64,000 nucleotides of DNA from Sulfurimonas xiamenensis (GTDB lineage Bacteria; Campylobacterota; Campylobacteria; Campylobacterales; Sulfurimonadaceae), in the NCBI RefSeq assembly GCF_009258045.1, contig NZ_CP041166.1:682001-746000 (forward strand), read 5' to 3'. The notes below the pieces were generated by a model that was not told the DNA's origin, ran no database searches, and saw nothing but the letters and a program-made list of their open reading frames with translations. Below are positions 1 to 64,000 of this stretch, piece by piece (position 1 is the stretch's first letter; each line of letters begins with the position of its first letter). A program made the translations under genes and the position numbers.

Positions 1-309
1 ATCTTCTTTATTACATACAACAAAATCAATGTGCTTGGCGGATATTCGATTAAATGCCTTTTGCCAGTTACTACGAGACATGCCTTTTCTTGGGGCAATT
101 ACATCCGCTAACCGAACCTTCCCGAATATTTCCCATTCTCCGCCCACCGCTTGTTTCAAAACCCCATAGAATGATCGTTCTGCGGGCGTAAATAGTGCAT
201 CAATTTTTTCGTATGGAAGTTTGCCTTTTCCTGCATGTTCTTTGCCTTTCAGGAATAGTGCAATTACAACGATGATGAAAAGTACAACTACAATATAAAC
301 AAGGTCCAT
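1..309 (-). CDS. DUF2726 domain protein, 3' part outside window (integron cassette)
   Basis: The minus-strand frame is open from ATG at 309 to the window edge, giving 103 codons, so the C-terminus and the attC of this cassette are missing. Residues 1-20 form one hydrophobic segment starting MDLVYIVVVLFIIVV, probably a membrane anchor. After it comes the pattern LFTPAERSFYGVL, then VRLADVI, then HIDFVVCNK. That order is typical of DUF2726, a small cytoplasmic domain with nuclease-like features and no proven function. The start lies just 5' of attC1 on the minus strand, as expected for the first codon of a cassette gene. A weak AAGGATATC ribosome-binding site precedes it. The family call is from memory of the motif pattern. 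Confidence 0.75.
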   Translation of the reverse strand, partial: MDLVYIVVVLFIIVVIALFLKGKEHAGKGKLPYEKIDALFTPAERSFYGVLKQAVGGEWEIFGKVRLADVIAPRKGMSRSNWQKAFNRISAKHIDFVVCNKED

Positions 310-328
310 GTGATATCCTTATTGAGCA

Positions 329-392
329 TAACGTTTAAAATGAGCCAATAAATTGCCCGCAGGGTAATTTATTGGCTCCACTGATTTGTTAG
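329..392 (-). other. attC site 1 (integron recombination site)
   Basis: This imperfect palindrome starts TAACGTTT and ends TTTGTTAG on the + strand. Its inner arms are GAGCCAATAAATT and AATTTATTGGCTC around a GC-rich centre CCCGCAGGG. Read on the minus strand, the right core box is GTTATGC, so cleavage would be G^TT at about 331. It terminates the PIN-domain cassette. The arms are nearly the same as in attC6. Confidence 0.92.
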
Positions 393-394
393 GT

Positions 395-1465
395 TTAAAC
401 ATAATAGTCTGGTTCTTCTTCAATATCAACTTCAATTCCAGACAATATACTTACTATAGTTAACGAATCTATTTCAATATCTTTTAAAGTTAAACCTTCA
501 ATCTCATAGGTAAATACTATCTCAACAGTAAAAGTCTTATCTATATATTCAATTCTATCAGTTGTATCAAAAACATATAACTTTCCGTCTTCCTTGTCAT
601 AGATACTACTATTGATGTAATCTGGTCCTGAAGCATGAATTTCAAATTCAATATCTATGTCAAATATCGTAATACATTTATCATCTTCTATATTTATAAT
701 ATTTGGATTAATTACCCCAATATTAGTTATATGAAAATCATTGATTTCTGAATCTTCCCAAGATGAATTATTATACATTTCTGCATCTTTTAAAATAGAT
801 TCGATTTTTTCTTTAATCTCTGAATCATGCTCAGATATATACTTTTTTATCTTAATAGTGATATTTTCATCATGTTGATTATATAAATCTAGTACCTTTT
901 CTAGTGATTCAATTGAAATCATTTGAGTATCTGTTTTACAAAAATTATTCATATCAGGATCATCAGAAACAATATAAATTTTTTCATCATTAGTGAGATT
1001 GGTTTTTAACGATAATAAAGATATTGCATCTGGAAATTCTTTTTGTTTTTTTTCACTAAAAGGGGGCGATTGATTAAAATACAATTCTAATATATCTTCT
1101 GTATTAACATTACTTGAATCAACTATTGTAGTATTGCATTCTTCTAAAAAATTATCAAATAGAGTATTTGCTTGTTCATAAATATCATCATTATTAATTT
1201 GATCAAAGATTGAACAATTAAAATCTTGATTTATTGCCGTTAGTAGATGTCTTTTTCTTTTAAAATCTTTTATAATACTTAAAGCTTCTGTAGTAGAATC
1301 TTTGATTTTTTTATAAACTTCTTGTTGAACAACACTTGTAGTAAAGTTTGTTAATTTATCTTGTTTACATAAGTCCTTAAAACTTGATAAGGTCTGATAA
1401 TCAAAATTTAATCCTTTTTTGACATAGTATTGGGTGTCAATAAATATTTTTTTTGATTCTAACAT
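395..1465 (-). CDS. PIN-domain (DUF4935-like) protein, integron cassette
   Basis: This 356-residue protein has an N-terminal PIN-like ribonuclease fold, judged by three acidic clusters in the expected order: FIDTQ near residue 10, FPDAISLLSL near 145, and VSDDPDM near 170. PIN domains use such acids to bind metal and cleave RNA. The spacing and the FPDAI motif resemble DUF4935. Residues 200-356 are an unassigned, very acidic beta-rich region ending EEEPDYYV. No antitoxin gene lies beside it in the cassette. An AAGGATATATC ribosome-binding site precedes the ATG. The gene ends 3 bases before attC1. Function (a toxin or defence RNase) is inferred. Confidence 0.75.
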   Translation of the reverse strand: MLESKKIFIDTQYYVKKGLNFDYQTLSSFKDLCKQDKLTNFTTSVVQQEVYKKIKDSTTEALSIIKDFKRKRHLLTAINQDFNCSIFDQINNDDIYEQANTLFDNFLEECNTTIVDSSNVNTEDILELYFNQSPPFSEKKQKEFPDAISLLSLKTNLTNDEKIYIVSDDPDMNNFCKTDTQMISIESLEKVLDLYNQHDENITIKIKKYISEHDSEIKEKIESILKDAEMYNNSSWEDSEINDFHITNIGVINPNIINIEDDKCITIFDIDIEFEIHASGPDYINSSIYDKEDGKLYVFDTTDRIEYIDKTFTVEIVFTYEIEGLTLKDIEIDSLTIVSILSGIEVDIEEEPDYYV

Positions 1466-1506
1466 GATATATCCTTACTCTTTATATATATTACTTACTG
1501 TAAACC

Positions 1507-1570
1507 TAACGTTTAAGTTGAGAAATATTTGAGCCGCAGGGTCAAATATTTCTCTCCAATGATTTGTTAG
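1507..1570 (-). other. attC site 2
   Basis: The palindrome TAACGTTTAAG...TTTGTTAG has arms GAGAAATATTTGA and TCAAATATTTCTC around GCCGCAGGG. It is almost identical to attC8 and to the site at 6914-6978, although the genes they follow are unrelated. The reading frame of the cassette upstream (minus strand) stops inside it. Confidence 0.92.
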
Positions 1571-2249
1571 ATGATGTAAAACTTAGAGTAAAGAAATACA
1601 TATCAACCAATTTCATTATAGGATATTTTACTCCAACTTTTTCTTCAATACTTTTTTGAACTTTTAAAAAGTCATTTTTATTTTCTTGATAAAATTTAAC
1701 TACTTCTAAAAAGCTTTTTCCTGATAGTTTTGTATATGGTTGTATATTTTTTGTTTTTAATCCATCTTTAAAAAATCTATCATATGCAGGAATACAACCA
1801 AGTGTTCCAAGTAAAATTTTAGTTAATAAAGTGTCTGTAACATTAATACCCTTTTTAGGTTTTTCTGGAATATCTTTAATATTGTCTGGATACCAATTTT
1901 CTATAAATTCTGATAATTTAAAAATATCTTCAAAATTCTTATCTTCTGCATTAAAATAATTAAAATCAATATTTTGCAGATGTTTATACTTTAATATCTC
2001 TTCTACAACTTTATGATGAATCAGGTAATCTTGCCATAAAAGAAAACTTGAGCCTCTATACATACCCCAACTTGCAAGATAAAATGATAAATGTAAACAA
2101 GCTATCTCTTTATCAATTTTATCAATATCTTGGGAAAAATATAAAAAACAATGTTCCCATGATTTGTATCTATGATTTTTATCACTGATTAATTGTTGAA
2201 AAAAATTCATTATATTATTTTCGATATTGTGCATTTGTTCCCTTGTCAT
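1542..2249 (-). CDS. Hypothetical integron-cassette protein
   Basis: This soluble protein of 235 residues contains the segments CLHLSFYLASWGMYRGSSFL (about 51-70) and LLGTLGCIPAYDRFF. I recognise these as recurrent in a family often found in mobile or defence contexts, but no function is known to me. The last residues, SNKSLERNI, are read from attC2, because the stop lies inside that site. The ATG abuts attC3, so the gene fills its cassette completely and has no room for its own promoter. Expression therefore probably depends on upstream cassettes or the integron promoter. Confidence 0.8.
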   Translation of the reverse strand: MTREQMHNIENNIMNFFQQLISDKNHRYKSWEHCFLYFSQDIDKIDKEIACLHLSFYLASWGMYRGSSFLLWQDYLIHHKVVEEILKYKHLQNIDFNYFNAEDKNFEDIFKLSEFIENWYPDNIKDIPEKPKKGINVTDTLLTKILLGTLGCIPAYDRFFKDGLKTKNIQPYTKLSGKSFLEVVKFYQENKNDFLKVQKSIEEKVGVKYPIMKLVDMYFFTLSFTSSNKSLERNI

Positions 2250-2250
2250 C

Positions 2251-2317
2251 TAACGTTTAAGATGAGCAATCAAAAAGCCGCCTCGGGTTTTTGATTGGTC
2301 TCCACTGATTTGTTATA
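2251..2317 (-). other. attC site 3
   Basis: The palindrome TAACGTTTAAG...TTTGTTATAC has arms GAGCAATCAAAAAGCC and GGTTTTTGATTGGTCTC. It matches attC5 closely and ends the GIY-YIG cassette. Confidence 0.92.
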
Positions 2318-2319
2318 CA

Positions 2320-3216
2320 TTAGTCAAATAAGTCCATCAACTCTTGTGCTGATTGTAACTTGTCATAACTCGTATATCTTGGGCTTTGTAAAATACCTTG
2401 TTTTGCTCTACCGTATTTTATTGGTCCAATTGCTTTTGCTGAAGAAACAAAATTCAACTTATACTTTTCTCCATCCCCATACGGTTCAATTGATTCTACT
2501 TCCGCAAAATGTGTTACCGCAGAGATAGGTGCTGTTTGATATGCTGCAATATATTTAATATCCTTCAATTTTCCCCCACCTATGCGAATAGCATACCAAC
2601 AATTTTCTCCTATAAATACGTCTTTAAAGCCATCTTCTTGTGCTGGTACAATAATCGTGTCTAAAATATTTCTTTTTATGTCAGATGGTTGAGAAGATAC
2701 TTTTATTTTCTTTGCCTTCTCAAATACTTTCACTTCTACTAATGGTAATATGCTTAATATCTCGTTCAAAAATTCTTGAGTATCAGCTTTTTCAGATTCT
2801 GTTAAAATAGGCTCATTAGGTGTAGCGGAATTATCCAATCTACATCGTCCTATGTTTTGTGCTTTTTGGATTAAAGCCCATTCTAACCATGTTATATGGG
2901 CACGGTTCAGCCCACCATTACTTGAAACAAAAACCAGTGCTTTATCCCAAAACTCTTTATTTTTTTCGTGAGATTCGATGCGTTTCCTGACTCCATCGCC
3001 TTGACCAATATATAAAGTCGGAAGGTCGTCACCTTCTTGATACCCAAAAAGTATATAGATTCCTGCTTGTTCAAATTCATTTCGGTTTTTATGTTTTGCC
3101 CAACCTTCACGAGATATTTCTAGTCCAGTGCCTGTCCAGTTCATTTTATCAATAATTTTGAATGTGCTTGGATCGCCATCAGGGACGAATAATCGAATTG
3201 TGTAAGGTTTTGACAT
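2320..3216 (-). CDS. GIY-YIG nuclease family protein (integron cassette)
   Basis: A protein of 298 residues. Residues 52-80 carry the two halves of the GIY-YIG catalytic module, GIYILFGY and LYIGQGDGVRKRI, with a conserved Arg at 77 and a candidate metal-binding Glu in the LEWALIQKA helix near 112. The family cuts DNA through a single metal ion. Residues 195-298 form a basic beta-rich domain similar in layout to the DUF4357 domain often fused to stand-alone GIY-YIG proteins; that assignment is tentative. A good ribosome-binding site (AAAGGAAAAT) precedes the ATG. It is the sole gene of its cassette and sits next to the EcoRI-type cassette. Defence or repair roles are guesses. Confidence 0.8.
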   Translation of the reverse strand: MSKPYTIRLFVPDGDPSTFKIIDKMNWTGTGLEISREGWAKHKNRNEFEQAGIYILFGYQEGDDLPTLYIGQGDGVRKRIESHEKNKEFWDKALVFVSSNGGLNRAHITWLEWALIQKAQNIGRCRLDNSATPNEPILTESEKADTQEFLNEILSILPLVEVKVFEKAKKIKVSSQPSDIKRNILDTIIVPAQEDGFKDVFIGENCWYAIRIGGGKLKDIKYIAAYQTAPISAVTHFAEVESIEPYGDGEKYKLNFVSSAKAIGPIKYGRAKQGILQSPRYTSYDKLQSAQELMDLFD

Positions 3217-3235
3217 TATTTTCCTTTATGATGTA

Positions 3236-3366
3236 TAACGGTTAAACTGAATTACAAATGTAGCGTTTGAAAAAGTGAAGTTTGAATATTAGAAATATAT
3301 TTGTTTTCATAGTTAGTTGAATTACTTGTCATAGGTACATTTGTTGATTCCTGTGATTTGTTATAC
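3236..3366 (-). other. attC site 4, long divergent form (about 131 bp)
   Basis: It starts TAACGGTTAAACTGAATTAC and ends TTTGTTATAC. The outer arms pair through CAAATGTA/TACATTTG and AATTAC/GGAATC-type imperfect pairing, with a long AT-rich loop. It differs from the roughly 65-bp sites around it and ends the restriction-modification cassette. The methyltransferase frame runs through nearly all of it. Confidence 0.8.
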
Positions 3367-4361
3367 TCTTTGTCTTTAAATTTAGTTTGTACTCGTTTAT
3401 TTTTAATTAGAATCCTAAAATATGGACATTTCCCATTTATTGATAAATCCTTTTCATCATTCCCTTTTCTGAATTTGATTATTTCAAATTGTTCAGGATT
3501 GAATTTATGTAAAAATGTAATGGGCACACCCATAACCCCCTTGTAGTCTGATGGTATATTTTTAGTTTTATTAATATTAATTCCATCGTAATTGTCATAT
3601 TTTGGATATTCATTTTCATTACCGAAATATTTTTTTGTAAGTGCAATATCTTCGTGCCGTTTGAAAGTATCTAAGTTAGTTAACCACAGACAATTGTTTG
3701 GGGAAACTATTCTATTTCCAAAGCTATCAATACGAGCCTCTGTTCCATAAAGTTCATAGTGTTCTGGAACAATAAAACCAGAAATACCTCTGCCAAGATT
3801 TATTCCTAACCATGCTTTATTTTCTTTAATTAGTTTAAAAATTTCTTTATAGGTTATTGCATTAATATTGCCAATTATCAAAAACTTTTTATCGTATTTA
3901 ACTAATTGAGCTACATATTCTCTAAATAATGAAAATGGTGGATTAGTAACAACAATATCGGACTGCTTTAATAGTTCAACACTTTCTTTACTACGAAAAT
4001 CTCCATTTCCTTTGAAGTAAACTATGTCAGTTATACTTGGTTTGATTTTTTCTTCCTCTGTACCTGTGTATTCAAAGAAAAAACCATTTTTATCTTCTTT
4101 TGTATTGAATAAATCTTTTGCTTCTTCTTTATAGCAAGCTGCAATTAATTTTTTTATACCTAATTCTTTGAAGTTTGAGGCAAAATAATTAAAAAAGTTA
4201 CTACTTCGTGGATCATCACAATTGCAATAAACTACTTTATTTTCAAAATGACTTTTATAATGTTGTAATTCACTTTCTATATCCGAAAGTTGTGTGTAAA
4301 ACTCGTCACTTTTTGATTTTTTAGCTTTTTGTAATAATTCATTTGTTGCATTTCTTGCCAT
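3252..4361 (-). CDS. ecoRIM: EcoRI-type adenine-specific DNA methyltransferase (M.EcoRI homologue)
   Basis: This protein would transfer a methyl group from S-adenosylmethionine to adenine in GAATTC, shielding host DNA from the partner endonuclease encoded just upstream. Residues 1-326 follow plasmid M.EcoRI almost throughout: the start MARNATN, KKSKSDEFYTQ, VVYCNCDDPR, the catalytic IVVTNPPFSLF (NPPF at 140-143), GTEARIDS, SPNNCLWLTNLD and KFNPEQFE. M.EcoRI is 326 residues; this one is 369. The extra 37 residues (333-369) are encoded entirely by attC4, so the tail is a by-product of cassette structure and may or may not be tolerated. The gene follows the endonuclease stop by 2 bases, the same order as the plasmid system. 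Confidence 0.95.
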   Translation of the reverse strand: MARNATNELLQKAKKSKSDEFYTQLSDIESELQHYKSHFENKVVYCNCDDPRSSNFFNYFASNFKELGIKKLIAACYKEEAKDLFNTKEDKNGFFFEYTGTEEEKIKPSITDIVYFKGNGDFRSKESVELLKQSDIVVTNPPFSLFREYVAQLVKYDKKFLIIGNINAITYKEIFKLIKENKAWLGINLGRGISGFIVPEHYELYGTEARIDSFGNRIVSPNNCLWLTNLDTFKRHEDIALTKKYFGNENEYPKYDNYDGININKTKNIPSDYKGVMGVPITFLHKFNPEQFEIIKFRKGNDEKDLSINGKCPYFRILIKNKRVQTKFKDKEYNKSQESTNVPMTSNSTNYENKYISNIQTSLFQTLHL

Positions 4362-4363
4362 TT

Positions 4364-5206
4364 TTAACCTATTTTGTTGTTAGTTATCTGATTAAATATT
4401 TCACTGCCTAACACTTGGAGAGAGGTTTTAGAAGTTTCAAGCATAATATCAAACATTTTTTTAATATCCCATTTTGCACCATTCCCTTGTGTGTATATTG
4501 AAGTTGCTTGAAGCATAATTGTTTTATCTTTATGTTTGACAAATTTATTTTTACACAAATTGGTATTAATTGGCATTCCATAATTTGCAGAAGTTAATCG
4601 ATCTAATCTATTTAACATTCCTGAGTTGTATTCAAGCGTTACAACCCTTCCATCTGGTCTTTCAATGGCAATAGTTTCTGTTAAAAAATTTGAGCCTTCA
4701 AGAAATAAAACATAAGGAAAATGAGATTCAGATAACATCAAATTAGCGATTTCAGATATGTTTTTATGTGACCTTTCTATTGCATTACCAGCAGCCATCA
4801 AGTCTTGATTATTATTCTTACCTACTAGTGTACCATTTTTGATATTTTCAATGTCTTTTCCTTGATGTTTAGCTTCTGATACTAAAATAATTCTCCAATT
4901 ATCGTTATCGTCTTTTACTTCTATTATTCCACCATCAGGTATAATGCTTGAATTTGCTACAAAAAGGGTCTGCCCTAATTCTGGGTCAACTTTCTTTAAT
5001 GCTTCATTTATTTCTTCTTTTTTTATACTCGTTTTGTAATTAAAAGATAATTGAGGATATTCTTTTTTAAGTTGTTCAATAACAAGGTTTGATATTTTTC
5101 CAACAGTCATGTCATGAGATTTTGCTTCATCTCCAAATATACCAATTACACCTTTAGACTCTTTATGTTGATTTGTTAGTCTGTTTGATTGAACTTTTTT
5201 AGCCAT
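4364..5206 (-). CDS. ecoRIR: EcoRI-type type II restriction endonuclease (R.EcoRI homologue)
   Basis: This protein is predicted to cut unmethylated GAATTC as a homodimer. It has 280 residues against 277 in plasmid EcoRI and is collinear with it. The catalytic set is intact at the same numbers as in EcoRI: Asp91 in IIPDGG, then Glu111 and Lys113 in SEAKHQGKD. The DNA-reading segment MAAGNAIERSHKN (137-149) keeps Asn141, Glu144 and Arg145, so specificity is probably unchanged. An AAAGGAATAAT ribosome-binding site precedes the ATG. No controller (C) gene is seen, as in the EcoRI system. It shares a cassette with the methyltransferase, downstream of a cassette-internal promoter candidate. The identification rests on recall of the EcoRI sequence. 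Confidence 0.96.
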   Translation of the reverse strand: MAKKVQSNRLTNQHKESKGVIGIFGDEAKSHDMTVGKISNLVIEQLKKEYPQLSFNYKTSIKKEEINEALKKVDPELGQTLFVANSSIIPDGGIIEVKDDNDNWRIILVSEAKHQGKDIENIKNGTLVGKNNNQDLMAAGNAIERSHKNISEIANLMLSESHFPYVLFLEGSNFLTETIAIERPDGRVVTLEYNSGMLNRLDRLTSANYGMPINTNLCKNKFVKHKDKTIMLQATSIYTQGNGAKWDIKKMFDIMLETSKTSLQVLGSEIFNQITNNKIG

Positions 5207-5242
5207 ATTATTCCTTTTCTAGAATTTAATTTTAACACAAAT

Positions 5243-5248
5243 ATTATA
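5243..5248 (-). promoter_or_regulatory. Candidate -10 box of a cassette-internal promoter for the EcoRI-type pair
   Basis: Read on the minus strand, CTTTTATAATATTTGTG contains a perfect TATAAT about 37 bases before the endonuclease ATG. No good -35 hexamer sits 17 bases upstream, which is common for the housekeeping promoters of Campylobacterota. The 85 bases between attC5 and the start codon are longer than in any neighbouring cassette, leaving room for a promoter. Confidence 0.45.
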
Positions 5249-5291
5249 AAAGGCTTGTTTTAAAAGTTTACCTATCCTCTATATTGATGTA

Positions 5292-5359
5292 TAACGTTTG
5301 AAATGAGCAATCAAAAAGCCGCCCGCGGGTTTTTGATTGGTCTCCTTTTGGGTTGTTAG
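5292..5359 (-). other. attC site 5
   Basis: The palindrome TAACGTTTGAAA...GGGTTGTTAG has arms GAGCAATCAAAAAGCC and GTTTTTGATTGGTCTCC around GCCCGCGG. It is close to attC3 and ends the ankyrin cassette. Confidence 0.92.
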
Positions 5360-5417
5360 ACAAGTAATCGATCACAGTAATTAAATGTGTTTTGTCCCCT
5401 GCCATCGATAGATTAAT

Positions 5418-6074
5418 CTATTCATGTTCTTCTGCCTGAGAACTTTTATGTCTGAATACAGTCCTTTTCAAAGTAATTAGGCTGAATATACCTATCAAAA
5501 TCAATGCTGGAATAATAAGCAAGAAATCTAGTCTTATTTTGGGCCCGCAATCAGCCCGCTTCATAGGCGTATTTGCCAGATCCCCTTGATCAGCTCCATT
5601 ATCAAGCAGTATCTGCACAATATCAGGATAGCATCCAGCAGCAAATTTAAGTGCAGACATCCCACCAAAATTGCGTGCGTTTACATCGGCATGATTTAAT
5701 AGTAAGATTTTGACTGCATCGGTTTTTCCGTTTCTTGCGGCCCTCATCAAAGCTGTATATCCTTCATCTGACTTCACATTCACGTCTGCTCCATTCTCTA
5801 TGAGAATTTCCATAATTTCCGTATGGCCATAACGCGCAGCAACCATGAGAGGCGTCACTTCGATAGCACCAGCTTTTTTCATATTGACGTCAGCCCCATT
5901 GGCAATAAGAGTTTTGACCTTTTCTAGCTGGTTCTGACGTACAGCAGACATCAAGGGCATTTCTCCCGGAACGGAATAGTCTGACGCACCAAATAAAGCA
6001 CTGATAAATAACAATCCAAATAAAATGGATGTCAATGACGAGAATTTGCGGTTCTGTTTATGTTCGAGTTTCAT
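5418..6074 (-). CDS. Exported ankyrin-repeat protein with C-terminal membrane anchor (integron cassette)
   Basis: A protein of 218 residues from the chosen ATG at 6074, which has an AGGATTAATT ribosome-binding site; an in-frame ATG at 6116 would add 14 residues but lacks one. Residues 1-30 form a signal peptide or anchor (basic start, then SSLTSILFGLLFISALFG). Three to four ankyrin units follow, recognisable as GEMPLMSAVRQNQLEKVKTL, TPLMVAARYGHTEIMEIL, TALMRAARNGKTDAVKIL and SALKFAAGCYPDIVQIL. Near the C-terminus a hydrophobic segment (FLLIIPALILIGIFSLITL) is followed by a basic tail. The repeats would thus face the periplasm as a protein-binding surface. The partner is unknown. Base composition is less AT-rich than in neighbouring cassettes. 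Confidence 0.82.
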   Translation of the reverse strand: MKLEHKQNRKFSSLTSILFGLLFISALFGASDYSVPGEMPLMSAVRQNQLEKVKTLIANGADVNMKKAGAIEVTPLMVAARYGHTEIMEILIENGADVNVKSDEGYTALMRAARNGKTDAVKILLLNHADVNARNFGGMSALKFAAGCYPDIVQILLDNGADQGDLANTPMKRADCGPKIRLDFLLIIPALILIGIFSLITLKRTVFRHKSSQAEEHE

Positions 6075-6122
6075 AATTAATCCTAAGGGAGATTGTTGCA
6101 ACGCATTGTCAATCATAAAGTC

Positions 6123-6187
6123 TAACGTTTGAAGTGAGCTAATAAATTTCCCGCAGGGTAATTTATTAGCTCCCCTGACTTGTTAGC
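6123..6187 (-). other. attC site 6
   Basis: The palindrome TAACGTTTGAAG...CTTGTTAGC has arms GAGCTAATAAATTTCC and GGTAATTTATTAGCTCC around CGCAG. It is in the same subfamily as attC1 and ends the HNH cassette. Confidence 0.92.
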
Positions 6188-6193
6188 TTCTTG

Positions 6194-6742
6194 CTAGTCA
6201 AGTATATTTTTTCTTAGCTTTTCAGCTAATACATCAGCTTTTTCCATTAGATTAAAAATTTCTTTTTTTACTTCTTGAAAGTCATTATATTCATTAGGAC
6301 TTTTATTTTTTAAAAGTTCTAAATTTATTTCTTTTGCAAATTTTCTTTGATATTGTGATAGTAATTCAATTAATTCGGTTTTATCAAAATATATTTTGTC
6401 ATATTCGTTAATAAACTTATCAAATTCTTTACTGCCTTTTTTTGAGTTACATTTTTTACAGCATGGAACTAAATTACCAACTTGATGACCATAGCCTCTT
6501 AATTCTCCATTTTTGACTAGACCCACAAGATGATCCCATGTTTCAGCTTCATCGTTACAAAATACACATTTTAAATCTTCATTAGGATTTTGACCTAAAA
6601 ATTTCAATGCTTCATTCATTTTTTCTTCATTGAAATCATCACTTGGCGCAATTGCAGATGCAAATGCGTGATTGATGGTTGTTCGTCTTTTATTATAGAC
6701 TGAATAAGTTTTTAAATGTCGTTTAATATCTTCTTTTTTCAC
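6194..6742 (-). CDS. HNH endonuclease family protein (integron cassette)
   Basis: From a GTG at 6742 with an AGGATT ribosome-binding site the product is 182 residues. A longer frame from ATG 6811 exists, but its first 23 residues would come from the GC-rich attC next door, so I reject it. The HNH core is CVFC (Cys59, Cys62), WDHL (His71), then GNLVPCCKKCNSKKG (Asn90, Cys95, Cys98), combining a zinc-binding Cys4 frame with the metal-dependent nuclease histidine. Flanking parts are helical and highly charged. HNH proteins of this size occur in restriction, phage and defence settings. The target here is unknown. Confidence 0.82.
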   Translation of the reverse strand: MKKEDIKRHLKTYSVYNKRRTTINHAFASAIAPSDDFNEEKMNEALKFLGQNPNEDLKCVFCNDEAETWDHLVGLVKNGELRGYGHQVGNLVPCCKKCNSKKGSKEFDKFINEYDKIYFDKTELIELLSQYQRKFAKEINLELLKNKSPNEYNDFQEVKKEIFNLMEKADVLAEKLRKNILD

Positions 6743-6759
6743 AATAATCCTATGTAAGC

Positions 6760-6843
6760 TAACGGTGCCGCGGGTCATCGACCTCATCACGGGGATTCCG
6801 GAGGAATACACGGGGTGAGGCTCGATGCAGCCGCTTGTTATCT
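6760..6843 (-). other. GC-rich attC of a gene-less cassette
   Basis: TAACGGTGCCGCGGG...CAGCCGCTTGTTATC contains the arms ATCGACCTCATCAC and GGGGTGAGGCTCGAT with extrahelical bases, which is attC geometry, but it is far richer in GC than every other site here. A longer pairing out to the GTTATCC at 6889-6895 (CCGCGGG with CCCGCGC) is an alternative end. The 70 bases between this site and the next one hold no plausible gene but do contain two GC-rich hairpins. It probably came from a different, GC-rich integron. Confidence 0.75.
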
Positions 6844-6913
6844 GGTGCGGAGCAGCAGATGACTAGCGGGTGTTCAGCCCGCGCCCCCGTTATCCGGTCG
6901 CGTAGCGAGCGGA

Positions 6914-6978
6914 TAACGTTTGAGTTGAGAAATATTTGAGCCGTAGGGTCAAATATTTCTCTCCAATGATTTGTTATA
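6914..6978 (-). other. attC site 7
   Basis: The palindrome TAACGTTTGAGTTGAG...TTTGTTATA has arms GAGAAATATTTGA and TCAAATATTTCTC around GCCGTAGGG. It differs from attC2 and attC8 by about one base in the core and ends the zinc-ribbon cassette. Confidence 0.92.
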
Positions 6979-6982
6979 TCTT

Positions 6983-7303
6983 TTATTCGTATGCTTTGGG
7001 TCTTGTAATGTAATTCATAATACCAAGCGGCAACCCTATCAATATCCAAATGAATATTAACATTCCACTACCTACAGCTTTTACAGTAGTATCTGCTGTA
7101 GCCAATTCTGGGTCACCAGAACCTGACATGAATAAACCAATAAACCATAAAATCATAAATGCATTGAAAAGAATAAACAGACTTTTAAATATTATGCCTG
7201 TAATACCTCTTTTGGGTTTATTAAGGACAAAACCACAGTTTACACATTTAAAGGACTTATCACTAACCTCTTTACCACATTCTGGACACTTAACCATTGC
7301 CAT
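6983..7303 (-). CDS. Zinc-ribbon membrane protein (integron cassette)
   Basis: This small protein has 106 residues. Residues 1-30 form a zinc ribbon with two CxxC knuckles, CPEC (6-9) and CVNC (20-23), in the layout common to DUF-type zinc ribbons. Two hydrophobic helices follow, IIFKSLFILFNAFMILWFIG (about 37-57) and AVGSGMLIFIWILIGLPLGI (about 75-95). Such ribbon-plus-membrane proteins are widespread and mostly uncharacterised. The gene begins close to attC8 and ends 4 bases before attC7. Function unknown. Confidence 0.8.
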   Translation of the reverse strand: MAMVKCPECGKEVSDKSFKCVNCGFVLNKPKRGITGIIFKSLFILFNAFMILWFIGLFMSGSGDPELATADTTVKAVGSGMLIFIWILIGLPLGIMNYITRPKAYE

Positions 7304-7328
7304 GTTGAATACTCCTATTTTTTTGATA

Positions 7329-7392
7329 TAACGTTTGAGTTGAGAAATATTTGAGCCGCAGGGTCAAATATTTCTCTCCAAGGTATTGTTAG
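7329..7392 (-). other. attC site 8
   Basis: The palindrome TAACGTTTGAGTTGAG...TATTGTTAGC shares its arms with attC2 and attC7. The stop codon of the membrane-protein cassette gene is formed by its left core box. Confidence 0.92.
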
Positions 7393-7847
7393 CACTTAAA
7401 ACCACAATACATTACTGTGCAACAAAAAGCCAGTTGAATAATACCAACTCCTATTAATGTACTAATAAGAGATCCTATGCCAACAACTATACTTGAATTA
7501 TACTGAAGTTTTTTAGCTGTCATACCAAATATAAATGCCCCAATAAGAGCACCTGGAATTGAAAATAGATAAACTATCCAGGCCATAGCAGCGGATGGTT
7601 CTGAAGTTGATGACATTAATATCGCATAACTGATTAAAAATGTTGTCATTGTTAACGAACATCCAGTTATAACACTAGCTCGCATTTTAGCAAGAAACAA
7701 TAAGCCGATAATGACTCCTTGTGGAAGCCAATAGTATAGAAAATTAGGTAGAAAGAAATGGTTTTTTGGTGCAATTACTATTGCTGTGATAATTCCTAGA
7801 AGAACGATAATTCTAGCAACTGAATGTTCATTGATTTTAAAAGTCAA
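7389..7847 (-). CDS. Hypothetical four-helix membrane protein (integron cassette)
   Basis: Nearly the whole 152-residue protein is hydrophobic, with four to five membrane helices: about residues 10-27, 40-55, 58-77, 85-105 and 118-140. The C-terminus CCTVMYCGFKC is rich in cysteine and ends on attC8 bases. I do not recognise the family. Holin-like, transporter-like or abortive-infection membrane proteins are possible, but nothing in the sequence decides it. Confidence 0.75.
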   Translation of the reverse strand: MTFKINEHSVARIIVLLGIITAIVIAPKNHFFLPNFLYYWLPQGVIIGLLFLAKMRASVITGCSLTMTTFLISYAILMSSTSEPSAAMAWIVYLFSIPGALIGAFIFGMTAKKLQYNSSIVVGIGSLISTLIGVGIIQLAFCCTVMYCGFKC

Positions 7848-7868
7848 AATACCTTTCCTTTCACATGC

Positions 7869-7932
7869 TAACGTTTGACTCTAGCCAATAAATGACCACT
7901 AGGGCATTTATTGGTTACGAGGTTTTGTTATA
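7869..7932 (-). other. attC site 9
   Basis: The palindrome TAACGTTTGACTCTAG...GGTTTTGTTATA has inner arms GCCAATAAATG and CATTTATTGGTT around ACCACTAGGG. It is the most diverged of the short AT-rich sites. It ends the DUF2806-like cassette, whose last codons are inside it. Confidence 0.88.
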
Positions 7933-8826
7933 TACTTTGTTGTGTAATGGTTCTGATAGTATTAAATTCGCTTTGAAAAGTTTTTCTACTATGTAATGAT
8001 AAAAACCATCAATATATTCGTCTTTATCATCAGTTTTTTTGTAAATATTTGGATGATTCACTTGTGCTAAATCTAACCCAATTTTTGTTAATGTTACTGT
8101 TCCTGTTTTTATTTCTTTTTTAGGAACATTTTTAAAGTCTAAATTTAAAATTCTTCCATAGTAACCAATACTAAATGTATCAGTATTGAATATTTTCACA
8201 AATCCACTTGTTGGATTAAAGCTAATAAGACCAATTTCATCTAAATGCATTAAATTACTAAAGGTCATATTATTATTCTCATAAATTTGATTGTCATTAT
8301 AATCTATAATTAATGGTTGGTATCCACCAATAAACCAACAGTATTTTAAAAAATTGTCAAATAATAGAGCATCACTTTTATCCAATGTTGAGATAAATTC
8401 TATAGTTCTTTTTGAAAATGTTCCAGGAGTATTTGATTCTCCAGCTAAAATTTGTGCCCATAATGTTTGCATTTCATTATCTGATATTAATTTACATTTA
8501 TCAAAAAAGTTACTTAACCAGTCATCTTCAATATCTTCTGGTGTTGCATTTTCTTCTAGTGAAGAAAATGATTTTTCAGTTATACTCTCTATATTCTCTT
8601 GTTTTTTTATTTCTTCAGTTACTAATCTATTTAAGGCTCTCTTTTGAATGTCTTCAATTTCTAAATCCATTAAAGCTTTTGTTTTTGATGCCTCAGCTTC
8701 TGCAATTGCTTTTTGTTTTATTCTTCTTGGTTCATAAACTATACCAATTGCATTAGAAATTTTTTCAACTAATACAGTTGCTGGCTTTGATAGTTTTCCA
8801 ACATCAACTAATGACACATTTGGCAT
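7915..8826 (-). CDS. DUF2806-like protein (integron cassette)
   Basis: A protein of 303 residues. After an N-terminal stretch naming an EPRRIKQKAIAEAEASKTKA helix (about 33-52) comes a charged helical linker. The core DDWLSNFFDKCKLISDNEMQTLWAQILAGE (about 100-129) is followed by PGTFSKRTIEFISTLDKSDA. This signature matches my memory of the DUF2806/TIGR03899 group. Its function is unknown, but its layout (helix, then a conserved W-x-I-L-A-G-E motif, then a winged-helix-like tail) parallels the Abi-alpha (DUF4393) abortive-infection family. The C-terminal residues NKTS come from attC9. An AAAGGAAATTG ribosome-binding site precedes the ATG. Confidence 0.7.
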   Translation of the reverse strand: MPNVSLVDVGKLSKPATVLVEKISNAIGIVYEPRRIKQKAIAEAEASKTKALMDLEIEDIQKRALNRLVTEEIKKQENIESITEKSFSSLEENATPEDIEDDWLSNFFDKCKLISDNEMQTLWAQILAGESNTPGTFSKRTIEFISTLDKSDALLFDNFLKYCWFIGGYQPLIIDYNDNQIYENNNMTFSNLMHLDEIGLISFNPTSGFVKIFNTDTFSIGYYGRILNLDFKNVPKKEIKTGTVTLTKIGLDLAQVNHPNIYKKTDDKDEYIDGFYHYIVEKLFKANLILSEPLHNKVYNKTS

Positions 8827-8846
8827 TCAATTTCCTTTTTTGTATA

Positions 8847-8913
8847 TAACGTTTTAGTTGAGAAATAGTTTTGCCCGCCAGGGTAAACTATTTCTCTCCA
8901 ATGTTTTGTTATA
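8847..8913 (-). other. attC site 10
   Basis: The palindrome TAACGTTTTAGTTGAG...GTTTTGTTATA has arms GAGAAATAGTTTTGCC and GGTAAACTATTTCTC around CGCCA. It ends the cassette nearest the integrase; that gene's TAA stop overlaps the site. Confidence 0.9.
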
Positions 8914-9718
8914 TGTGTTTTTTTGATGTTAAAACTCCATCTAAAGTAATTGTTATATCTTCTATATCTTCAAAATTAGTATCTTGTAAAATAAATGATA
9001 ATTCTTTATCTCCGAAGCCATAACCCCATAAGTATAATTCAGCACCTAAAGCACTTGGACTGATAACGATTCCACCTTCTTTTGCATCTGCATAGTTTTT
9101 TTGAATATGTTCTATGGGACCATAGTAAAATGTTTCTATCAAACTATCCTTATTTAAACCAAAAAATGTATTGTTTACTATTGACGTCAATTGTTCCTTT
9201 TCTCTTTCATTAAACTGCATTGCGTTTAAATATGTATTCCAAGGAATAAATATTTCCATTTTATGACGATCTTCTCGGTTGAAAAGATATTTACTATCTT
9301 TAAATAATTTTCTAATTATTGAGTAAACAAGATAATGGGATCTGATTTGATAGACAGACATGTTGTCTAATATTTTTCCAATTCTTGCTCCACGGTCATC
9401 CCTACCAGATTCAGTCCTTGAAGATGCCAATACACCACCGAAGTACTCTACTGCAACTGTATCATCACAATATGATCCTTCATCAATAATTGTTTTAAGG
9501 ACTTTTGGTGGAACTTGTCCATTTTCATTAATTTTGTCACCTAATTTTTTTTCAGCATTACCAAAAATTTTCCCAACATTATCTGTCCGCTTTTGTACAA
9601 AATCTTTTAGACTTACCCCAAGGTAATCAGCAGTAGGCCCGAGTAGCTTATTTAATCCATCTTTACCTAAATAAGCAGCTACTGCACTTACTCCAATAGT
9701 TGTAACTGGTTCTGGCAT
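8909..9718 (-). CDS. Hypothetical protein of the integrase-proximal cassette
   Basis: A soluble protein of 269 residues. The N-terminus MPEPVTTIGVSAVAAYLGKDGLNKLLGP could be a membrane-binding amphipathic helix. Near residues 85-120 the segment TVAVEYFGGVLASSRTESGRDDRGARI is followed by a helix DNMSVYQIRSHYLVYSI. The arrangement recalls DUF4393/Abi-alpha and the DUF2806-like neighbour (a conserved L-A-S/G motif followed by a charged loop and helix), but I cannot assign a family. As the first cassette after attI it should be the best expressed. Function unknown. Confidence 0.72.
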   Translation of the reverse strand: MPEPVTTIGVSAVAAYLGKDGLNKLLGPTADYLGVSLKDFVQKRTDNVGKIFGNAEKKLGDKINENGQVPPKVLKTIIDEGSYCDDTVAVEYFGGVLASSRTESGRDDRGARIGKILDNMSVYQIRSHYLVYSIIRKLFKDSKYLFNREDRHKMEIFIPWNTYLNAMQFNEREKEQLTSIVNNTFFGLNKDSLIETFYYGPIEHIQKNYADAKEGGIVISPSALGAELYLWGYGFGDKELSFILQDTNFEDIEDITITLDGVLTSKKHI

Positions 9719-9995
9719 GTTTATCCTTTCATCATATAACTATTTATTAGAGGACATTCTATATAAATTAACCTTAAATAACTTGATTAGTGTGACATCA
9801 AAAATGTCCTCCTATTTTAAAAAAATATGACAAACTGCAATAAAATAGTTTAGTTTTTACAAAAAAGGTTAGAATTATCAAAATTTGTATTGTCCATTTA
9901 GCCGGAAATTAGCCATTAGCAAGACAAATTGTCCTACTAATAGTGCATAAAGTGTTTAAAAGGACAGAATGTCCTTTCTAATTAAGGAGCTTATT
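9719..9995. promoter_or_regulatory. attI and divergent promoter region between cassettes and integrase
   Basis: This 277-bp region holds no gene. The attI/cassette junction is the box ATATAAC at 9734-9740 (GTTATAT read toward the cassettes). The hexamer AGGACA or its complement occurs at 9751, 9805, 9930, 9961 and 9970, with a partial copy near 9891; these may be integrase or regulator contact sites. A minus-strand TATAGAAT (9756-9763) is a candidate -10 of the cassette promoter Pc. The region is very AT-rich and no LexA box was recognised. Confidence 0.65.
9959..9977. promoter_or_regulatory. Perfect inverted repeat upstream of intI (operator candidate)
   Basis: AAAGGACA and TGTCCTTT form 8-bp arms with a 3-base spacer, ending 18 bases before the integrase ATG. 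The half site is the same hexamer repeated five more times in this intergenic region, so it may be bound by the protein that regulates intI or by IntI itself. Confidence 0.55.
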
Positions 9996-10964
9996 ATGCA
10001 AATAAAAAAGAAATTACTTGATATAGTTCGCGAGAAAATCAGAGTAAAACATTACAGTATAAAAACAGAACAAAGTTATGTTGGATGGGTTAAGCAATAT
10101 ATCTTTTTTCATAACAAAAAACATCCTATAGATATGGGAAAAAGAGAAATTGAAGAGTTTTTAACTTACTTAGCTGTTGAGCGAAAAGTCTCTCCTGCAA
10201 CGCAAAATCAAGCATTTTCTGCACTACTGTTTTTATATACTCAAGTTTTAGGCATAGATTTAAAAGACACAAATATTCAAGCTTTAAGAGCACAAGAGAG
10301 AAAACATATACCAGTTGTACTCACAAAAGATGAAGTACAAAAAGTTTTGATAAATCTTACAGGAATTTATCAGTTGATTGTCTATCTCATGTATGGATGT
10401 GGTCTTAGGATGAGCGAGGCTTTAAGTCTTAGAATTAAAGATGTGGATTTTGGATTTGACAAAATTTATATTTGGGACAGTAAAAGTTTGACAGATAGAA
10501 CATTACCTTTGCCACAAGCTATAAAACAAAGACTTTTAGCACAAGTTGATTATGTTGCAAAAATTCATAAAAAAGATTTAGAAGATGGATTTGGTTCTGT
10601 ATATATGCCTTATGCTCTTGAGAAAAAGTATCCAAAAGCACAATTGGAAACAAAATGGCAATTTTTGTTTCCAATGACAAATGTTTCTAGAGATCCAAGA
10701 AGTGAGATAGTAAGGAGACATCATGTACATGCTAAAACATTAAGTAGAAATATTAAAATTGCTTCTCAAAAAGCAAATGTACATAAACGAGTAACCTCTC
10801 ACATATTTAGACATAGTTATGCCACTCATTTGTTACAAGCCGGGATAGACTTGCGTTCAATTCAAGAATTATTGGGACACAAAAGTGTTGAAACTACAAT
10901 GATATACACGCATGTAGTTTCTGAAATGAACAAGAGTAAAGTTATAAGTCCTTTGGATTTCTAA
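9996..10964 (+). CDS. intI: Integron integrase IntI (tyrosine recombinase)
   Basis: This site-specific recombinase inserts and excises cassettes at attI and attC. The start at 9996 is chosen for its AAGGAGC ribosome-binding site; an upstream in-frame start at 9969 lies inside the operator-like repeat. The product is 322 residues, normal for IntI. Catalytic residues are Arg138 ([10 protein letters not shown]), His269 and Arg272 ([10 protein letters not shown]), His295 (LLGHKS) and nucleophile Tyr304 (TMIYTHV). The IntI-specific insertion that grips the flipped-out bases of folded attC is clear: [16 protein letters not shown] (198-213) followed by [11 protein letters not shown]. It reads away from the cassettes, the usual layout. 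It appears intact, so the array is probably active. Confidence 0.97.
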
Positions 10965-10976
10965 TTCTGCACTCTA

Positions 10977-12857
10977 TTACAATGGCCACACAATAAGCAG
11001 CATTGGAATACTTATAACAACAATGAGAATCTCCAGCGGCAGTCCAAGCCTCCAGTAGTCACCAAACCTAAAGCCGCCGGGGCCCAGTATCAGCGTATTG
11101 TTCTGGTGGCCGACAGGGGTGAGAAATGCACATGAGGCGCCGATCGCCACTGCCATTAAAAAAGAGTCGGCATTGACACCTAGCGCGCTCGCAGTACCGA
11201 TGGAGATCGGGCACATTACCGCTGCGGTGGCGGCGTTGTTCATCATATCGGAGAGGAACATAGTGATAACAAGAATTAGTGTCAGACCGATCACGGCGTT
11301 GCCGTAGGCGACTTTTTCGATGATTAAGCGTGCGATCAAATCAGCGGTACCAGTAGATTCCATTGCTCCAGCCACTGGAATAAGTGTTGAGAGCAACACA
11401 ATTACAGGCCAGTCTATAGACTCGTACACATCGCGCAGCGGTACTGTCCGAAGTGCCATAGACGCCAGTACGCCCGTGGCAAACGATATTGATGCCGGCA
11501 ACAGTCCAAGAGCAGCGATTGCAACAGAGAGTGCCATGATGATGCCGGCTTTCCATATCTTGCTTCTGTCAGGGATGCGCAGATCGCGTTGTGCCAGAGG
11601 TACGCAGCTGTAGTCGGCGGCAAATTCCGAGATCGATTCAGGCGAGCCCTGCATTAGCAGCAGATCGCCGGCTTCGAGGCGGGCAGTGCGCAGGCGTTTG
11701 ATGGAGAGCTGACCACGACGCGAGAGGGCCAGTAGGTTAAGATTGTAGCGTGTTCGTAACTGGATGTTGCTAGCTGAGCGTCCTGTAAGGTGGGAACCAG
11801 GCAGAACGGCAAGTTCTTTCAAGACGATTTCGTCAGAGGTCGTAACATCTTCTTTTTCCTCTTTAGTCTCTTCCTTGTCCTTATCTTTGTCACTGTTTTT
11901 TGTTTCGTTTTTTTCTGTTTCGTCTTTTTCTGTTTCGTCTTTTTCTGTTTCGTCTTTTTCAATGGACTGCACTGCTTCTTCGAGCTTAAGTCCCAATGTA
12001 GAGAGCGCATCGGCAAGGGTTTCAGCCTCTGCCTCTAGTATGAGGATATCTTCGGCAAGTATCTTGCGCCACTGGTTTGGTACACTAAGGCGGACATCGT
12101 TACGAACCATGCCGATGACTTGTGTGTCGTTATCATCAAGAGCCGTCTCAATTTCACGCAGGGTCATACCTACTGCTTTACTCTCTTTGGGTACCCTTGC
12201 TTCGGTGATATATGCTCCTGATTCGAATCCTTCGACTCCGATTTGCTTGCGTATCGGAATCAGGCGTTGACCCAGCAAGAGTATGAAGGCTAATCCGGCA
12301 AAGGCAACGACCAGTCCAACATGTGTGAAGTCGAACATAGAGAAGCTCTCGGAGCCGGTCTCGGCGCGAAAACCGGCGACAATCATATTTGGCGGCGTGC
12401 CGATCATCGTTGTCATGCCGCCAAGGATGGTACCAAAAGCCAGCGGCATCAGTATCTGGCCGGGAGTCAAGTTCAGGCGTTTCGCCATCTGTAGAGCTAC
12501 TGGCATTAACAATGCCATCGCGCCGATGTTGTTCATAAAGCCTGAGAGTACCGCTCCAAGTCCGATTAGCGCGGTCATGCTCAGTGTTACTCCCGCTTGC
12601 GAGGGCAACACGGTGCGAGTCAGTGCATCCACCACACCTGAAGTCTGCAAACCACGGCTGAGCACCAGTACACAGGCAACAGTTATAACAGCCGGATGAC
12701 CAAATCCTGCAAATGCTTCGAGCGGCGGCACTAGTCCAGCCAGAACGCATGCCAACAGCGCAGCTGCACCTACCATGTCGTGGCGCCAACGACCCCACAA
12801 AAACATTGCCATCGTAATAATCAAAATTGCCAGTATTAGTAGTTGTTCAGTCGTCAT
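10977..12857 (-). CDS. SLC13/DASS-type permease with RCK_C (TrkA-C) domains
   Basis: This inner-membrane anion or dicarboxylate/sulfate-type transporter has 626 residues from ATG 12857; a 13-residue longer frame would start inside an inverted repeat. Residues 1-200 contain one block of membrane helices with the hallmark FMNNIGAMALLMPV and GTILGGMTTMIGTPPNMIV. The last 200 contain the mirror block with DMMNNAATAAVMCPI. Between them lie two TrkA-C-like regulatory domains (about 210-290 and 350-420) split by a hyper-acidic repeat of EKDET units. Its GC content is plainly higher than that of all neighbours and its codon use differs, indicating acquisition from a GC-richer donor. The substrate cannot be told from sequence. 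Confidence 0.88.
   Translation of the reverse strand: MTTEQLLILAILIITMAMFLWGRWRHDMVGAAALLACVLAGLVPPLEAFAGFGHPAVITVACVLVLSRGLQTSGVVDALTRTVLPSQAGVTLSMTALIGLGAVLSGFMNNIGAMALLMPVALQMAKRLNLTPGQILMPLAFGTILGGMTTMIGTPPNMIVAGFRAETGSESFSMFDFTHVGLVVAFAGLAFILLLGQRLIPIRKQIGVEGFESGAYITEARVPKESKAVGMTLREIETALDDNDTQVIGMVRNDVRLSVPNQWRKILAEDILILEAEAETLADALSTLGLKLEEAVQSIEKDETEKDETEKDETEKNETKNSDKDKDKEETKEEKEDVTTSDEIVLKELAVLPGSHLTGRSASNIQLRTRYNLNLLALSRRGQLSIKRLRTARLEAGDLLLMQGSPESISEFAADYSCVPLAQRDLRIPDRSKIWKAGIIMALSVAIAALGLLPASISFATGVLASMALRTVPLRDVYESIDWPVIVLLSTLIPVAGAMESTGTADLIARLIIEKVAYGNAVIGLTLILVITMFLSDMMNNAATAAVMCPISIGTASALGVNADSFLMAVAIGASCAFLTPVGHQNNTLILGPGGFRFGDYWRLGLPLEILIVVISIPMLLIVWPL
11901..11960. repeat. 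Four tandem 15-bp units inside the permease gene
   Basis: Units at 11901, 11916, 11931 and 11946 read TGTTTCGTCTTTTTC, the first with one C-to-T change. On the coding strand they encode EKDET, EKDET, EKDET and EKNET. Being a multiple of three, copy-number change would alter only the length of the acidic linker between the two RCK_C-like domains. Confidence 0.95.
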
Positions 12858-12877
12858 ATATTTAGTCCGTGCCCAAT

Positions 12878-12904
12878 TTGTCTGCTTGTTATGCAAGCAG
12901 ACAA
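12878..12904. repeat. Perfect 11-bp inverted repeat upstream of the permease
   Basis: TTGTCTGCTTG and CAAGCAGACAA flank a 5-base loop TTATG, about 21 bases before the permease ATG. It has no T-run on either side, so it looks more like an operator or an RNA hairpin in the 5' leader than a terminator. Confidence 0.7.
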
Positions 12905-13005
12905 GTATTTATATAAAAAATACTGTAGCATATATAGGCTGAATAAAAACATTAACCTTGCTTATCAATGATTTTTAGAGATAAATAAAAGAAGTAAAAA
13001 AGTAG

Positions 13006-13137
13006 CTATTGATTATTTGGATTTCTGGACTTTTTCCCTAGTTTGACAAGCGCTATTCCGATGCCAATTATGACAAATATCGCAGCAATGGTTGCTGCGA
13101 TAAATGTAAAAGATATAGGTTCGGCAAAGTTAGGCAT
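13006..13137 (-). CDS. 43-residue single-helix membrane peptide coupled to ileS
   Basis: The ATG at 13137 lies inside the last codons of ileS, overlapping its end by 8 bases, with AAGG upstream inside ileS. The product starts [10 protein letters not shown], then has one hydrophobic helix (about residues 10-32, [20 protein letters not shown]) and a basic tail ending [10 protein letters not shown]. The overlap implies translational coupling, so it is probably a real gene missed by length filters. Function unknown; positive-inside topology would put the C-terminus in the cytoplasm. Confidence 0.7.
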
Positions 13138-15889
13138 TTAAAACCTTTGAACATCTTGGGCAGGTGCTCTCTTCATTTTCTGACTGGTATTTCCAGCATC
13201 TAGGACATTTTGCTTTTGTCGCTTTTGCTATTATAAATGTATCGCCATCTACGCTGAATGTCCCAAGTTCTTCAGATGTTTCGCCCTCTATAACGCCAGA
13301 TACCACGAACCAGTCTTCAGCTTCTGTTTTGTTCATTTTAAGAGCAGTTTTTGACTCTGTGTAGAGTACCAACTCCAGTGTGTTTTTTATGATTTTTTCT
13401 TTTTTAAGAGCATCTATTTTTTCGTAAAAACTCTCTCTGGCAGCAAACATATAATCAACATTGAACTCAGATTTTACATCTTCGATACTCTCATAGACAA
13501 AATCAAAAATGTCCTCTTTGTCGCCTTTGATGATAGCAGGAGCGTTCTCTACTATCTCATCTGCTGTGTAAGTAAGTATTGGCGCGATTAATCCTAAAAG
13601 AGATTTAGCTATGATAGCCATTGCACTCTGACTTGCATTTCTTTTCGCGTCATTTTTACCGTCGCAGTAGAGAGAATCTTTTGTGATGTCGATGTAAATT
13701 CCGCTTAACTCATTTACGATAAAGTTGTTGAGTAGGTTCATTCCATTTACAAAGTTATAACCGCTAAATGATTTGTGAACCGCATCAAATACCTCTTTTG
13801 CTTCACTTAAAATCCACTTGTCAAGTTCACCCATCTCTTCATATGGTGATATAGCTTTAAGGTCATTTATGTTTGCAAGCATAATTCTAAAAGTGTTTCT
13901 CAGTTTGCGGTAGTTTTCAGCCGTTTGTCTTAAGATGCCTTGAGAGATTTTGAGGTCTCCCTGATAGTCGCTTGAAGCAACCCAAAGACGCAAAATTTCA
14001 CTGCCGTACTCTTTTAAAACTTTTTCAGGAGCTACTACATTGCCTTTAGATTTTGACATCTTCTCACCCTTTTCATCAACCGTGAAACCGTGAGTAAGGA
14101 CCCCTTTGTATGGCGCTTTGTGCTCGATCGCCGCACTTAAAAACATTGATGACTGGAACCAGCCGCGGTGCTGATCGCTTCCTTCAACATATAAGTCTGC
14201 CTGATATTCGCCTGCATCGTAGTTGCGGGATTTTAAAACCGAATACCATGTAGAGCCGCTGTCAAACCAAACATCCAAGATATCCGTTACTTTTTCAAGT
14301 TCATCAGCGCTGTATCCTGCACCCGGATAGAGAAGCTGTTCTGTAGGCATTGAGTACCACGCATCGCTTCCATGCATCTCAAAAACCATTGCAGTAAAGT
14401 TTAAAACTTTCTCATCAAGAAGGATTTCGCCTGTCGCTTTTACTCTAAAAAACGCTATTGGAACACCCCAGTCTCTTTGACGCGAGATACACCAGTCGGG
14501 ACGGTTTTCAACCATTGATCTAAGTCTGTTTTTGCCGCTTTGTGGATAGAAGAGAGTCTTTTCAACTTCATCAAGAGCGATTTGTCTCAGTGTTTTGTTT
14601 TCACCCTTAGGCGTGCCGTCAACACTGATAAACCATTGTTTTGTCGCTCTGAAAATTAGAGGCGTGTGGCTTCTCCAGCAGTGTGGGTAGGAGTGCTTAA
14701 ACTTTGAAACATGTATAACACTCTCTCCCATAAGAGCGATAATATCTTCGTTAGATTTAAAGATATGTCGCCCCACAAACTCCTCTGCATTTGGAATCAA
14801 ACCATCCCTAACGAGTGTGTTGTCATAACATCCCGTCTCATCAACCGGCATAACGACTTCAAGGTCATAAACAAGACCAATGCGGTAGTCATCTTCACCG
14901 TGTCCCGGAGCCGTGTGAACACACCCTGTACCGTTTTCAACTAGAACATGTTCGCCAAGAACTATGCGGGAAGTTCTGCCATTTAGCGGATTAAGCGCAA
15001 GAAGGTTCTCAAACTCTTTTGCATGAAAAGTTTTAGCGATATCGCCGTCTAAGATACCTTGCTCTTTTAGAGACTCCAGAAGTTTTTTGGCAACGATGTA
15101 TCCTGTTGTCGTTAGAACATACTCCTCCTCAGGGTTGAGTGATATTCCTGTGTTTGCAGGTATCGTCCATGGAGTTGTCGTCCAGATAACTAAAGCTGCT
15201 TTTGAATCTATAGAGAGTTTCGCTTTTGCATCATCGCTTAGCTCAAACGCGATAAAGATTGAGTAATCCTCTTTGTCTTCATACTCTACTTCAGCCTCAG
15301 CTAGTGCCGTTCTCTCAGCCCATGACCAAAAAACAGGTTTGCTTCGCTCGATAAGAAGTCCTTTTTTTGCAACATTGCAAAGAGTGCGGTAGATGTTTGC
15401 CTCAAATTTATAATCCATAGTTACATAAGGGTTTTCCCAGTCGGCGATGATGCCAAGCTTTTTAAACTCTTCTCTTTGGATATCGACAAACTCAGATGCG
15501 TGCTTGCGGCAAAGTTCTCTTACTTTTGCGGCACCAAGAAGCTCTTTTTTCTGTTTGCCGCCTACTTTTTTCTCAACCTGCTGCTCAATCGGAAGACCGT
15601 GACAATCCCAACCCGGAGTAAAACGCACTGATTTGCCGTTAAAATAGTTATGTTTTATGATTATATCTTTTAAGATTTTGTTGAGTGCATGACCGATGTG
15701 CGTATTGCCATTTGCGTATGGAGGACCGTCATGAAGAGTAAAGCTCTCGGCATCTTTACGGTTGGCTTTCATCTTTTCATATACTTTCTTCTCATCCCAA
15801 GAAGCGTATCTTTTTGGTTCATTGTTGATAAGATTGCCTCTCATGGCAAATTCAGTGGTTGGTAAAAGTAGCGTATCTTTGTAATCCAT
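13130..15889 (-). CDS. ileS: Isoleucine-tRNA ligase
   Basis: This class I aminoacyl-tRNA synthetase attaches isoleucine to tRNA-Ile in the cytoplasm. The product has 919 residues, the usual bacterial length. The HIGH motif is at 64-67 ([11 protein letters not shown]), the KMSKS loop is EKMSKSKGN near residue 600, and the editing (CP1) region with [10 protein letters not shown] sits between. The C-terminal zinc module is complete: CPRCWKYQ...[10 protein letters not shown]. The gene is transcribed toward the small membrane peptide whose start overlaps its stop. It diverges from the cinA-family gene with a 121-bp shared upstream region. Confidence 0.98.
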
Positions 15890-16010
15890 AATTGTCCCAA
15901 ATAGTGTAAAATTTTTGCATTATATCCTTTGAGGGTTTAAAAGCTACTTTAAAATATTTAAATAGTATTATAATAGAGAAAATAATTTTTATAAAAAGGG
16001 TGTTTATACC

Positions 16011-17102
16011 ATGAAACTGCATCTTCTATTTATAGGCAATAAGTTTATATACAATAGAGCGTTAAAAGAGTACATTATTAGAAAAATTGAGCAAAAAGCT
16101 GATTTTATAAACTCAATAACTTTTTTTAAAGAGAGTGACAACTCACTTTTTTTATATCTAGAAAGAGAACTTCACTCTACAGACAAATATATAATTATAA
16201 CTACAAAACAGCATTTCTCAACTTTAGGAAAACTTATCTGTACAGTTACAAGTGATAATCAAGTTTTAAAAGATGATATGTTAATACCTTCAAATAGTTC
16301 TTTATATGAGAAAGGAAGTTATCTTTTGGAGTATAAAAATTCAACTGCAAATGTTTTGCATATAGATGAAATGGAAAAATTTCCAGAATTGTTATTAAAT
16401 TTTGAAGAAACAAAATATATTATGCATCTGTTTGATGAAAATGATAGAGAACATATGATCTCTTTAATTGCTCCAGTTGCACAAACATATGATGTAAAAA
16501 TAGATATAGTTGATATTATTGAAGGGTGGTTTATTGTTAATATCAGAAGTAAAAAATATGGTGATATATCTCAATTTATTGCCTCTGTTAAGCAGTTGTT
16601 TCCAAATAAGATTATTGCAGCAGAGAGTATAGAGAGCTATATTATAGATAGATTATCCTTACACAAAAAAAAGATCTCATTCGCTGAGAGTTGTACAGGT
16701 GGACTCTTAACCTACTATTTTACAAAAAACAATGGAGCTTCAAAGATACTTGATGGTTCATTGGTAACATATGCAAACAATATAAAAGAGAGTTGGCTTG
16801 GAGTAAATGCAGATACACTTGAAAAACATGGAGCAGTAAGCAGCGAAGTTGTTTTGGAAATGAGTGAAGGAGCACTAAATGTAAGTAACGCTGATTATGC
16901 CATATCTATAAGCGGAATTGCAGGTGATAGCGGAGGAACCAAATATAAACCGGTAGGTACTGTATACATAGGAGTAAGAAGTAAAATCAGACATAAAGAA
17001 ATTCACTTAAATCTCAATGGAGACAGGAACTATATTCAACATCAAAGTGTACTTTTTGCCATTAAAATGCTTCTACTGATGGATAAAGAGATGTTTTTTT
17101 AA
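16011..17102 (+). CDS. CinA-family protein with nicotinamide-nucleotide amidase domain
   Basis: A protein of 363 residues. The C-terminal 150 residues are a good CinA_C domain, with SFAESCTGGLLTYYFT, the GSLVTYANNIKESWLGV segment and SISGIAGDSGGTKYKPVGTVYIGV. This enzyme deamidates NMN to nicotinate mononucleotide, salvaging pyridine nucleotide after DNA ligation. The N-terminal 200 residues occupy the place of the MoaB-like pyrophosphatase domain but lack its GGxGPTxDD-type signature, so that half is probably inactive or structural. It stands alone between ileS and the tRNA cluster. Confidence 0.85.
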   Translation: MKLHLLFIGNKFIYNRALKEYIIRKIEQKADFINSITFFKESDNSLFLYLERELHSTDKYIIITTKQHFSTLGKLICTVTSDNQVLKDDMLIPSNSSLYEKGSYLLEYKNSTANVLHIDEMEKFPELLLNFEETKYIMHLFDENDREHMISLIAPVAQTYDVKIDIVDIIEGWFIVNIRSKKYGDISQFIASVKQLFPNKIIAAESIESYIIDRLSLHKKKISFAESCTGGLLTYYFTKNNGASKILDGSLVTYANNIKESWLGVNADTLEKHGAVSSEVVLEMSEGALNVSNADYAISISGIAGDSGGTKYKPVGTVYIGVRSKIRHKEIHLNLNGDRNYIQHQSVLFAIKMLLLMDKEMFF

Positions 17103-17119
17103 ATTTCTCTCTTTTTATC

Positions 17120-17148
17120 TTGACAATTAAAACCTATTTGTCTATAAT
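17120..17148 (+). promoter_or_regulatory. Consensus sigma-70 promoter of the tRNA cluster
   Basis: A perfect TTGACA (17120-17125), a 17-base spacer and a perfect TATAAT (17143-17148) are followed by the discriminator TTCGACCT. The first tRNA begins 29 bases further on. The sequence after the -10 box matches that before the tRNA(CAT) gene at 37183 (TATAATTCCGACCT), suggesting a shared stable-RNA discriminator. Confidence 0.9.
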
Positions 17149-17177
17149 TTCGACCTCTTAAACATTTAGGAGAAAAT

Positions 17178-17253
17178 GTCTTGTTAGCTCAGCTGGTAGA
17201 GCACGTCACTTTTAATGATGTGGCCGATGGTTCGAATCCATCACAGGACACCA
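17178..17253 (+). tRNA. tRNA-Lys (anticodon TTT)
   Basis: The 76 bases include an encoded CCA. The acceptor arms GTCTTGT and ACAGGAC pair fully (one G-U), the anticodon loop is CTTTTAA, and the T arm is GATGGTTCGAATCCATC. It is the first gene of the cluster behind the consensus promoter. Confidence 0.97.
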
Positions 17254-17265
17254 TTTTACATATGC

Positions 17266-17342
17266 GCGGTGGTAGTTCAGTTGGTTAGAATACCTGCCTG
17301 TCACGCAGGGGGTCGCGAGTTCGAGTCTCGTCCACCGCGCCA
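17266..17342 (+). tRNA. tRNA-Asp (anticodon GTC), copy 1
   Basis: The 77 bases include CCA. The acceptor GCGGTGG pairs with CCACCGC, and the anticodon arm CTGCC-TGTCACG-CAGG carries GTC. A second, identical copy is at 18108. Confidence 0.97.
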
Positions 17343-17350
17343 CTTTTTTA

Positions 17351-17426
17351 GGGCGCTTAGCTCAGTTGGTAGAGCGCTACCCTTACAAGGTAGATGTCAC
17401 TGGTTCGAGTCCAGTAGTGCCCACCA
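17351..17426 (+). tRNA. tRNA-Val (anticodon TAC), copy 1
   Basis: The 76 bases include CCA. The acceptor GGGCGCT pairs with AGTGCCC (one G-U), and the anticodon loop is CTTACAA. A second identical copy is at 17774. Confidence 0.97.
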
Positions 17427-17548
17427 TTTTTTTGATTATACTGCGTTAAATTTAAACTCGCATAGTTTGTTATGCTTCGTCAAAATTTGCCTTGTCTAAT
17501 ACAAAAAAAACAAGTTTTTTTACAAAGCCTTTTGTTTTAAATGAAAGT

Positions 17549-17624
17549 GACCCTTTCGTCTAGTGGCCAAGGACACTATCACTTCATGGTAGGGACAGAG
17601 GTTCAAATCCTTTAGGGGTCGCCA
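17549..17624 (+). tRNA. tRNA-Glu (anticodon TTC)
   Basis: The 76 bases include CCA. The acceptor GACCCTT pairs with AGGGGTC, and the anticodon arm CTATC-ACTTCAT-GGTAG carries TTC. The 122-bp gap before it holds only AT-rich sequence with no gene. Confidence 0.96.
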
Positions 17625-17654
17625 CTTATTGGTGTTATAAATAGAATAGATTTC

Positions 17655-17771
17655 AAATTCTTGATTTTGACTTTAATTGAGACAGATTCTTTGCGGAATG
17701 AGGAGCATAGTAAATCTATGTGACGAATGGAACAGAGGTTCTAATGAATAGTAAAGTAAAAAGCATAATTT
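17655..17771 (+). repeat. Structured tRNA-linked spacer repeat, copy A
   Basis: These roughly 117 bases precede the second tRNA-Val and match copy B (17985-18102) at roughly three quarters of positions. Shared blocks are AAATTCTTGATTTT, GAATGAGGAGCATAG, CTATGTGACGA, GGTTCTAA and AAAAAGCATAATTT. Two small hairpins are conserved in both: CTTGATT...AATTGAG (with G-U pairs) and CATAG-n5-CTATG with a different loop. Confidence 0.8.
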
Positions 17772-17773
17772 TA

Positions 17774-17849
17774 GGGCGCTTAGCTCAGTTGGTAGAGCGC
17801 TACCCTTACAAGGTAGATGTCACTGGTTCGAGTCCAGTAGTGCCCACCA
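17774..17849 (+). tRNA. tRNA-Val (anticodon TAC), copy 2
   Basis: Identical over its full length to the copy at 17351. It is preceded by spacer repeat A, indicating that a spacer-plus-tRNA unit was duplicated or that gene conversion keeps the tRNAs the same. Confidence 0.97.
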
Positions 17850-17984
17850 TAACATTATTTGTACGCGAAATGAACAAAGTCCATTTTACTGCGTTAACAC
17901 TAGGTTTTACTCAGCGTAAAGCTCATCGAACTAGTTCGATTTTGTTATACAGATAATTTTTATAGTGACAATTAGTAATTTATA

Positions 17985-18102
17985 AAATTCTTGATTTTTG
18001 TTTTAATCAAGGCGGATTCTTGAGTGAATGAGGAGCATAGTTGGACTATGTGACGATTTAGCGAAAGGTTCTAACGCGGAGAAAAGCAAAAAGCATAATT
18101 TA
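17985..18102 (+). repeat. Structured tRNA-linked spacer repeat, copy B
   Basis: This is the second copy of the element at 17655-17771, directly before the second tRNA-Asp. Here the first hairpin is perfect (CTTGATT with AATCAAG). The second keeps CATAG/CTATG around a changed loop, TTGGA instead of TAAAT. The 135 bases between tRNA-Val copy 2 and this repeat contain no recognisable gene. Confidence 0.8.
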
Positions 18103-18107
18103 AATGC

Positions 18108-18184
18108 GCGGTGGTAGTTCAGTTGGTTAGAATACCTGCCTGTCACGCAGGGGGTCGCGAGTTCGAGTCTCGTCCACCGCGCCA
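18108..18184 (+). tRNA. tRNA-Asp (anticodon GTC), copy 2
   Basis: Identical to the copy at 17266. It is followed by a T-run (CTTTTTTTT) that can end transcription of the cluster just before the convergent rodA gene. Confidence 0.97.
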
Positions 18185-18204
18185 CTACTTTTTTTTAAAA
18201 TCAA

Positions 18205-19353
18205 TTATAAAAAACTTTTTTTCCCTCTTTCGTCGTACATGTCTTTATATCTAAATGCTATAAGATTTTGCATTATTGCAAAAAGAATAACAAAAGTTAT
18301 AAAACTGCTTCCACCGTAACTAAACATTGGCAAAGGAACTCCGACAACTGGAGCATATCCTATAGTCATTGAAATATTTACAGACATATAGATAAAAATC
18401 ATAAATGATGTTGCTATAGTTACAACTTTTATGTAGTAATCAGTGTTAAAAATACTTAAACTCATAAGATGCAAAATAAGCAATACATATATAAGTATAA
18501 TACCTAAAGCCCCTAAAAATCCGCTTCTCTCAACTAAAAACGCAAAGATAAAATCACTTGTGGCAATGGGAAGAAATCTCATTTGGGTCTGTGTTGCTTC
18601 ATCTTTTGACTTGCCTGTCAGTCCGCCTGAGCCTATTGCAATGATAGATTGCTGAACATGATAGGAAGGTTTTTCGCTAAGAAAATCTTTGATTCTGACT
18701 TTTTGATAATCATGAAGCAAAAATTTGTAAGCAAGCGGGGAAAGAAGCACAATTGAACCAATAATAACTGCCCATATTTTCCAATGCACCCCTATAAAAA
18801 ACAGCACCCCGTAGCCAACTAGAAGAAGAATAATAGCAGTGCCTAAATCAGGCTCTTTTGCTATTAAAAAAAATGGCAGCAGTATGTAAATACTAATTTT
18901 TAAAAACTCTTTTAATCTATAGCCGTTTATGGGCGGAGGACTTTTTTTTATAAGATATGCGAGCATTAAAATCAGCGCCGGTTTTACAAATTCTGATGGC
19001 TGAATGGTAGCATTTATAAAAGGTATTTCTATCCATCTTTGTGCTCCGAGTCTTGCATGACCAAAAAATTCAACTGCAAAAAGCAACCCTATGCTAATCC
19101 AGTATATAAGGGGAATAAGCCAGCTCATTCTGCGAATCGGAAGGAAAAAAACAACTAAAAAAACTAAAAAAGAGATACCGACATAAGCCATCTGCTTTTG
19201 TGCAAGAGCAGGCACAACTTCGCCTATAAGCCAGTTTGAAGTAAGAATTAACGGAATGATAAGAATAATGGAAATAAAATCAAATTGTGCTAAAATACGC
19301 TTATCAATTCTCCACAAGTTTGAAACTCCATAAAATTTTAGAAATTGTATCAT
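18205..19353 (-). CDS. rodA: Rod shape-determining SEDS glycosyltransferase RodA
   Basis: This peptidoglycan polymerase of the elongation machinery sits in the inner membrane and works with PBP2. The product has 382 residues and about ten membrane helices. SEDS landmarks include ARLGAQRWIEIPFINATIQPSEFVKPALI (around 105-135), KEPDLGTAIILL (with the catalytic Asp in EPDLG) and the C-terminal GVPLPMFSYGGSSFITFVILF. The start region overlaps nothing. The neighbouring pseudouridine synthase diverges after only 13 bases, so the two promoters must overlap the opposite coding ends. Confidence 0.96.
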   Translation of the reverse strand: MIQFLKFYGVSNLWRIDKRILAQFDFISIILIIPLILTSNWLIGEVVPALAQKQMAYVGISFLVFLVVFFLPIRRMSWLIPLIYWISIGLLFAVEFFGHARLGAQRWIEIPFINATIQPSEFVKPALILMLAYLIKKSPPPINGYRLKEFLKISIYILLPFFLIAKEPDLGTAIILLLVGYGVLFFIGVHWKIWAVIIGSIVLLSPLAYKFLLHDYQKVRIKDFLSEKPSYHVQQSIIAIGSGGLTGKSKDEATQTQMRFLPIATSDFIFAFLVERSGFLGALGIILIYVLLILHLMSLSIFNTDYYIKVVTIATSFMIFIYMSVNISMTIGYAPVVGVPLPMFSYGGSSFITFVILFAIMQNLIAFRYKDMYDERGKKSFL

Positions 19354-19366
19354 AAAGGTTAGAAAT

Positions 19367-20338
19367 TTGAATGAAAAAAAGAGTTATATTTGCAACGAAG
19401 CCCAGCGTCTTGATACATTTTTAGCGTTAGAAATCGGGCAAAGTCGTTCACAAATTACACAGTTAATTAAAAAAGAGTGTGTGTATGTTGATGAAAAAAT
19501 AGTTTCTCGATGCGGTGTTAAACTAAAAGAAAATCAAGTAGTTAAAGTTAATTTTCCTGATGTTGAAACAAAACCGGCGTTAGATATTGATTTTCATGTT
19601 GAGACACTTTATGAAGATGATGATGTTTTGGTTATAAACAAACCAAGCGGACTTACAGTCCATCCTGCGCCCAGTGTAAAAGAAGCGACACTTGTTGACT
19701 GGTTAAAGCATAAAGGGATAAGACTCTCTACAATAAGCGGAGATGAACGCCATGGTATAGTTCACAGACTTGATAAAGGTACAAGTGGAACTATGGTAAT
19801 AGCAAAAAATAATGAAGCTCATGAATTTTTATCTGCTCAACTTCAAGATAAAAGTATGGGCAGATATTATTTGGCGGTTATTAATCCTCCTCTTAAAAAT
19901 GATTTAACTCAGATAGAGTGCCCCATTGCCAGAAGTTCAAATAATAGACTTAAAATGGCTTGTCAGGAGCACGGAAAATATGCTAAAACAGTTTTTAAAA
20001 ATTTAGCATTATCAAATGATGAGAAAAACCAGCTTGTCGCATGTAAACTTTTCACAGGAAGAACGCATCAAATTCGTGTTCATTTAGAGAGTATAAATCG
20101 TCACATAATAGGTGATCATATCTACTCTTTAAGCCCAAAACAAGAAAAATCAGAACGAATTTTGCTTCATGCGTATATAATATACTTCGTTCATCCCAAG
20201 AGCAAAGAGAAACTCTCTTTTGCCGTGTTGCCTGATGAAAAGATGATGGGATATATAAATAAGAAATTTAATAAGGAGCAAATAGATGAAATTATGGACA
20301 TTAATCACATTATGTACAGCTTCACTGCTAATTCTTAG
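19367..20338 (+). CDS. RluA-family pseudouridine synthase (RluD-like)
   Basis: This enzyme converts specific uridines of rRNA (or tRNA) to pseudouridine. Its 323 residues include an N-terminal S4 RNA-binding domain (RLDTFLALEIGQSRSQITQLIKK, about 14-36) and then the synthase domain with the catalytic Asp in HGIVHRLDKGTSGTMVIAK, and GRTHQIRVHLESINRHIIGD. An S4 domain makes RluD or RluC more likely than RluA. The last 53 bases overlap the start of the next gene in another frame, which suggests translational coupling. Confidence 0.93.
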   Translation: MNEKKSYICNEAQRLDTFLALEIGQSRSQITQLIKKECVYVDEKIVSRCGVKLKENQVVKVNFPDVETKPALDIDFHVETLYEDDDVLVINKPSGLTVHPAPSVKEATLVDWLKHKGIRLSTISGDERHGIVHRLDKGTSGTMVIAKNNEAHEFLSAQLQDKSMGRYYLAVINPPLKNDLTQIECPIARSSNNRLKMACQEHGKYAKTVFKNLALSNDEKNQLVACKLFTGRTHQIRVHLESINRHIIGDHIYSLSPKQEKSERILLHAYIIYFVHPKSKEKLSFAVLPDEKMMGYINKKFNKEQIDEIMDINHIMYSFTANS

Positions 20339-21650
20339 CGGTTGTGGTGCAAAACCAACACCAAAAAAAGAGGCGGTTGTAGATGATACACTGCCTATTG
20401 TTAAGCTTACCAACAACGGGACTATAGCTGATGTTAACGCAATAGCATTTGAGTGGGAACTTATAACAGATCCAAGAGTGAAGGGTGTGTATATATATAA
20501 AATTGATTTAGACAATGCAAAAGTGGATAGTGATGAATATTATGATACGGTTGATAATCGTTTTTCTACTCATTATCTTGATTCAAATGTAGAACCAAAT
20601 TCAAAATATGGATACTATTTTAAAACCTACAGTGCCAATGCTGAGTCAAAAAAAAGCAAAATAACTACAATATCTTCTTTGCCGTTAATGGAGTCTGTAG
20701 CGTGGCTTCATAGTATAGGAAGCATGCCAAGAAGTGCAAAAATAATTTGGCGGCCGCATACAAATCAAAAAGTAAAAGCTTATATAATTCAAAGAAAAAC
20801 TCTCGAAGAGGATATTTGGAGAGATATAGCAACGGTAAATGGGCGATTAAATGCGGAGTATATAGATAAAAATTTAAAAGATAATTATACATATAAATAT
20901 CGTATTAAAACAGTTACATTTGACAATCTCGTCTCAAAACCGAGTCAGGAAGTTACAGTTGTGACAAAAAAGCTGCCAAAAGAGCTGACACAAATAACCG
21001 CTTCAACCGATTTACCAAAAAAAATTGAAATTAAATGGGAAGAGAGCGATACAAAAGATTTTTTAGTATATAGACTTTATAGATCTTCTAGTATTGATGG
21101 GAGTTATAAGGTAGTTATTGATACAAAAAAGAATTCATATGTTGATTTGATTGAAGAAGATGGTAAAGAGTATTTTTACAGAGTGAGTGTTTTTGATAAA
21201 GATAAACTAGAAAGTGCTTATGAAAATCATTCAGTTTTAGGTAAAACTTTGATTAAACCAAAATCACCCTCTTTGGTTGAAGCAAAATTAGTTAATGGTA
21301 AAGTTACCATATCTTGGGTGAGTTCAGATTCAAGAGATAAAAGTTTTACTGTTCAAAAAAGATATAAAAAAAGTTTTATTGAAAGTTCAATTGAAGATTT
21401 TGAAAATATAAAAGGCACTCAATTTATTGATTCAGAAATTGAAGCCGGTAAAACATACTATTACAAAGTGTTTTCAATTGACACTCATGGCATTAAGTCA
21501 GAACCGAGTATAGAAATCGAGTTAAAAATCGAAGACAAGACAGAAAAAAACACTTTGAGCAATACAGAAAAAACATTACAACAAAATAACTCTGTAGATG
21601 TAAATAAAGTAGATGAAGAGATAATAATACCAATACAAGATTTTAATTAA
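20286..21650 (+). CDS. Fibronectin type III domain lipoprotein
   Basis: A protein of 454 residues with a lipoprotein signal: MKLWTLITLCTASLLILSGCG, with the lipobox Cys at 20. After it come four fibronectin type III-like beta sandwiches (roughly 35-130, 135-225, 228-320 and 322-415), each with the Trp and Tyr positions of the fold, for example AKIIWRPHTNQKVKAYIIQRK and YYYKVFSIDTHG. A disordered charged tail follows. The ribosome-binding site AAGGAG at 20273 supports the ATG at 20286 inside the preceding gene. It is conserved in this position in related genomes as far as I recall. The role is probably envelope protein binding, not enzymatic. Confidence 0.9.
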   Translation: MKLWTLITLCTASLLILSGCGAKPTPKKEAVVDDTLPIVKLTNNGTIADVNAIAFEWELITDPRVKGVYIYKIDLDNAKVDSDEYYDTVDNRFSTHYLDSNVEPNSKYGYYFKTYSANAESKKSKITTISSLPLMESVAWLHSIGSMPRSAKIIWRPHTNQKVKAYIIQRKTLEEDIWRDIATVNGRLNAEYIDKNLKDNYTYKYRIKTVTFDNLVSKPSQEVTVVTKKLPKELTQITASTDLPKKIEIKWEESDTKDFLVYRLYRSSSIDGSYKVVIDTKKNSYVDLIEEDGKEYFYRVSVFDKDKLESAYENHSVLGKTLIKPKSPSLVEAKLVNGKVTISWVSSDSRDKSFTVQKRYKKSFIESSIEDFENIKGTQFIDSEIEAGKTYYYKVFSIDTHGIKSEPSIEIELKIEDKTEKNTLSNTEKTLQQNNSVDVNKVDEEIIIPIQDFN

Positions 21651-21662
21651 AAACGAGAATAA

Positions 21663-22835
21663 ATGCCACACCTACATATAGAAGAGTTTAAAAAAACAGA
21701 GTTTCCATCGCAAGAAGATGGAGTTTTATTTAATTTTATAGCTGATAATATTAACCATAAAGAGGAGAAACTAATTTCAGTTAAAGTAGATGAAAATGAG
21801 TTTTTTTTATTGGTTAAAGATGAAAATGGAAAGAGTTTATTAAAAAGTGACAAATTAACAAGACCTGCTTCGATATATAATGTACATAAGGCTCTTTTGT
21901 CTTATGCAAAAGCAGCTCATTTAAATGTGCTCTCTTCAAATGTGCCGCAAAATCAAAAAAATATTCATCTTCAAGAGGTTACAGCGCTCAAAGATATAAA
22001 CTATTTTGCAACAAACTTTCCAAAAAACAGAGAAATTCGTATTGAAGTTGGTTTCGGCTCAGGCCGTCATCTGCTTCATCAAGCCATAAACAATCCAGAT
22101 ACTCTTTTTATCGGTATAGAGATACATCACCCCTCAATTGAGCAGGTATTAAAACAGATAACAATTAAAAATCTTGATAATTTGCTTGTATTAAACTATG
22201 ATGCAAGACTTTTTATGGAACTAGTACCATCAAATATTGTAGGAAAAATTTATGTGCATTTTCCTGTTCCATGGGATAAAAAACCTCATAGAAGGGTTAT
22301 CTCCACTGCATTTATTGAAGAAGCAAATCGTATCTTAAAAGTTGGAGGAACTTTAGAGCTTAGAACGGATAGTGAAAACTATTATGCTTACTCTTATGAA
22401 ACTTTTATAGCTTTTAAAAAAACAACACTTTATATAAATAAAAACAGAGATATTGCAGTAACAAGCAAGTATGAAGACCGATGGAAAAAGATGGAAAAAA
22501 ACATTTATGATTTGACTATGATAAATGATGAAGAGTCTTCCGAGTTAATCTTAGAAGGTGATTTTAATTTTTCAGAAGTAAAACTTTCAACTGAAGAAAT
22601 TTTAAAACTTCATAAAGAGATAAAAAAATTTAATGGTGGATTTATTCATTTTGAGAGAACTTATATGTTAAAAGATGGGATAATGCTTCGTATGTCAATG
22701 GGCAGTTTTGACAAACCTGAGCATCTTTATGTTATTGTTAAAAAAGATAAAGCATTTTACTATCCAAACTCTCCTTTAAAATCAAAAAGCAATCTTGCGG
22801 CACATCAATTTTTAAACAGAGTTCTTCATGGATAG
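21663..22835 (+). CDS. trmB: tRNA (guanine-N7-)-methyltransferase, long form
   Basis: This enzyme methylates G46 in the variable loop of tRNAs with S-adenosylmethionine. The product has 390 residues; the typical enzyme is about 240. The extra 115 residues at the N-terminus and a C-terminal 100-residue domain are typical of Campylobacterota TrmB. Motif I is [18 protein letters not shown] near 120, followed by [15 protein letters not shown]. The signature [17 protein letters not shown] near 195 corresponds to the NFPDPWPKKRHHKRR motif of the family. It overlaps ftsE by 8 bases. Confidence 0.94.
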
Positions 22836-23499
22836 AGTTATTGTGGCCAAAGATCTTTCATTATCTTATTCAAATAATGAAACTATTATCAATAAAGTAA
22901 ATTTTTCAGTAAACTCTGGCAGTTTTGTATTTATAACGGGAGCAAGCGGCAGCGGAAAATCAACACTTTTAAAATCTCTTTTTGGAGCATTAAAGCCAAA
23001 GCAGGGAAGTCTTATAGTCGGGGGTGTTGAACTTGCAGGTGTTTCACGCTCAAAACTAAATTTTTTAAGACGACATATAGGAATTGTTTTTCAAGATTAT
23101 AAGTTAATAAAAGAGTGGACCATCGATAAAAATATTATGCTTCCTTTGCTTATTAGCGGGTATGTAAAAAGTGTTGCAAATAATCAAGTAGATAAATTAT
23201 TGAAACATGTAAGACTCAATCATCAATCAGGCAAATATCCGCTTGAACTCAGCGGTGGCGAGCAACAGAGAGTTGCAATGGCTAGAGCACTTGCTCATAA
23301 TCCTATTATGATTTTAGCTGATGAGCCTACAGGCAATCTTGATGAATACTCTTCACAGTTAATTTGGAATCTTCTAGAGGGCGCGAATGAACAGCTAAAT
23401 ACTACAGTTATAGTTGTCACACATCATATTCCGCAAAATTTAAATATCGATTATAAACATTTTCATATAGAATATGGGAGTATACATGAAGTCTGTTAA
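22828..23499 (+). CDS. ftsE: Cell-division ABC transporter ATP-binding protein FtsE
   Basis: This cytoplasmic ATPase works with FtsX to control peptidoglycan hydrolysis at the septum. Its 223 residues include Walker A GASGSGKS (38-45), a Q-loop FQDYKL, the signature [15 protein letters not shown] and Walker [14 protein letters not shown]. It is short, as FtsE proteins are. Its neighbours ftsX and an EnvC-like gene complete the module. Confidence 0.94.
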
Positions 23500-24298
23500 G
23501 AACCATTTTTCATTAGTAATTGCACTATTGAGTATATTGTTTTCTATACAGGCGTTTTTTATTATTGATCGTTCAATTGAAGCATATAAAACAAATCTAG
23601 CAAATATTTATTCTGTTATAGCAGTTAGCAAAAAGCCTTTGGCTAATAGTGATATTTTAAGTATAAATAAATTAATAGCAGGCGTGCAAGAACTTTCACC
23701 TGATGCTGTAATAGAGAAATTCAGCAGTGATATGACAAGTGAAAATAGAGAACTTTTAAAAAATACATTGCCAAAGTTTTACAAATTAAGTCTTGCTTAT
23801 TATCCAACGCCGCAGGAAGTCAAAAAATTAAGAAGCGACTTATTAAACAGCAGCAATATAACAAAAGTAGAAGATTTTTCTTATGCTCATGATACTACAT
23901 ACAAGCTTTTGCTTTTATTTAAAAATGTTGTTGCGCTTTTTGCTTTCGTAGTTTTTGTTGTTACTGTTTTATTGATAATGAAAGAACTGAAAATTTGGCA
24001 ATATAAACATAATGAACGAATGACAATTATGGGATTTTTCGGTGCAGCTTTATGGCTTCGTTCAGCTGTACTTTTTAGGCTTGCCATAGTTGATGCATTG
24101 ATAGCGAGTTTTTTAGCTTTTGGAATGTTTATCTATCTTTCATCATCTCCTTGGTTGATAGATCAGTTTAGCAATATTGGAATAAAGATAGTTATATTTA
24201 ATCCCATAGATGATTTTTTATTTCTTTTAAGTATTGCTATATCTATTTCAATACTTTTAGCATTTCTTATAGTTTTGGGACATAAAGAAGAAGCATGA
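23486..24298 (+). CDS. ftsX: Cell-division protein FtsX
   Basis: This is the membrane partner of FtsE. ATG 23486 is preferred (270 residues) because GGGAG lies 5 bases upstream; an ATG at 23474 would add only four residues. Four membrane helices are seen: about 8-27 followed by a large periplasmic domain (30-145), then three at 150-175, 190-222 and 237-262. That is the FtsX topology, in which the first periplasmic loop binds the hydrolase activator. It overlaps ftsE by 14 bases and the next gene by 4. Confidence 0.9.
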   Translation: MKSVKNHFSLVIALLSILFSIQAFFIIDRSIEAYKTNLANIYSVIAVSKKPLANSDILSINKLIAGVQELSPDAVIEKFSSDMTSENRELLKNTLPKFYKLSLAYYPTPQEVKKLRSDLLNSSNITKVEDFSYAHDTTYKLLLLFKNVVALFAFVVFVVTVLLIMKELKIWQYKHNERMTIMGFFGAALWLRSAVLFRLAIVDALIASFLAFGMFIYLSSSPWLIDQFSNIGIKIVIFNPIDDFLFLLSIAISISILLAFLIVLGHKEEA

Positions 24299-25518
24299 TG
24301 CGTTTTATTTTTGTATCTGTCTTAATATGTCTGCATTTACAAGCAAGAACAAGTGTTGATGCTAAAATCGAAAAAACAAGTTCTCAAATAAGCTCTTTTT
24401 CTCAAACTCAACAAGAGATCAATAAGAAAATGAGTGAAACTGCAGAAGCAATTTTATTGCAAAAAAAAGAGATTCAAGTACAACAAGAGCGTCTGAAAAA
24501 GTTAAAAGAGGAGCTTTTAGATAAAGAGAGTTCTCATAAAGAGAATATTGGCCAGCTAAAAGAGTTGAAAATTTTTCAAAACAGACTAAAAAAAGATGGA
24601 GAAAAATTGGAAAAAGAGCTTATTTCTACAATAGCTCAAAGTGTCTCTTTGTCAATAATTTTAGAAGAGAAATATACCGCTGGTGAAGATTCGCTTATAG
24701 AGTATGAAGTTCTTGATCTTATGCATAAAAATGCCAAAATAAAGATAAAAGAGCTAAATGAAAAGTTCTATAACAACTCTAAAGATATAGATGTATTAAA
24801 CAAAAAGGTTGAATCTTTAGAGATTGCCATAAACACCATTGATACAAAAAGAAAAGAGCTGATAAGAGCACAAAAAGAGAATGAAGAGTCATTAAAAAAA
24901 TTAAATATAGCAAAATCTTCTTATAAGCAAGAGCTTAAAGAAATTTTGAACAAGCAAGATATGTTGAAAAAAACTTTATCTCAATTAAATATTATCAAAA
25001 TAGATGAGCTTAAAAGAGCTGAAGAAGAGGCGCAAAGAGCACAAGCATTTGATGCAAAAGACATTATTTCAGATGATAATCTGCCAAAAGTAAAATCAGT
25101 CGGAAGCAGTTATCGAGCAATAAAAACAAAATATTATAAAGGTAAAAAAACTATTCCGCCTTTTAGCCCATATAGAATTACCAAAAAATATGGTACATAT
25201 ATTGATCCTATATACGGTATAAAAGTTTTTAATGAATCAATATCTTTAAAATCAGATGAAAAAAATACAAAAGTAAAAACTGTTTTTAACGGCAAAGTAA
25301 TATATGCCGATAAAACACCGGTGCTAAACAATATTGTAATTATTGAACATGATGATGGATTACATACAATATACGCAAATTTATCTCAAATATCCCCTGA
25401 TATAAAAAAGGGCGTAAAAATAAAAAAAGGGTACACAATCGGCAGAATTAGTGATGAATTGATTTTTGAAGTTACTCAAAAATCATATCATATTAATCCG
25501 ATAAGATTGTTTCAATGA
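24295..25518 (+). CDS. envC: EnvC-like murein hydrolase activator with degenerate LytM domain
   Basis: An exported protein of 407 residues with signal peptide MMRFIFVSVLICLHLQARTS. It then has a long coiled coil (about 25-240, rich in Lys, Glu and Gln) and a C-terminal LytM/M23 domain (about 285-407). The metal ligands of active LytM enzymes are replaced: FNESISL where FHxGxD is expected, YANLS for YAHLS, and LIFEV for LHFE. It therefore should not cut peptidoglycan itself but, like EnvC, activate an amidase under FtsEX control. It overlaps ftsX by 4 bases. Two ATGs in a row are both possible starts. Confidence 0.9.
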   Translation: MMRFIFVSVLICLHLQARTSVDAKIEKTSSQISSFSQTQQEINKKMSETAEAILLQKKEIQVQQERLKKLKEELLDKESSHKENIGQLKELKIFQNRLKKDGEKLEKELISTIAQSVSLSIILEEKYTAGEDSLIEYEVLDLMHKNAKIKIKELNEKFYNNSKDIDVLNKKVESLEIAINTIDTKRKELIRAQKENEESLKKLNIAKSSYKQELKEILNKQDMLKKTLSQLNIIKIDELKRAEEEAQRAQAFDAKDIISDDNLPKVKSVGSSYRAIKTKYYKGKKTIPPFSPYRITKKYGTYIDPIYGIKVFNESISLKSDEKNTKVKTVFNGKVIYADKTPVLNNIVIIEHDDGLHTIYANLSQISPDIKKGVKIKKGYTIGRISDELIFEVTQKSYHINPIRLFQ

Positions 25519-25620
25519 GTTTTTTAAATAGATTTAATATATATTCTGTTAACATAGTTTAATGTAATGAATTAATTTACATCTATTTTTTTTATTTTTA
25601 TCTTGATGAAAGAGTGAGTA

Positions 25621-25953
25621 GTGAGCAGTAGAGAAAATTTTAACAAACATCCGTCATTTACTTCCCAAGAGATTGATTTGAGTGACTATTTTTTTACGAT
25701 TGAGGGGTATGAGGGATTTTTTTATACTCTTTATCTTATAACAATTCCATATATTACTGGTGCTGTATTTTTGTTTTTTTATGTAGCAAAAGGGGATTTC
25801 AGTAACTTTATGCTCTTAGATATAAATGCTTTTTTTGTGGTTTGGCTTATAGGGTATGAAATAGTTGCAATTTTTATTTTAATTGCAATTTTAATCTCTT
25901 TTTTGCGTTATGATAAAAAAACCAAAAATCATAAACAAAATCGTCATCATTAA
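25621..25953 (+). CDS. Hypothetical membrane protein, two to three helices
   Basis: A 110-residue protein from a GTG at 25621 preceded by AAAGAG. Residues 1-30 are polar and acidic. Hydrophobic helices follow at about 34-56 and 68-96, and the tail is basic (RYDKKTKNHKQNRHH). The family is not recognised. The 102 bases upstream contain no clear terminator for the envC operon, so co-transcription is possible. Confidence 0.65.
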   Translation: MSSRENFNKHPSFTSQEIDLSDYFFTIEGYEGFFYTLYLITIPYITGAVFLFFYVAKGDFSNFMLLDINAFFVVWLIGYEIVAIFILIAILISFLRYDKKTKNHKQNRHH

Positions 25954-26047
25954 AAACTTGAAAAGTTTATAATTTAATAGTGTCTATTACTTAGAGTATT
26001 CAATGTTTTTTCGATATAATTGAAAAAATTTTTTAGGTGTATAGATT

Positions 26048-27520
26048 ATGAACTTTATTCAAACTCGCGGATGCGATAAAAACACTCCTCTAAGCGTAAC
26101 ATTTTCACAAGCTATTTTAAGTCCAATTGCTTCTTTTGGCGGTCTTTATGTGCCGGAGAACTTACCTGATTTAGGGCGAGAATTTTTAAATAAACATGTA
26201 AACTCTTCTTATAAAGATTTGGCATTTGATTTGTTAAATCGTTTTGAAATTGATATAGATAGTTATGTTATAAAAGAGGCTTTGGATCTGTATGACAAAT
26301 TTGACAACTCAGAAAATCCTGTACCTGTTGTCAAAGTAAAAGAGAATCTTTATATAAGTGAACTTTATCATGGGCCTACTCGAGCATTCAAAGATATGGC
26401 GCTTCAGCCTTTTGGGGTTGTTCTCTCTTCCATCGCACAAAAAAAAGGCGAGCATTATTTGATTTTAGCTGCAACAAGCGGTGATACAGGTCCTGCGGCA
26501 CTTGAGACTTTTAAAAATCGCTCAAATGTGCAAGTCGCTTGTTTATATCCAGATGGTGGAACTTCTGATGTTCAAAGACTTCAAATGGTAACAGAGGATG
26601 CAAAAAATCTAAAAGTAATTGGGATTAACGGAGTTTTTGATGATGCGCAAAATGCGCTTAAGAGACTTTTAGCATCTGAGGAGTTTAAAAAAGCATTAAA
26701 AGAAAAAAACATACTTCTTTCAGCAGCAAACTCTGTAAATTTCGGGCGCATAATTTTTCAAATAATTTACCATATTCACAGCTATTTGGAACTCGTTCGC
26801 CAAAAAGCTATAACAATGGGCGAAAAAGTATATCTAAATGTTCCAAGCGGAAATTTTGGCAATGCTTTAGGCGCATACTATGCATGGAAAATGGGCTTGC
26901 CTGTTGAAAAAATAATTATCTCTTCAAATGAAAATAATGTTTTAACAAAATTGATTAAAACCGGAAAGTATGATTTAAGAGACTTACATGTAGTGAGTAC
27001 GACTTCTCCTGCAATGGATATACTAAAATCTTCAAATATTGAAAGAGTTTTATATGATATGTTTGGATATAAACGAACAAGAGAGCTTATGCAAAATCTT
27101 GAAGAGAAGAATTTTTATGAATTAACATCTGATGAATTGGCACAGCTTCAAGAGAGTTTTGATGCTGACTTTTGTACAGGTGATGAGGGAAAAGTGTATA
27201 TTAAAAAAACATTTCAAAAAAATGGTTATTTAATGGATCCTCATACTGCTACATGTATGAAATCTTATGAAACATGCTCAGATCCTAAAATAAAAACTAT
27301 CGCTTACTCTACTGCTGAGTGGACAAAGTTTTCTCCAGTAATTGCAAATGCGCTTACAGGTGAAGTGGATGCTCAAGATATTAAAGCGCTTGCTTCCATT
27401 TCAAATGAAGCAAAATTAGAGATTCCATCGATGATAAAAGAACTCTTTAGTAAAGAAATAGTTCAAAAAACTGTTATAGAAAAAGAGGATATCGAAAAAG
27501 AGATTTTAAAATTTTTGTAA
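26048..27520 (+). CDS. thrC: Threonine synthase
   Basis: This pyridoxal-phosphate enzyme makes threonine from O-phosphohomoserine, the last step of threonine synthesis. The product has 490 residues. The N-terminal MNFIQTRG and GGLYVPE segments are typical. The PLP lysine lies in ELYHGPTRAFKDMALQPFG (about 108-126), and LAATSGDTGPAALE plus VPSGNFGNALG bind phosphate and substrate. Length and sequence style match the proteobacterial class I enzyme. It is followed by a strong stem-loop shared with the convergent proC. Confidence 0.97.
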   Translation: MNFIQTRGCDKNTPLSVTFSQAILSPIASFGGLYVPENLPDLGREFLNKHVNSSYKDLAFDLLNRFEIDIDSYVIKEALDLYDKFDNSENPVPVVKVKENLYISELYHGPTRAFKDMALQPFGVVLSSIAQKKGEHYLILAATSGDTGPAALETFKNRSNVQVACLYPDGGTSDVQRLQMVTEDAKNLKVIGINGVFDDAQNALKRLLASEEFKKALKEKNILLSAANSVNFGRIIFQIIYHIHSYLELVRQKAITMGEKVYLNVPSGNFGNALGAYYAWKMGLPVEKIIISSNENNVLTKLIKTGKYDLRDLHVVSTTSPAMDILKSSNIERVLYDMFGYKRTRELMQNLEEKNFYELTSDELAQLQESFDADFCTGDEGKVYIKKTFQKNGYLMDPHTATCMKSYETCSDPKIKTIAYSTAEWTKFSPVIANALTGEVDAQDIKALASISNEAKLEIPSMIKELFSKEIVQKTVIEKEDIEKEILKFL

Positions 27521-27522
27521 TT

Positions 27523-27555
27523 TTTTTTCTGCATGCATAACACATGCAGAAAAAA
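27523..27555. other. 13-bp perfect stem-loop between convergent thrC and proC
   Basis: TTTTTTCTGCATG and CATGCAGAAAAAA surround the 7-base loop CATAACA. The U-run precedes and the A-run follows on both strands, which is the opposite of a classical intrinsic terminator, so this may end or protect both transcripts as a simple 3' hairpin. Confidence 0.7.
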
Positions 27556-27558
27556 TGT

Positions 27559-28317
27559 TTAAAGTTCAGTCGCTTTTTTATAAGCTTTTTCAATAGCATC
27601 TATACAAGAAGCTCGTACATTGCCATTTTCTAAAGCTCCATAACCGGCAGCAGTAGTTCCTCCCGGACTCATAACACCATCTTTTAAAATAGCAGGATGT
27701 ATCTCTTGTATAAGTTCGCCAAAACCGCCAAAAAGACCGCGCATTGCTGCCATCGCATCTGCTCTTTTCATTCCCTGTTTAACGGCTCCGTCTGCAAGCG
27801 CTTCAGAGATAAGACACAGATAAGCAGGACCGCTTCCGGCAAGCGCAGTTGCGATATCTAACTCCTTTTCACTTCCAAGCCAAAGTGTCGTTCCTATCGC
27901 TCCTAGCAGCTCCTCCGCTTCTTCTTTAAATGCTTCGTCTCCCGTAAGCGTAGTCATAGATCTGCCGACACTTGCTGCTAAATTTGGCATAGATCTTACA
28001 ACCGCATCAGAATTTAAATGCTGTTTTAATTTTTGCACTTTTGTTCCTGCAAGAACTGAGTAGACAACTCTTGCTTTTCCTTTTAATTTAACAGCAACTT
28101 CTTCAACATTGGCAGGTTTAACACAAAACATAACTGTTTTGCCCTCTATATTAAAATCATCCATTAAAGCTTTTTCTATTGTAACACTCAATTCGCTTTC
28201 AAATTTGTTTAATTTTTCAATATCTCTTCCCGCAACCTCTATTTTATAGTTATGTCGCAGCCCTTTAGCTATGCTAAGAGCCATATTTCCGTTACCAATA
28301 AAAGTGATGGTTTTCAT
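27559..28317 (-). CDS. proC: Pyrroline-5-carboxylate reductase
   Basis: This enzyme makes the final NAD(P)H-dependent step to proline. The 252-residue product has the Rossmann motif TFIGNGNMALSIAKGL at the N-terminus and the dimerisation signature ALAGSGPAYLCLISEALADGAVKQGM with MSPGGTTAAGYGAL near the C-terminus. It is divergent from proA with a 72-bp intergenic space, so the two proline genes can share a control region. No proB is in the window. Confidence 0.96.
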   Translation of the reverse strand: MKTITFIGNGNMALSIAKGLRHNYKIEVAGRDIEKLNKFESELSVTIEKALMDDFNIEGKTVMFCVKPANVEEVAVKLKGKARVVYSVLAGTKVQKLKQHLNSDAVVRSMPNLAASVGRSMTTLTGDEAFKEEAEELLGAIGTTLWLGSEKELDIATALAGSGPAYLCLISEALADGAVKQGMKRADAMAAMRGLFGGFGELIQEIHPAILKDGVMSPGGTTAAGYGALENGNVRASCIDAIEKAYKKATEL

Positions 28318-28389
28318 AAAATGCCTTTATCTTTTTATGGTAGTATAACATTATTGGATGAAAATTTAAAAAATTAAGAAGGAGAGAAG

Positions 28390-29622
28390 ATGGAACAATT
28401 TTTAGCAGAGGCAAAAGAGGCAAGCAGAGTATTTAACACTATTAGCGGGGCAGAAAAAAATAGAATATTAAGAGAAATGGCAAATGCACTTAGAGAGAGT
28501 AGTGCTAATTTAATTAAGGCAAATGCTATTGATATTGCAGATGGTGAAAAAAACAATTTATCATCTGCTTTGATGGATAGATTGCTTTTAGATGAAAAAC
28601 GCATTGATGCGATGGCAGTGGCGATTGAAGAGATTGCGGCACTTAAAGAACCTGTTGGTCGTGTTCTTGAGGGCTGGGTTACAGAAGATGGTTTAAAGAT
28701 TGAAAAAGTATCAATTCCTATCGGTGTAATAGGAATTATTTATGAATCTCGCCCGAATGTAACAAGCGACACTGCAGCACTCTGTTTTAAAAGCTCAAAT
28801 GTTTGCGTGCTTAAAGGTGGAAAAGAGGCTCAAAATTCAAATGAAGCAATAGCAAAAATTCTTCAAACTATTTTAGAAAAAAACAATCTGCCAAAATCTT
28901 TAATTTCTCTAATTCCGGACTCTTCAAGAGAAGGAGTTGCTAAATTGATTAAAATGGATAAGTATGTAGACCTGATTATTCCTCGCGGTGGGGCAGGGCT
29001 TATTAAATATGTAAGCGACAATGCAACAGTAAGTGTTGTAAAACATGACAAAGGGCAGTGTCATACTTATATAGACAAAGATGCAAAAATAGATGATGCT
29101 ATAAAAATTGCTATAAATGCAAAAGTACAAAGACCTGGAGTTTGTAATGCTATGGAGACTCTTTTAGTTGACAGTGCTATAGCCAAAGAGACACTTCCAC
29201 TTTTAAAAGCAGAGTTTGACAAAGCGCATACAGAGCTAAAAGGGTGTAAAGAGACACAAGCAATTATAGATGTGGCAAATGCCACGGATGAAGATTATGA
29301 TACTGAGTATCTAGCAAATATCCTTAATATAAAAGTAGTAAATGGTGTCGAGGGAGCAGTAGAGCATATAGTGAGATTTTCTTCAGGCCATTCAGAAGCC
29401 ATTATCACACAAAATGTAACTACAGCAGAGATGTTTTTAAATGCAATAGATGCTGCCGCCGTATATCTGAACGCTTCAACAAGATTTACTGACGGCGGAG
29501 CTTTTGGCTTTGGAGCTGAAGTTGGAATCAGCACCAACAAACTCCATGCGAGAGGACCTATGGGAATAGAAGGTTTGACAACATATAAGTTTAAAATTTA
29601 TGGAAGCGGTCAAATCAGATAA
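28390..29622 (+). CDS. proA: Gamma-glutamyl phosphate reductase
   Basis: This enzyme reduces gamma-glutamyl phosphate to glutamate semialdehyde with NADPH in proline synthesis. The product has 410 residues. Family landmarks include VISRPNVT-like YESRPNVTSDTAALC, LKGGKEAQNSN, the catalytic Cys in QRPGVCNAMETLLV and the C-terminal ARGPMGIEGLTTYK. A good AAGGAGAGAAG ribosome-binding site precedes the ATG. Glutamate 5-kinase must be elsewhere. Confidence 0.97.
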   Translation: MEQFLAEAKEASRVFNTISGAEKNRILREMANALRESSANLIKANAIDIADGEKNNLSSALMDRLLLDEKRIDAMAVAIEEIAALKEPVGRVLEGWVTEDGLKIEKVSIPIGVIGIIYESRPNVTSDTAALCFKSSNVCVLKGGKEAQNSNEAIAKILQTILEKNNLPKSLISLIPDSSREGVAKLIKMDKYVDLIIPRGGAGLIKYVSDNATVSVVKHDKGQCHTYIDKDAKIDDAIKIAINAKVQRPGVCNAMETLLVDSAIAKETLPLLKAEFDKAHTELKGCKETQAIIDVANATDEDYDTEYLANILNIKVVNGVEGAVEHIVRFSSGHSEAIITQNVTTAEMFLNAIDAAAVYLNASTRFTDGGAFGFGAEVGISTNKLHARGPMGIEGLTTYKFKIYGSGQIR

Positions 29623-29705
29623 ATTTTGTCTTATTATTGATGCAAATCAACGCTATTTTTTTATATATAAAATATAATTCAAAAATATAAATTTAAGGAG
29701 TTAAA

Positions 29706-30050
29706 ATGTCATATATACCTACAGAGGCATCAAAAATTGAAGTTGCGGGAGCAACTGTAGATTTTTATAAATTAGAGAAAGATGGTGAGAGTACTTATTA
29801 CTTTGATACATCAAAATGCGGTCCTCCGGATCCAATGGTAAATGCGATGTGCGGATTGAAAGTTATTAAAGGAACAAATGATAAATTGGTTATGATCAAT
29901 CATAAAGCTCCAGGCGGTCTTTTTGCTAAACTCGAAGAAGATATTTCTTATGAGACAGATGATCTAGGTAATGGTTTAGTTAAGATAACTTTTTCAAGCA
30001 ATAATGCATCATCTGCAAATACAGATTTTGATCAAACTGCGTGCCATTAA
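29706..30050 (+). CDS. Conserved hypothetical protein
   Basis: A 114-residue soluble protein starting MSYIPTEASKIEVAGATVDFYKL and containing three cysteines (CGPPDPMVNAMCG and a C-terminal ACH). The Cys-Gly-Pro-Pro-Asp-Pro-Met stretch looks like a conserved functional loop, perhaps redox or metal binding, but I do not recognise the family. The ribosome-binding site AAGGAG is strong. It lies 10 bases before the membrane gene at 30061 and probably forms an operon with it. Confidence 0.72.
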   Translation: MSYIPTEASKIEVAGATVDFYKLEKDGESTYYFDTSKCGPPDPMVNAMCGLKVIKGTNDKLVMINHKAPGGLFAKLEEDISYETDDLGNGLVKITFSSNNASSANTDFDQTACH

Positions 30051-30060
30051 ATAGTTAAAA

Positions 30061-31293
30061 ATGTTTTCTGTTTCGCAAGATTTTGCACCCCCATTTAAAC
30101 TGATCTCTCCATTTTTTATTTTGGGGAGTCTGTTTTATCTTTTATCTGTTGTATTTGTTTTCTTTTTTTCTACAGAAAATTTATCAATGTTAGATGTAAA
30201 GATGTTAAGTTTTGTCCATCTGTTTTTACTCGGTTTTGTGATGATGACAATTTTTGGCGCAATGGCGCAATTGGTGCCGGTTGTTTTAGAAGTAGGGCAT
30301 TTTGGCGTTGAACTTTTTTATGCGATTTGGCCTCTGCTTGCTATCGGTACAACCTTGATGGCATTTGGATTTAGTTATCCGACTCTACTTCCATTTGGCG
30401 GAGTTGTTGTTTTGACGGCAATGATGATATTTGTTATGGAAATATTTTTAACTATAAAAAAAGTTGAAAAACTAAATCTGGTTATGAGTAGTGTACTTAT
30501 ATCAAATATATTTCTTTTTTTTGGGATTATTTTTGGTTTAGTTATGGCGCTTGGATATGCCGGTATGATAGATATAGATATCAATTCTTTATTAAAGAGT
30601 CATGTCTTTTTGGTTATTGTCGGATATATTATTGTTACAATTATGGGTTTGTCTGTAGTTCTGATTCCAATGTTTGGGCTTTCTCATAGTTTTTCTATGA
30701 AGCCATTAGAAATATCTATGACAATGATAAGTTTGGCAGTTTTAATGATGGTTGCTACATCATTTACTAAATCAATATTTTTAGAATATGCAAGTTATAT
30801 TTTAACAGCAATCGGATTGTTTATATACTTTTTCTTTATAAAAGTAATTTATGATACTAGAGCTAGAAAAGAGATAGATATTTATGCGCAGTCGCTTATC
30901 TTCTCATATCTTTCTCTTATAGTTTCATTAGTTTTGGGATTAGCATATCTTGTTGTTGATTATAAGCCTTTGCTTTTAACTTCTGCATGGATAATGTTTT
31001 TTGGTTTTTTTACTTTTTTAATAACCGGTCATATGTATAAAATCATACCTTTTCTTGTATGGTTTGAGAGATTTTCTCCATTAGTCGGAAAAGAAAAAGT
31101 TCCAATGTTGGCAGATATGCTTCCACCAAAAAGTTCTTCAGCTCAGTTTATTTTTAGTGCTGTTGGAGTTGTGATAGTAGCATTTGCAATATTGTTTCAA
31201 AATGAGATATTAATACAAGCAGGTGCTTCATTTTTATTGATCGGCGCTTTAGCTTTTGTAAGAAGCGTGTTTTTTATGATAAATTATAAATAA
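30061..31293 (+). CDS. Twelve-helix membrane protein resembling heme-copper oxidase subunit I
   Basis: A 410-residue, almost wholly hydrophobic protein with about twelve helices. Histidines fall where heme or copper ligands would sit in a subunit I fold: FVHLFLLGF (helix 2), EVGHFG, SHVFLVIVGY (helix 6), GLSHSF and GHMYKIIPFLVWF (helix 10). The layout also resembles NnrS-type proteins linked to nitric oxide metabolism. No subunit II or c-type cytochrome gene is next to it, so a stand-alone oxidase is unlikely; a heme-dependent sensor or NO-related role is a guess. It lies between a Cys-containing small protein and a DUF59 gene. Confidence 0.6.
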   Translation: MFSVSQDFAPPFKLISPFFILGSLFYLLSVVFVFFFSTENLSMLDVKMLSFVHLFLLGFVMMTIFGAMAQLVPVVLEVGHFGVELFYAIWPLLAIGTTLMAFGFSYPTLLPFGGVVVLTAMMIFVMEIFLTIKKVEKLNLVMSSVLISNIFLFFGIIFGLVMALGYAGMIDIDINSLLKSHVFLVIVGYIIVTIMGLSVVLIPMFGLSHSFSMKPLEISMTMISLAVLMMVATSFTKSIFLEYASYILTAIGLFIYFFFIKVIYDTRARKEIDIYAQSLIFSYLSLIVSLVLGLAYLVVDYKPLLLTSAWIMFFGFFTFLITGHMYKIIPFLVWFERFSPLVGKEKVPMLADMLPPKSSSAQFIFSAVGVVIVAFAILFQNEILIQAGASFLLIGALAFVRSVFFMINYK

Positions 31294-31372
31294 GATAGTA
31301 GTATTTTAAGTATTGTATTTCAGATAGATGAGATTTTTTTTCATTATAAAATAAAATAAAGGATATAAAATA

Positions 31373-31672
31373 ATGTACTCAAAAGATGAATTGTTTTTAG
31401 CAATATCAACTGTTGTAGACCCTGAAGTAGGTTTTAACCTTGTAGAGATGGGTCTTATATATGACGCCTCATGTGATGATGAAGGAAATGCATATGTCAA
31501 AATGACGCTTTCGACAAAAGCATGTCCTCTGCATCAGTTAATTACACAATGGGTAAAAGATGCTGTAATGAAAATGGCCGGTGTTAAAAATGTTGAAATT
31601 GATTTAGTTTGGGAACCGGCTTGGAATATCAGCATGGCTGATGATAATGTTAAAAAAGCGTTAAGCCGCTAA
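31373..31672 (+). CDS. MIP18/DUF59 family metal-sulfur cluster assembly factor
   Basis: A 99-residue cytoplasmic protein of the SufT/MIP18 type, which helps deliver iron-sulfur clusters to client proteins. The start ISTVVDPEVGFNLVEMGLIYD holds the DPE motif. The segment MTLSTKACPLHQLITQWVKDAV has the conserved Cys (ACP) of the family, and WEPAWNISMAD ends the domain. It is 79 bases downstream of the oxidase-like gene, so a shared role is possible. Confidence 0.9.
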   Translation: MYSKDELFLAISTVVDPEVGFNLVEMGLIYDASCDDEGNAYVKMTLSTKACPLHQLITQWVKDAVMKMAGVKNVEIDLVWEPAWNISMADDNVKKALSR

Positions 31673-31694
31673 CTTTAATTTAAAGTGTAAAAAA

Positions 31695-32693
31695 TTAGTT
31701 ATTGTTTTTATACTTTTCAATAGCTTCACAAACCTGATGAAGAGATCTTGAGTATTTTTTCAAGTCATTGATATACTTTAAATCATCTGTTGGGTTTGTT
31801 ATGCTTTTTTTTAAATCAAGTGCTCTATCGTGCAGATTATTTGCACCTATATTTGCAGAAACTCCAGATATATCTAGCAGCATTTTGTCTGCATCTGTTT
31901 TGTTTTTATCATTTATATATTTTTGAAGTTTATCTGCTGAGTCACAATAACTTGATATAAAATCATTAAGTATTTCAAGATAAAAGTTTTTATCATCTCC
32001 ACATATCTCTAAGCCCTTTTCAGTGTCAAGTTTTAAATTAACTTTTTGACTTTTGTAAGAGTTGTTTTGTTCCTCTTCTCCTGTAGTGTATATATATAAA
32101 ACATCATAAATAGCATCCATTTTAATAGGTTTTTCAAGATGTGCTTCCATACCGGCATTAAGCATATTTTTGATATCTTCAGGTGCGGTATCTCCGCTAA
32201 GGGCAATGATAGGTATATGATTATAGTTTTGATTTTTTCTAATCATTCTTGTCGCTTGATATCCATCCATAACCGGCATATGCGCATCCATAAATATGAT
32301 TGAAAAATCACTCTCTTTTTCTAATATATTTAATGCTTCTTGTCCATTATTCGCAATGGTGATATCTATGCCTGAGTTTGATAAAATAGAAGTTATAACC
32401 TTTTGATTGATTATATTGTCTTCGGCAATTAAAATTTTTACATTTTTAAAAAGGGAAAAGTTCTCTTTTGTAATTTTACTGTGAGGAATAAGTTCGCGTT
32501 TTTTTCTATTTTCAGGTTCGATGATATCATCTTCTGTTTTACTAGAAGTTTTCACTTCAATGCTTTGTTTATCTAAAGAATCAGAAGTGTTTTTTTTATA
32601 TAATATTTTAAAAATAAAATAAATTATCAGCAGAGTTACAGCCGTGATTAAGGCGGTAATTTTTAAAAAATATTCATTAATTAATAGCTGCAT
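31695..32693 (-). CDS. Membrane-anchored response regulator with degenerate Hpt domain
   Basis: A 332-residue protein. One N-terminal helix (about 8-32, ITALITAVTLLIIYFIFKIL) anchors it. A receiver domain (about 84-205) follows with ILIAEDN, the phospho-acceptor Asp in FMDAHMPVMDG, ALSGDT and the Lys in LEKPIK. Residues 225-332 are a helical bundle like an Hpt domain, but the motif AHTLKGSA is replaced by LLDISGVSA, so the phosphorylatable His is absent. This is a remnant of a hybrid kinase without kinase core; the Hpt-like part could serve only for binding. Confidence 0.88.
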   Translation of the reverse strand: MQLLINEYFLKITALITAVTLLIIYFIFKILYKKNTSDSLDKQSIEVKTSSKTEDDIIEPENRKKRELIPHSKITKENFSLFKNVKILIAEDNIINQKVITSILSNSGIDITIANNGQEALNILEKESDFSIIFMDAHMPVMDGYQATRMIRKNQNYNHIPIIALSGDTAPEDIKNMLNAGMEAHLEKPIKMDAIYDVLYIYTTGEEEQNNSYKSQKVNLKLDTEKGLEICGDDKNFYLEILNDFISSYCDSADKLQKYINDKNKTDADKMLLDISGVSANIGANNLHDRALDLKKSITNPTDDLKYINDLKKYSRSLHQVCEAIEKYKNNN

Positions 32694-32787
32694 ATTTTCT
32701 ATTTCTTTTTTTATTTATGATACACTAATAAAAATTAAACTTTACAAAGTTAATGTATAATTATAAAAAAACAGCAGCAAGGTTAGT

Positions 32788-33711
32788 ATGCAAGATATTC
32801 CACATATTCCCGTTTTATATAAGCAAGTGTTAGAAATTTTTAATGATATAAAAGAGGGAATAATTATCGACTGCACAATGGGGTATGGTGGACATTCATC
32901 AATGCTTCTTGAAGCAAATCCAAATATAAAACTTATTGCAATAGATCAGGATCAGACTGCTATTGACTTTTCTACTAAAAGACTTGAACCTTGCAAGGAT
33001 AGAGTAGAGATCAAAAAAGGGCGTTTTTCTTCAGTTATAAAAGAGATACTTCAAGAAAATGACATTAAAGAGATTAAAGCTGTTTTAGCAGATATAGGCG
33101 TATCTTCTCTTCAGCTGGATCAAAAAGAGAGAGGCTTTTCATTTACAAGTGAAACTCTTGATATGAGAATGAACAAAGAGGCTTCTTTAAGTGCCGCGAC
33201 AGTTATAAACGAGTATTCACAACAAGAACTTGAGCGAATACTCTTAGAGTACGGTGAACTTAGAAACTATAAAAAAATAGCATCTTTTATAGTTGGCAAT
33301 CGTCCCTTTTCCTCTGCAAAAGAGTTAAGCGAAGCTACAAAACATTTAATGCCAAAAGGCAAAAAGATTCACCCCTCAACGCTTCTTATGCAGGCTATCC
33401 GCATAGAGGTAAATGATGAACTGGGTGAATTAAATTCACTTTTAGACACTATTGAAGAGGCGAAATTCCCAAATGCTAAAATAGCCATTATATCTTTTCA
33501 TTCACTAGAAGACAGGATTGTAAAAAACAGGTTTAATAAATGGAAAAATAGCTGTATCTGCCCTAAAGAGGCGATGAGATGTACCTGCGGAAATAATCAT
33601 TCATATGGAAAAATTTTAACAAAAAAGCCTATTACAGCAGAAGATAGCGAACTAAAGGCCAACCCTAGAAGCAGAAGTGCCAAGATGAGAGTTTTTGAGA
33701 CGGACAGCTGA
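32788..33711 (+). CDS. rsmH: 16S rRNA (cytosine(1402)-N4)-methyltransferase
   Basis: This enzyme methylates C1402 in the decoding centre of 16S rRNA using S-adenosylmethionine. The product has 307 residues. The start HIPVLYKQVLEIF, motif I DCTMGYGGHSSMLLEA, ADIGVSSLQLDQKERGFSF and the C-terminal ISFHSLEDRIVKNRF with NPRSRSAKMRVFE are all standard. The next gene begins one base after its stop (TGATATG arrangement), so the FtsL-like gene is coupled to it as in most dcw clusters. Confidence 0.97.
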   Translation: MQDIPHIPVLYKQVLEIFNDIKEGIIIDCTMGYGGHSSMLLEANPNIKLIAIDQDQTAIDFSTKRLEPCKDRVEIKKGRFSSVIKEILQENDIKEIKAVLADIGVSSLQLDQKERGFSFTSETLDMRMNKEASLSAATVINEYSQQELERILLEYGELRNYKKIASFIVGNRPFSSAKELSEATKHLMPKGKKIHPSTLLMQAIRIEVNDELGELNSLLDTIEEAKFPNAKIAIISFHSLEDRIVKNRFNKWKNSCICPKEAMRCTCGNNHSYGKILTKKPITAEDSELKANPRSRSAKMRVFETDS

Positions 33712-33712
33712 T

Positions 33713-33991
33713 ATGAGCGAAAAAACAGAGTTACTGGATGAAATTGATTTAGTTATAAATCCCAAAAAAAAGGTCGATGCAAACTATCTTTTGTATGTTT
33801 TGCTTTCTATTGTATTTGTCTGTGTGATACTTTTTCCAAAGATATATATTCAACAGCAGATATACTTTATAAGCAGGGATATATCAAAATTAAAAAGTGA
33901 GTATGATACTCTAAAAGAAGAAAATAGACTTATAAAGGGTTCCGTTGAATCGATACGATATAAAAATCAAATACTTGATACACTTTTTTAA
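33713..33991 (+). CDS. ftsL: FtsL-like septum protein
   Basis: A 92-residue protein from the ATG at 33713; an in-frame ATG at 33695 inside rsmH is less likely. One membrane helix (about 27-46, LLYVLLSIVFVCVILFPKIY) is followed by a periplasmic coiled coil (IYFISRDISKLKSEYDTLKEENRLIKGS), which is the FtsL/DivIC architecture. Its place right after rsmH matches ftsL in dcw clusters. Identity is inferred from topology and context since the sequence is poorly conserved. Confidence 0.75.
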   Translation: MSEKTELLDEIDLVINPKKKVDANYLLYVLLSIVFVCVILFPKIYIQQQIYFISRDISKLKSEYDTLKEENRLIKGSVESIRYKNQILDTLF

Positions 33992-34000
33992 AGAAGTTAA

Positions 34001-37000
34001 ATGATTCGCCGTTTTTTAGAATTTTCGATAGATAAACCACTTTTAAACCATATTTTACTAACTTTTGTTTTTGTGCTCTCTGTCTTTTCATATATTAATA
34101 TTCCAAAAGAGATTTTTCCGCCTATGAATATGGACAAGGTTACCATTGCAGGCGGATATTCCGGTACTTCAGCTGATGTATTGGACAAGATGGTTGTAAA
34201 AACCATTGAAGATGATCTACAAAATATAAGCGAACTAGATGTTATTGAAACAACCATAAAAAATGGCTCATTTTCAATAATAGCAGATATCAAAGCAGGA
34301 TCTGATAATGCAAATGTATTGAATGATGTAAAAGATATAGTAAGCAGTGTTAAAAAAGATTTGCCTGCAGATATGGAAGAACCTATTGCAAAAATACAGC
34401 TGCATAATTTTCCCCTGGCGCTAGTAGCTTTAGCGGGTGATAGACCAAAAGAGGAGCTTTTACAAAGAGCAGAAGAGCTAAAGAGTCAGCTTAGCAGGCT
34501 AAAAGATCTAAGTGAAATTACTATTCGAGGCGATGCCGATGAAGAGTTGGTTATAAAGATAAATGAACAAAAGCTTTTAGCTTTTGGACTTCAGCCCTCT
34601 TTGGCAATAGAATCACTAAAAAATATAAGTTCGGTTTTTCCGGTAGGAACGATTAAAGAGAGAGGTTCTCATTTATATATATCTACATATAACGGAGAAA
34701 AAAGCGAAGAAGCAATAGAAGATACTATTATAAGTATCGGAGATACTAAAGTTCGTATAGGCGATATAGCAGATGCATCATTTCAGCTTAGTGATGAAGC
34801 AGAACTTTCTCACTATAACGGTATGAGAAATATATCTATAAATATTTCAAAATCCAAAGAGGGTAATGCGATAGCACTTGTAAAACAGGTGCGTGAAATC
34901 TTAAAAGAAAATACAAAACTGCATCCAGAATTACAGTACAAAATATATGCTGATACTTCTGTTTGGATTAAAAATCGGCTTAATATTGTTTTTGCAAATA
35001 TAATCTTTGGCCTGATGCTGGTTTTTTTGGCGATGCTTATATTTATAAACCGCGGAATAGCTTTTGTAGTTGCTTTAGGTATTCCTCTTAGTTTTATGAT
35101 TGGTCTTATTGCAACAGAGATTATGGGGGACTCTCTTAATATGCTCTCATTGCTAGGTGCTCTAATAGCTCTTGGGATGCTTGTAGATGAGGCAATTGTT
35201 GTTGCAGAAAATATTTACAGACACTTAGAAGAGGGGATGGAGAGAAGAGAAGCGGCAATAGTCGGAGCGCAGGAGATGTTTCCGGCGGTTCTTACTGCAA
35301 CGCTTACAACGGTTTTTGCATTTTTACCGATGCTTTTGCTTAGCGGTGAGATGGGAATGTTTATAAAAATAGTTCCTATTATGATTACCGTACTTCTTTT
35401 ATCATCTCTATTTGAAGCATTTTACTTTTTGCCGCTGCATGCACATGACTTTTTAAAGGTTTCTCATAATGAGAGTTTTACAAGAAAGATTTGGAAAAAA
35501 CTCTCCTCTTGGCATAACGCTTTTTTACATTTTGTATTTAAGAGAAGAAAGACTTCTTTAGTGGTTATAGTGGTAACTATTTTGTCTATAACGGGAGTGA
35601 TGATTAAAAACGCTAAGTTTCAACTCTTTCCTGATTTTGACACAACACAGGTGTATGTATATGGAAAAGTAAATGTTAACAATGAACTTGAAGATACGGA
35701 AGCTATTGTAACCGAACTGGAAAAAGAGCTTTTAAAAAATATAAAAGGCGACGATATAGCATCTATAACTTCTGTTATAGGCTTCAAGCTTGATGCCAAA
35801 AATATGGCTGAGACGGGTGAACATCTTTTTCATATATTTATAGATTTAAGTGAGCGTGCTCCCGATAATGCATTTGACAAATATGTAAGCCCTTATCTCT
35901 CTATCGAGTATGATAAAGAGAGTTTGATAAGACAAAGAGATGCAAAAGAGATAGCTGTAGATGTTCAAAAGGTAGTAGAACCTTTTAGAGAGATAAAAAA
36001 AGATGATAATTTGGTTTTTGAAGAGCTCATTGTAAAAGTTCCCGGAGCCGGTGTAGTTGCTTCAGATATCGAGATAAGCTTAAGTGCCGGTGATGATGAG
36101 CAAAAAATGCTAAAAGGCATAAAAGAACTTGAAAATGCACTAAGAGCCATAGATGGTGTCAGCAATATATCAAACGATGCAACACCTGGAGAAAAGGAGT
36201 TGAAGCTTCGTGTTAACGAGTATGGACAGCAGTTGGGCTTTAATGAAGAACTTATATCAAGAGAGCTTAGAGCATACTACCTAAAAGGCGAATATGGCAA
36301 AATGTTTAACGAAAGCGGCCTTGTTCGCATAAAAATAGAGAGCGGTATAAATGAGCAGATAAGTTCTATAGATACTTTGGAGGTTAAAGTACCATCTTCA
36401 GATCAATTAGTTTTGTTGCGAGATGTTTGTGATTTTATCATAACCCAAGGATTTGTGGCTCTTCAAAAAGAGAACGGTGTAAGAATAAGAACAGTTTTGG
36501 CTTCCATTGATAAAGAAGTAATAACTTCTGGCGAAGTTATGAAAAAGCTTGAACCTGTATTTGCAAAATTAAAAGATGATGGTTATGTAGTTGATATAAA
36601 AGGAGAAGAGAAAGAGAATGCTAAAAATCAAAAAGAGATGCTTCAAGCGGCATTTATCGCAATCTTTTTGATATTTATAACTCTAGTTTGGTTATTTGAT
36701 TCCATAAAAAAATCTCTTATTGTTTTAAGCACTATACCATTGGTTTTGCTTGGAGTTTTCATTGGACATATAGTTATGGGAATAAACCTCACTATGCCAG
36801 GGTTGATAGGAATAGTAGGTCTTGCCGGGGTCGTTGTAAATGATGGACTTATAGTGGTCAATTTTATCAAAAATGCTAAAAATACGGAAGAGTTGATGAA
36901 GCAGGCGCAAACAAGATTAAGACCTATACTTTTAACATCATTGACAACTGTTTTGGGACTTTCAACACTTATCTTTTTTGCTTCAGGACAGGCTATGATA

Positions 37001-37111
37001 CTTCAGCCGATGGCAATTTCACTCGGATTTGGAATAGCATGGGCTACATTCCTAAATCTTATCTATGTACCTCTTCTTTATGCCTTAGTTTTCAAAATCA
37101 AAGATGCATAA
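34001..37111 (+). CDS. RND-family efflux transporter (orphan)
   Basis: This 1036-residue inner-membrane proton-driven pump has the repeated layout of RND proteins: one helix, a large periplasmic domain, a block of helices (about 330-530), another periplasmic domain (about 550-850), then a final block. Helix 4 keeps the acidic pair used for proton relay as GMLVDEAIVVAENIYRHLEEG. Motifs resemble the AcrB/HAE group. No membrane fusion protein or outer-membrane channel gene is beside it, so it works with distant partners or in an atypical way. It starts 9 bases after the FtsL-like gene. Confidence 0.9.
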   Translation: MIRRFLEFSIDKPLLNHILLTFVFVLSVFSYINIPKEIFPPMNMDKVTIAGGYSGTSADVLDKMVVKTIEDDLQNISELDVIETTIKNGSFSIIADIKAGSDNANVLNDVKDIVSSVKKDLPADMEEPIAKIQLHNFPLALVALAGDRPKEELLQRAEELKSQLSRLKDLSEITIRGDADEELVIKINEQKLLAFGLQPSLAIESLKNISSVFPVGTIKERGSHLYISTYNGEKSEEAIEDTIISIGDTKVRIGDIADASFQLSDEAELSHYNGMRNISINISKSKEGNAIALVKQVREILKENTKLHPELQYKIYADTSVWIKNRLNIVFANIIFGLMLVFLAMLIFINRGIAFVVALGIPLSFMIGLIATEIMGDSLNMLSLLGALIALGMLVDEAIVVAENIYRHLEEGMERREAAIVGAQEMFPAVLTATLTTVFAFLPMLLLSGEMGMFIKIVPIMITVLLLSSLFEAFYFLPLHAHDFLKVSHNESFTRKIWKKLSSWHNAFLHFVFKRRKTSLVVIVVTILSITGVMIKNAKFQLFPDFDTTQVYVYGKVNVNNELEDTEAIVTELEKELLKNIKGDDIASITSVIGFKLDAKNMAETGEHLFHIFIDLSERAPDNAFDKYVSPYLSIEYDKESLIRQRDAKEIAVDVQKVVEPFREIKKDDNLVFEELIVKVPGAGVVASDIEISLSAGDDEQKMLKGIKELENALRAIDGVSNISNDATPGEKELKLRVNEYGQQLGFNEELISRELRAYYLKGEYGKMFNESGLVRIKIESGINEQISSIDTLEVKVPSSDQLVLLRDVCDFIITQGFVALQKENGVRIRTVLASIDKEVITSGEVMKKLEPVFAKLKDDGYVVDIKGEEKENAKNQKEMLQAAFIAIFLIFITLVWLFDSIKKSLIVLSTIPLVLLGVFIGHIVMGINLTMPGLIGIVGLAGVVVNDGLIVVNFIKNAKNTEELMKQAQTRLRPILLTSLTTVLGLSTLIFFASGQAMILQPMAISLGFGIAWATFLNLIYVPLLYALVFKIKDA

Positions 37112-37140
37112 AAATCAGAAAACTCTAAGGTAAATTAAAT

Positions 37141-37146
37141 TATAAT
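37141..37146 (+). promoter_or_regulatory. -10 box of the tRNA(CAT) promoter
   Basis: TATAAT is followed by TCCGACCT, matching the discriminator of the tRNA-cluster promoter at 17143. The -35 region is weak (GAAAAC at the right distance). The small hairpin AAAGC-ATTT-GCTTT with a T-run follows, 20 bases downstream, and may be a processing signal. Confidence 0.6.
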
Positions 37147-37182
37147 TCCGACCTACAAAGCATTTGCTTTTTTAGAAACAGT

Positions 37183-37259
37183 GGGTTCTTAGCTCAGTTG
37201 GTTAGAGCCCCCCGCTCATAACGGGGTGGTCATAGGTTCAAGTCCTATAGAACCCACCA
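37183..37259 (+). tRNA. tRNA with anticodon CAT (Met elongator or Ile2)
   Basis: The 77 bases include CCA. The acceptor GGGTTCT pairs with AGAACCC, and the anticodon loop is CTCATAA. The T arm sequence GGTTCAAGTCC is closer to E. coli tRNA-Ile2, whose CAT is changed to lysidine-AT, than to elongator Met, but the acceptor does not settle it. It directly precedes the type I restriction locus, a common insertion point. Confidence 0.95.
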
Positions 37260-37435
37260 CTTACTTTAGATAATTTTAAGCTTCCGCCCATTCAACAACT
37301 AAGTGCAACAATTTAAATCATACTTTATTTTTAAAATTTGTATTTTAGATTTATGTGATTTTATAACAAATTTTATATCTATTTAGTGCTATTTAGATAG
37401 AATAACCCTATATTATAATTTAGGTATTTTTATTA

Positions 37436-38995
37436 ATGGCAAAAGAGAAGAAACAAAAAAGTATGGAAGAGACTCTTTGGGAGAGTGCAAACAAACTCAG
37501 AGGCTCTGTCGAGTCAAGCGAATACAAACATATAGTTTTAGGACTTATTTTTTTAAAGTTTGTAAGTGATACTTACGAAGAACGCAGAGAACAGCTCATA
37601 GCTGAAGGCAAAGAGGCATTTGTCGATATGGTAGAGTTTTACACCATGGAAAATGTCTTTTACCTGCCCGAAGAATCACGCTGGAGCTACATAAAACGAA
37701 ATGCTAAACAAGATGACATAGCCCTTAAAATAGACACCGCCCTCTCTCACATAGAAAAAACCAACAAATCGCTCAAAGGGGCATTGCCCGACAACTACTT
37801 CTCAAGGCTTGGGCTTGATGCAAGTAAGCTCTCCGCACTTATAGACACCATCAACAACATAAACACCATAGCAGACAAAGGTCACGATATAGTCGGGCGT
37901 GTATATGAGTACTTTTTGAGTAAGTTTGCCATAGCGGAGGGCAAAGGCAAAGGAGAGTTTTACACTCCAAAGTCCATAGTAAACCTTATAGCAAATATGA
38001 TAGAACCCTACAAAGGCAAGATATACGACCCTGCATGTGGAAGCGGCGGTATGTTTGTACAGTCTGTTAAGTTTATAGATGCTCACAACGGAAACAAAAA
38101 AGACATTTCAGTCTATGGTCAAGAGTACACGGCAACTACTTACAAACTAGCAAAGATGAACTTAGCTATCAGAGGAATCTCTGCCAACCTCGGCGATGTA
38201 CCTGCTGACACATTTTTTAAAGACCAACACAAAGACCTAAAAGCTGACTTCATCATGGCGAACCCGCCATTTAACCAAAAAGATTGGAGAGGTACAAACG
38301 AACTGCTCGATGACCCACGATGGGCGGGATACGACACTCCACCAACATCCAACGCCAACTACGCTTGGATACTAAACATGGTATCAAAACTCTCTGTAAA
38401 CGGTGTAGCTGGCTTCATCCTTGCAAACGGAGCACTTAGTGGTGGCGGTGAAGAGTACAAAATACGAAAGAAACTTATAGAAAATGATTTGGTAGAGGCT
38501 ATAGTGATTTTACCTAGAAATCTTTTCTATACCACAGACATAAGCGTAACACTTTGGATACTCAATGCGAATAAAAAGCAAAGAGAATTTGAGCAAAATG
38601 GTAAAACTAAGGTTCATCGTAACAGAATAGATGAGATACTCTTTATGGACTTAAGACAAAAGGGAGTGCCGTTTGAGAAAAAGTTTACACAGTTTGACGA
38701 AGAGACCATCGAAGAAGTAACGACAACTTATCATACATGGCAAAGTGACAAAGAAGCTTACCACGATATAGCAGAATACTGTAAAAGTGCATCAAAAGAT
38801 GAAGTGATAGCAAAAGACTACTCACTAGTTCCTAGCAAATATATAGAGTTTGTAAACAGAGATGAAAACATAGACTTTGATACAAAAATGGCTACACTGC
38901 AAAGTGAATTTGCAGAGCTACTAAAAGAGGAAGAAAAGTCAAAAAAAGAGCTGCTAGAAGTATTTAAAGAGTTGGGTTATGAGATCAAACTATAA
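37436..38995 (+). CDS. hsdM: Type I restriction enzyme modification subunit HsdM
   Basis: This is the adenine N6-methyltransferase subunit of the type I complex. The product has 519 residues. An N-terminal helical domain (LWESANKLRGSVESSEYKHIVLGLIFLKF) is followed by the cofactor motif DPACGSGGMF (198-207) and the catalytic NPPF (276-279). The C-terminal coiled coil should hold HsdS. The stop overlaps hsdS by 17 bases. The start is at 37436 although no strong ribosome-binding site is seen. The gene has a moderate GC content and heads a six-gene operon. Confidence 0.97.
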   Translation: MAKEKKQKSMEETLWESANKLRGSVESSEYKHIVLGLIFLKFVSDTYEERREQLIAEGKEAFVDMVEFYTMENVFYLPEESRWSYIKRNAKQDDIALKIDTALSHIEKTNKSLKGALPDNYFSRLGLDASKLSALIDTINNINTIADKGHDIVGRVYEYFLSKFAIAEGKGKGEFYTPKSIVNLIANMIEPYKGKIYDPACGSGGMFVQSVKFIDAHNGNKKDISVYGQEYTATTYKLAKMNLAIRGISANLGDVPADTFFKDQHKDLKADFIMANPPFNQKDWRGTNELLDDPRWAGYDTPPTSNANYAWILNMVSKLSVNGVAGFILANGALSGGGEEYKIRKKLIENDLVEAIVILPRNLFYTTDISVTLWILNANKKQREFEQNGKTKVHRNRIDEILFMDLRQKGVPFEKKFTQFDEETIEEVTTTYHTWQSDKEAYHDIAEYCKSASKDEVIAKDYSLVPSKYIEFVNRDENIDFDTKMATLQSEFAELLKEEEKSKKELLEVFKELGYEIKL

Positions 38996-40106
38996 AAGGC
39001 TAGGACAGTTTATACAGCAAGTAAGTGTAAAAAACATTAATCTAGAAGTTGATAATCTTCTGGGTGTAAGTATCACTAAAAAATTTATTCCTTCTATTGC
39101 CAATACTATCGGCACAGATATGTCAACATATAAAATAGTGAAAAAAAATCAATTCACATACGGCTCGATAACTTCACGAAATGGAGATAAAATATCTGTA
39201 GCACTACTTGAAGATGATGAGGCGATAGTTTCTACATCGTACACAGTATTTGAAGTTACAAAGCAAGATGAACTGCTCCCTGAATACCTCATGATGTGGT
39301 TTAGAAGAGAAGAGTTTGATAGATATGCCAGATATATGTCACATGGAAGTACAAGAGAAGCTTTTGGCTGGGATGAGATGTGTGAAGTAGAACTACCCAT
39401 ACCATCCATAGAAAAACAGCGAGAAATAGTAAAAGAGTACCACACCATTGTAGATAGAATCAAACTAAATGAACAACTGAACCAAAAACTAGAAGAGACC
39501 GCACAAAGCATCTACAAAGAGTGGTTTGTAAATTTTGATTCTACTGAAGCGATTAAACTTGATGAATATATTAATTTTAATCCAAAACATACAATAAAAA
39601 AAGAACAATTAACAAGTTATGTTGAAATGGCTGATGTACAAGAAGATGCAATGAGCTTAAAAAATATAATAAAAAGACCTTTTACAAGTGGTTCAAAATT
39701 TAAAAACCGAGACACCTTATTAGCAAGAATAACGCCATGTTTAGAGAATGGAAAAACTGCTTTTGTAACTGGGCTTGAAGAAAATGAAATAGCCTTTGGT
39801 TCAACAGAATTTATTGTAATGAGAGCAAAAAAAGATATTAGTCCGTATTGGGTTTATTGTTTAGCAAGAGAAGAAAACTTTAAATCATATGCAATAAGCA
39901 GTATGATTGGATCATCAGGTAGACAAAGAGTACACAGTGATTATTTAAAAGAGTATGAGATGTCTATAGATATTAATAAAATGGATGTATTCCATAAAAT
40001 AGCAAAACCAATATTTGAGAATATTTATTTTAAAGCAAAAGAAAATAAACATCTTGAAATTTTGAAAGAAACTTTACTTTCAAAAATGGCAACTATTAAG
40101 GGGTAA
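38979..40106 (+). CDS. hsdS: Type I restriction enzyme specificity subunit HsdS
   Basis: This subunit sets the bipartite DNA target for the complex. The 375 residues hold two target-recognition domains (about 5-155 and 195-340), each followed by a helical spacer. The first spacer is LPIPSIEKQREIVKEYHTIVDRIKLNEQLNQKLEETAQSIYKEWFVNF and the second is shorter (IFENIYFKAKENKHLEILKETLLSKMA). Base composition changes sharply near 39540, at the start of the second recognition domain, which is much more AT-rich and matches the SIR2 gene that follows, a sign of domain exchange. The spacer to the next ATG is 4 bases. Confidence 0.95.
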   Translation: MRSNYKRLGQFIQQVSVKNINLEVDNLLGVSITKKFIPSIANTIGTDMSTYKIVKKNQFTYGSITSRNGDKISVALLEDDEAIVSTSYTVFEVTKQDELLPEYLMMWFRREEFDRYARYMSHGSTREAFGWDEMCEVELPIPSIEKQREIVKEYHTIVDRIKLNEQLNQKLEETAQSIYKEWFVNFDSTEAIKLDEYINFNPKHTIKKEQLTSYVEMADVQEDAMSLKNIIKRPFTSGSKFKNRDTLLARITPCLENGKTAFVTGLEENEIAFGSTEFIVMRAKKDISPYWVYCLAREENFKSYAISSMIGSSGRQRVHSDYLKEYEMSIDINKMDVFHKIAKPIFENIYFKAKENKHLEILKETLLSKMATIKG

Positions 40107-40110
40107 AAAA

Positions 40111-42807
40111 ATGGATAAACATATAAAGAGTATCATTGAAGCAAATAATGACAATAGGCTTGCTATATTTGTTGGTGCCGGTGTTTCAAAAAGTTCTGAT
40201 ACCTTCAGTAACAAAATGCCATTATGGAACAATATTATTGATGAACTAAAAAATGATTTAGAAGGAACAGGGGAACAAGATTATTTAAAACTTGCACAGC
40301 TATACTATTTGGAATTTGGAGAATATTTATATTATGATAAATTAAAAAAACTCTTTAATACTACCTTAGAGCCATCAAATATTCATAAACTTATATTTGA
40401 AATAAGACCTCAATGTGTAATTACTACAAATTGGGATAAACTACTTGATAAAACCGTAGCTGATAATGCTTTTATGTATGATGTGATTGTTTCAGATAAA
40501 GATTTAGTAAAATCCACAACACAAAAAAAACTAATAAAAATGCATGGTGATTTTGAACATCATAATATCGTATTTAAAGAAGATGATTATTTAAATTATA
40601 CATATGATTTTCCATTGATAGAAAACTTTATTAAAAGTGTATTATCAACTCATACTGTATTATTTATTGGATATTCATATGGTGATTATAATTTAAAACA
40701 AATAACTAAATGGATTCAATCATTTTCAAAAGTAAAGCCACCTGCCTATTTACTTAGCTTGAATCATAATAAAAGTGAAATTAAGTATTTAGAAAACCAT
40801 GGAATAACTTCTCTAGTTTTGGACGATGAAATAAATGATAAAAATAAAAGAGTAGAAAATTTTTTAACTAGAATAAAAACTCAATATCAGGAATCAAAAT
40901 ATATTAATGACGGTGATATTATTAATTATTTTTATGACAAGCTATTGCCTTTTGATAATTTAAATACTTTATTGCCTGAGCAAATTCAAAAAATATTTAA
41001 AAAAATCTATTTAAATTACCAAGAAAAATTTATAGTCTTAAACTTTATAAATTTAAATAATTCTGATATATATTATAAAAACTTCCAAATTTTTTTAAGT
41101 GCTTTAGACAAGAATGAAATAGATGATAAGTTTTTAAAAGAGTACAAATATAAACTGGATAAAGTATTTGAAATTTTATCTAAGGCTGGTATTGGTGGGA
41201 TAATGATTAATGATAAAGAATATTATCCTTTTACTTGTGAGTTGTATAGCGGAACCAGTATAAATAATATATTGGAATTTAAGTTCGAAACTAACACTGC
41301 AAAAAATGATTTAGAAAAAGCATTTATCCTTTATCAACTGGGCAATAATGAAGACTCTTATTATTTTTATGAAGATATTTTAAAACAATGTTTAAAATCC
41401 AAAAATTACATAACACTGTTTTTATCAATGTTTAATAGAAATACATTATTAAAGCATTTGAAGTACGATTTTAAAATTGATTACAAAAAGTATCAAGATA
41501 TTTTAGAATATGACATTGAAGAAAAGTATGATGATGTTCCCAATAATGTGAAGAAAGCCATATCTCCGATCATTGCAATATTTAAAGATTTTAACTTTAT
41601 ATATAGTTTTGCATTTAATATATCTTCACTTTTAAAAGCAAAAGAAAATTCTAAAAGAACAGTTGAAAGTGGTGGTACAGTCTTCTCAAGTAATTCATCA
41701 GAAGCTGAAATTAGACATAAAAACTTATTGTATTTTGTCTTAGGAAATGGTTTTGCTATAGAAAAATATACTGAATTTAAAACAATTATAGAGTATTTTA
41801 TAAATATATCCATAACAAGACAAGTTCAAGAAAGCGATATAGTTTTAAACAAGTTAGAACTTTATTCTTCTATCAAGTATATAAAAGAGAATGATTTGAA
41901 GATAATTTTTGAACCTTATTTAAAAAAAGAATCTGAAAAAAGATTAGTGATAGATAATGCTTTAGAGGAATATTTATTTAATAGTTTACATAACATTACA
42001 AAGCACATAGAAGCAGAGGAGACAAAGATTTTTCCAACTTTTGAGGAATATTGGAAAAAAACTGTATTTTTATTATCTATTTCAAAAATTAATCAAAATA
42101 GACTAGATTCAATTATAGATAATTTCATGACTATTTTAAATCTATCTAAAAATTCTATTTCTGTGTATCAATCAATTAATGCATTCTTAGCTTATCAATA
42201 TAATTTATACCAATCTACAATTGATGACAACAGATTGATTAATTTATTAGAAATACTTTTAAATAAAATTATTTGTAAAAACTATAATGGGCATGAACTT
42301 ATAGCAATTAAAAATAATTATATAAGTAATTTATATGGTGTCTTAAAAATTAACAAAGATGCTATTTTTAGTAATAATATCTTAGTTGATAAACTAATTT
42401 TAGAGCTTAATAGTTGGACAAATGAACAAAAAATTGAAATATCAAAATATTTTTTAATAAGTTTATTCTATATTTCAAGTACTTTAATCAAGAAGAAAAT
42501 AAAAAAATTTATTAGTGATATAAAATATGAGTCTATTGAAGATAATTATGAAAAACTCGATTTTGAATTGTTCTTATTATCTAATGATTTTGTGAGTATA
42601 GATATACAAAAATTAATAACAAGCATTGACATAGAAATAGAAAAGTATAGAGATGGAAAATCGATGTCAACAGCTTTATATACTTTAAAACAAAGGTTGG
42701 AGTATTTAACAAAACAAAAAAATATTGTTGAATTCGAATCTTTATTGAATGAACTGATACAACTAATTTACAACTTTGAATCAAAAAACAATAATTCTTT
42801 TTTTTAG
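40111..42807 (+). CDS. SIR2-domain protein inside the type I restriction operon
   Basis: An 898-residue cytoplasmic protein. The N-terminal 270 residues are a SIR2 (SIR2_2-type) domain: FVGAGVSKSSD (20-30), TTNWDKLLD (105-113), the catalytic His145 in KMHGDF and FIGYSYGDYNL (185-195). Such domains usually degrade NAD+ in anti-phage proteins (ThsA, DSR1/2, SIR2-HerA). The remaining 630 residues are helical, very rich in Asn, Lys and Ile, and match no family I know; they probably sense infection or bind the type I complex. Overall GC is the lowest in the locus. Defence by NAD+ depletion is inferred, not shown. Confidence 0.85.
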   Translation: MDKHIKSIIEANNDNRLAIFVGAGVSKSSDTFSNKMPLWNNIIDELKNDLEGTGEQDYLKLAQLYYLEFGEYLYYDKLKKLFNTTLEPSNIHKLIFEIRPQCVITTNWDKLLDKTVADNAFMYDVIVSDKDLVKSTTQKKLIKMHGDFEHHNIVFKEDDYLNYTYDFPLIENFIKSVLSTHTVLFIGYSYGDYNLKQITKWIQSFSKVKPPAYLLSLNHNKSEIKYLENHGITSLVLDDEINDKNKRVENFLTRIKTQYQESKYINDGDIINYFYDKLLPFDNLNTLLPEQIQKIFKKIYLNYQEKFIVLNFINLNNSDIYYKNFQIFLSALDKNEIDDKFLKEYKYKLDKVFEILSKAGIGGIMINDKEYYPFTCELYSGTSINNILEFKFETNTAKNDLEKAFILYQLGNNEDSYYFYEDILKQCLKSKNYITLFLSMFNRNTLLKHLKYDFKIDYKKYQDILEYDIEEKYDDVPNNVKKAISPIIAIFKDFNFIYSFAFNISSLLKAKENSKRTVESGGTVFSSNSSEAEIRHKNLLYFVLGNGFAIEKYTEFKTIIEYFINISITRQVQESDIVLNKLELYSSIKYIKENDLKIIFEPYLKKESEKRLVIDNALEEYLFNSLHNITKHIEAEETKIFPTFEEYWKKTVFLLSISKINQNRLDSIIDNFMTILNLSKNSISVYQSINAFLAYQYNLYQSTIDDNRLINLLEILLNKIICKNYNGHELIAIKNNYISNLYGVLKINKDAIFSNNILVDKLILELNSWTNEQKIEISKYFLISLFYISSTLIKKKIKKFISDIKYESIEDNYEKLDFELFLLSNDFVSIDIQKLITSIDIEIEKYRDGKSMSTALYTLKQRLEYLTKQKNIVEFESLLNELIQLIYNFESKNNNSFF

Positions 42808-42861
42808 TATGGATAATTATTAAATGGATCATAGTTATGACTAAGCAAATGGAAAAAAACA

Positions 42862-44262
42862 ATGAATAGCATTACAAACCTAATAAACCAAGGTGAGAGC
42901 AAAACCCTAGAGTTTAAAGAGAGCTTGCCAAAAAACGACTCTATTGCCAAAACCGCTATAGCTTTTTCAAATACAAGTGGTGGCAAGCTTATCATTGGGG
43001 TGAATGATGCAAGAGAGATAGTCGGCATAGATGATGAAAACATCTATGAGCTTCAAGATAAAATAGCCTCTATTATCTTTGACAACTGCACACCAAATAT
43101 CTTGCCAGAGATCTATACCCTCAATATTGATGGCAAACTACTGTTGGTTATAGAAGTTTTTAGAGGTAATCTGATGCCGTACTACTTAAAAAGTGAGGGC
43201 AAAAACAGCGGTACATATTTACGCATAGGGGCGACCAATAGAAAAGCAGACTTTGAGCATATAGTAGAGTTAGAGCGACAAAAACGACACATAGGTTACG
43301 ATGAAGAAGTAAACTATGATGTAGCCCTAGACACGCTTGACTTAAGCCCTTTACACTCACGCTTTGCTACTCTTGGCAAAACTCTTGATGATAAAAAGCT
43401 ACACAATCTCAGACTACTCAAAACAGAACATGGAACCACCTACCCGACAAACGCACTCTTGATACTTTTAGGTAAGTTTGAAAACTGTACGGTCAAGTGT
43501 GCTAGGTTTAAAGGCACGACGATGGAAATTTTCATCGACAAAAAAGAGTATAGCGGTGATATTTTTAGTGTGCTTGAAAATACGCAAAACTTCATCTTAA
43601 ACCATATAAATCTAAGAGGTGAAATAAAAGGACTTTACAGAACTGACTCTTATGAGATTCCACAAGTAGCTTTAAGAGAGGCACTGATAAACGCCCTCAT
43701 TCACAGAGACTACATCAACAAAGGTAGAGATATAAAAGTAGGCATCTATGATGATATTGTCAACATCGTATCCCCTGGAAGTTTTCCAAACACCATTACA
43801 TCCCAAGATATAGCGAACGGCAGAAGTGAAGCGAGAAACAAAGTACTAGCAAATATTTTCAAAGAGCTAGGGCTAATCGAGCAGTGGGGAAGTGGCATAA
43901 ACAGAATAAAAACTATTTGTACTACCGAAGGGCTAAAAGAGCCAAAAATAGAGGAGCAAAATGATTTTGTGGATGTAGAACTTTTCCGTCCGCAAAACAC
44001 TGAGATGGATGATAAAGTGTCGGATACCGCCCTTAAACCGTCGGAAAACCGTCGGATACCGTCGGATTGCTCAGAGCAAGAAAAAGCAATAATTGAATAT
44101 CTTCTTGAAAATCAAACTATCAAGTCAAAACAAGTAGAAGAACTACTTGGTATAAAAGAGAGTAGAACAAGAGAACTACTTAAAAATATGACCCATAAAA
44201 AGCTCATAAGCAAGCTAGGAAGCGGAAGAAATACGCACTATAAGGCAGTAAGCGATGAGTAG
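42862..44262 (+). CDS. AlbA_2 / Schlafen-like ATP-binding regulator
   Basis: A 466-residue protein. The N-terminal AlbA_2 domain has QGESKTLEFKESLPKNDSIAKTAIAFSNTSGGKLIIGVND (about 9-50) and YLRIGATNRKAD. The middle carries a GHKL-like ATPase segment (VALREALINALIHRDYINKGRDIKV and WGSGINRIKTIC). The C-terminus is a winged helix (QVEELLGIKESRTRELLKNM). AlbA_2 proteins of this kind are frequent in Campylobacter-type hsd loci as R-linked genes. It may be a transcription or RNA regulator. It overlaps the Fic gene by 8 bases. Confidence 0.88.
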   Translation: MNSITNLINQGESKTLEFKESLPKNDSIAKTAIAFSNTSGGKLIIGVNDAREIVGIDDENIYELQDKIASIIFDNCTPNILPEIYTLNIDGKLLLVIEVFRGNLMPYYLKSEGKNSGTYLRIGATNRKADFEHIVELERQKRHIGYDEEVNYDVALDTLDLSPLHSRFATLGKTLDDKKLHNLRLLKTEHGTTYPTNALLILLGKFENCTVKCARFKGTTMEIFIDKKEYSGDIFSVLENTQNFILNHINLRGEIKGLYRTDSYEIPQVALREALINALIHRDYINKGRDIKVGIYDDIVNIVSPGSFPNTITSQDIANGRSEARNKVLANIFKELGLIEQWGSGINRIKTICTTEGLKEPKIEEQNDFVDVELFRPQNTEMDDKVSDTALKPSENRRIPSDCSEQEKAIIEYLLENQTIKSKQVEELLGIKESRTRELLKNMTHKKLISKLGSGRNTHYKAVSDE

Positions 44263-45217
44263 CACCCCACCATACACAATAACCTCAAAAATACTAAAAC
44301 TCTCAACTCGTATTAGCGAAGAGCTGACAAAGCTTCAATTCAACAAAGCATCTAAAGTAAACCCAATGCTTAGAAAAAAGAACCGCATCAAAACCTTAGC
44401 AGGTACTTTGGAGATAGAAGGAAACTTTCTTGGTGAAGAGAAGATCACAGCTATTTTGGACGGTAAAAAAGTTTTAGGTACTGTAAAAGAAGTTGCAGAA
44501 GTAAATGGAGCTATAAAAGCTTATGAGAGACTTGATGAGTACAAATACGATGAGTTAGACGATCTATTTCTTGCACACAAAATATTGATGGGTGAGATAT
44601 TGTCGTCTGCTGGGAGCTTTAGAGGTGTAAATGTACAAGTGGGTGAACATATCGCCCCACAGCCTAGCATGGTAAATGACTTGATGACAAACCTTTTTGC
44701 ATGGCTAAAAAACAGTGATGAGCATATGCTTTTGAAGTCGTGTATATTTCACTATGAGTTTGAGTTTATACATCCGTTTTCAGATGGAAACGGTAGAATC
44801 GGAAGACTTTGGCAAAGTGTTATCTTAAACAGCTTTAATCCTATTTTTTCACTTCTACCGACAGAGAGTATAGTAAGAGATCATCAAGAAGAGTACTATA
44901 AAGCTATAGAAAACTCAACTGAGTTAGGAGAAAGCACACCATTTATAGAGTTTATGCTTGAGATGATATTGCAATCCATGCAAAAAGTAAAAAATGATGT
45001 CCCTATAAATGTCCCTAAAGATGTCCCAATAAAAAGGCTGAATAAAATAATTGAACTTGTCATTGAAAATAGAGATATCACAATAGCACAACTTGCAAAT
45101 ATGTTAGAAGTGTCTGACAAAACAATCAAAAGAGATATAGCAAAACTAAAAGAGCAAAATAGACTTACAAGAGTCGGAAGTCTAAAATCGGGGCACTGGG
45201 AAATATATCATGGGTAA
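44255..45217 (+). CDS. Fic-domain protein with built-in inhibitory motif
   Basis: A 320-residue protein. The Fic motif HPFSDGNGRIGR (173-184) is complete, so it should transfer AMP (or another nucleotide) to a protein hydroxyl. An inhibitory helix of the class II type with TLEIEGN (51-57, S/TxxxEG/N pattern) is present upstream, so activity would be held back by Glu55. Residues 245-320 form a winged helix (IAQLANMLEVSDKTIKRDIAKLKEQNRLTRVG) that suggests autoregulation or DNA binding. It lies between AlbA_2 and hsdR with 8-base overlaps on both sides, so all three are translationally coupled. Confidence 0.93.
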   Translation: MSSTPPYTITSKILKLSTRISEELTKLQFNKASKVNPMLRKKNRIKTLAGTLEIEGNFLGEEKITAILDGKKVLGTVKEVAEVNGAIKAYERLDEYKYDELDDLFLAHKILMGEILSSAGSFRGVNVQVGEHIAPQPSMVNDLMTNLFAWLKNSDEHMLLKSCIFHYEFEFIHPFSDGNGRIGRLWQSVILNSFNPIFSLLPTESIVRDHQEEYYKAIENSTELGESTPFIEFMLEMILQSMQKVKNDVPINVPKDVPIKRLNKIIELVIENRDITIAQLANMLEVSDKTIKRDIAKLKEQNRLTRVGSLKSGHWEIYHG

Positions 45218-48200
45218 ATTTACAGAAGAGAAACTAGAACTGGCATTTATAGAGCTACTTGATGAACAAGGCATAAGCTATCAGTACGGCAAAGATATAC
45301 AAAGAGGTGATAGTGAAGTACTTCTAGTAGATGATTTGAGAGCTTATCTAGCTTCTAGGTATAAAAGCGATAATATCACACAAAGTGAAATCACTCAAAT
45401 TATTCGTAAGCTAGAATCATATCCTGCAAGTGATCTCTACGATACAAACAAATCTATCATGAAGCTTGTTTCTGATGGGTTTATATTTAAAAGAGAAGAT
45501 GCAAATCAAAAAGATATCTATGTAGAGTTTATAGACTATGACGATGTACAAAATAACAATTTTAAAATAATTAATCAGCTTGAAATAACAGGCTACGAAA
45601 AACGAATCCCTGATGGCATACTGTATATAAACGGTATGCCATTGGTAGTGTTTGAGTTTAAAAGTGCCATAAGAGAAGACGCTACCATACACAATGCTTT
45701 TGTGCAGCTCACCACAAGATACCGCAGGGACATCCCAGAGCTTTTTAAGTACAACGCTTTTTGTGTCATAAGTGACGGAGTAAACAACAAAGCAGGCTCC
45801 TTTTTTGCTCCCTATGAGTTTTTTTACTCTTGGAGAAAGATTACAGGCGATGAAGTAGAGGTTGATGGGATTGCATCGCTTCACAGTATGATTCAAGGTA
45901 TGTTTAACAAAGAACGCCTTGTAGATATTATCCATAACTTTATCTACATGCCCGACAAATCAAAAAAAGAGGAAAAGATAGTTTGCCGCTATCCTCAGTA
46001 CTATGCTACTAGAAAGCTCTACGAAAATATCAAAGAGCATCAAAAACCTCATGGTGACGGTAAAGGCGGTACATACTTTGGTGCTACTGGGTGTGGCAAG
46101 AGCTTTACCATGCTTTACCTCACGCGAATGCTTATGAAAAGCGTACATTTCTCTAGCCCTACCATCATACTTATTACCGATAGAACCGACTTGGATGTGC
46201 AATTAAGCAGCCAGTTTTCAAATGCCAAAGGTTTTATTGGTGATGATGGCATAGTAAGCGTAGAGAGTCGTGAAGATTTAAGGCAAAGACTAAGCGGTCG
46301 TGAAAGTGGCGGAGTCTTTTTGACTACCATTCATAAATTTACCGAAGATTTAGAGATACTTAGCCGGCGTTCAAACATCATAGTCATATCTGATGAAGCA
46401 CACAGAAGCCAGATAAATCTAGACCAAAAAGTAAAAGTGACAAAAGACGGCGTAAAGAAAACTTATGGTTTTGCAAAGTACTTGCACGATTCACTTCCAA
46501 ATGCTACTTATGTTGGCTTTACAGGAACACCTATTGATGCTACGCTTGATGTCTTTGGTGCTGTGGTAGATAGCTATACCATGACGGAATCGGTACGAGA
46601 TGAAATTACCGTAAGAATTGTTTATGAGGGAAGAGCCGCAAAGGTCTTACTTGATAATGCAAAGCTTCAAGAGATAGAAGAGTACTATGATGAGTGTGCA
46701 GAGCTTGGAGCAAACGAACACCAAATAGATGAGAGCAAAAAAGTGATGGCGAACATGAATGCCATTCTTGGAGACCCAGACCGCATAAAAGCTTTGGCTA
46801 AAGACTTTGTAGAGCATTATGAAAAAAGAGTGAGCGAAGGGGCAACACTTAAGGGTAAAGCTCTTTTTGTATCAAGCAGCAGACATATTGCATACGCACT
46901 TTTTCAAGAGCTTATTGCCCTACGACCTGAGTGGAATGAACAACGAGTATGTGATGAGGCTGTTGTGCTAAGTGATAAAGAGAAAAAAGAGATACTTCCG
47001 TTAGAACGACTCAAAATGATTATGACTCGAAATCCAGATGATGAAAAAGAGTTGTATGATGCGCTTGGAACAAAAGAGTATAGAAAAATGCTCGATACAC
47101 AGTTTAAAAATGAAAAATCAAATTTTAAAATTGCTATAGTTGTAGATATGTGGCTTACGGGGTTCGATGTGCCATTTTTAGACACCATCTATATAGACAA
47201 ACCCATACAGCAACACAATCTCATCCAAACTATCTCTAGGGTAAATAGAAAATATGCAGGTAAAGATAAGGGGCTTGTAGTTGATTATATCGGTATTAAA
47301 ACCGCTATGAACAAAGCACTTAAACAGTTCTCACAAATAGATAGCCAAAACTTTGAAGATATAAACGCTTCTATTGTGGCAGTAAAAGACCAACTCGATT
47401 TATTGGCGAAGTTATTTTATAGATTTGATAAAAGCCTTTATTTTAAAGGGACACCGACCCAGCAACTAGAGTGCTTAAATCTTGCCAGTGAGTTTGTACA
47501 GCTTACAAAGGAGTTAGAAACTCGTTTTATGTATGTAGTCAAAAGACTTAAATCTGCTTACGATATTTGTTGTGGGAGTGAAGCGTTTAGTGAGAATGAA
47601 AAAGACCATATTCACTTTTATTTGGCTGTTCGTTCTATTGTAGCAAAACTTACTCGTGGTGAAGCTCCTGATACTGCTCAAATGAATGCAAAAGTGGCAC
47701 AGATGATTAGTGAAGCTCTTAAAAGTGACGGGGTAGAAGAGATATTTAAACTAGGAAGTGAAGACGAAGCTCAAATAGATATTTTTGATGAAGATTATAT
47801 CAACAAGATAGAGAAGATAAAGTTACCAAATACGAAAATAAAACTACTCCAGCAGCTTCTGGCAAAAGCACTTGAGGAGTTCAGCCGAGTAAACAAAGTA
47901 AAAGGCGTAGAGTTTTCCAAAAAATTTACTGCTCTTGTTGAGAAGTATAATGAACGCAAAGAAGAAGATGTACTAGTGAGTAATGTTTTAAATGATTTCA
48001 CTGATGAGATTATCGATCTTTATCACGAACTGCGAAAAGAGAAAGAGTCTTTTGGTGATATGGGAATAGACTTTGAAGAGAAAGCTTTTTACGATATATT
48101 GAAAGCGATAGCACATAAATATGATTTTGATTACCCTGAAGACAAACTCATTATGCTTGCCAAAGAGCTAAAAAAAGCTGTTGATGATAAAAGTAAATAT

Positions 48201-48353
48201 ACCGATTGGAATATAAGAGAAGATATAAAAGCAGAACTAAAAGTTGATTTGATTATGCTGTTAGCAAAACACGGTTATCCACCGATTACAAAAGATGAAG
48301 TGTTTAAAGAGATATTTGAACAGGCTGAGAATTTTAAAAGGTTCAGAAAATAA
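45210..48353 (+). CDS. hsdR: Type I restriction enzyme endonuclease subunit HsdR
   Basis: This is the DNA translocase and nuclease of the type I complex. The product has 1047 residues. The N-terminal nuclease carries Asp135, Glu149 and Lys151 (IPDGILYINGMPLVVFEFKSAI). The helicase core has Walker A GATGCGKS (291-298), DEAH at 395-398 (VISDEAHRSQ), FTGTPID and QTISRVNRKYAGKDKGLVVDY. The C-terminal helical part would dock on HsdM/HsdS. All expected motifs are present, so the enzyme seems functional. A stem-loop follows its stop. Confidence 0.97.
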   Translation: MGKFTEEKLELAFIELLDEQGISYQYGKDIQRGDSEVLLVDDLRAYLASRYKSDNITQSEITQIIRKLESYPASDLYDTNKSIMKLVSDGFIFKREDANQKDIYVEFIDYDDVQNNNFKIINQLEITGYEKRIPDGILYINGMPLVVFEFKSAIREDATIHNAFVQLTTRYRRDIPELFKYNAFCVISDGVNNKAGSFFAPYEFFYSWRKITGDEVEVDGIASLHSMIQGMFNKERLVDIIHNFIYMPDKSKKEEKIVCRYPQYYATRKLYENIKEHQKPHGDGKGGTYFGATGCGKSFTMLYLTRMLMKSVHFSSPTIILITDRTDLDVQLSSQFSNAKGFIGDDGIVSVESREDLRQRLSGRESGGVFLTTIHKFTEDLEILSRRSNIIVISDEAHRSQINLDQKVKVTKDGVKKTYGFAKYLHDSLPNATYVGFTGTPIDATLDVFGAVVDSYTMTESVRDEITVRIVYEGRAAKVLLDNAKLQEIEEYYDECAELGANEHQIDESKKVMANMNAILGDPDRIKALAKDFVEHYEKRVSEGATLKGKALFVSSSRHIAYALFQELIALRPEWNEQRVCDEAVVLSDKEKKEILPLERLKMIMTRNPDDEKELYDALGTKEYRKMLDTQFKNEKSNFKIAIVVDMWLTGFDVPFLDTIYIDKPIQQHNLIQTISRVNRKYAGKDKGLVVDYIGIKTAMNKALKQFSQIDSQNFEDINASIVAVKDQLDLLAKLFYRFDKSLYFKGTPTQQLECLNLASEFVQLTKELETRFMYVVKRLKSAYDICCGSEAFSENEKDHIHFYLAVRSIVAKLTRGEAPDTAQMNAKVAQMISEALKSDGVEEIFKLGSEDEAQIDIFDEDYINKIEKIKLPNTKIKLLQQLLAKALEEFSRVNKVKGVEFSKKFTALVEKYNERKEEDVLVSNVLNDFTDEIIDLYHELRKEKESFGDMGIDFEEKAFYDILKAIAHKYDFDYPEDKLIMLAKELKKAVDDKSKYTDWNIREDIKAELKVDLIMLLAKHGYPPITKDEVFKEIFEQAENFKRFRK

Positions 48354-48387
48354 GTTTATAATGATTGTTTTGATGGATTATAAACTT
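48352..48387 (+). terminator. Stem-loop after hsdR
   Basis: The 11-bp perfect arms AAGTTTATAAT and ATTATAAACTT have a 14-base loop and overlap the hsdR stop. Stem composition is AT-rich and the following U-run is poor, so termination would be partial. Confidence 0.45.
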
Positions 48388-48445
48388 GAATTGGAGTTTA
48401 TATAAAAAAGAATTTTTTGTAAAAATATATATTATTTCTATAATT

Positions 48446-48479
48446 TAATTGTGCTAAAATATTATTATCAGCGCAATTA
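48446..48479. promoter_or_regulatory. Promoter with operator-like dyad before the amidoligase gene
   Basis: TAATTGTGCT (48446-48455) and AGCGCAATTA (48470-48479) are inverted repeats with one mismatch and a 14-base spacer. They flank an extended -10 (TG-C-TAAAAT, 48452-48460). A repressor binding the dyad would cover the -10 box and start site. A second TATAAT lies at 48439-48444. Confidence 0.55.
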
Positions 48480-48483
48480 GAGA

Positions 48484-48490
48484 GGGGGGG
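48484..48490 (+). repeat. G7 homopolymer tract before the amidoligase start
   Basis: Seven G residues stand 6 bases before the TTG start in otherwise very AT-rich sequence and probably make up the ribosome-binding site. In Campylobacterota poly-G tracts often change length and switch genes on and off. Here an in-frame stop codon (48491-48493) separates it from the coding frame, so only spacing or binding-site strength would change. Confidence 0.7.
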
Positions 48491-48496
48491 TAGATT

Positions 48497-49516
48497 TTGA
48501 ATTTTGAATATACAAACATTATAGATTCCAAGTATAGACCAAAACTTTTTTATAAAAAAAACAAAAGTGATAGAAGAGTCGGTGTTGAAATAGAATATTC
48601 TAATTTACCTCTTTTAAACAGTGCGGCTGTTGTTTCATCATTGTTCGGCGGGAATATAGTTGAGGTAAATAAATATAAAGTAGTACTTAAAAAGACGAAA
48701 TATGGTGATTTTACATTTGAATTAGATGCTATGTTTTTACAAAAAATAGAAAGCAAAGGGCTGTTTACAAAATTAAGCAGCGTTATAGGAACAATATCGA
48801 GCGATATCAATGATTTGCTTGAAAAAACTTCTAAAAAATTTATTCCTTTTGAGATATCTTCACCGCCTATTCCTATTTCAAAACTGCCATTACTTGATAA
48901 TATGATAGATAAACTCAGGCTTCAGGGTGCATTAGGTACTACTTACTCTTTTCAATACGCCTTTGGTGTTCACTTTAACATAGAACCGCCAAGTGACGAG
49001 ATGGGTGATATACTGAAAATTTTTAAATCTTTTTTGATTTTACAGAAGTGGATAGAAGTGCAAAGCGAGCTTGATATAGCTAGAAAAATGTCCCCTTTTA
49101 TTAACGATTTTCCAAAAGAGTATATCAGGCTTGTTGTAAACAAAGAGTACAATCCCGATAAAGAGCACTTTATAGAAGATTATCTTTTTTACAATCCAAC
49201 TAGAAATCGTGTTTTAGACATGCTGCCAATGTTGGCACACTGGGATGAAAAAAGAGTAAGAAAACAGCTGCCTGATGAAAAAATCAATCCTAGACCGACT
49301 TATCATTATAGACTTCCAAATTCAAAAATTGATCTCTTTAGATGGAATCTTTCTGTAGAGTTTCAGTTATGGGTAATTGTGGAGCTGTTGGCAAACAATG
49401 AAAAACTTTTTGAAGAGATGAGTGAGAAATTTTTTAAAAAAATAGAAAAAGCAATCTTTAGCAAAGATGAATGGGTAGAGGAGTGTCAAAAATGCGTACT
49501 AGAGCTACTGTCATAG
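48497..49516 (+). CDS. Amidoligase-family protein
   Basis: A 339-residue protein from TTG 48497 (no better start exists). The pattern RRVGVEIEYSNLPL (about 25-38) and later FGVHFNIEPP and FRWNLSVEFQ recall the Amidoligase_2 group, glutamine-synthetase-like COOH-NH2 ligases thought to join amino acids to peptides or proteins. It overlaps a class I glutamine amidotransferase gene by 25 bases. Iyer and Aravind described such ligase plus amidotransferase pairs as uncharacterised peptide-tagging or metabolite systems. The substrate is unknown. Confidence 0.75.
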   Translation: MNFEYTNIIDSKYRPKLFYKKNKSDRRVGVEIEYSNLPLLNSAAVVSSLFGGNIVEVNKYKVVLKKTKYGDFTFELDAMFLQKIESKGLFTKLSSVIGTISSDINDLLEKTSKKFIPFEISSPPIPISKLPLLDNMIDKLRLQGALGTTYSFQYAFGVHFNIEPPSDEMGDILKIFKSFLILQKWIEVQSELDIARKMSPFINDFPKEYIRLVVNKEYNPDKEHFIEDYLFYNPTRNRVLDMLPMLAHWDEKRVRKQLPDEKINPRPTYHYRLPNSKIDLFRWNLSVEFQLWVIVELLANNEKLFEEMSEKFFKKIEKAIFSKDEWVEECQKCVLELLS

Positions 49517-50169
49517 TGACAGGTCCCAGGAAGGGAACAATTTCGAGATTTTTTATATGTTTTGCGCTTTTTTTGGCAGGTGTGAAGTCAAAAGTAGTAA
49601 TACCGGGTGATGATATAAAAAATTTAAAAATGGATGGTTTGATTATCAGCGGTGGAGATGATCTTTATCATGCACTGTTTGAGCAAGAGACATGTGAACT
49701 TGAAGAAGTTATTAACTATCAAAGAGATCTTTTAGAGTATACCTTGTTGTATAGAGCGGTAAAAGAAAAAAAACCGGTACTTGGCATTTGCAGAGGTTAC
49801 CAGCTTATTAATGTCTTTTTTGGAGGCACTCTGCATAAAGATATCAGAAAAGGTGATTATAAGTATAGATATACCCCTTTTCCTTGGAAAAAAATAGAAC
49901 TCAAAGAAGATGGACTTTTATGTGAAATAGTGCAAAAGCAGAGTTTAAAAATTAATACTCTGCATTATCAAGCAGTTGATAAATTGGCAAAAAAATTTAG
50001 GCTCGAAGCTGTTGATGATTATAATATTACTCAAGCAATATCATCAAAAAGTCATGATTTTTTAATTTTTGGAGTTCAGTGGCATCCAGAGTATCTTTTT
50101 TATATGAAAAGCCATTTTAAAATTTTTAAAAAATTAGTAGAAGCCGTATATGCAAGAGTTGAACAATAA
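49492..50169 (+). CDS. Class I glutamine amidotransferase (peptidase C26-like)
   Basis: A 225-residue protein from ATG 49492, chosen because GAGGAG lies 8 bases upstream; a longer frame from 49471 exists. The nucleophile is the Cys in KPVLGICRGYQLINVFFGGTL, and the His-Glu pair is in FGVQWHPEYLF, making a complete Cys-His-Glu triad. The GGDD motif (LIISGGDDLYH) is like that of gamma-glutamyl hydrolases such as PuuD, so it may cleave a gamma-glutamyl or isopeptide bond made by the amidoligase, instead of supplying ammonia. It is coupled to the preceding gene. Confidence 0.85.
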   Translation: MRTRATVIVTGPRKGTISRFFICFALFLAGVKSKVVIPGDDIKNLKMDGLIISGGDDLYHALFEQETCELEEVINYQRDLLEYTLLYRAVKEKKPVLGICRGYQLINVFFGGTLHKDIRKGDYKYRYTPFPWKKIELKEDGLLCEIVQKQSLKINTLHYQAVDKLAKKFRLEAVDDYNITQAISSKSHDFLIFGVQWHPEYLFYMKSHFKIFKKLVEAVYARVEQ

Positions 50170-50214
50170 AACAGTGTAAATAAAAAATAAGATATTATTT
50201 TAAAAAAAAGAGAA

Positions 50215-50418
50215 ATGATGAAACTTATAATAAACGGTGAAATAAAAGAGTTTAGCGAAAATGTAACTCTTGAAAATGTTTTAAAAGAGTTGGGATTAAC
50301 AGATAAAGTTATGGCAGCAGCCGTAAATATGGAGATAGTAAAACAAAATCAGTGGGCAACTTATACTTTAAAAGATAATGATAAACTAGAGTTGTTAGAT
50401 TTTGTCGGCGGGGGCTGA
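50215..50418 (+). CDS. thiS: Sulfur carrier protein ThiS
   Basis: This ubiquitin-like carrier is thiocarboxylated at its C-terminus to deliver sulfur for the thiazole of thiamine. The product has 67 residues (or 66 from the second ATG) with the start KLIINGEIKEF and the required di-glycine end (DFVGGG). Its last 24 bases overlap the 3' end of the convergent acpS. No other thiamine gene is nearby. Confidence 0.93.
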   Translation: MMKLIINGEIKEFSENVTLENVLKELGLTDKVMAAAVNMEIVKQNQWATYTLKDNDKLELLDFVGGG

Positions 50419-50760
50419 TTCAATGGCTACTACAGCTATGGCATAATCCCCGTCATGAGTAATGGAGAGACTGGAATCTAAAATATTAAAATTGTTTAAA
50501 AGTTTTTCTGATAATTTTAATTTTGGTGCACCGTTTGATGTTTTATATATAGCAATATCATGAAAGCTGCATTTTGAGCCTATGCCAACTCCCAAGGCTT
50601 TTGAACAGGCTTCTTTTGCTGCCCAAAAGCCAGAAGCTGTTTTGTAGTTTTTAACAAGCTTTATTTCTTCTTTGGATAGAAATTTAAGAAGGGCTTTTTC
50701 GCCAAATCGCTCTATAAAGAGATTCATGCGAGATGTTTTTATAAGATCTATTCCAATCAT
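50395..50760 (-). CDS. acpS: Holo-[acyl-carrier-protein] synthase
   Basis: This enzyme moves the 4'-phosphopantetheine group from coenzyme A to acyl carrier protein. The product has 121 residues. The metal-binding Asp in MIGIDLIKTSR and the FWAAKEACSKALGVGIG helix (Glu ligand) are intact, and SLSITHDGDYAIAVV closes the trimer fold. It is read from an upstream region shared with the unknown 85-residue gene, 17 bases away. Confidence 0.95.
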   Translation of the reverse strand: MIGIDLIKTSRMNLFIERFGEKALLKFLSKEEIKLVKNYKTASGFWAAKEACSKALGVGIGSKCSFHDIAIYKTSNGAPKLKLSEKLLNNFNILDSSLSITHDGDYAIAVVAIESAPADKI

Positions 50761-50777
50761 CTGTTATATATCAAATA

Positions 50778-51035
50778 TTAATTACAAATAGTTATGTTTA
50801 AAGTTTTGATAATTTCTTCAAATATATCGCCAGCCTGACGATCCATATCATCTTGATATTCGATAACCATTACATCTTTTTTATCAGTTATATTGCATAT
50901 ATATGTTTCAGGTTTTATGTCATATTTGGCAATTATTTTATCAACAGTGGAGCATACTAATTTCGCCTCTTCTTTTCCTTCATATGCTATTGATAATTTT
51001 GCGTATTTTTCTTCACTTTTTACTTGAGCATCCAT
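50778..51035 (-). CDS. Conserved small protein of unknown function
   Basis: An 85-residue protein with the pattern YAKLSIAYEGKEEAKLVCSTVDKIIAKYD, then VMVIEYQDD and a C-terminal helix. It is acidic, soluble and predicted alpha/beta. Similar small genes flank acpS in some related genomes, where a flagellar or KEOPS-like (Pcc1) role is conceivable. The beta-beta-alpha order and length fit Pcc1 loosely, but no motif proves it. Confidence 0.65.
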   Translation of the reverse strand: MDAQVKSEEKYAKLSIAYEGKEEAKLVCSTVDKIIAKYDIKPETYICNITDKKDVMVIEYQDDMDRQAGDIFEEIIKTLNITICN

Positions 51036-51113
51036 CTATCTGTTTCCTTTTAAATATTTATTAGAGCGGATTATACTATGAATAGATTAAAACAGATTTT
51101 AATGTTTGTTTAA

Positions 51114-52460
51114 TCAGTACCACTCCAGCAATTTTGTAACTTCATCTACAATAAATGTTTTGATATTTGATTTTTCCAACGGTTTTTTTGCAACAAGTGC
51201 TTTGGATATATTTTGCATGCTTGCCTCTTTAAGTCTTGCATCCATTGCAAAAACATCCCTAACATCACCGACAAGAGAAACTTCGCCTATAAAAACGGTT
51301 TGTTTGGAAATCGCACGATTGCGAAAACTGCTGATAATTGCTGCTAATATTGCCAAATCCGCAGAAGTTTCGTTTATTTTAATACCGCCTGTAATATTAA
51401 TAAAAACATCATATCCAGATAAAGGAATTTCAAGTTTTCTCTCCAAAAGTGCAAGCAGCATATTTAGTCTGTTTGTATCAAAACCTGTAGCCTGTCTTTT
51501 AGAGTTTGCGGTATGCGACTCTGAAACAAGAGCCTGTACTTCGAGTATAATCGGGCGGGAGCCTTCCATAACAACAGTCAGAGCTGATCCCGCCTGTTCT
51601 GAGTTGCGGTTGAAAAATCTTGAAGCTACATCAGTTGCTGATACAAGTCCATTGTTTTTCATCTCAAAAACACCGATTTCGCTTGTCGGCCCAAAACGGT
51701 TTTTAAATCCTCTTAAAATCCGAAGTTCCTGTGAAGAGTCGCCTTCAAAATATAAGACGGTATCAACCATATGCTCTAAAACTCTTGGACCGGCGATTGA
51801 TCCCTCTTTTGTAATATGCCCAATAATAAAGATAGCGATGTTTTTATCTTTTGCAATACGCATAAGCTCAAAGGTAATCTGTCTTACTTGAGTTACAGAC
51901 CCCGGTGCAGATGCGATATTTTCGGAGTAGAGTGTTTGAATGGAGTCGATAATTAAAAAAGTATAATCTTTATGTTCAAGTTCTGTTAAAACCTGCTCAA
52001 GTCTTATCTCGCTCAATAGATATAAAGTATCTTGATTTGCACCGAGTCTATTTGCGCGCAGTTTTATCTGAGAACCTGACTCTTCACCTGTTACATACAG
52101 AACATTTTGTCCGCTTGAAGCTATATCTGCACCGACTTTTAAAAGGAGTGTCGATTTTCCAACACCCGGACTTCCTCCTATAAGTGTCAGTGAGCCCGGC
52201 ACAACTCCTCCGCCAAGAACCATATCCAGCTCTATATCTTTAGAGCTAAATCGAAATACCTTCTCTTCTTTTATCTCATTTATGCTGATTGCTTTTGCGG
52301 AGGTGCTTGATGCTGATTTTGTTTTTTTTACAACTTCTTGCTGGTGCTCATTAAGCTCTATAAATGAGTCCCATGCCCCACAGTTTGTGCATTTGCCCAT
52401 CCATTTTGGTGTTGTAAATCCACAGTGTTGACACTCAAAGAGAATCTTTTTTTTAGACAT
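51114..52460 (-). CDS. radA: DNA repair protein RadA (Sms)
   Basis: This RecA-like ATPase drives branch migration in recombination. The 448 residues hold an N-terminal C4 zinc finger (CQHCGFTTPKWMGKCTNCGAW), Walker A GGSPGVGKST, the RadA motif KNRFGPTSE and a Lon-like C-terminal domain (about 270-448). All key parts are present. Confidence 0.97.
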   Translation of the reverse strand: MSKKKILFECQHCGFTTPKWMGKCTNCGAWDSFIELNEHQQEVVKKTKSASSTSAKAISINEIKEEKVFRFSSKDIELDMVLGGGVVPGSLTLIGGSPGVGKSTLLLKVGADIASSGQNVLYVTGEESGSQIKLRANRLGANQDTLYLLSEIRLEQVLTELEHKDYTFLIIDSIQTLYSENIASAPGSVTQVRQITFELMRIAKDKNIAIFIIGHITKEGSIAGPRVLEHMVDTVLYFEGDSSQELRILRGFKNRFGPTSEIGVFEMKNNGLVSATDVASRFFNRNSEQAGSALTVVMEGSRPIILEVQALVSESHTANSKRQATGFDTNRLNMLLALLERKLEIPLSGYDVFINITGGIKINETSADLAILAAIISSFRNRAISKQTVFIGEVSLVGDVRDVFAMDARLKEASMQNISKALVAKKPLEKSNIKTFIVDEVTKLLEWY

Positions 52461-52516
52461 AAAATAAGCCTTTATAGGAGAGTTGTGCGATTATACTTAT
52501 TTTAAAGTGTTCTCTT

Positions 52517-52545
52517 GTAAAATATGGCACTTTGCCATATTTTAC
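52517..52545 (-). terminator. Intrinsic terminator candidate after ftsY
   Basis: The 12-bp perfect arms GTAAAATATGGC and GCCATATTTTAC flank the 5-base loop ACTTT. On the minus strand the GC stem is followed by TATTTT, as in a bidirectional terminator. It overlaps the ftsY stop and separates ftsY from radA. Confidence 0.65.
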
Positions 52546-53420
52546 TCCTCTTCAACATAGATTACATCAAGCAGACTGTCAACAAATTCATACTTATCAA
52601 AGGGTGTTAAATTTTCAGGCTGCTCGCCTGTACCTACAAAAAGAATCGGGAGCTCAAGAGCATAAGCTATACTAAAAACACTTCCGCCTTTTGCCGTTCC
52701 GTCAAGTTTGGTAATAATAATTCCATCTACACCAATCATCTCGTTAAAAGCTTTTGCCTGTGCTATTGCAGAGTTGCCTTGTGTACCGTCTATGATTAGT
52801 ATCGTTCTATGAGGTGCACCGTTGTGAGCTTTGTCGCATATACGGGCTATCTTTTTAAGTTCATGTGCAAGATTTGTCTGTGTATGAAGTCTTCCTGCAG
52901 TATCTATGATAACATTGTCAAATTTTCTGGATTTTGCAGAATCTATAGTGTCGTAAGCAACTGCAGAACTGTCATGTCCCTGTTTTGAAGCGATTATAGG
53001 AATATCAAGTTTATTTGCCCATAGTGTAAGCTGTTCTATAGCAGCCGCTCTAAATGTGTCCCCGGCGCCAAGTATCACTTTTTTGCCTTCGCTTTTATAT
53101 TTATATGCCAGTTTTGAGATAGTAGTTGTTTTTCCGGCACCGTTTACACCGACAATCAACTCTACAAAAGGAGGTGTAAACTCAGGCTCTTTATATGTTG
53201 TGTAAGCAAGCGTTGCAAGTAGTTTTGAACGAAGAATGTCACGAGTTACTTTGCTTTGATATATCTCTTTTAAAATTATCTCTACTAATTCATACTCAAC
53301 ATCAGCTTCAAGCAGAATATCTTCAATCTCCTCTTTGGAAAAAGAGAGTTTCTTTTTTGGAACTACTGACTTAATCGCCTCAGCAGTTTTGTTAAGGGAT
53401 TTTTTTATAAATCCAAACAT
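52542..53420 (-). CDS. ftsY: Signal recognition particle receptor FtsY
   Basis: This GTPase brings ribosome-SRP complexes to the membrane. The product has 292 residues and lacks the long acidic A-domain of E. coli, as in many Campylobacterota. The N domain ([15 protein letters not shown] start) is followed by the G domain with [34 protein letters not shown] and [10 protein letters not shown]. The gene starts 0 bases after the upstream lipoprotein stop, so the two are co-translated. Confidence 0.96.
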
Positions 53421-53990
53421 CTATTTTCCTAAAGCGTTTTTGATATCACTCTCAATAAACTCTTCCGCGGTAGCACCGACATAATGATTGATTAATTTTG
53501 CATTTTTGTACATCGCCATAGTCGGAATAGGGTATCTGTCTCCAAGTCCGAGCTCTTTTACAATCTCATCACTTAAACGACGGTTTTGGTCTGAATTTAC
53601 TAAAATATATTTCGCGTTGTATTTTTCTGCAAATTCTTGTAATTTTGAGTTTTGAATATTGTCCTCTATGGTTACACCGATAACAATAATATCTTCTTTA
53701 TATTTTTCTTGCAACGAGCTTAAATGTGGTGCTACAGCACGACAAGGAGGACACCATGTTGCAAATATATCAAATATTACTATTTTATCATTTGCTCCTT
53801 CTAAAATAAAACCTGCACCCTCTTTTTTTACAACATACTGTTTTTGATCAATACCTGTAAGCACATACTCTTTTGTTGAAACTAATTGATTTACACTTTG
53901 AGCATTCTCAGTTTTTTCTTTATTATCAGAGCAGCCTTGAAATAAAATTGCCGATAAAATGGAGAGTGATAAAATATAATTTTTTAGCAT
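53421..53990 (-). CDS. TlpA-like thioredoxin-fold lipoprotein
   Basis: A protein of 189 residues from the ATG at 53990. Signal peptide MLKNYILSLSILSAILFQGC has its lipobox Cys at 20. The thioredoxin fold follows with the redox pair WCPPC (Cys80, Cys83) and cis-Pro YPIPTMAMY. Such periplasmic thiol reductases serve cytochrome c maturation or disulfide control. An in-frame ATG at 54044 would put 18 polar residues before the signal and is rejected. Confidence 0.9.
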   Translation of the reverse strand: MLKNYILSLSILSAILFQGCSDNKEKTENAQSVNQLVSTKEYVLTGIDQKQYVVKKEGAGFILEGANDKIVIFDIFATWCPPCRAVAPHLSSLQEKYKEDIIVIGVTIEDNIQNSKLQEFAEKYNAKYILVNSDQNRRLSDEIVKELGLGDRYPIPTMAMYKNAKLINHYVGATAEEFIESDIKNALGK

Positions 53991-54055
53991 AGATTTACCT
54001 TGTTTTCTGTTTTTTTGAGTTAAAATAACTGAAATTATAACCATAAAGATTTTAT

Positions 54056-54628
54056 ATGTCTCTTACAAAAGCTACTTTTAGACAAAATTGTCTAAGGAAA
54101 ATTAAAAACAGTCCTAAATATAATCGTTTTTATAAAAATGCCAAGATAAATATTGAACTTCAAAAAGAACTTAAAAAGTTTAAAAATAAGAAAATACTTT
54201 TTTATACTTCATTGCCTTTTGAAGCTGATACGGCAAAATCAATAAAAATAATGAGAAAAAAGTATGATATTTATGTGCCGTTTATGCAAGGCGAAAGTTT
54301 TAAGATGGTACCATTTAGATTACCGCTTAAAAAAAAGAAATTTGGAATTTATGAAGCGGGAAACAGTTTAAGAAATATTAAAAAAATAGATATAGCTATA
54401 GTGCCAGTTGTTGGTGTGGATGGAAATTTACAAAGAGTTGGTTTTGGAAAAGGAATGTATGATCGTTTCTTTGCAAAGTTGAAAAAGAGACCGTACACGA
54501 TTTTTATACAATCAGAATTTTGTTACACAAAAGAGTTTATTTGTGATGAGTATGACATTACATGCGATTTAATTATTACGCCACGCGTTAAAGTACGAAA
54601 TAAAAATATGGCTATAAACAGGAAGTAA
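54056..54628 (+). CDS. 5-formyltetrahydrofolate cyclo-ligase family protein
   Basis: This enzyme turns 5-formyl-THF to 5,10-methenyl-THF with ATP. The product has 190 residues. The C-terminal signature VPVVGVDGNLQRVGFGKGMYDRFFAKL (about 121-147) carries the GxGxGxYDR nucleotide motif, and FRQNCLRKI starts the chain. It overlaps nothing and sits 1 base before rny, so it is co-transcribed with it. Confidence 0.88.
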   Translation: MSLTKATFRQNCLRKIKNSPKYNRFYKNAKINIELQKELKKFKNKKILFYTSLPFEADTAKSIKIMRKKYDIYVPFMQGESFKMVPFRLPLKKKKFGIYEAGNSLRNIKKIDIAIVPVVGVDGNLQRVGFGKGMYDRFFAKLKKRPYTIFIQSEFCYTKEFICDEYDITCDLIITPRVKVRNKNMAINRK

Positions 54629-54629
54629 A

Positions 54630-56198
54630 ATGTTAAATGAGATACTAATTGGTGGTGTGACAGCTACCGTTAGTGGGCTTATTGGATTTTTCATTTCTAA
54701 AAAAATAACTAATGCTAATTTTGATATTTATGTCGAAAAAGCTAAAGCTCAAGCCGGTGCTATTGAAAATGAAGCACAAATGCTGCTCTACAAAGCTAAT
54801 ATGAAATCTCAAGAGATAGAATTAGAAGCAGTAAAATTGTATGAGAGTGCAAAAGAGAGAGCTAAAGCAGATCTTCGCCAAAGAGAAGATGATATTATAG
54901 TAAAAGAGCAAAATTTTAAGCGCTATAAACAAAATGAAGAAAAAAGACTTCAAGATGAAGTAGCTATTTTAAAATCGAGACAAGTTGATTTAAAAAGAAA
55001 TGAAAAATCTTTAGACTCACTAAAAAAGAGATATGAAGAGAAAATAGATGAAGCACTAGGTGCGATTGAGCACTGTGCAGGAATGACAAAAGATGAAGCA
55101 AAAATTGTTCTATTTGAAAAAATAGAAGAGAAATCTCGGGCGCAGATAGCTCATATTGTAAGACGGTATGAAAATGAGGCAAAAGTAGAGGCTAAAAAAA
55201 GAGCAAACTATATTTTAGCTCAGGCAACAAGCAGATATGCAGGTGAATTTGCTGCAGAGCGCCTTACAAATTTAGTGCATCTTTTTGATGATGAGTTAAA
55301 AGGCCGCATAATAGGTAAAGAGGGAAGAAATATTAAGACTCTTGAAACTCTCTTAGGTGTAGATATTATTATAGATGATACTCCAAATGCGATTCTTGTA
55401 AGCAGTTTTAATCTTTATCGTCGTGCAATTGCAACAAAAACTATAGAGTTATTGATAGAAGATGGTCGTATTCAGCCGGCTAGAATAGAAGAGATTTATA
55501 GTAAAGTTTGTGATGATTTTGATGCAAATATACTCAACGAGGGTGAAGAAATTATCGCAGATTTGGATATCGGCGTGATGCATCCTGAGCTTATTAAACT
55601 TATTGGCAAGCTTCGTTATCGTGCAAGTTATGGGCAAAACGCACTTGCGCATACTCTTGAAGTTGCTCATTTGGCTGGAATAATGGCTGCTGAAATGGGC
55701 GGAGATGTCAGATTGGCAAAAAGAGCAGGGCTTTTGCATGATATAGGCAAAGCTTTGACACATGAGCATGATGGGAGTCATGTTGATTTGGGTGCGGCGA
55801 TTTGTAATCGTTATAATGAGCATGGTGTGGTTATAAATGCGATTTATGCGCATCACGGATACGAGGAGATGAATTCGATAGAGTGTGGTGCAGTATGTGC
55901 TGCAGATGCGTTGTCTGCGGCAAGACCGGGTGCAAGAAGAGAGGTGTTGGAGAGTTTTCTAAAAAGAGTTACAGAAATAGAAGAGATAGCGTCAGAGCAT
56001 ACCGGTGTAAAACAGGCATATGCAATCAATGCGGGGCGGGAAGTAAGAGTAATCGTAAACGCTTCTCTTGTAAATGATGATGAGTCTGTTTTAATGGCAA
56101 AAGAGATAGCAAAAGAGATAGAAGAGAAAGTTCAGTATCCGGGCGAGATAAAAGTAAATGTTATTAGAGAAAGCAGAGCTGTTGAATTTGCGAGATAA
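54630..56198 (+). CDS. rny: Ribonuclease Y
   Basis: This membrane-bound endoribonuclease starts mRNA decay. The 522 residues hold an N-terminal helix (about 5-22), a long coiled coil (25-190), a KH domain (GRIIGKEGRNIKTLE) and an HD domain with HTLEVAHLAGIMA and the metal motif LLHDIGKA. Domain order and length are standard. Confidence 0.97.
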   Translation: MLNEILIGGVTATVSGLIGFFISKKITNANFDIYVEKAKAQAGAIENEAQMLLYKANMKSQEIELEAVKLYESAKERAKADLRQREDDIIVKEQNFKRYKQNEEKRLQDEVAILKSRQVDLKRNEKSLDSLKKRYEEKIDEALGAIEHCAGMTKDEAKIVLFEKIEEKSRAQIAHIVRRYENEAKVEAKKRANYILAQATSRYAGEFAAERLTNLVHLFDDELKGRIIGKEGRNIKTLETLLGVDIIIDDTPNAILVSSFNLYRRAIATKTIELLIEDGRIQPARIEEIYSKVCDDFDANILNEGEEIIADLDIGVMHPELIKLIGKLRYRASYGQNALAHTLEVAHLAGIMAAEMGGDVRLAKRAGLLHDIGKALTHEHDGSHVDLGAAICNRYNEHGVVINAIYAHHGYEEMNSIECGAVCAADALSAARPGARREVLESFLKRVTEIEEIASEHTGVKQAYAINAGREVRVIVNASLVNDDESVLMAKEIAKEIEEKVQYPGEIKVNVIRESRAVEFAR

Positions 56199-56207
56199 AA
56201 CATAAAT

Positions 56208-56236
56208 GAAACTATCTAAAACAACTAGATAGTTTC
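56208..56236. terminator. Bidirectional terminator between rny and the CDF gene
   Basis: The perfect 11-bp arms GAAACTATCTA and TAGATAGTTTC around AAACAAC are followed by TTCTTCTATAT. They lie between two convergent stops. Confidence 0.65.
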
Positions 56237-57118
56237 TTCTATATCGTTTATCTCTGAATCATCATATGGATCCATATGTATAAGCACATGAACATTTTTA
56301 TCTTTAAAAAGTTGTTTTAATTTCATCTCTAATTTATCTGCTACAAGATGTGCATCATAGAGTGATATGCTTACATTAAAGACAAGATGAACAGATATAA
56401 ATATATGAGAGCCTGATTCTCTTGTTTGAAGCTTGTGATAGTCAGTTATATCTGTTTGACTTTCAATAGTATCTGTAATCTTTTTTATATCATCTTCAGA
56501 CAATGCAGCATCAAGAAGCATTAAAATACCCTCTTTTATAATAGGCATTGCCGAATAAATCATATAGATGCCAATACAAATACCAAGAATAGGGTCAATT
56601 AATCCTTCTCCTGTTAGCGAAACAAGCCCAAGTGCTAAAAGAACCGCGCCGTTTGAAAAAATATCTGTTTTATAGTGAAGCGCATCTGCTTTTATAACCA
56701 TATTGTTTGTTTTTTTAGCAACACTGTTCAAGTACATTACAAGCAAAGATGTAATTAAAATAGAAAGAAGCATTACTGTAATACTTTCGTTTACATAGTT
56801 CATTTCTCGAGGATAAATTATTTTTATAAGCGCTTCATAAAGTATAAATAGTGCTGAGAGAGAAATTACAGTACCCTCTATAACTGCTGCAAGTGGTTCG
56901 ATTTTATTTCGTCCATAGTTGAAATTGTTGTCTGGGTCCTTTTCAGCATTATGGAGTGCAAAGTAGTTAAACAAGGATACTGTCAAATCTAGCAAAGAAT
57001 CAATTGCAGAAGCTAAAACTGCAATAGAACCGCTTAAGATACCAATTGTCATTTTCATAACAACAAGCAGTGCTGCTACTGAAGTTGAAACAACTGTTGC
57101 TTTTTTTTCTACTCTCAT
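56225..57118 (-). CDS. Cation diffusion facilitator family transporter
   Basis: This 297-residue inner-membrane divalent cation/proton antiporter (zinc, iron or manganese) has six helices and a C-terminal cytoplasmic domain (about 205-297). The helix 2 site ASAIDSLLDLTVSLFNY and helix 5 site ADALHYKTDIFSNG contain the paired DxxxD and HxxxD ligands, and the set D/D/H/D resembles the FieF group. It converges with rny. Confidence 0.93.
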   Translation of the reverse strand: MRVEKKATVVSTSVAALLVVMKMTIGILSGSIAVLASAIDSLLDLTVSLFNYFALHNAEKDPDNNFNYGRNKIEPLAAVIEGTVISLSALFILYEALIKIIYPREMNYVNESITVMLLSILITSLLVMYLNSVAKKTNNMVIKADALHYKTDIFSNGAVLLALGLVSLTGEGLIDPILGICIGIYMIYSAMPIIKEGILMLLDAALSEDDIKKITDTIESQTDITDYHKLQTRESGSHIFISVHLVFNVSISLYDAHLVADKLEMKLKQLFKDKNVHVLIHMDPYDDSEINDIEETI

Positions 57119-57195
57119 TTTAAATCCTATATCTTTTAAGATACAATTATAATAAAATTAATATTTTATAGTAATTAAAGACAGGGTGTAAAAAT

Positions 57196-58080
57196 ATGAA
57201 TTTACAAGAGTTGAGAGAAGAGCGTCTTAAATGGATGAAATGGAAAAATATAGCACCGCTTCAAGAGGCTTTAAAGAGTTTAGAGGATGGCTCTTGGGAA
57301 GTAGAACTTGGTGATATAATAAGTGTTAATGGAGCTGCTCCAAAAGATGTAGATAAAATAGCAAAAATGATGATGCCTTGGCGAAAAGGACCTTTTAAAC
57401 TTTTTGATACATTTATTGATTCAGAGTGGAGAAGCTATATCAAATACAATCTTCTGCGAAAACATTTTAATCTAAAAGATAAAAGAGTTGCCGATATAGG
57501 GTGTAATAATGGGTACTATCTTTTTAGAATGCAGGAGGATGCACCAAAATCTTTAGTAGGTTTTGATCCTTCGCCTCTCTATAAAACACAGTTTGAATTT
57601 ATCAACCATTTTGTAAAGAGTGATATTGTTTACGAACTTTTGGGCGTTGAACATTTGGAATTTTATGAAGAGAAGTTTGATGTTATTTTTTGTCTGGGAG
57701 TTCTTTATCATAGAAGTGATCCTGTTGCAATGTTAAAATCTCTTTATAAAGGTCTTGATAAAAAAGGCGAAGTGATTCTTGATACATTCTATATAGAGGG
57801 TGATGATGAGGTGTGCTTATGTCCCAAGTCATCTTATTCTAAAATACCAAACATCTACTTTGTACCGACAATAAAAGCTTTAAAAAATTGGTGTCTAAGA
57901 GCAGGATTTAAGAGTTTTGAAGTTCTAGAAACTTCAGTTACAAATAGTGATGAGCAGAGAAAAACTGAGTGGATAGAGGGAGAGTCTTTAGAGAATTTTT
58001 TAGATGAAAATGATAAAAGTAAAACTGTTGAAGGTTATCCTGCACCTGCAAGAGTATATGTAAAATTAATGAAGGGATAA
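57196..58080 (+). CDS. cmoB: tRNA U34 carboxymethyltransferase CmoB
   Basis: This enzyme uses carboxy-S-adenosylmethionine to make the wobble base cmo5U in tRNA. The product has 294 residues (E. coli 323). Motif [28 protein letters not shown], then [20 protein letters not shown] and [11 protein letters not shown] are all typical. CmoA is not in the window. It is followed by the thioesterase gene after 2 bases. Confidence 0.95.
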
Positions 58081-58082
58081 AG

Positions 58083-58511
58083 ATGAACAAGAGCATTGAA
58101 ACGAAATTAAAAACGCATAAAAAGATAAATCGTAATTTATGTGGTGAGATACAGAGACTTGAAGATGGATTTGTAGAATTAAAATTTGTAACGGCTCCTG
58201 AAATGGTCGCTGACTCTAAAAATTTAATCCATGGAGGCTTTATCTTCGGTGCGGCGGATTATGCCGCAATGGCTGCCATAAATGAGGAAAATGTTGTTTT
58301 AGCGGCAAGTAGTTGCAGATTTATCGCTCCTGTAAAGCTTGGAGATATAGTTGATTTTACTGCTGAAATCAAAAGCACAGAAGGCAGAAAAAGTAGTGTA
58401 TATGTAATAGGAAATGTTTTAAATACAAAAGTTTTTGAGGGTGAATTTAAAACATTTGTTACTGAAAAACATGTACTGGAATTAAGTTCTCTTAAAACAA
58501 AAAATGCTTAG
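58083..58511 (+). CDS. PaaI-type hotdog thioesterase
   Basis: A 142-residue acyl-CoA thioesterase family protein. The hotdog signature LIHGGFIFGAADYAAMAAIN (about 49-68) with the catalytic acid in the long helix is clear, followed by CRFIAPVKLGD. The substrate is unknown. It is co-transcribed with cmoB. Confidence 0.88.
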   Translation: MNKSIETKLKTHKKINRNLCGEIQRLEDGFVELKFVTAPEMVADSKNLIHGGFIFGAADYAAMAAINEENVVLAASSCRFIAPVKLGDIVDFTAEIKSTEGRKSSVYVIGNVLNTKVFEGEFKTFVTEKHVLELSSLKTKNA

Positions 58512-58525
58512 GAGTAGAAGACTTT

Positions 58526-59119
58526 TTAAAGATTTTCTATCCAGTAATCGCTATATTGCTGCTCTTGTTTGATGGTTGTAGTATTTCCATGTCCTGGATA
58601 TATAGTTTTGTCATACGGGATTTTTTTAAATTTTTCAAGTGATTTTTTCATATCCTGCGGGGATGAGTATGGAAAATCAGTTCGTCCGATAGAGCGTTCA
58701 AATATAAAATCGCCGCTAAACATAGCATTGCCTATCTCTATCGTTGAGCATCCAGGTGTGTGTCCCGGAAAGTGGCGAAACTTTACTTTAATACCCTCAA
58801 AATCAAACTCTTCATCCGGTTTTACTTCCACATCTGGTTTTGAAGGCGGCAGATCCGGCATCCATGAGCTGCTTGATAAGAGCATAACATCATCTACTGG
58901 GGTATAAAGGGGAACCTTTAATTTCTTCTGCAGTTCGGCATTACTCCATACATGATCAAAATGTCCGTGTGTATTTAATATTGCGACAGGATTTGTTACA
59001 TTTTTCATAACCCACTCCGTGGCGCCGATACCAGGATCAATGATAAAATCTTTTTTGTCTATGGTGACGATATAGCAGTTTGTTTGATAATCTCCCATTG
59101 CTTTAACTTGTATTTTCAT
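58526..59119 (-). CDS. MBL-fold metallo-hydrolase (glyoxalase II-like)
   Basis: A 197-residue protein from the start MKIQVKAMGDYQTNCYIV at 59119; longer frames add unrelated residues. Metal ligands are intact: LNTHGHFDHVW (HxHxDH), FRHFPGHTPGCS, SGDFIFERSIGRTDFP and IYPGHGNTT. It hydrolyses a thioester or similar bond with two metal ions. It converges on the thioesterase gene. Confidence 0.92.
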   Translation of the reverse strand: MKIQVKAMGDYQTNCYIVTIDKKDFIIDPGIGATEWVMKNVTNPVAILNTHGHFDHVWSNAELQKKLKVPLYTPVDDVMLLSSSSWMPDLPPSKPDVEVKPDEEFDFEGIKVKFRHFPGHTPGCSTIEIGNAMFSGDFIFERSIGRTDFPYSSPQDMKKSLEKFKKIPYDKTIYPGHGNTTTIKQEQQYSDYWIENL

Positions 59120-59237
59120 TTTTTTACTTTTCATTTTTTTTTTGACAAATTGTAACAAAAAAGCAGAGCAGTTTTGTTGTTTTTTGTAAAAAATATTATA
59201 AAAAATGCAATATGTTCTTAAGGTTACCAAAATTTGA

Positions 59238-59296
59238 TATAATATTTTTTGTTAAGCCCTGATAAAGGGCACTTATTACTTTTTTAGGGGTTAGTA
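59238..59296 (+). promoter_or_regulatory. nadE promoter and structured leader
   Basis: A TATAAT (59238-59243) is followed by a leader with hairpin GCCCT-GATAA-AGGGC (59256-59270) and a T-run. The CCCT strand could instead pair with AGGGG (59286-59290), the ribosome-binding site of nadE. This offers two exclusive structures and thus possible translational control. Confidence 0.4.
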
Positions 59297-60070
59297 ATGA
59301 AAAAATATGAGCAAATAACGGAATATTTGCAACAATTTTTAAATGATGAAGTTCATAAAACTGGACTTGAGAATGTTGTTTTAGGTCTTAGCGGTGGAAT
59401 TGATTCAGCTGTTGTTGCCGTGCTTGCTCAAAAAGTTTTCAAAGATAATCTTTTATGTGTCAAGATGCCTTCGCATTACTCTTCGCAAAGTTCTTTGATT
59501 GATGCGGATGAGTTATGTCAAAATTTTGGATTAAAATCTGTCACGGCTTCAATTGAACCGATGTTAAGAGTTTATGAAGAGTTGAATCCAGATATGGATA
59601 ATTTAAGAAAAGGCAATTTTTCAGCACGGCTCAGAATGGCTACAATCTTTGATATCTCGGCTAAACAAAAAGCTTTGGTTTTAGGAACAAGCAACAAAAG
59701 CGAGTTGCTGTTAGGTTATGGAACTATTTATGGGGATTTGGCGTGTGCCATAAATCCGATAGGTGACTTGTACAAGAGTGAAATTTATGAGTTGGCAGAG
59801 TATCTGGGTGTGCCAGAAAGCATTATAAAAAAGGCTCCCTCAGCAGATTTGTGGAGTGGTCAAAGCGATGAAGCAGATTTGGGTTATACATATGCACAAC
59901 TTGATGAAATGCTTAAACTTTATGCCGAAGAAAAACTTTCTAAAGAAGAGATGGTTCAAATGGGTTATAACAAAGAGATGATCGATATGATACTATCAAG
60001 AATATCGCGCAATCAGTTTAAAGGCAAAATGCCTGTTATAGCAAAATTAACCTCTAACAATATATTATAA
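59297..60070 (+). CDS. nadE: NAD+ synthase (ammonia- or glutamine-dependent)
   Basis: This enzyme converts nicotinate adenine dinucleotide to NAD+. The 257 residues have the P-loop VLGLSGGIDSAVVA and the second half signature KSELLLGYGTIYGDLACAINPIGDLYKSEIY. There is no glutaminase domain, so free ammonia or another protein supplies nitrogen. It heads a block with a DegT aminotransferase, lpxK and argB. Confidence 0.96.
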   Translation: MKKYEQITEYLQQFLNDEVHKTGLENVVLGLSGGIDSAVVAVLAQKVFKDNLLCVKMPSHYSSQSSLIDADELCQNFGLKSVTASIEPMLRVYEELNPDMDNLRKGNFSARLRMATIFDISAKQKALVLGTSNKSELLLGYGTIYGDLACAINPIGDLYKSEIYELAEYLGVPESIIKKAPSADLWSGQSDEADLGYTYAQLDEMLKLYAEEKLSKEEMVQMGYNKEMIDMILSRISRNQFKGKMPVIAKLTSNNIL

Positions 60071-60080
60071 GGATTAGATA

Positions 60081-61202
60081 ATGAAAGTTCCATTTTACAA
60101 GTATGAAAGCAGTGTAGAAGCGCACTCAAATGTAAGTGATGTTTTAGACGGTGAAGATATAGATCAAGTAGAAGAGCTGCAAAATGAGTTTGCTTCATAT
60201 ATCGGGGCAGACTATGCGCTGGCTACATCGCACGGTACATCAGCGCTTCATTTGGCAATGCTGGCACTTGATTTAAAAAGAGGCGATAAAATAGTATGTT
60301 CTGTAAATGCGCATCCAAATGTGCCTGAAGTTGTTAGACACTTTGATGCTGAGCCTATTTTTATAGATATAGACCCTCAAACCTACAATATAAATCTTGA
60401 TAAGCTAGAAACATATTTAAAAGACAACAAAGCTAAAAAACTAAAAGCTGTAATTGTTACGCATATAGCAGGACAATGTGTTGATTTGGATAGACTTTAT
60501 GCTATGGCAAAAACAAATGATGTTAAGATTGTTGAGGATGCATGTGAGGCTCTTGGAGCTACCTATAAAGGGGATAAAATAGGTTCAACAGGCGCAGATA
60601 TTACATGTTTTGATTTTTCATCTCATTTAAAAAAAGATGTTTGCAATGGGGGTATGCTAGTTTCAAATTCCCAGGAGATTATTGAGCGCGCAAATCTTTT
60701 AAGTTCACATGCAATTAAACGAGACAAAGACTCTTTAGAATATATATATGATGTTGTAGATATAGGTTTTGATTACTCAATGAGTCAGTTAGATGCCGCT
60801 TATATACGGGCTCAAATTAAAGAACAAGATAAAAGTCTACAAAGAGTCCAAGAAATAGCGCAGATGTACAATAAAGCGCTTGAGGGAGTCGAACATGTGA
60901 CTATTCCTGAACCAAAGAGCGATGAACATCCATACTCTTTATATATTATCAAAGTAGATAAAAACAGAGACTCTTTTGCGCTTGAGCTTAAAAAAGAGGG
61001 TGTTGAAGTTGGACTTCACTATATTCCGCTTCATTTTTTATCATATTACAAGCATAAATATTCACTAAAAGTAAACAACTTTCCTGTTGCACTTACAACA
61101 TATCAACAGGTAATGTCGCTTCCGATATATCCAAGTATGAAAAATGAAGAAGTGCAGTATGTAATAGATAAGATCAAATCAGTAGCATCGACTAGAGTTT
61201 AA
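60081..61202 (+). CDS. DegT/DnrJ/EryC1/StrS-type aminotransferase
   Basis: A 373-residue PLP-dependent sugar aminotransferase. The catalytic lysine is in DFSSHLKKDVCNGGML, replacing the usual SxHK context, and ALATSHGTSALHLAMLAL binds PLP phosphate. It forms amino sugars of nucleotide-linked glycans or lipopolysaccharide. Its place before lpxK suggests cell-surface glycan synthesis. Specific product unknown. Confidence 0.9.
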   Translation: MKVPFYKYESSVEAHSNVSDVLDGEDIDQVEELQNEFASYIGADYALATSHGTSALHLAMLALDLKRGDKIVCSVNAHPNVPEVVRHFDAEPIFIDIDPQTYNINLDKLETYLKDNKAKKLKAVIVTHIAGQCVDLDRLYAMAKTNDVKIVEDACEALGATYKGDKIGSTGADITCFDFSSHLKKDVCNGGMLVSNSQEIIERANLLSSHAIKRDKDSLEYIYDVVDIGFDYSMSQLDAAYIRAQIKEQDKSLQRVQEIAQMYNKALEGVEHVTIPEPKSDEHPYSLYIIKVDKNRDSFALELKKEGVEVGLHYIPLHFLSYYKHKYSLKVNNFPVALTTYQQVMSLPIYPSMKNEEVQYVIDKIKSVASTRV

Positions 61203-61213
61203 AAAGCAAAAAA

Positions 61214-62119
61214 TTGAAAAAAAAAGTAATTTTTTGGGTTGAAGAGTATTTTTACAACCCAAGTTTTACACAAAAACTTCTCTCTATTTTACTTCTTCCT
61301 CTAAGTTGGATTTACTGTTTTGCTATGTTTTTACGATTTAAAAGTAAAAAAAGCGAAGATTTGGGCGTTGATGTTATTAGTGTTGGAAATCTTAGCGTCG
61401 GCGGAAGCGGCAAAACTCCTTTTGTAACTGCTCTTGCATCAAGATACAAAGATGCTGCAGTAGTGCTTAGGGGATATGGCAGAAAAAGCAACGGTCTTGT
61501 TGTTGTAAGCAATGATGGAGAAATTTTATGTGATGTAGATAGAAGCGGTGATGAGGCGATGATCTATGCACATAAATTGCCAAATATCAAAGTGATTGTA
61601 AGTGAAGATAGAAAAAAAGGTATTTTAAAAGCTAAAGAGTTAGGTGCGAAGATTGTGTTTTTAGATGATGCCTACTCAAAGCATGAGATAAAAAAACTCG
61701 ATATTCTTATAGATATAGAGAGTAAAAACTCTTCATGTATTCCATCGGGTCCTTTTAGAGAGAGATTATGGAGTTCAAAAGAAGCTCTTTTAGTAAAAGA
61801 AGAGATAGATTTTACGAGAGTGGTTGAACTTAAAAATAAAAGTGATAAAATGTCACTCGTAACTGCCATAGCAAGACCGAAGCGTCTTGATGTGTATCTG
61901 CCTGAAGTCCTTAGTAAAAATTATTTTGAAGATCATCATGCATTTACAAAAGATGAGGTTCTTGCTATTTTGCAAAGAGATAATGCAGATTCAATTTTGG
62001 TTACATACAAAGATTTTGTAAAATTAGAGCAGTTTGATATACCTTTGTCACTTTTAGATCTTAAAGTGACAATTGATAAGAAAATTTTTGAAATAGTAGA
62101 TAATTATAGGGGAAAATAG
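61214..62119 (+). CDS. lpxK: Tetraacyldisaccharide 4'-kinase
   Basis: This inner-membrane kinase phosphorylates the lipid A precursor. The product has 301 residues from a TTG start (KKKVIFWVEEYFYNPSF). One N-terminal helix precedes the P-loop SVGNLSVGGSGKTPFV (near 57-72), and VFLDDAYSKHEIKKLDILI carries the DDA..H motif (the canonical form is DDGFQH, so the Phe-Gln pair is altered). It overlaps argB by one base. Confidence 0.92.
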   Translation: MKKKVIFWVEEYFYNPSFTQKLLSILLLPLSWIYCFAMFLRFKSKKSEDLGVDVISVGNLSVGGSGKTPFVTALASRYKDAAVVLRGYGRKSNGLVVVSNDGEILCDVDRSGDEAMIYAHKLPNIKVIVSEDRKKGILKAKELGAKIVFLDDAYSKHEIKKLDILIDIESKNSSCIPSGPFRERLWSSKEALLVKEEIDFTRVVELKNKSDKMSLVTAIARPKRLDVYLPEVLSKNYFEDHHAFTKDEVLAILQRDNADSILVTYKDFVKLEQFDIPLSLLDLKVTIDKKIFEIVDNYRGK

Positions 62120-62970
62120 TGCAAAAAAAGATTGAAACAGTACAAACACTTCTTGAAGCTTTACCGTTTATAAAAGAGTTTAATAAAAAAATAGTAGTTA
62201 TAAAATATGGCGGTTCGGCGCAAGAATCTCCACAGCTCAAAGAGAGATTTGCGCAGGATATTTTGCTTATGTATCTAGTGGGAATTAAACCTGTTATTGT
62301 TCATGGCGGCGGCAGACAGATAAATGAGATGCTGGATGCTTTAAAAATTGATACTAAATTTATCGACGGACAGCGTGTAACTTCAAAAGAAGTTATGAGA
62401 ATTGTTGAGATGGTTTTAAGCGGAGAGATAAACAAAGAGATAGTTTCACTTTTAAACTCTCACGGAGCAAAAGCAATAGGAATCAGCGGAAAAGATGCAA
62501 AATTCATCACTGCTCGCGCAAAAGATTTTGCAAAATGGGGATTAACCGGAAATATAACAGAAGTAAAAGCTGATGTTATTGTAAATCTTATTGCAGAAAA
62601 ATTTATTCCCGTAATTGCTCCAATTGCTGACGGTTCAGAGATGGGGCATCCTGGTTTTAATATTAATGCAGATTTGTGTGCTTCTTATGTTGCAAAGGCA
62701 ATAGGAGCAAACAAGATTATATTTTTAACAGATACGGCAGGAGTTTTAAACAGTAACAAAGAGCTCTTAAGTACGCTTACAAAAGATGAAGTTGAAGCTC
62801 TAAAGAGTGATGGAACGATTCATGGAGGTATGGTTCCAAAAGTGGATGCATGTCTTGAAGCGATAGAGGGCGGTGTACAAAAAGCCCATATTATAGATGG
62901 CAGAATAGAGCACTCTTTACTCTTAGAACTCTTTACATCTGCAGGTGTAGGAACACAGATAGTTAATTAG
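62119..62970 (+). CDS. argB: Acetylglutamate kinase
   Basis: This enzyme phosphorylates N-acetylglutamate in arginine synthesis. The product has 283 residues from a GTG at 62119. VVIKYGGSAQ, VIVHGGGRQINEML, the NADLCASYVAKAIGANKIIFLTDTAGVL block and HGGMVPKVDACLEAIEGGV are standard. It converges with mnmC, overlapping its last bases by 8. Confidence 0.96.
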   Translation: MQKKIETVQTLLEALPFIKEFNKKIVVIKYGGSAQESPQLKERFAQDILLMYLVGIKPVIVHGGGRQINEMLDALKIDTKFIDGQRVTSKEVMRIVEMVLSGEINKEIVSLLNSHGAKAIGISGKDAKFITARAKDFAKWGLTGNITEVKADVIVNLIAEKFIPVIAPIADGSEMGHPGFNINADLCASYVAKAIGANKIIFLTDTAGVLNSNKELLSTLTKDEVEALKSDGTIHGGMVPKVDACLEAIEGGVQKAHIIDGRIEHSLLLELFTSAGVGTQIVN

Positions 62971-64000
62971 CTTTTGCCCGAGCTGTTTTGTAAAAGAGTT
63001 TTTGTGTAGAGATCTCTTTTGGTATCGGGGTATTGTGCAAAATATTTTGAGTTAAGATTTTTGCCAAATAGGGACCAAATACAAAACCTCGAGAACCAAG
63101 AGCATTTATAATATATAAATTTTCAAAGTATTCTAAAGAGTCTGGTGGAATTTTTGTTCCATTTTTTATAGAGGGATATTTTTCTAAACTTTTTTCATAA
63201 TCAATAACTTTGCCTATTACTGGAAAATAGCTTTTTATCGTTGCTCTTGCACCTTTGTATATTTTTACAACTTTTAAATCCTCAAGTTTAATCAACTCTT
63301 GTGCTTGTTTCAAAAGAGTTTCTATCTGTCCTTGTTCGCTATTTACATAAAAAGGGCACTTGTCACATGTAGTTAAACACTCTAGTATAGCGTTGTCATG
63401 TCTTTCATGTGTTGCTCCGATAGATACGGTTCCATCTTGTTTGTTTGTTGAAACAGAGATAGATTTATGAATATTAAAAGGTATTTTTGTAGTTGTTTTA
63501 ACATCAATTCTTAAGCCGAAAATAGGAGATATTTTCATATAAGGAATCTCTACTAAAGAGGTGCTTACTCCTTGAGCTAAAATTATATTTTTTGCTTTGA
63601 TTTCATCAATGTTGTAAATTCCATCTTTAAAATCTAATTTTTTTATATCTTTTTTATAAAAATCACAATTTTCTATTAATTTTTTAGAAATTTCAGTTGG
63701 TTCAATTACAGCTGCATTTTCATAAAAATAGCCATCGATATCCATAAAATTTTTTGAGATGTTTTTCAATTTTTGCGTGTCATAATAGCTATATTTTATA
63801 TAACTTTGTGCTAATTTGTCTTTATTGAAATTATTGTTTGGGATTCTTAAAACACCTTTTTTTTCTACTATATTTGGAAGTAGATTTTTATAAAAATCTA
63901 TGGAAAAATTTAGTGCATCATTTACCAGTGAATTATAAAGGTTTTTTTTGCCAGGAAGAGGTGATAAAAAAGCTCCGGCAGCTCCGCTTGCACCGCCGGC
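62963..64000 (-). CDS. mnmC: MnmC-type FAD oxidoreductase, 5' part outside window
   Basis: The frame is open from the window end through 346 codons, so the N-terminal part is missing; an internal start at 63769 is only a fragment. The visible part begins GGASGAAGAFLSPLPGKKNLYNSLVNDAL, then LAQGVSTSLVEIPYMKISPIFGLRIDV, SIGATHERHD and IINALGSRGFVFGPYLAKIL. These match the FAD-dependent half of MnmC, which removes the carboxymethyl group during synthesis of mnm5s2U in tRNA. The methyltransferase half, if fused, would lie before it. Confidence 0.93.
   Translation of the reverse strand, partial: AGGASGAAGAFLSPLPGKKNLYNSLVNDALNFSIDFYKNLLPNIVEKKGVLRIPNNNFNKDKLAQSYIKYSYYDTQKLKNISKNFMDIDGYFYENAAVIEPTEISKKLIENCDFYKKDIKKLDFKDGIYNIDEIKAKNIILAQGVSTSLVEIPYMKISPIFGLRIDVKTTTKIPFNIHKSISVSTNKQDGTVSIGATHERHDNAILECLTTCDKCPFYVNSEQGQIETLLKQAQELIKLEDLKVVKIYKGARATIKSYFPVIGKVIDYEKSLEKYPSIKNGTKIPPDSLEYFENLYIINALGSRGFVFGPYLAKILTQNILHNTPIPKEISTQKLFYKTARAKAN

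Follow-up and report, generated by a model that had tools for sequence, protein, structure and literature searches.

How does a gene pair resembling EcoRI, the best-known restriction enzyme, and its methyltransferase come to lie among the recombination sites of an integron in Sulfurimonas xiamenensis? The stretch analysed here (64,000 nucleotides, hereafter the window) spans bases 682001-746000 of a chromosome assembled completely as a single contig of 1.916 Mb. We ask what the pair is, whether it is a gene cassette, how it reached this integron, and how often systems of the same family are carried in this way.

The EcoRI-type protein pair

The two genes lie in tandem, the endonuclease gene (R) ahead of the methyltransferase gene (M), with 2 bp between them and both frames open:

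4364-5206, minus strand: EcoRI-type restriction endonuclease R, 280 aa (PF02963, PDB EcoRI match, identity to plasmid EcoRI)
3252-4361, minus strand: EcoRI-type adenine methyltransferase M, 369 aa, its C-terminal ~43 residues forming a tail (PF13651, NPPF intact)

In profile searches R scores 493.8 bits against PF02963, with 257 of 257 positions covered, and M scores 438.6 bits against PF13651. R residues 3-276 match EcoRI crystal structures in the PDB (E 7e-137), and alignment to EcoRI from an E. coli plasmid gives 207 identical residues out of 277 (75%). M shares 241 of 326 residues (74%) with the plasmid EcoRI methyltransferase across the full 326-residue core, and its NPPF motif is intact. 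The scores and the structural match bear out the claim of a preliminary description, made from the letters of the window, that the pair is complete and of EcoRI type; both identities are far above the 40% to EcoRI proteins below which that description was to be given up. Residues checked against EcoRI show that R conserves D91, E111 and K113, the loop MAAGNAIER at 137-145, R200 and R203, and that it differs from EcoRI at positions D59 and K89. The catalytic residues and recognition segment earlier called intact are indeed all present, and R200 and R203 can be added to them.

It had also been stated that both proteins follow their plasmid counterparts over nearly their whole length. This is true of R across residues 3-276 and of the M core, but M has 43 further C-terminal residues that are absent from plasmid EcoRI. 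Such tails are common among M relatives; this one could impair M. The closest R proteins (up to 91% identity, among the 80 loci listed of 174 EcoRI-like loci in a genome-collection scan) occur in Bacteroidota, Microcystis and others.

The cassette and its own attC

Sites were detected by a loose pattern scan combined with covariance models; a strict pattern missed most of them. Model R2, which represents the classical attC, was trained on ten attCs of the window and eight from other loci, with the site at 3233-3366 left out. Cassette borders were set by the known G^TTRRRY rule, and the R' boxes, GTTATAC, are at 5295-5289 and 3239-3233 on the minus strand.

3239-5294, minus strand: EcoRI-type R-M gene cassette (2,056 bp), bounded by the R' cut points of the preceding attC and of its own attC
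5289-5361, minus strand: attC of the preceding (ankyrin) cassette, the 5' border of the EcoRI cassette (R2 51.6 bits, E 5e-10; in the training set)
3233-3366, minus strand: attC of the EcoRI cassette, 134 bp, 27% GC, overlapping the M 3' end (R2 E 4.3e-4)
3252-3366, minus strand: final ~37 codons of M with its stop, lying within the attC (from the M and attC coordinates)

R2 recovers the untrained site at 3233-3366 with an E-value of 4.3e-4, along with all other attCs of the array. This attC is weak by its R2 E-value and by its hairpin z-score (-2.05); the hairpin is moderately better than shuffles, 7 of 200 being as good. No Rfam family matched attC. The R-M pair lies between two attC sites as first proposed, the downstream one found by a model trained without it. 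The cassette originally placed at 3236-5291 stands as such, with its borders moved to 3239-5294 and with a 3' attC that overlaps the last ~37 codons of M. Because the conserved M core ends ~7 codons ahead of the attC, the tail that the attC encodes is probably tolerated read-through. As judged from its sequence, the locus very probably represents an EcoRI-type type II restriction-modification system, with predicted GAATTC specificity, packaged as a single integron gene cassette.

With the closest R proteins occurring in Bacteroidota, where attC-like sites of similar length (~131 bp, model R1) are found, a Bacteroidota origin of the EcoRI attC was considered and rejected: R1 has no match at 3233-3366 with filters off and E-values up to 10, and the alignment score to the 131-bp class is no better than that of shuffles. 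The site is modestly similar to long AT-rich attCs of other integrons in the same genus (z 2.6, 1 of 300 shuffles; model R3 E 0.037). Two same-genus integrons (L126 and L127) show two attC length classes, ~69 and ~134 bp.

A resident integron and a later arrival

The remaining features of the array, from the integrase to the distal end, are as follows:

9969-10964, plus strand: integron integrase IntI (331 aa), oriented divergently to the array (TIGR02249 407 bits, curated cut-off 265)
8844-8914, minus strand: attC nearest the integrase (R2 68.6 bits)
7866-7933, minus strand: attC (R2 57.7 bits)
7326-7394, minus strand: attC (R2 65.3 bits)
6911-6979, minus strand: attC (R2 73.1 bits)
6757-6843, minus strand: attC, GC-rich (60%) and atypical (R2 27.1 bits, E 4e-4)
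6194-6811, minus strand: cassette gene, HNH-like (PF14279 below cut-off; weak PADLOC PDC-M01B matches)
6120-6188, minus strand: attC (R2 63.9 bits)
5418-6116, minus strand: neighbouring cassette gene, ankyrin repeats (Ank_2 158 bits)
2320-3216, minus strand: cassette gene adjoining EcoRI, 298 aa, PADLOC candidate defence family PDC-S14 (E 1e-56)
2248-2318, minus strand: attC (R2 60.3 bits)
1504-1572, minus strand: attC (R2 71.9 bits)
395-1465, minus strand: cassette gene, PIN domain (PF16289 91.9 bits)
326-394, minus strand: attC at the distal array end (R2 68.9 bits)

The array thus holds 11 attCs, all on the minus strand, between 326 and 8914, and the 60 kb to its left contain no R2 match. 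Counted from the integrase, the EcoRI cassette is the eighth attC-bounded unit. The atypical attC at 6757-6843 is separated from the next attC by just 67 bp, with no ORF. Elsewhere in the window, at 37436-48353, type I R-M-like genes were seen by eye, with a SIR2-like ORF at 40111-42807.

The host IleS and IntI are 64% and 70% identical to those of a metagenome-assembled genome (MAG) named Sulfurovum. For IleS, identity is 42-47% (50% in one segment) when gammaproteobacterial, desulfobacterial and cyanobacterial genomes are compared, and 30% for Flavobacterium covae. With these values, which are taken to mark a Sulfurovum-like member of the Campylobacterota, and with IntI over its cut-off, the earlier placement of the pair in a chromosomal integron of a Campylobacterota-like genome is upheld.

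Across the genus, EcoRI occurs in 1 of 135 genomes and a close IntI homologue in 57 of 135. One of these genomes (G033) has IntI 111 bp from an ileS that is 95% identical to the window ileS, and it has an attC array and no EcoRI; in the window, IntI and ileS are separated by a transporter gene (10977-12896). The disparity in counts, together with an IntI-ileS pairing that lacks EcoRI, identifies the integron as the resident and the EcoRI cassette as the later arrival, acquired by an integron already in place. The tree of R sequences does not resolve the donor of the window cassette.

EcoRI cassettes in other lineages

Models R1 (attC-like sites of ~131 bp, mostly from Bacteroidota) and R2 were applied to the 80 listed EcoRI-like loci. 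In 25 of these 80, an attC or attC-like site lies either at the end of M or ahead of R. In 21 it lies at the M 3' end, where it begins 52-102 nt past the FRI codon that M conserves, and at 18 of these 21 loci M stops inside the site. As some of these loci contributed training sites to both models, the E-values obtained on them are not independent evidence. Independent evidence is provided by sites outside the training sets, such as L041 6895-7026, L045 9849-9980, L048 8868-8999, L049 2213-2344 and L008 7185-7254, by compensatory changes in 14 of 15 hairpin pairs, and by the orientation of the R1 matches, 55 of 56 of which share the strand of R and M. The hosts named are Bacteroidota, Ignavibacteriota, Cyanobacteria, Desulfobacterota, Campylobacterota, Gammaproteobacteria and one Chlamydiota bin (mostly MAGs, for which host names are uncertain), and the R tree requires at least 17 changes in cassette carriage.

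Individual loci place the pair beside other integron components. In L060 an intact IntI lies directly upstream of the EcoRI pair. L062 (positions 1-3726; a Bacteroidetes MAG, isolate HKST-UBA117) reads, in order, IntI fragment, EcoRI R-M, attC, aadA2, attC and a lnu(F)-like gene; here, as in the window, an attC directly follows M. The aadA2-lnu(F) part of this resistance-type integron is >99% identical to clinical plasmids, its integrase is only distantly like IntI1, and the host of the MAG contig is uncertain. At the Achromatium locus, a group II intron (RF02001, L010:6746-6920) lies shortly 3' of M, and may interrupt an attC.

An EcoRI cassette from a MAG named Sulfurovum sp. (L053) invites comparison with that of the window. 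Its R is 82% identical, its M ends in an attC, and more attC-like sites follow downstream on the same strand. However, the L053 attC, at 68 bp, belongs to a different length class and its R falls on a different branch of the tree; this cassette represents an acquisition separate from that of the window.

The preliminary description saw in the window one route by which such a system could move between distant hosts, a reading strengthened by the EcoRI cassettes of other phyla. Their recurrence suggests that EcoRI-type systems are regularly carried by integrons.

A possible integron-like array in Bacteroidota

Very few integrons of Bacteroidetes were reported with IntegronFinder 2.0 (PMC9024848). 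In Flavobacterium covae, EcoRI is one unit in an array of attC-like hairpin sites of ~131 bp (L091/L039). The array starts ~1 kb from a 393-residue tyrosine recombinase encoded on the opposite strand (L091:3681-4862), and 18 of the 25 R1 sites in the genome are within 25 kb, on one side, of one of two copies of the recombinase, a limit chosen after the array was seen. The recombinase scores 184.5 bits against the IntI cut-off of 265, and the IntI-specific insert is absent from its alignment. In other Bacteroidota, adjacency of site and recombinase is seen only in part. The F. covae array and its recombinase possibly constitute an integron-like system of Bacteroidota.

Relation to plasmid EcoRI and to known R-M cassettes

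EcoRI of small plasmids in E. coli and Klebsiella (AP024697, CP067830) resembles the window system in the order R then M, in 74-78% identity and in the same checked catalytic and recognition residues. It differs in being plasmid-borne and in having an M of 325-326 aa that ends without an attC, whereas the window M has 369 aa and ends inside one. On the R tree, enteric plasmid EcoRI groups with gammaproteobacterial cassettes, on a branch that holds L060, L062 and L069 (SH-aLRT 94, in a quick tree with an open fork). The tree fits descent of plasmid EcoRI from a cassette without proving it or setting a direction of change, and no attC relic was found 3' of M among the enteric plasmid M genes examined. 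A wider scheme can be offered tentatively, as a conjecture we find rather doubtful: EcoRI-type systems would be largely cassette-borne, moving between phyla by way of integrons and the integron-like system of Bacteroidota, and enteric plasmid EcoRI would be an escaped gammaproteobacterial cassette that lost its attC.

That R-M systems can be integron cassettes is already known, from Vaisvila et al. 2001 as cited in PMC12707154, and R-M cassettes are noted in PMC9892861 and PMC12444791. As described there, they likewise comprise complete R-M systems in chromosomal integron cassettes; the texts consulted do not name the EcoRI family, and the window differs in its Campylobacterota host. In the literature covered, which largely leaves out subscription papers, R-M cassettes are treated in general and no report of an EcoRI cassette was found. 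That EcoRI recurs as a cassette seems not to have been reported before, though its novelty is not certain.

Proposed mechanism and alternative explanations

In the mechanism we propose, IntI would recombine the folded single-stranded attC, and R and M would move jointly as one circle able to enter integrons of other bacteria. M would methylate and R would cut GAATTC, and the host would thereby be defended against DNA of phages and plasmids. Loss of the cassette would leave 182 chromosomal sites unprotected, possibly selecting for its retention.

Could the pair instead be a genomic-island or plasmid insertion that happens to lie between attCs? Small plasmids of enteric and other bacteria do carry EcoRI, which lends the idea some plausibility, but plasmid, transposase and island genes are absent from 3239-5294. 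The 3' attC, moreover, is distinct from its neighbours' ~69-bp sites and is fused to the M end, the same arrangement is repeated in other phyla, and the enteric plasmid M genes examined do not have a 3' attC. Chance insertion appears highly improbable. Another question is whether a genuine cassette may be inactive, being old, unexpressed and deep in the array. Its position as eighth unit from the integrase would fit this, as would the general finding that most cassettes in large chromosomal integrons are unexpressed (PMC11023631). A scan of the cassette found no clear promoter of its own, with fewer promoter-like sites than in shuffles; however, scans for sigma-70 promoters say little in this lineage, and the known EcoRI has a separate M promoter (PMC12707154). 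The host genome carries 182 GAATTC sites, or 95 per Mb, compared with a median of 101 in other genomes of the genus. Avoidance of GAATTC was considered as a sign of long residence and set aside, there being no depletion and a density ordinary for the genus: nothing indicates long selection by the enzyme against GAATTC in this host, which would also fit a silent cassette. Against silence stand two open frames and intact key residues, which are not by themselves proof of expression. We regard inactivity as a real possibility, if one that we would on the whole doubt.

The role of an active pair may also be conceived differently, as mainly that of an addiction module stabilising the array by post-segregational killing, much as toxin-antitoxin cassettes do in the superintegrons of Vibrio. 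The preliminary description suggested that such a pair could stabilise an array in this way if excised, an idea that is plausible. Type II R-M systems of some plasmids do kill in this way (PMC12707154), superintegrons are stabilised by toxin-antitoxin cassettes (work cited in PMC11023631), and loss of the pair would expose 182 unmodified sites. But the array, with its 11 attCs, is short, and carriage is explained just as well by defence alone; addiction as the main role seems unlikely. A mobile cassette with a predicted defensive function is the reading we prefer.

Implications

If integrons are a regular carrier of EcoRI-type systems, they would provide a concrete and testable mechanism for the patchy distribution of EcoRI across phyla, and chromosomal integrons would gain a further example as stores of defence genes. 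A contig that carries both EcoRI and aadA2-lnu(F) suggests that defence and resistance cassettes can share arrays. The reading of M into attC, which is common, provides an easy marker by which cassette-borne R-M systems can be found.
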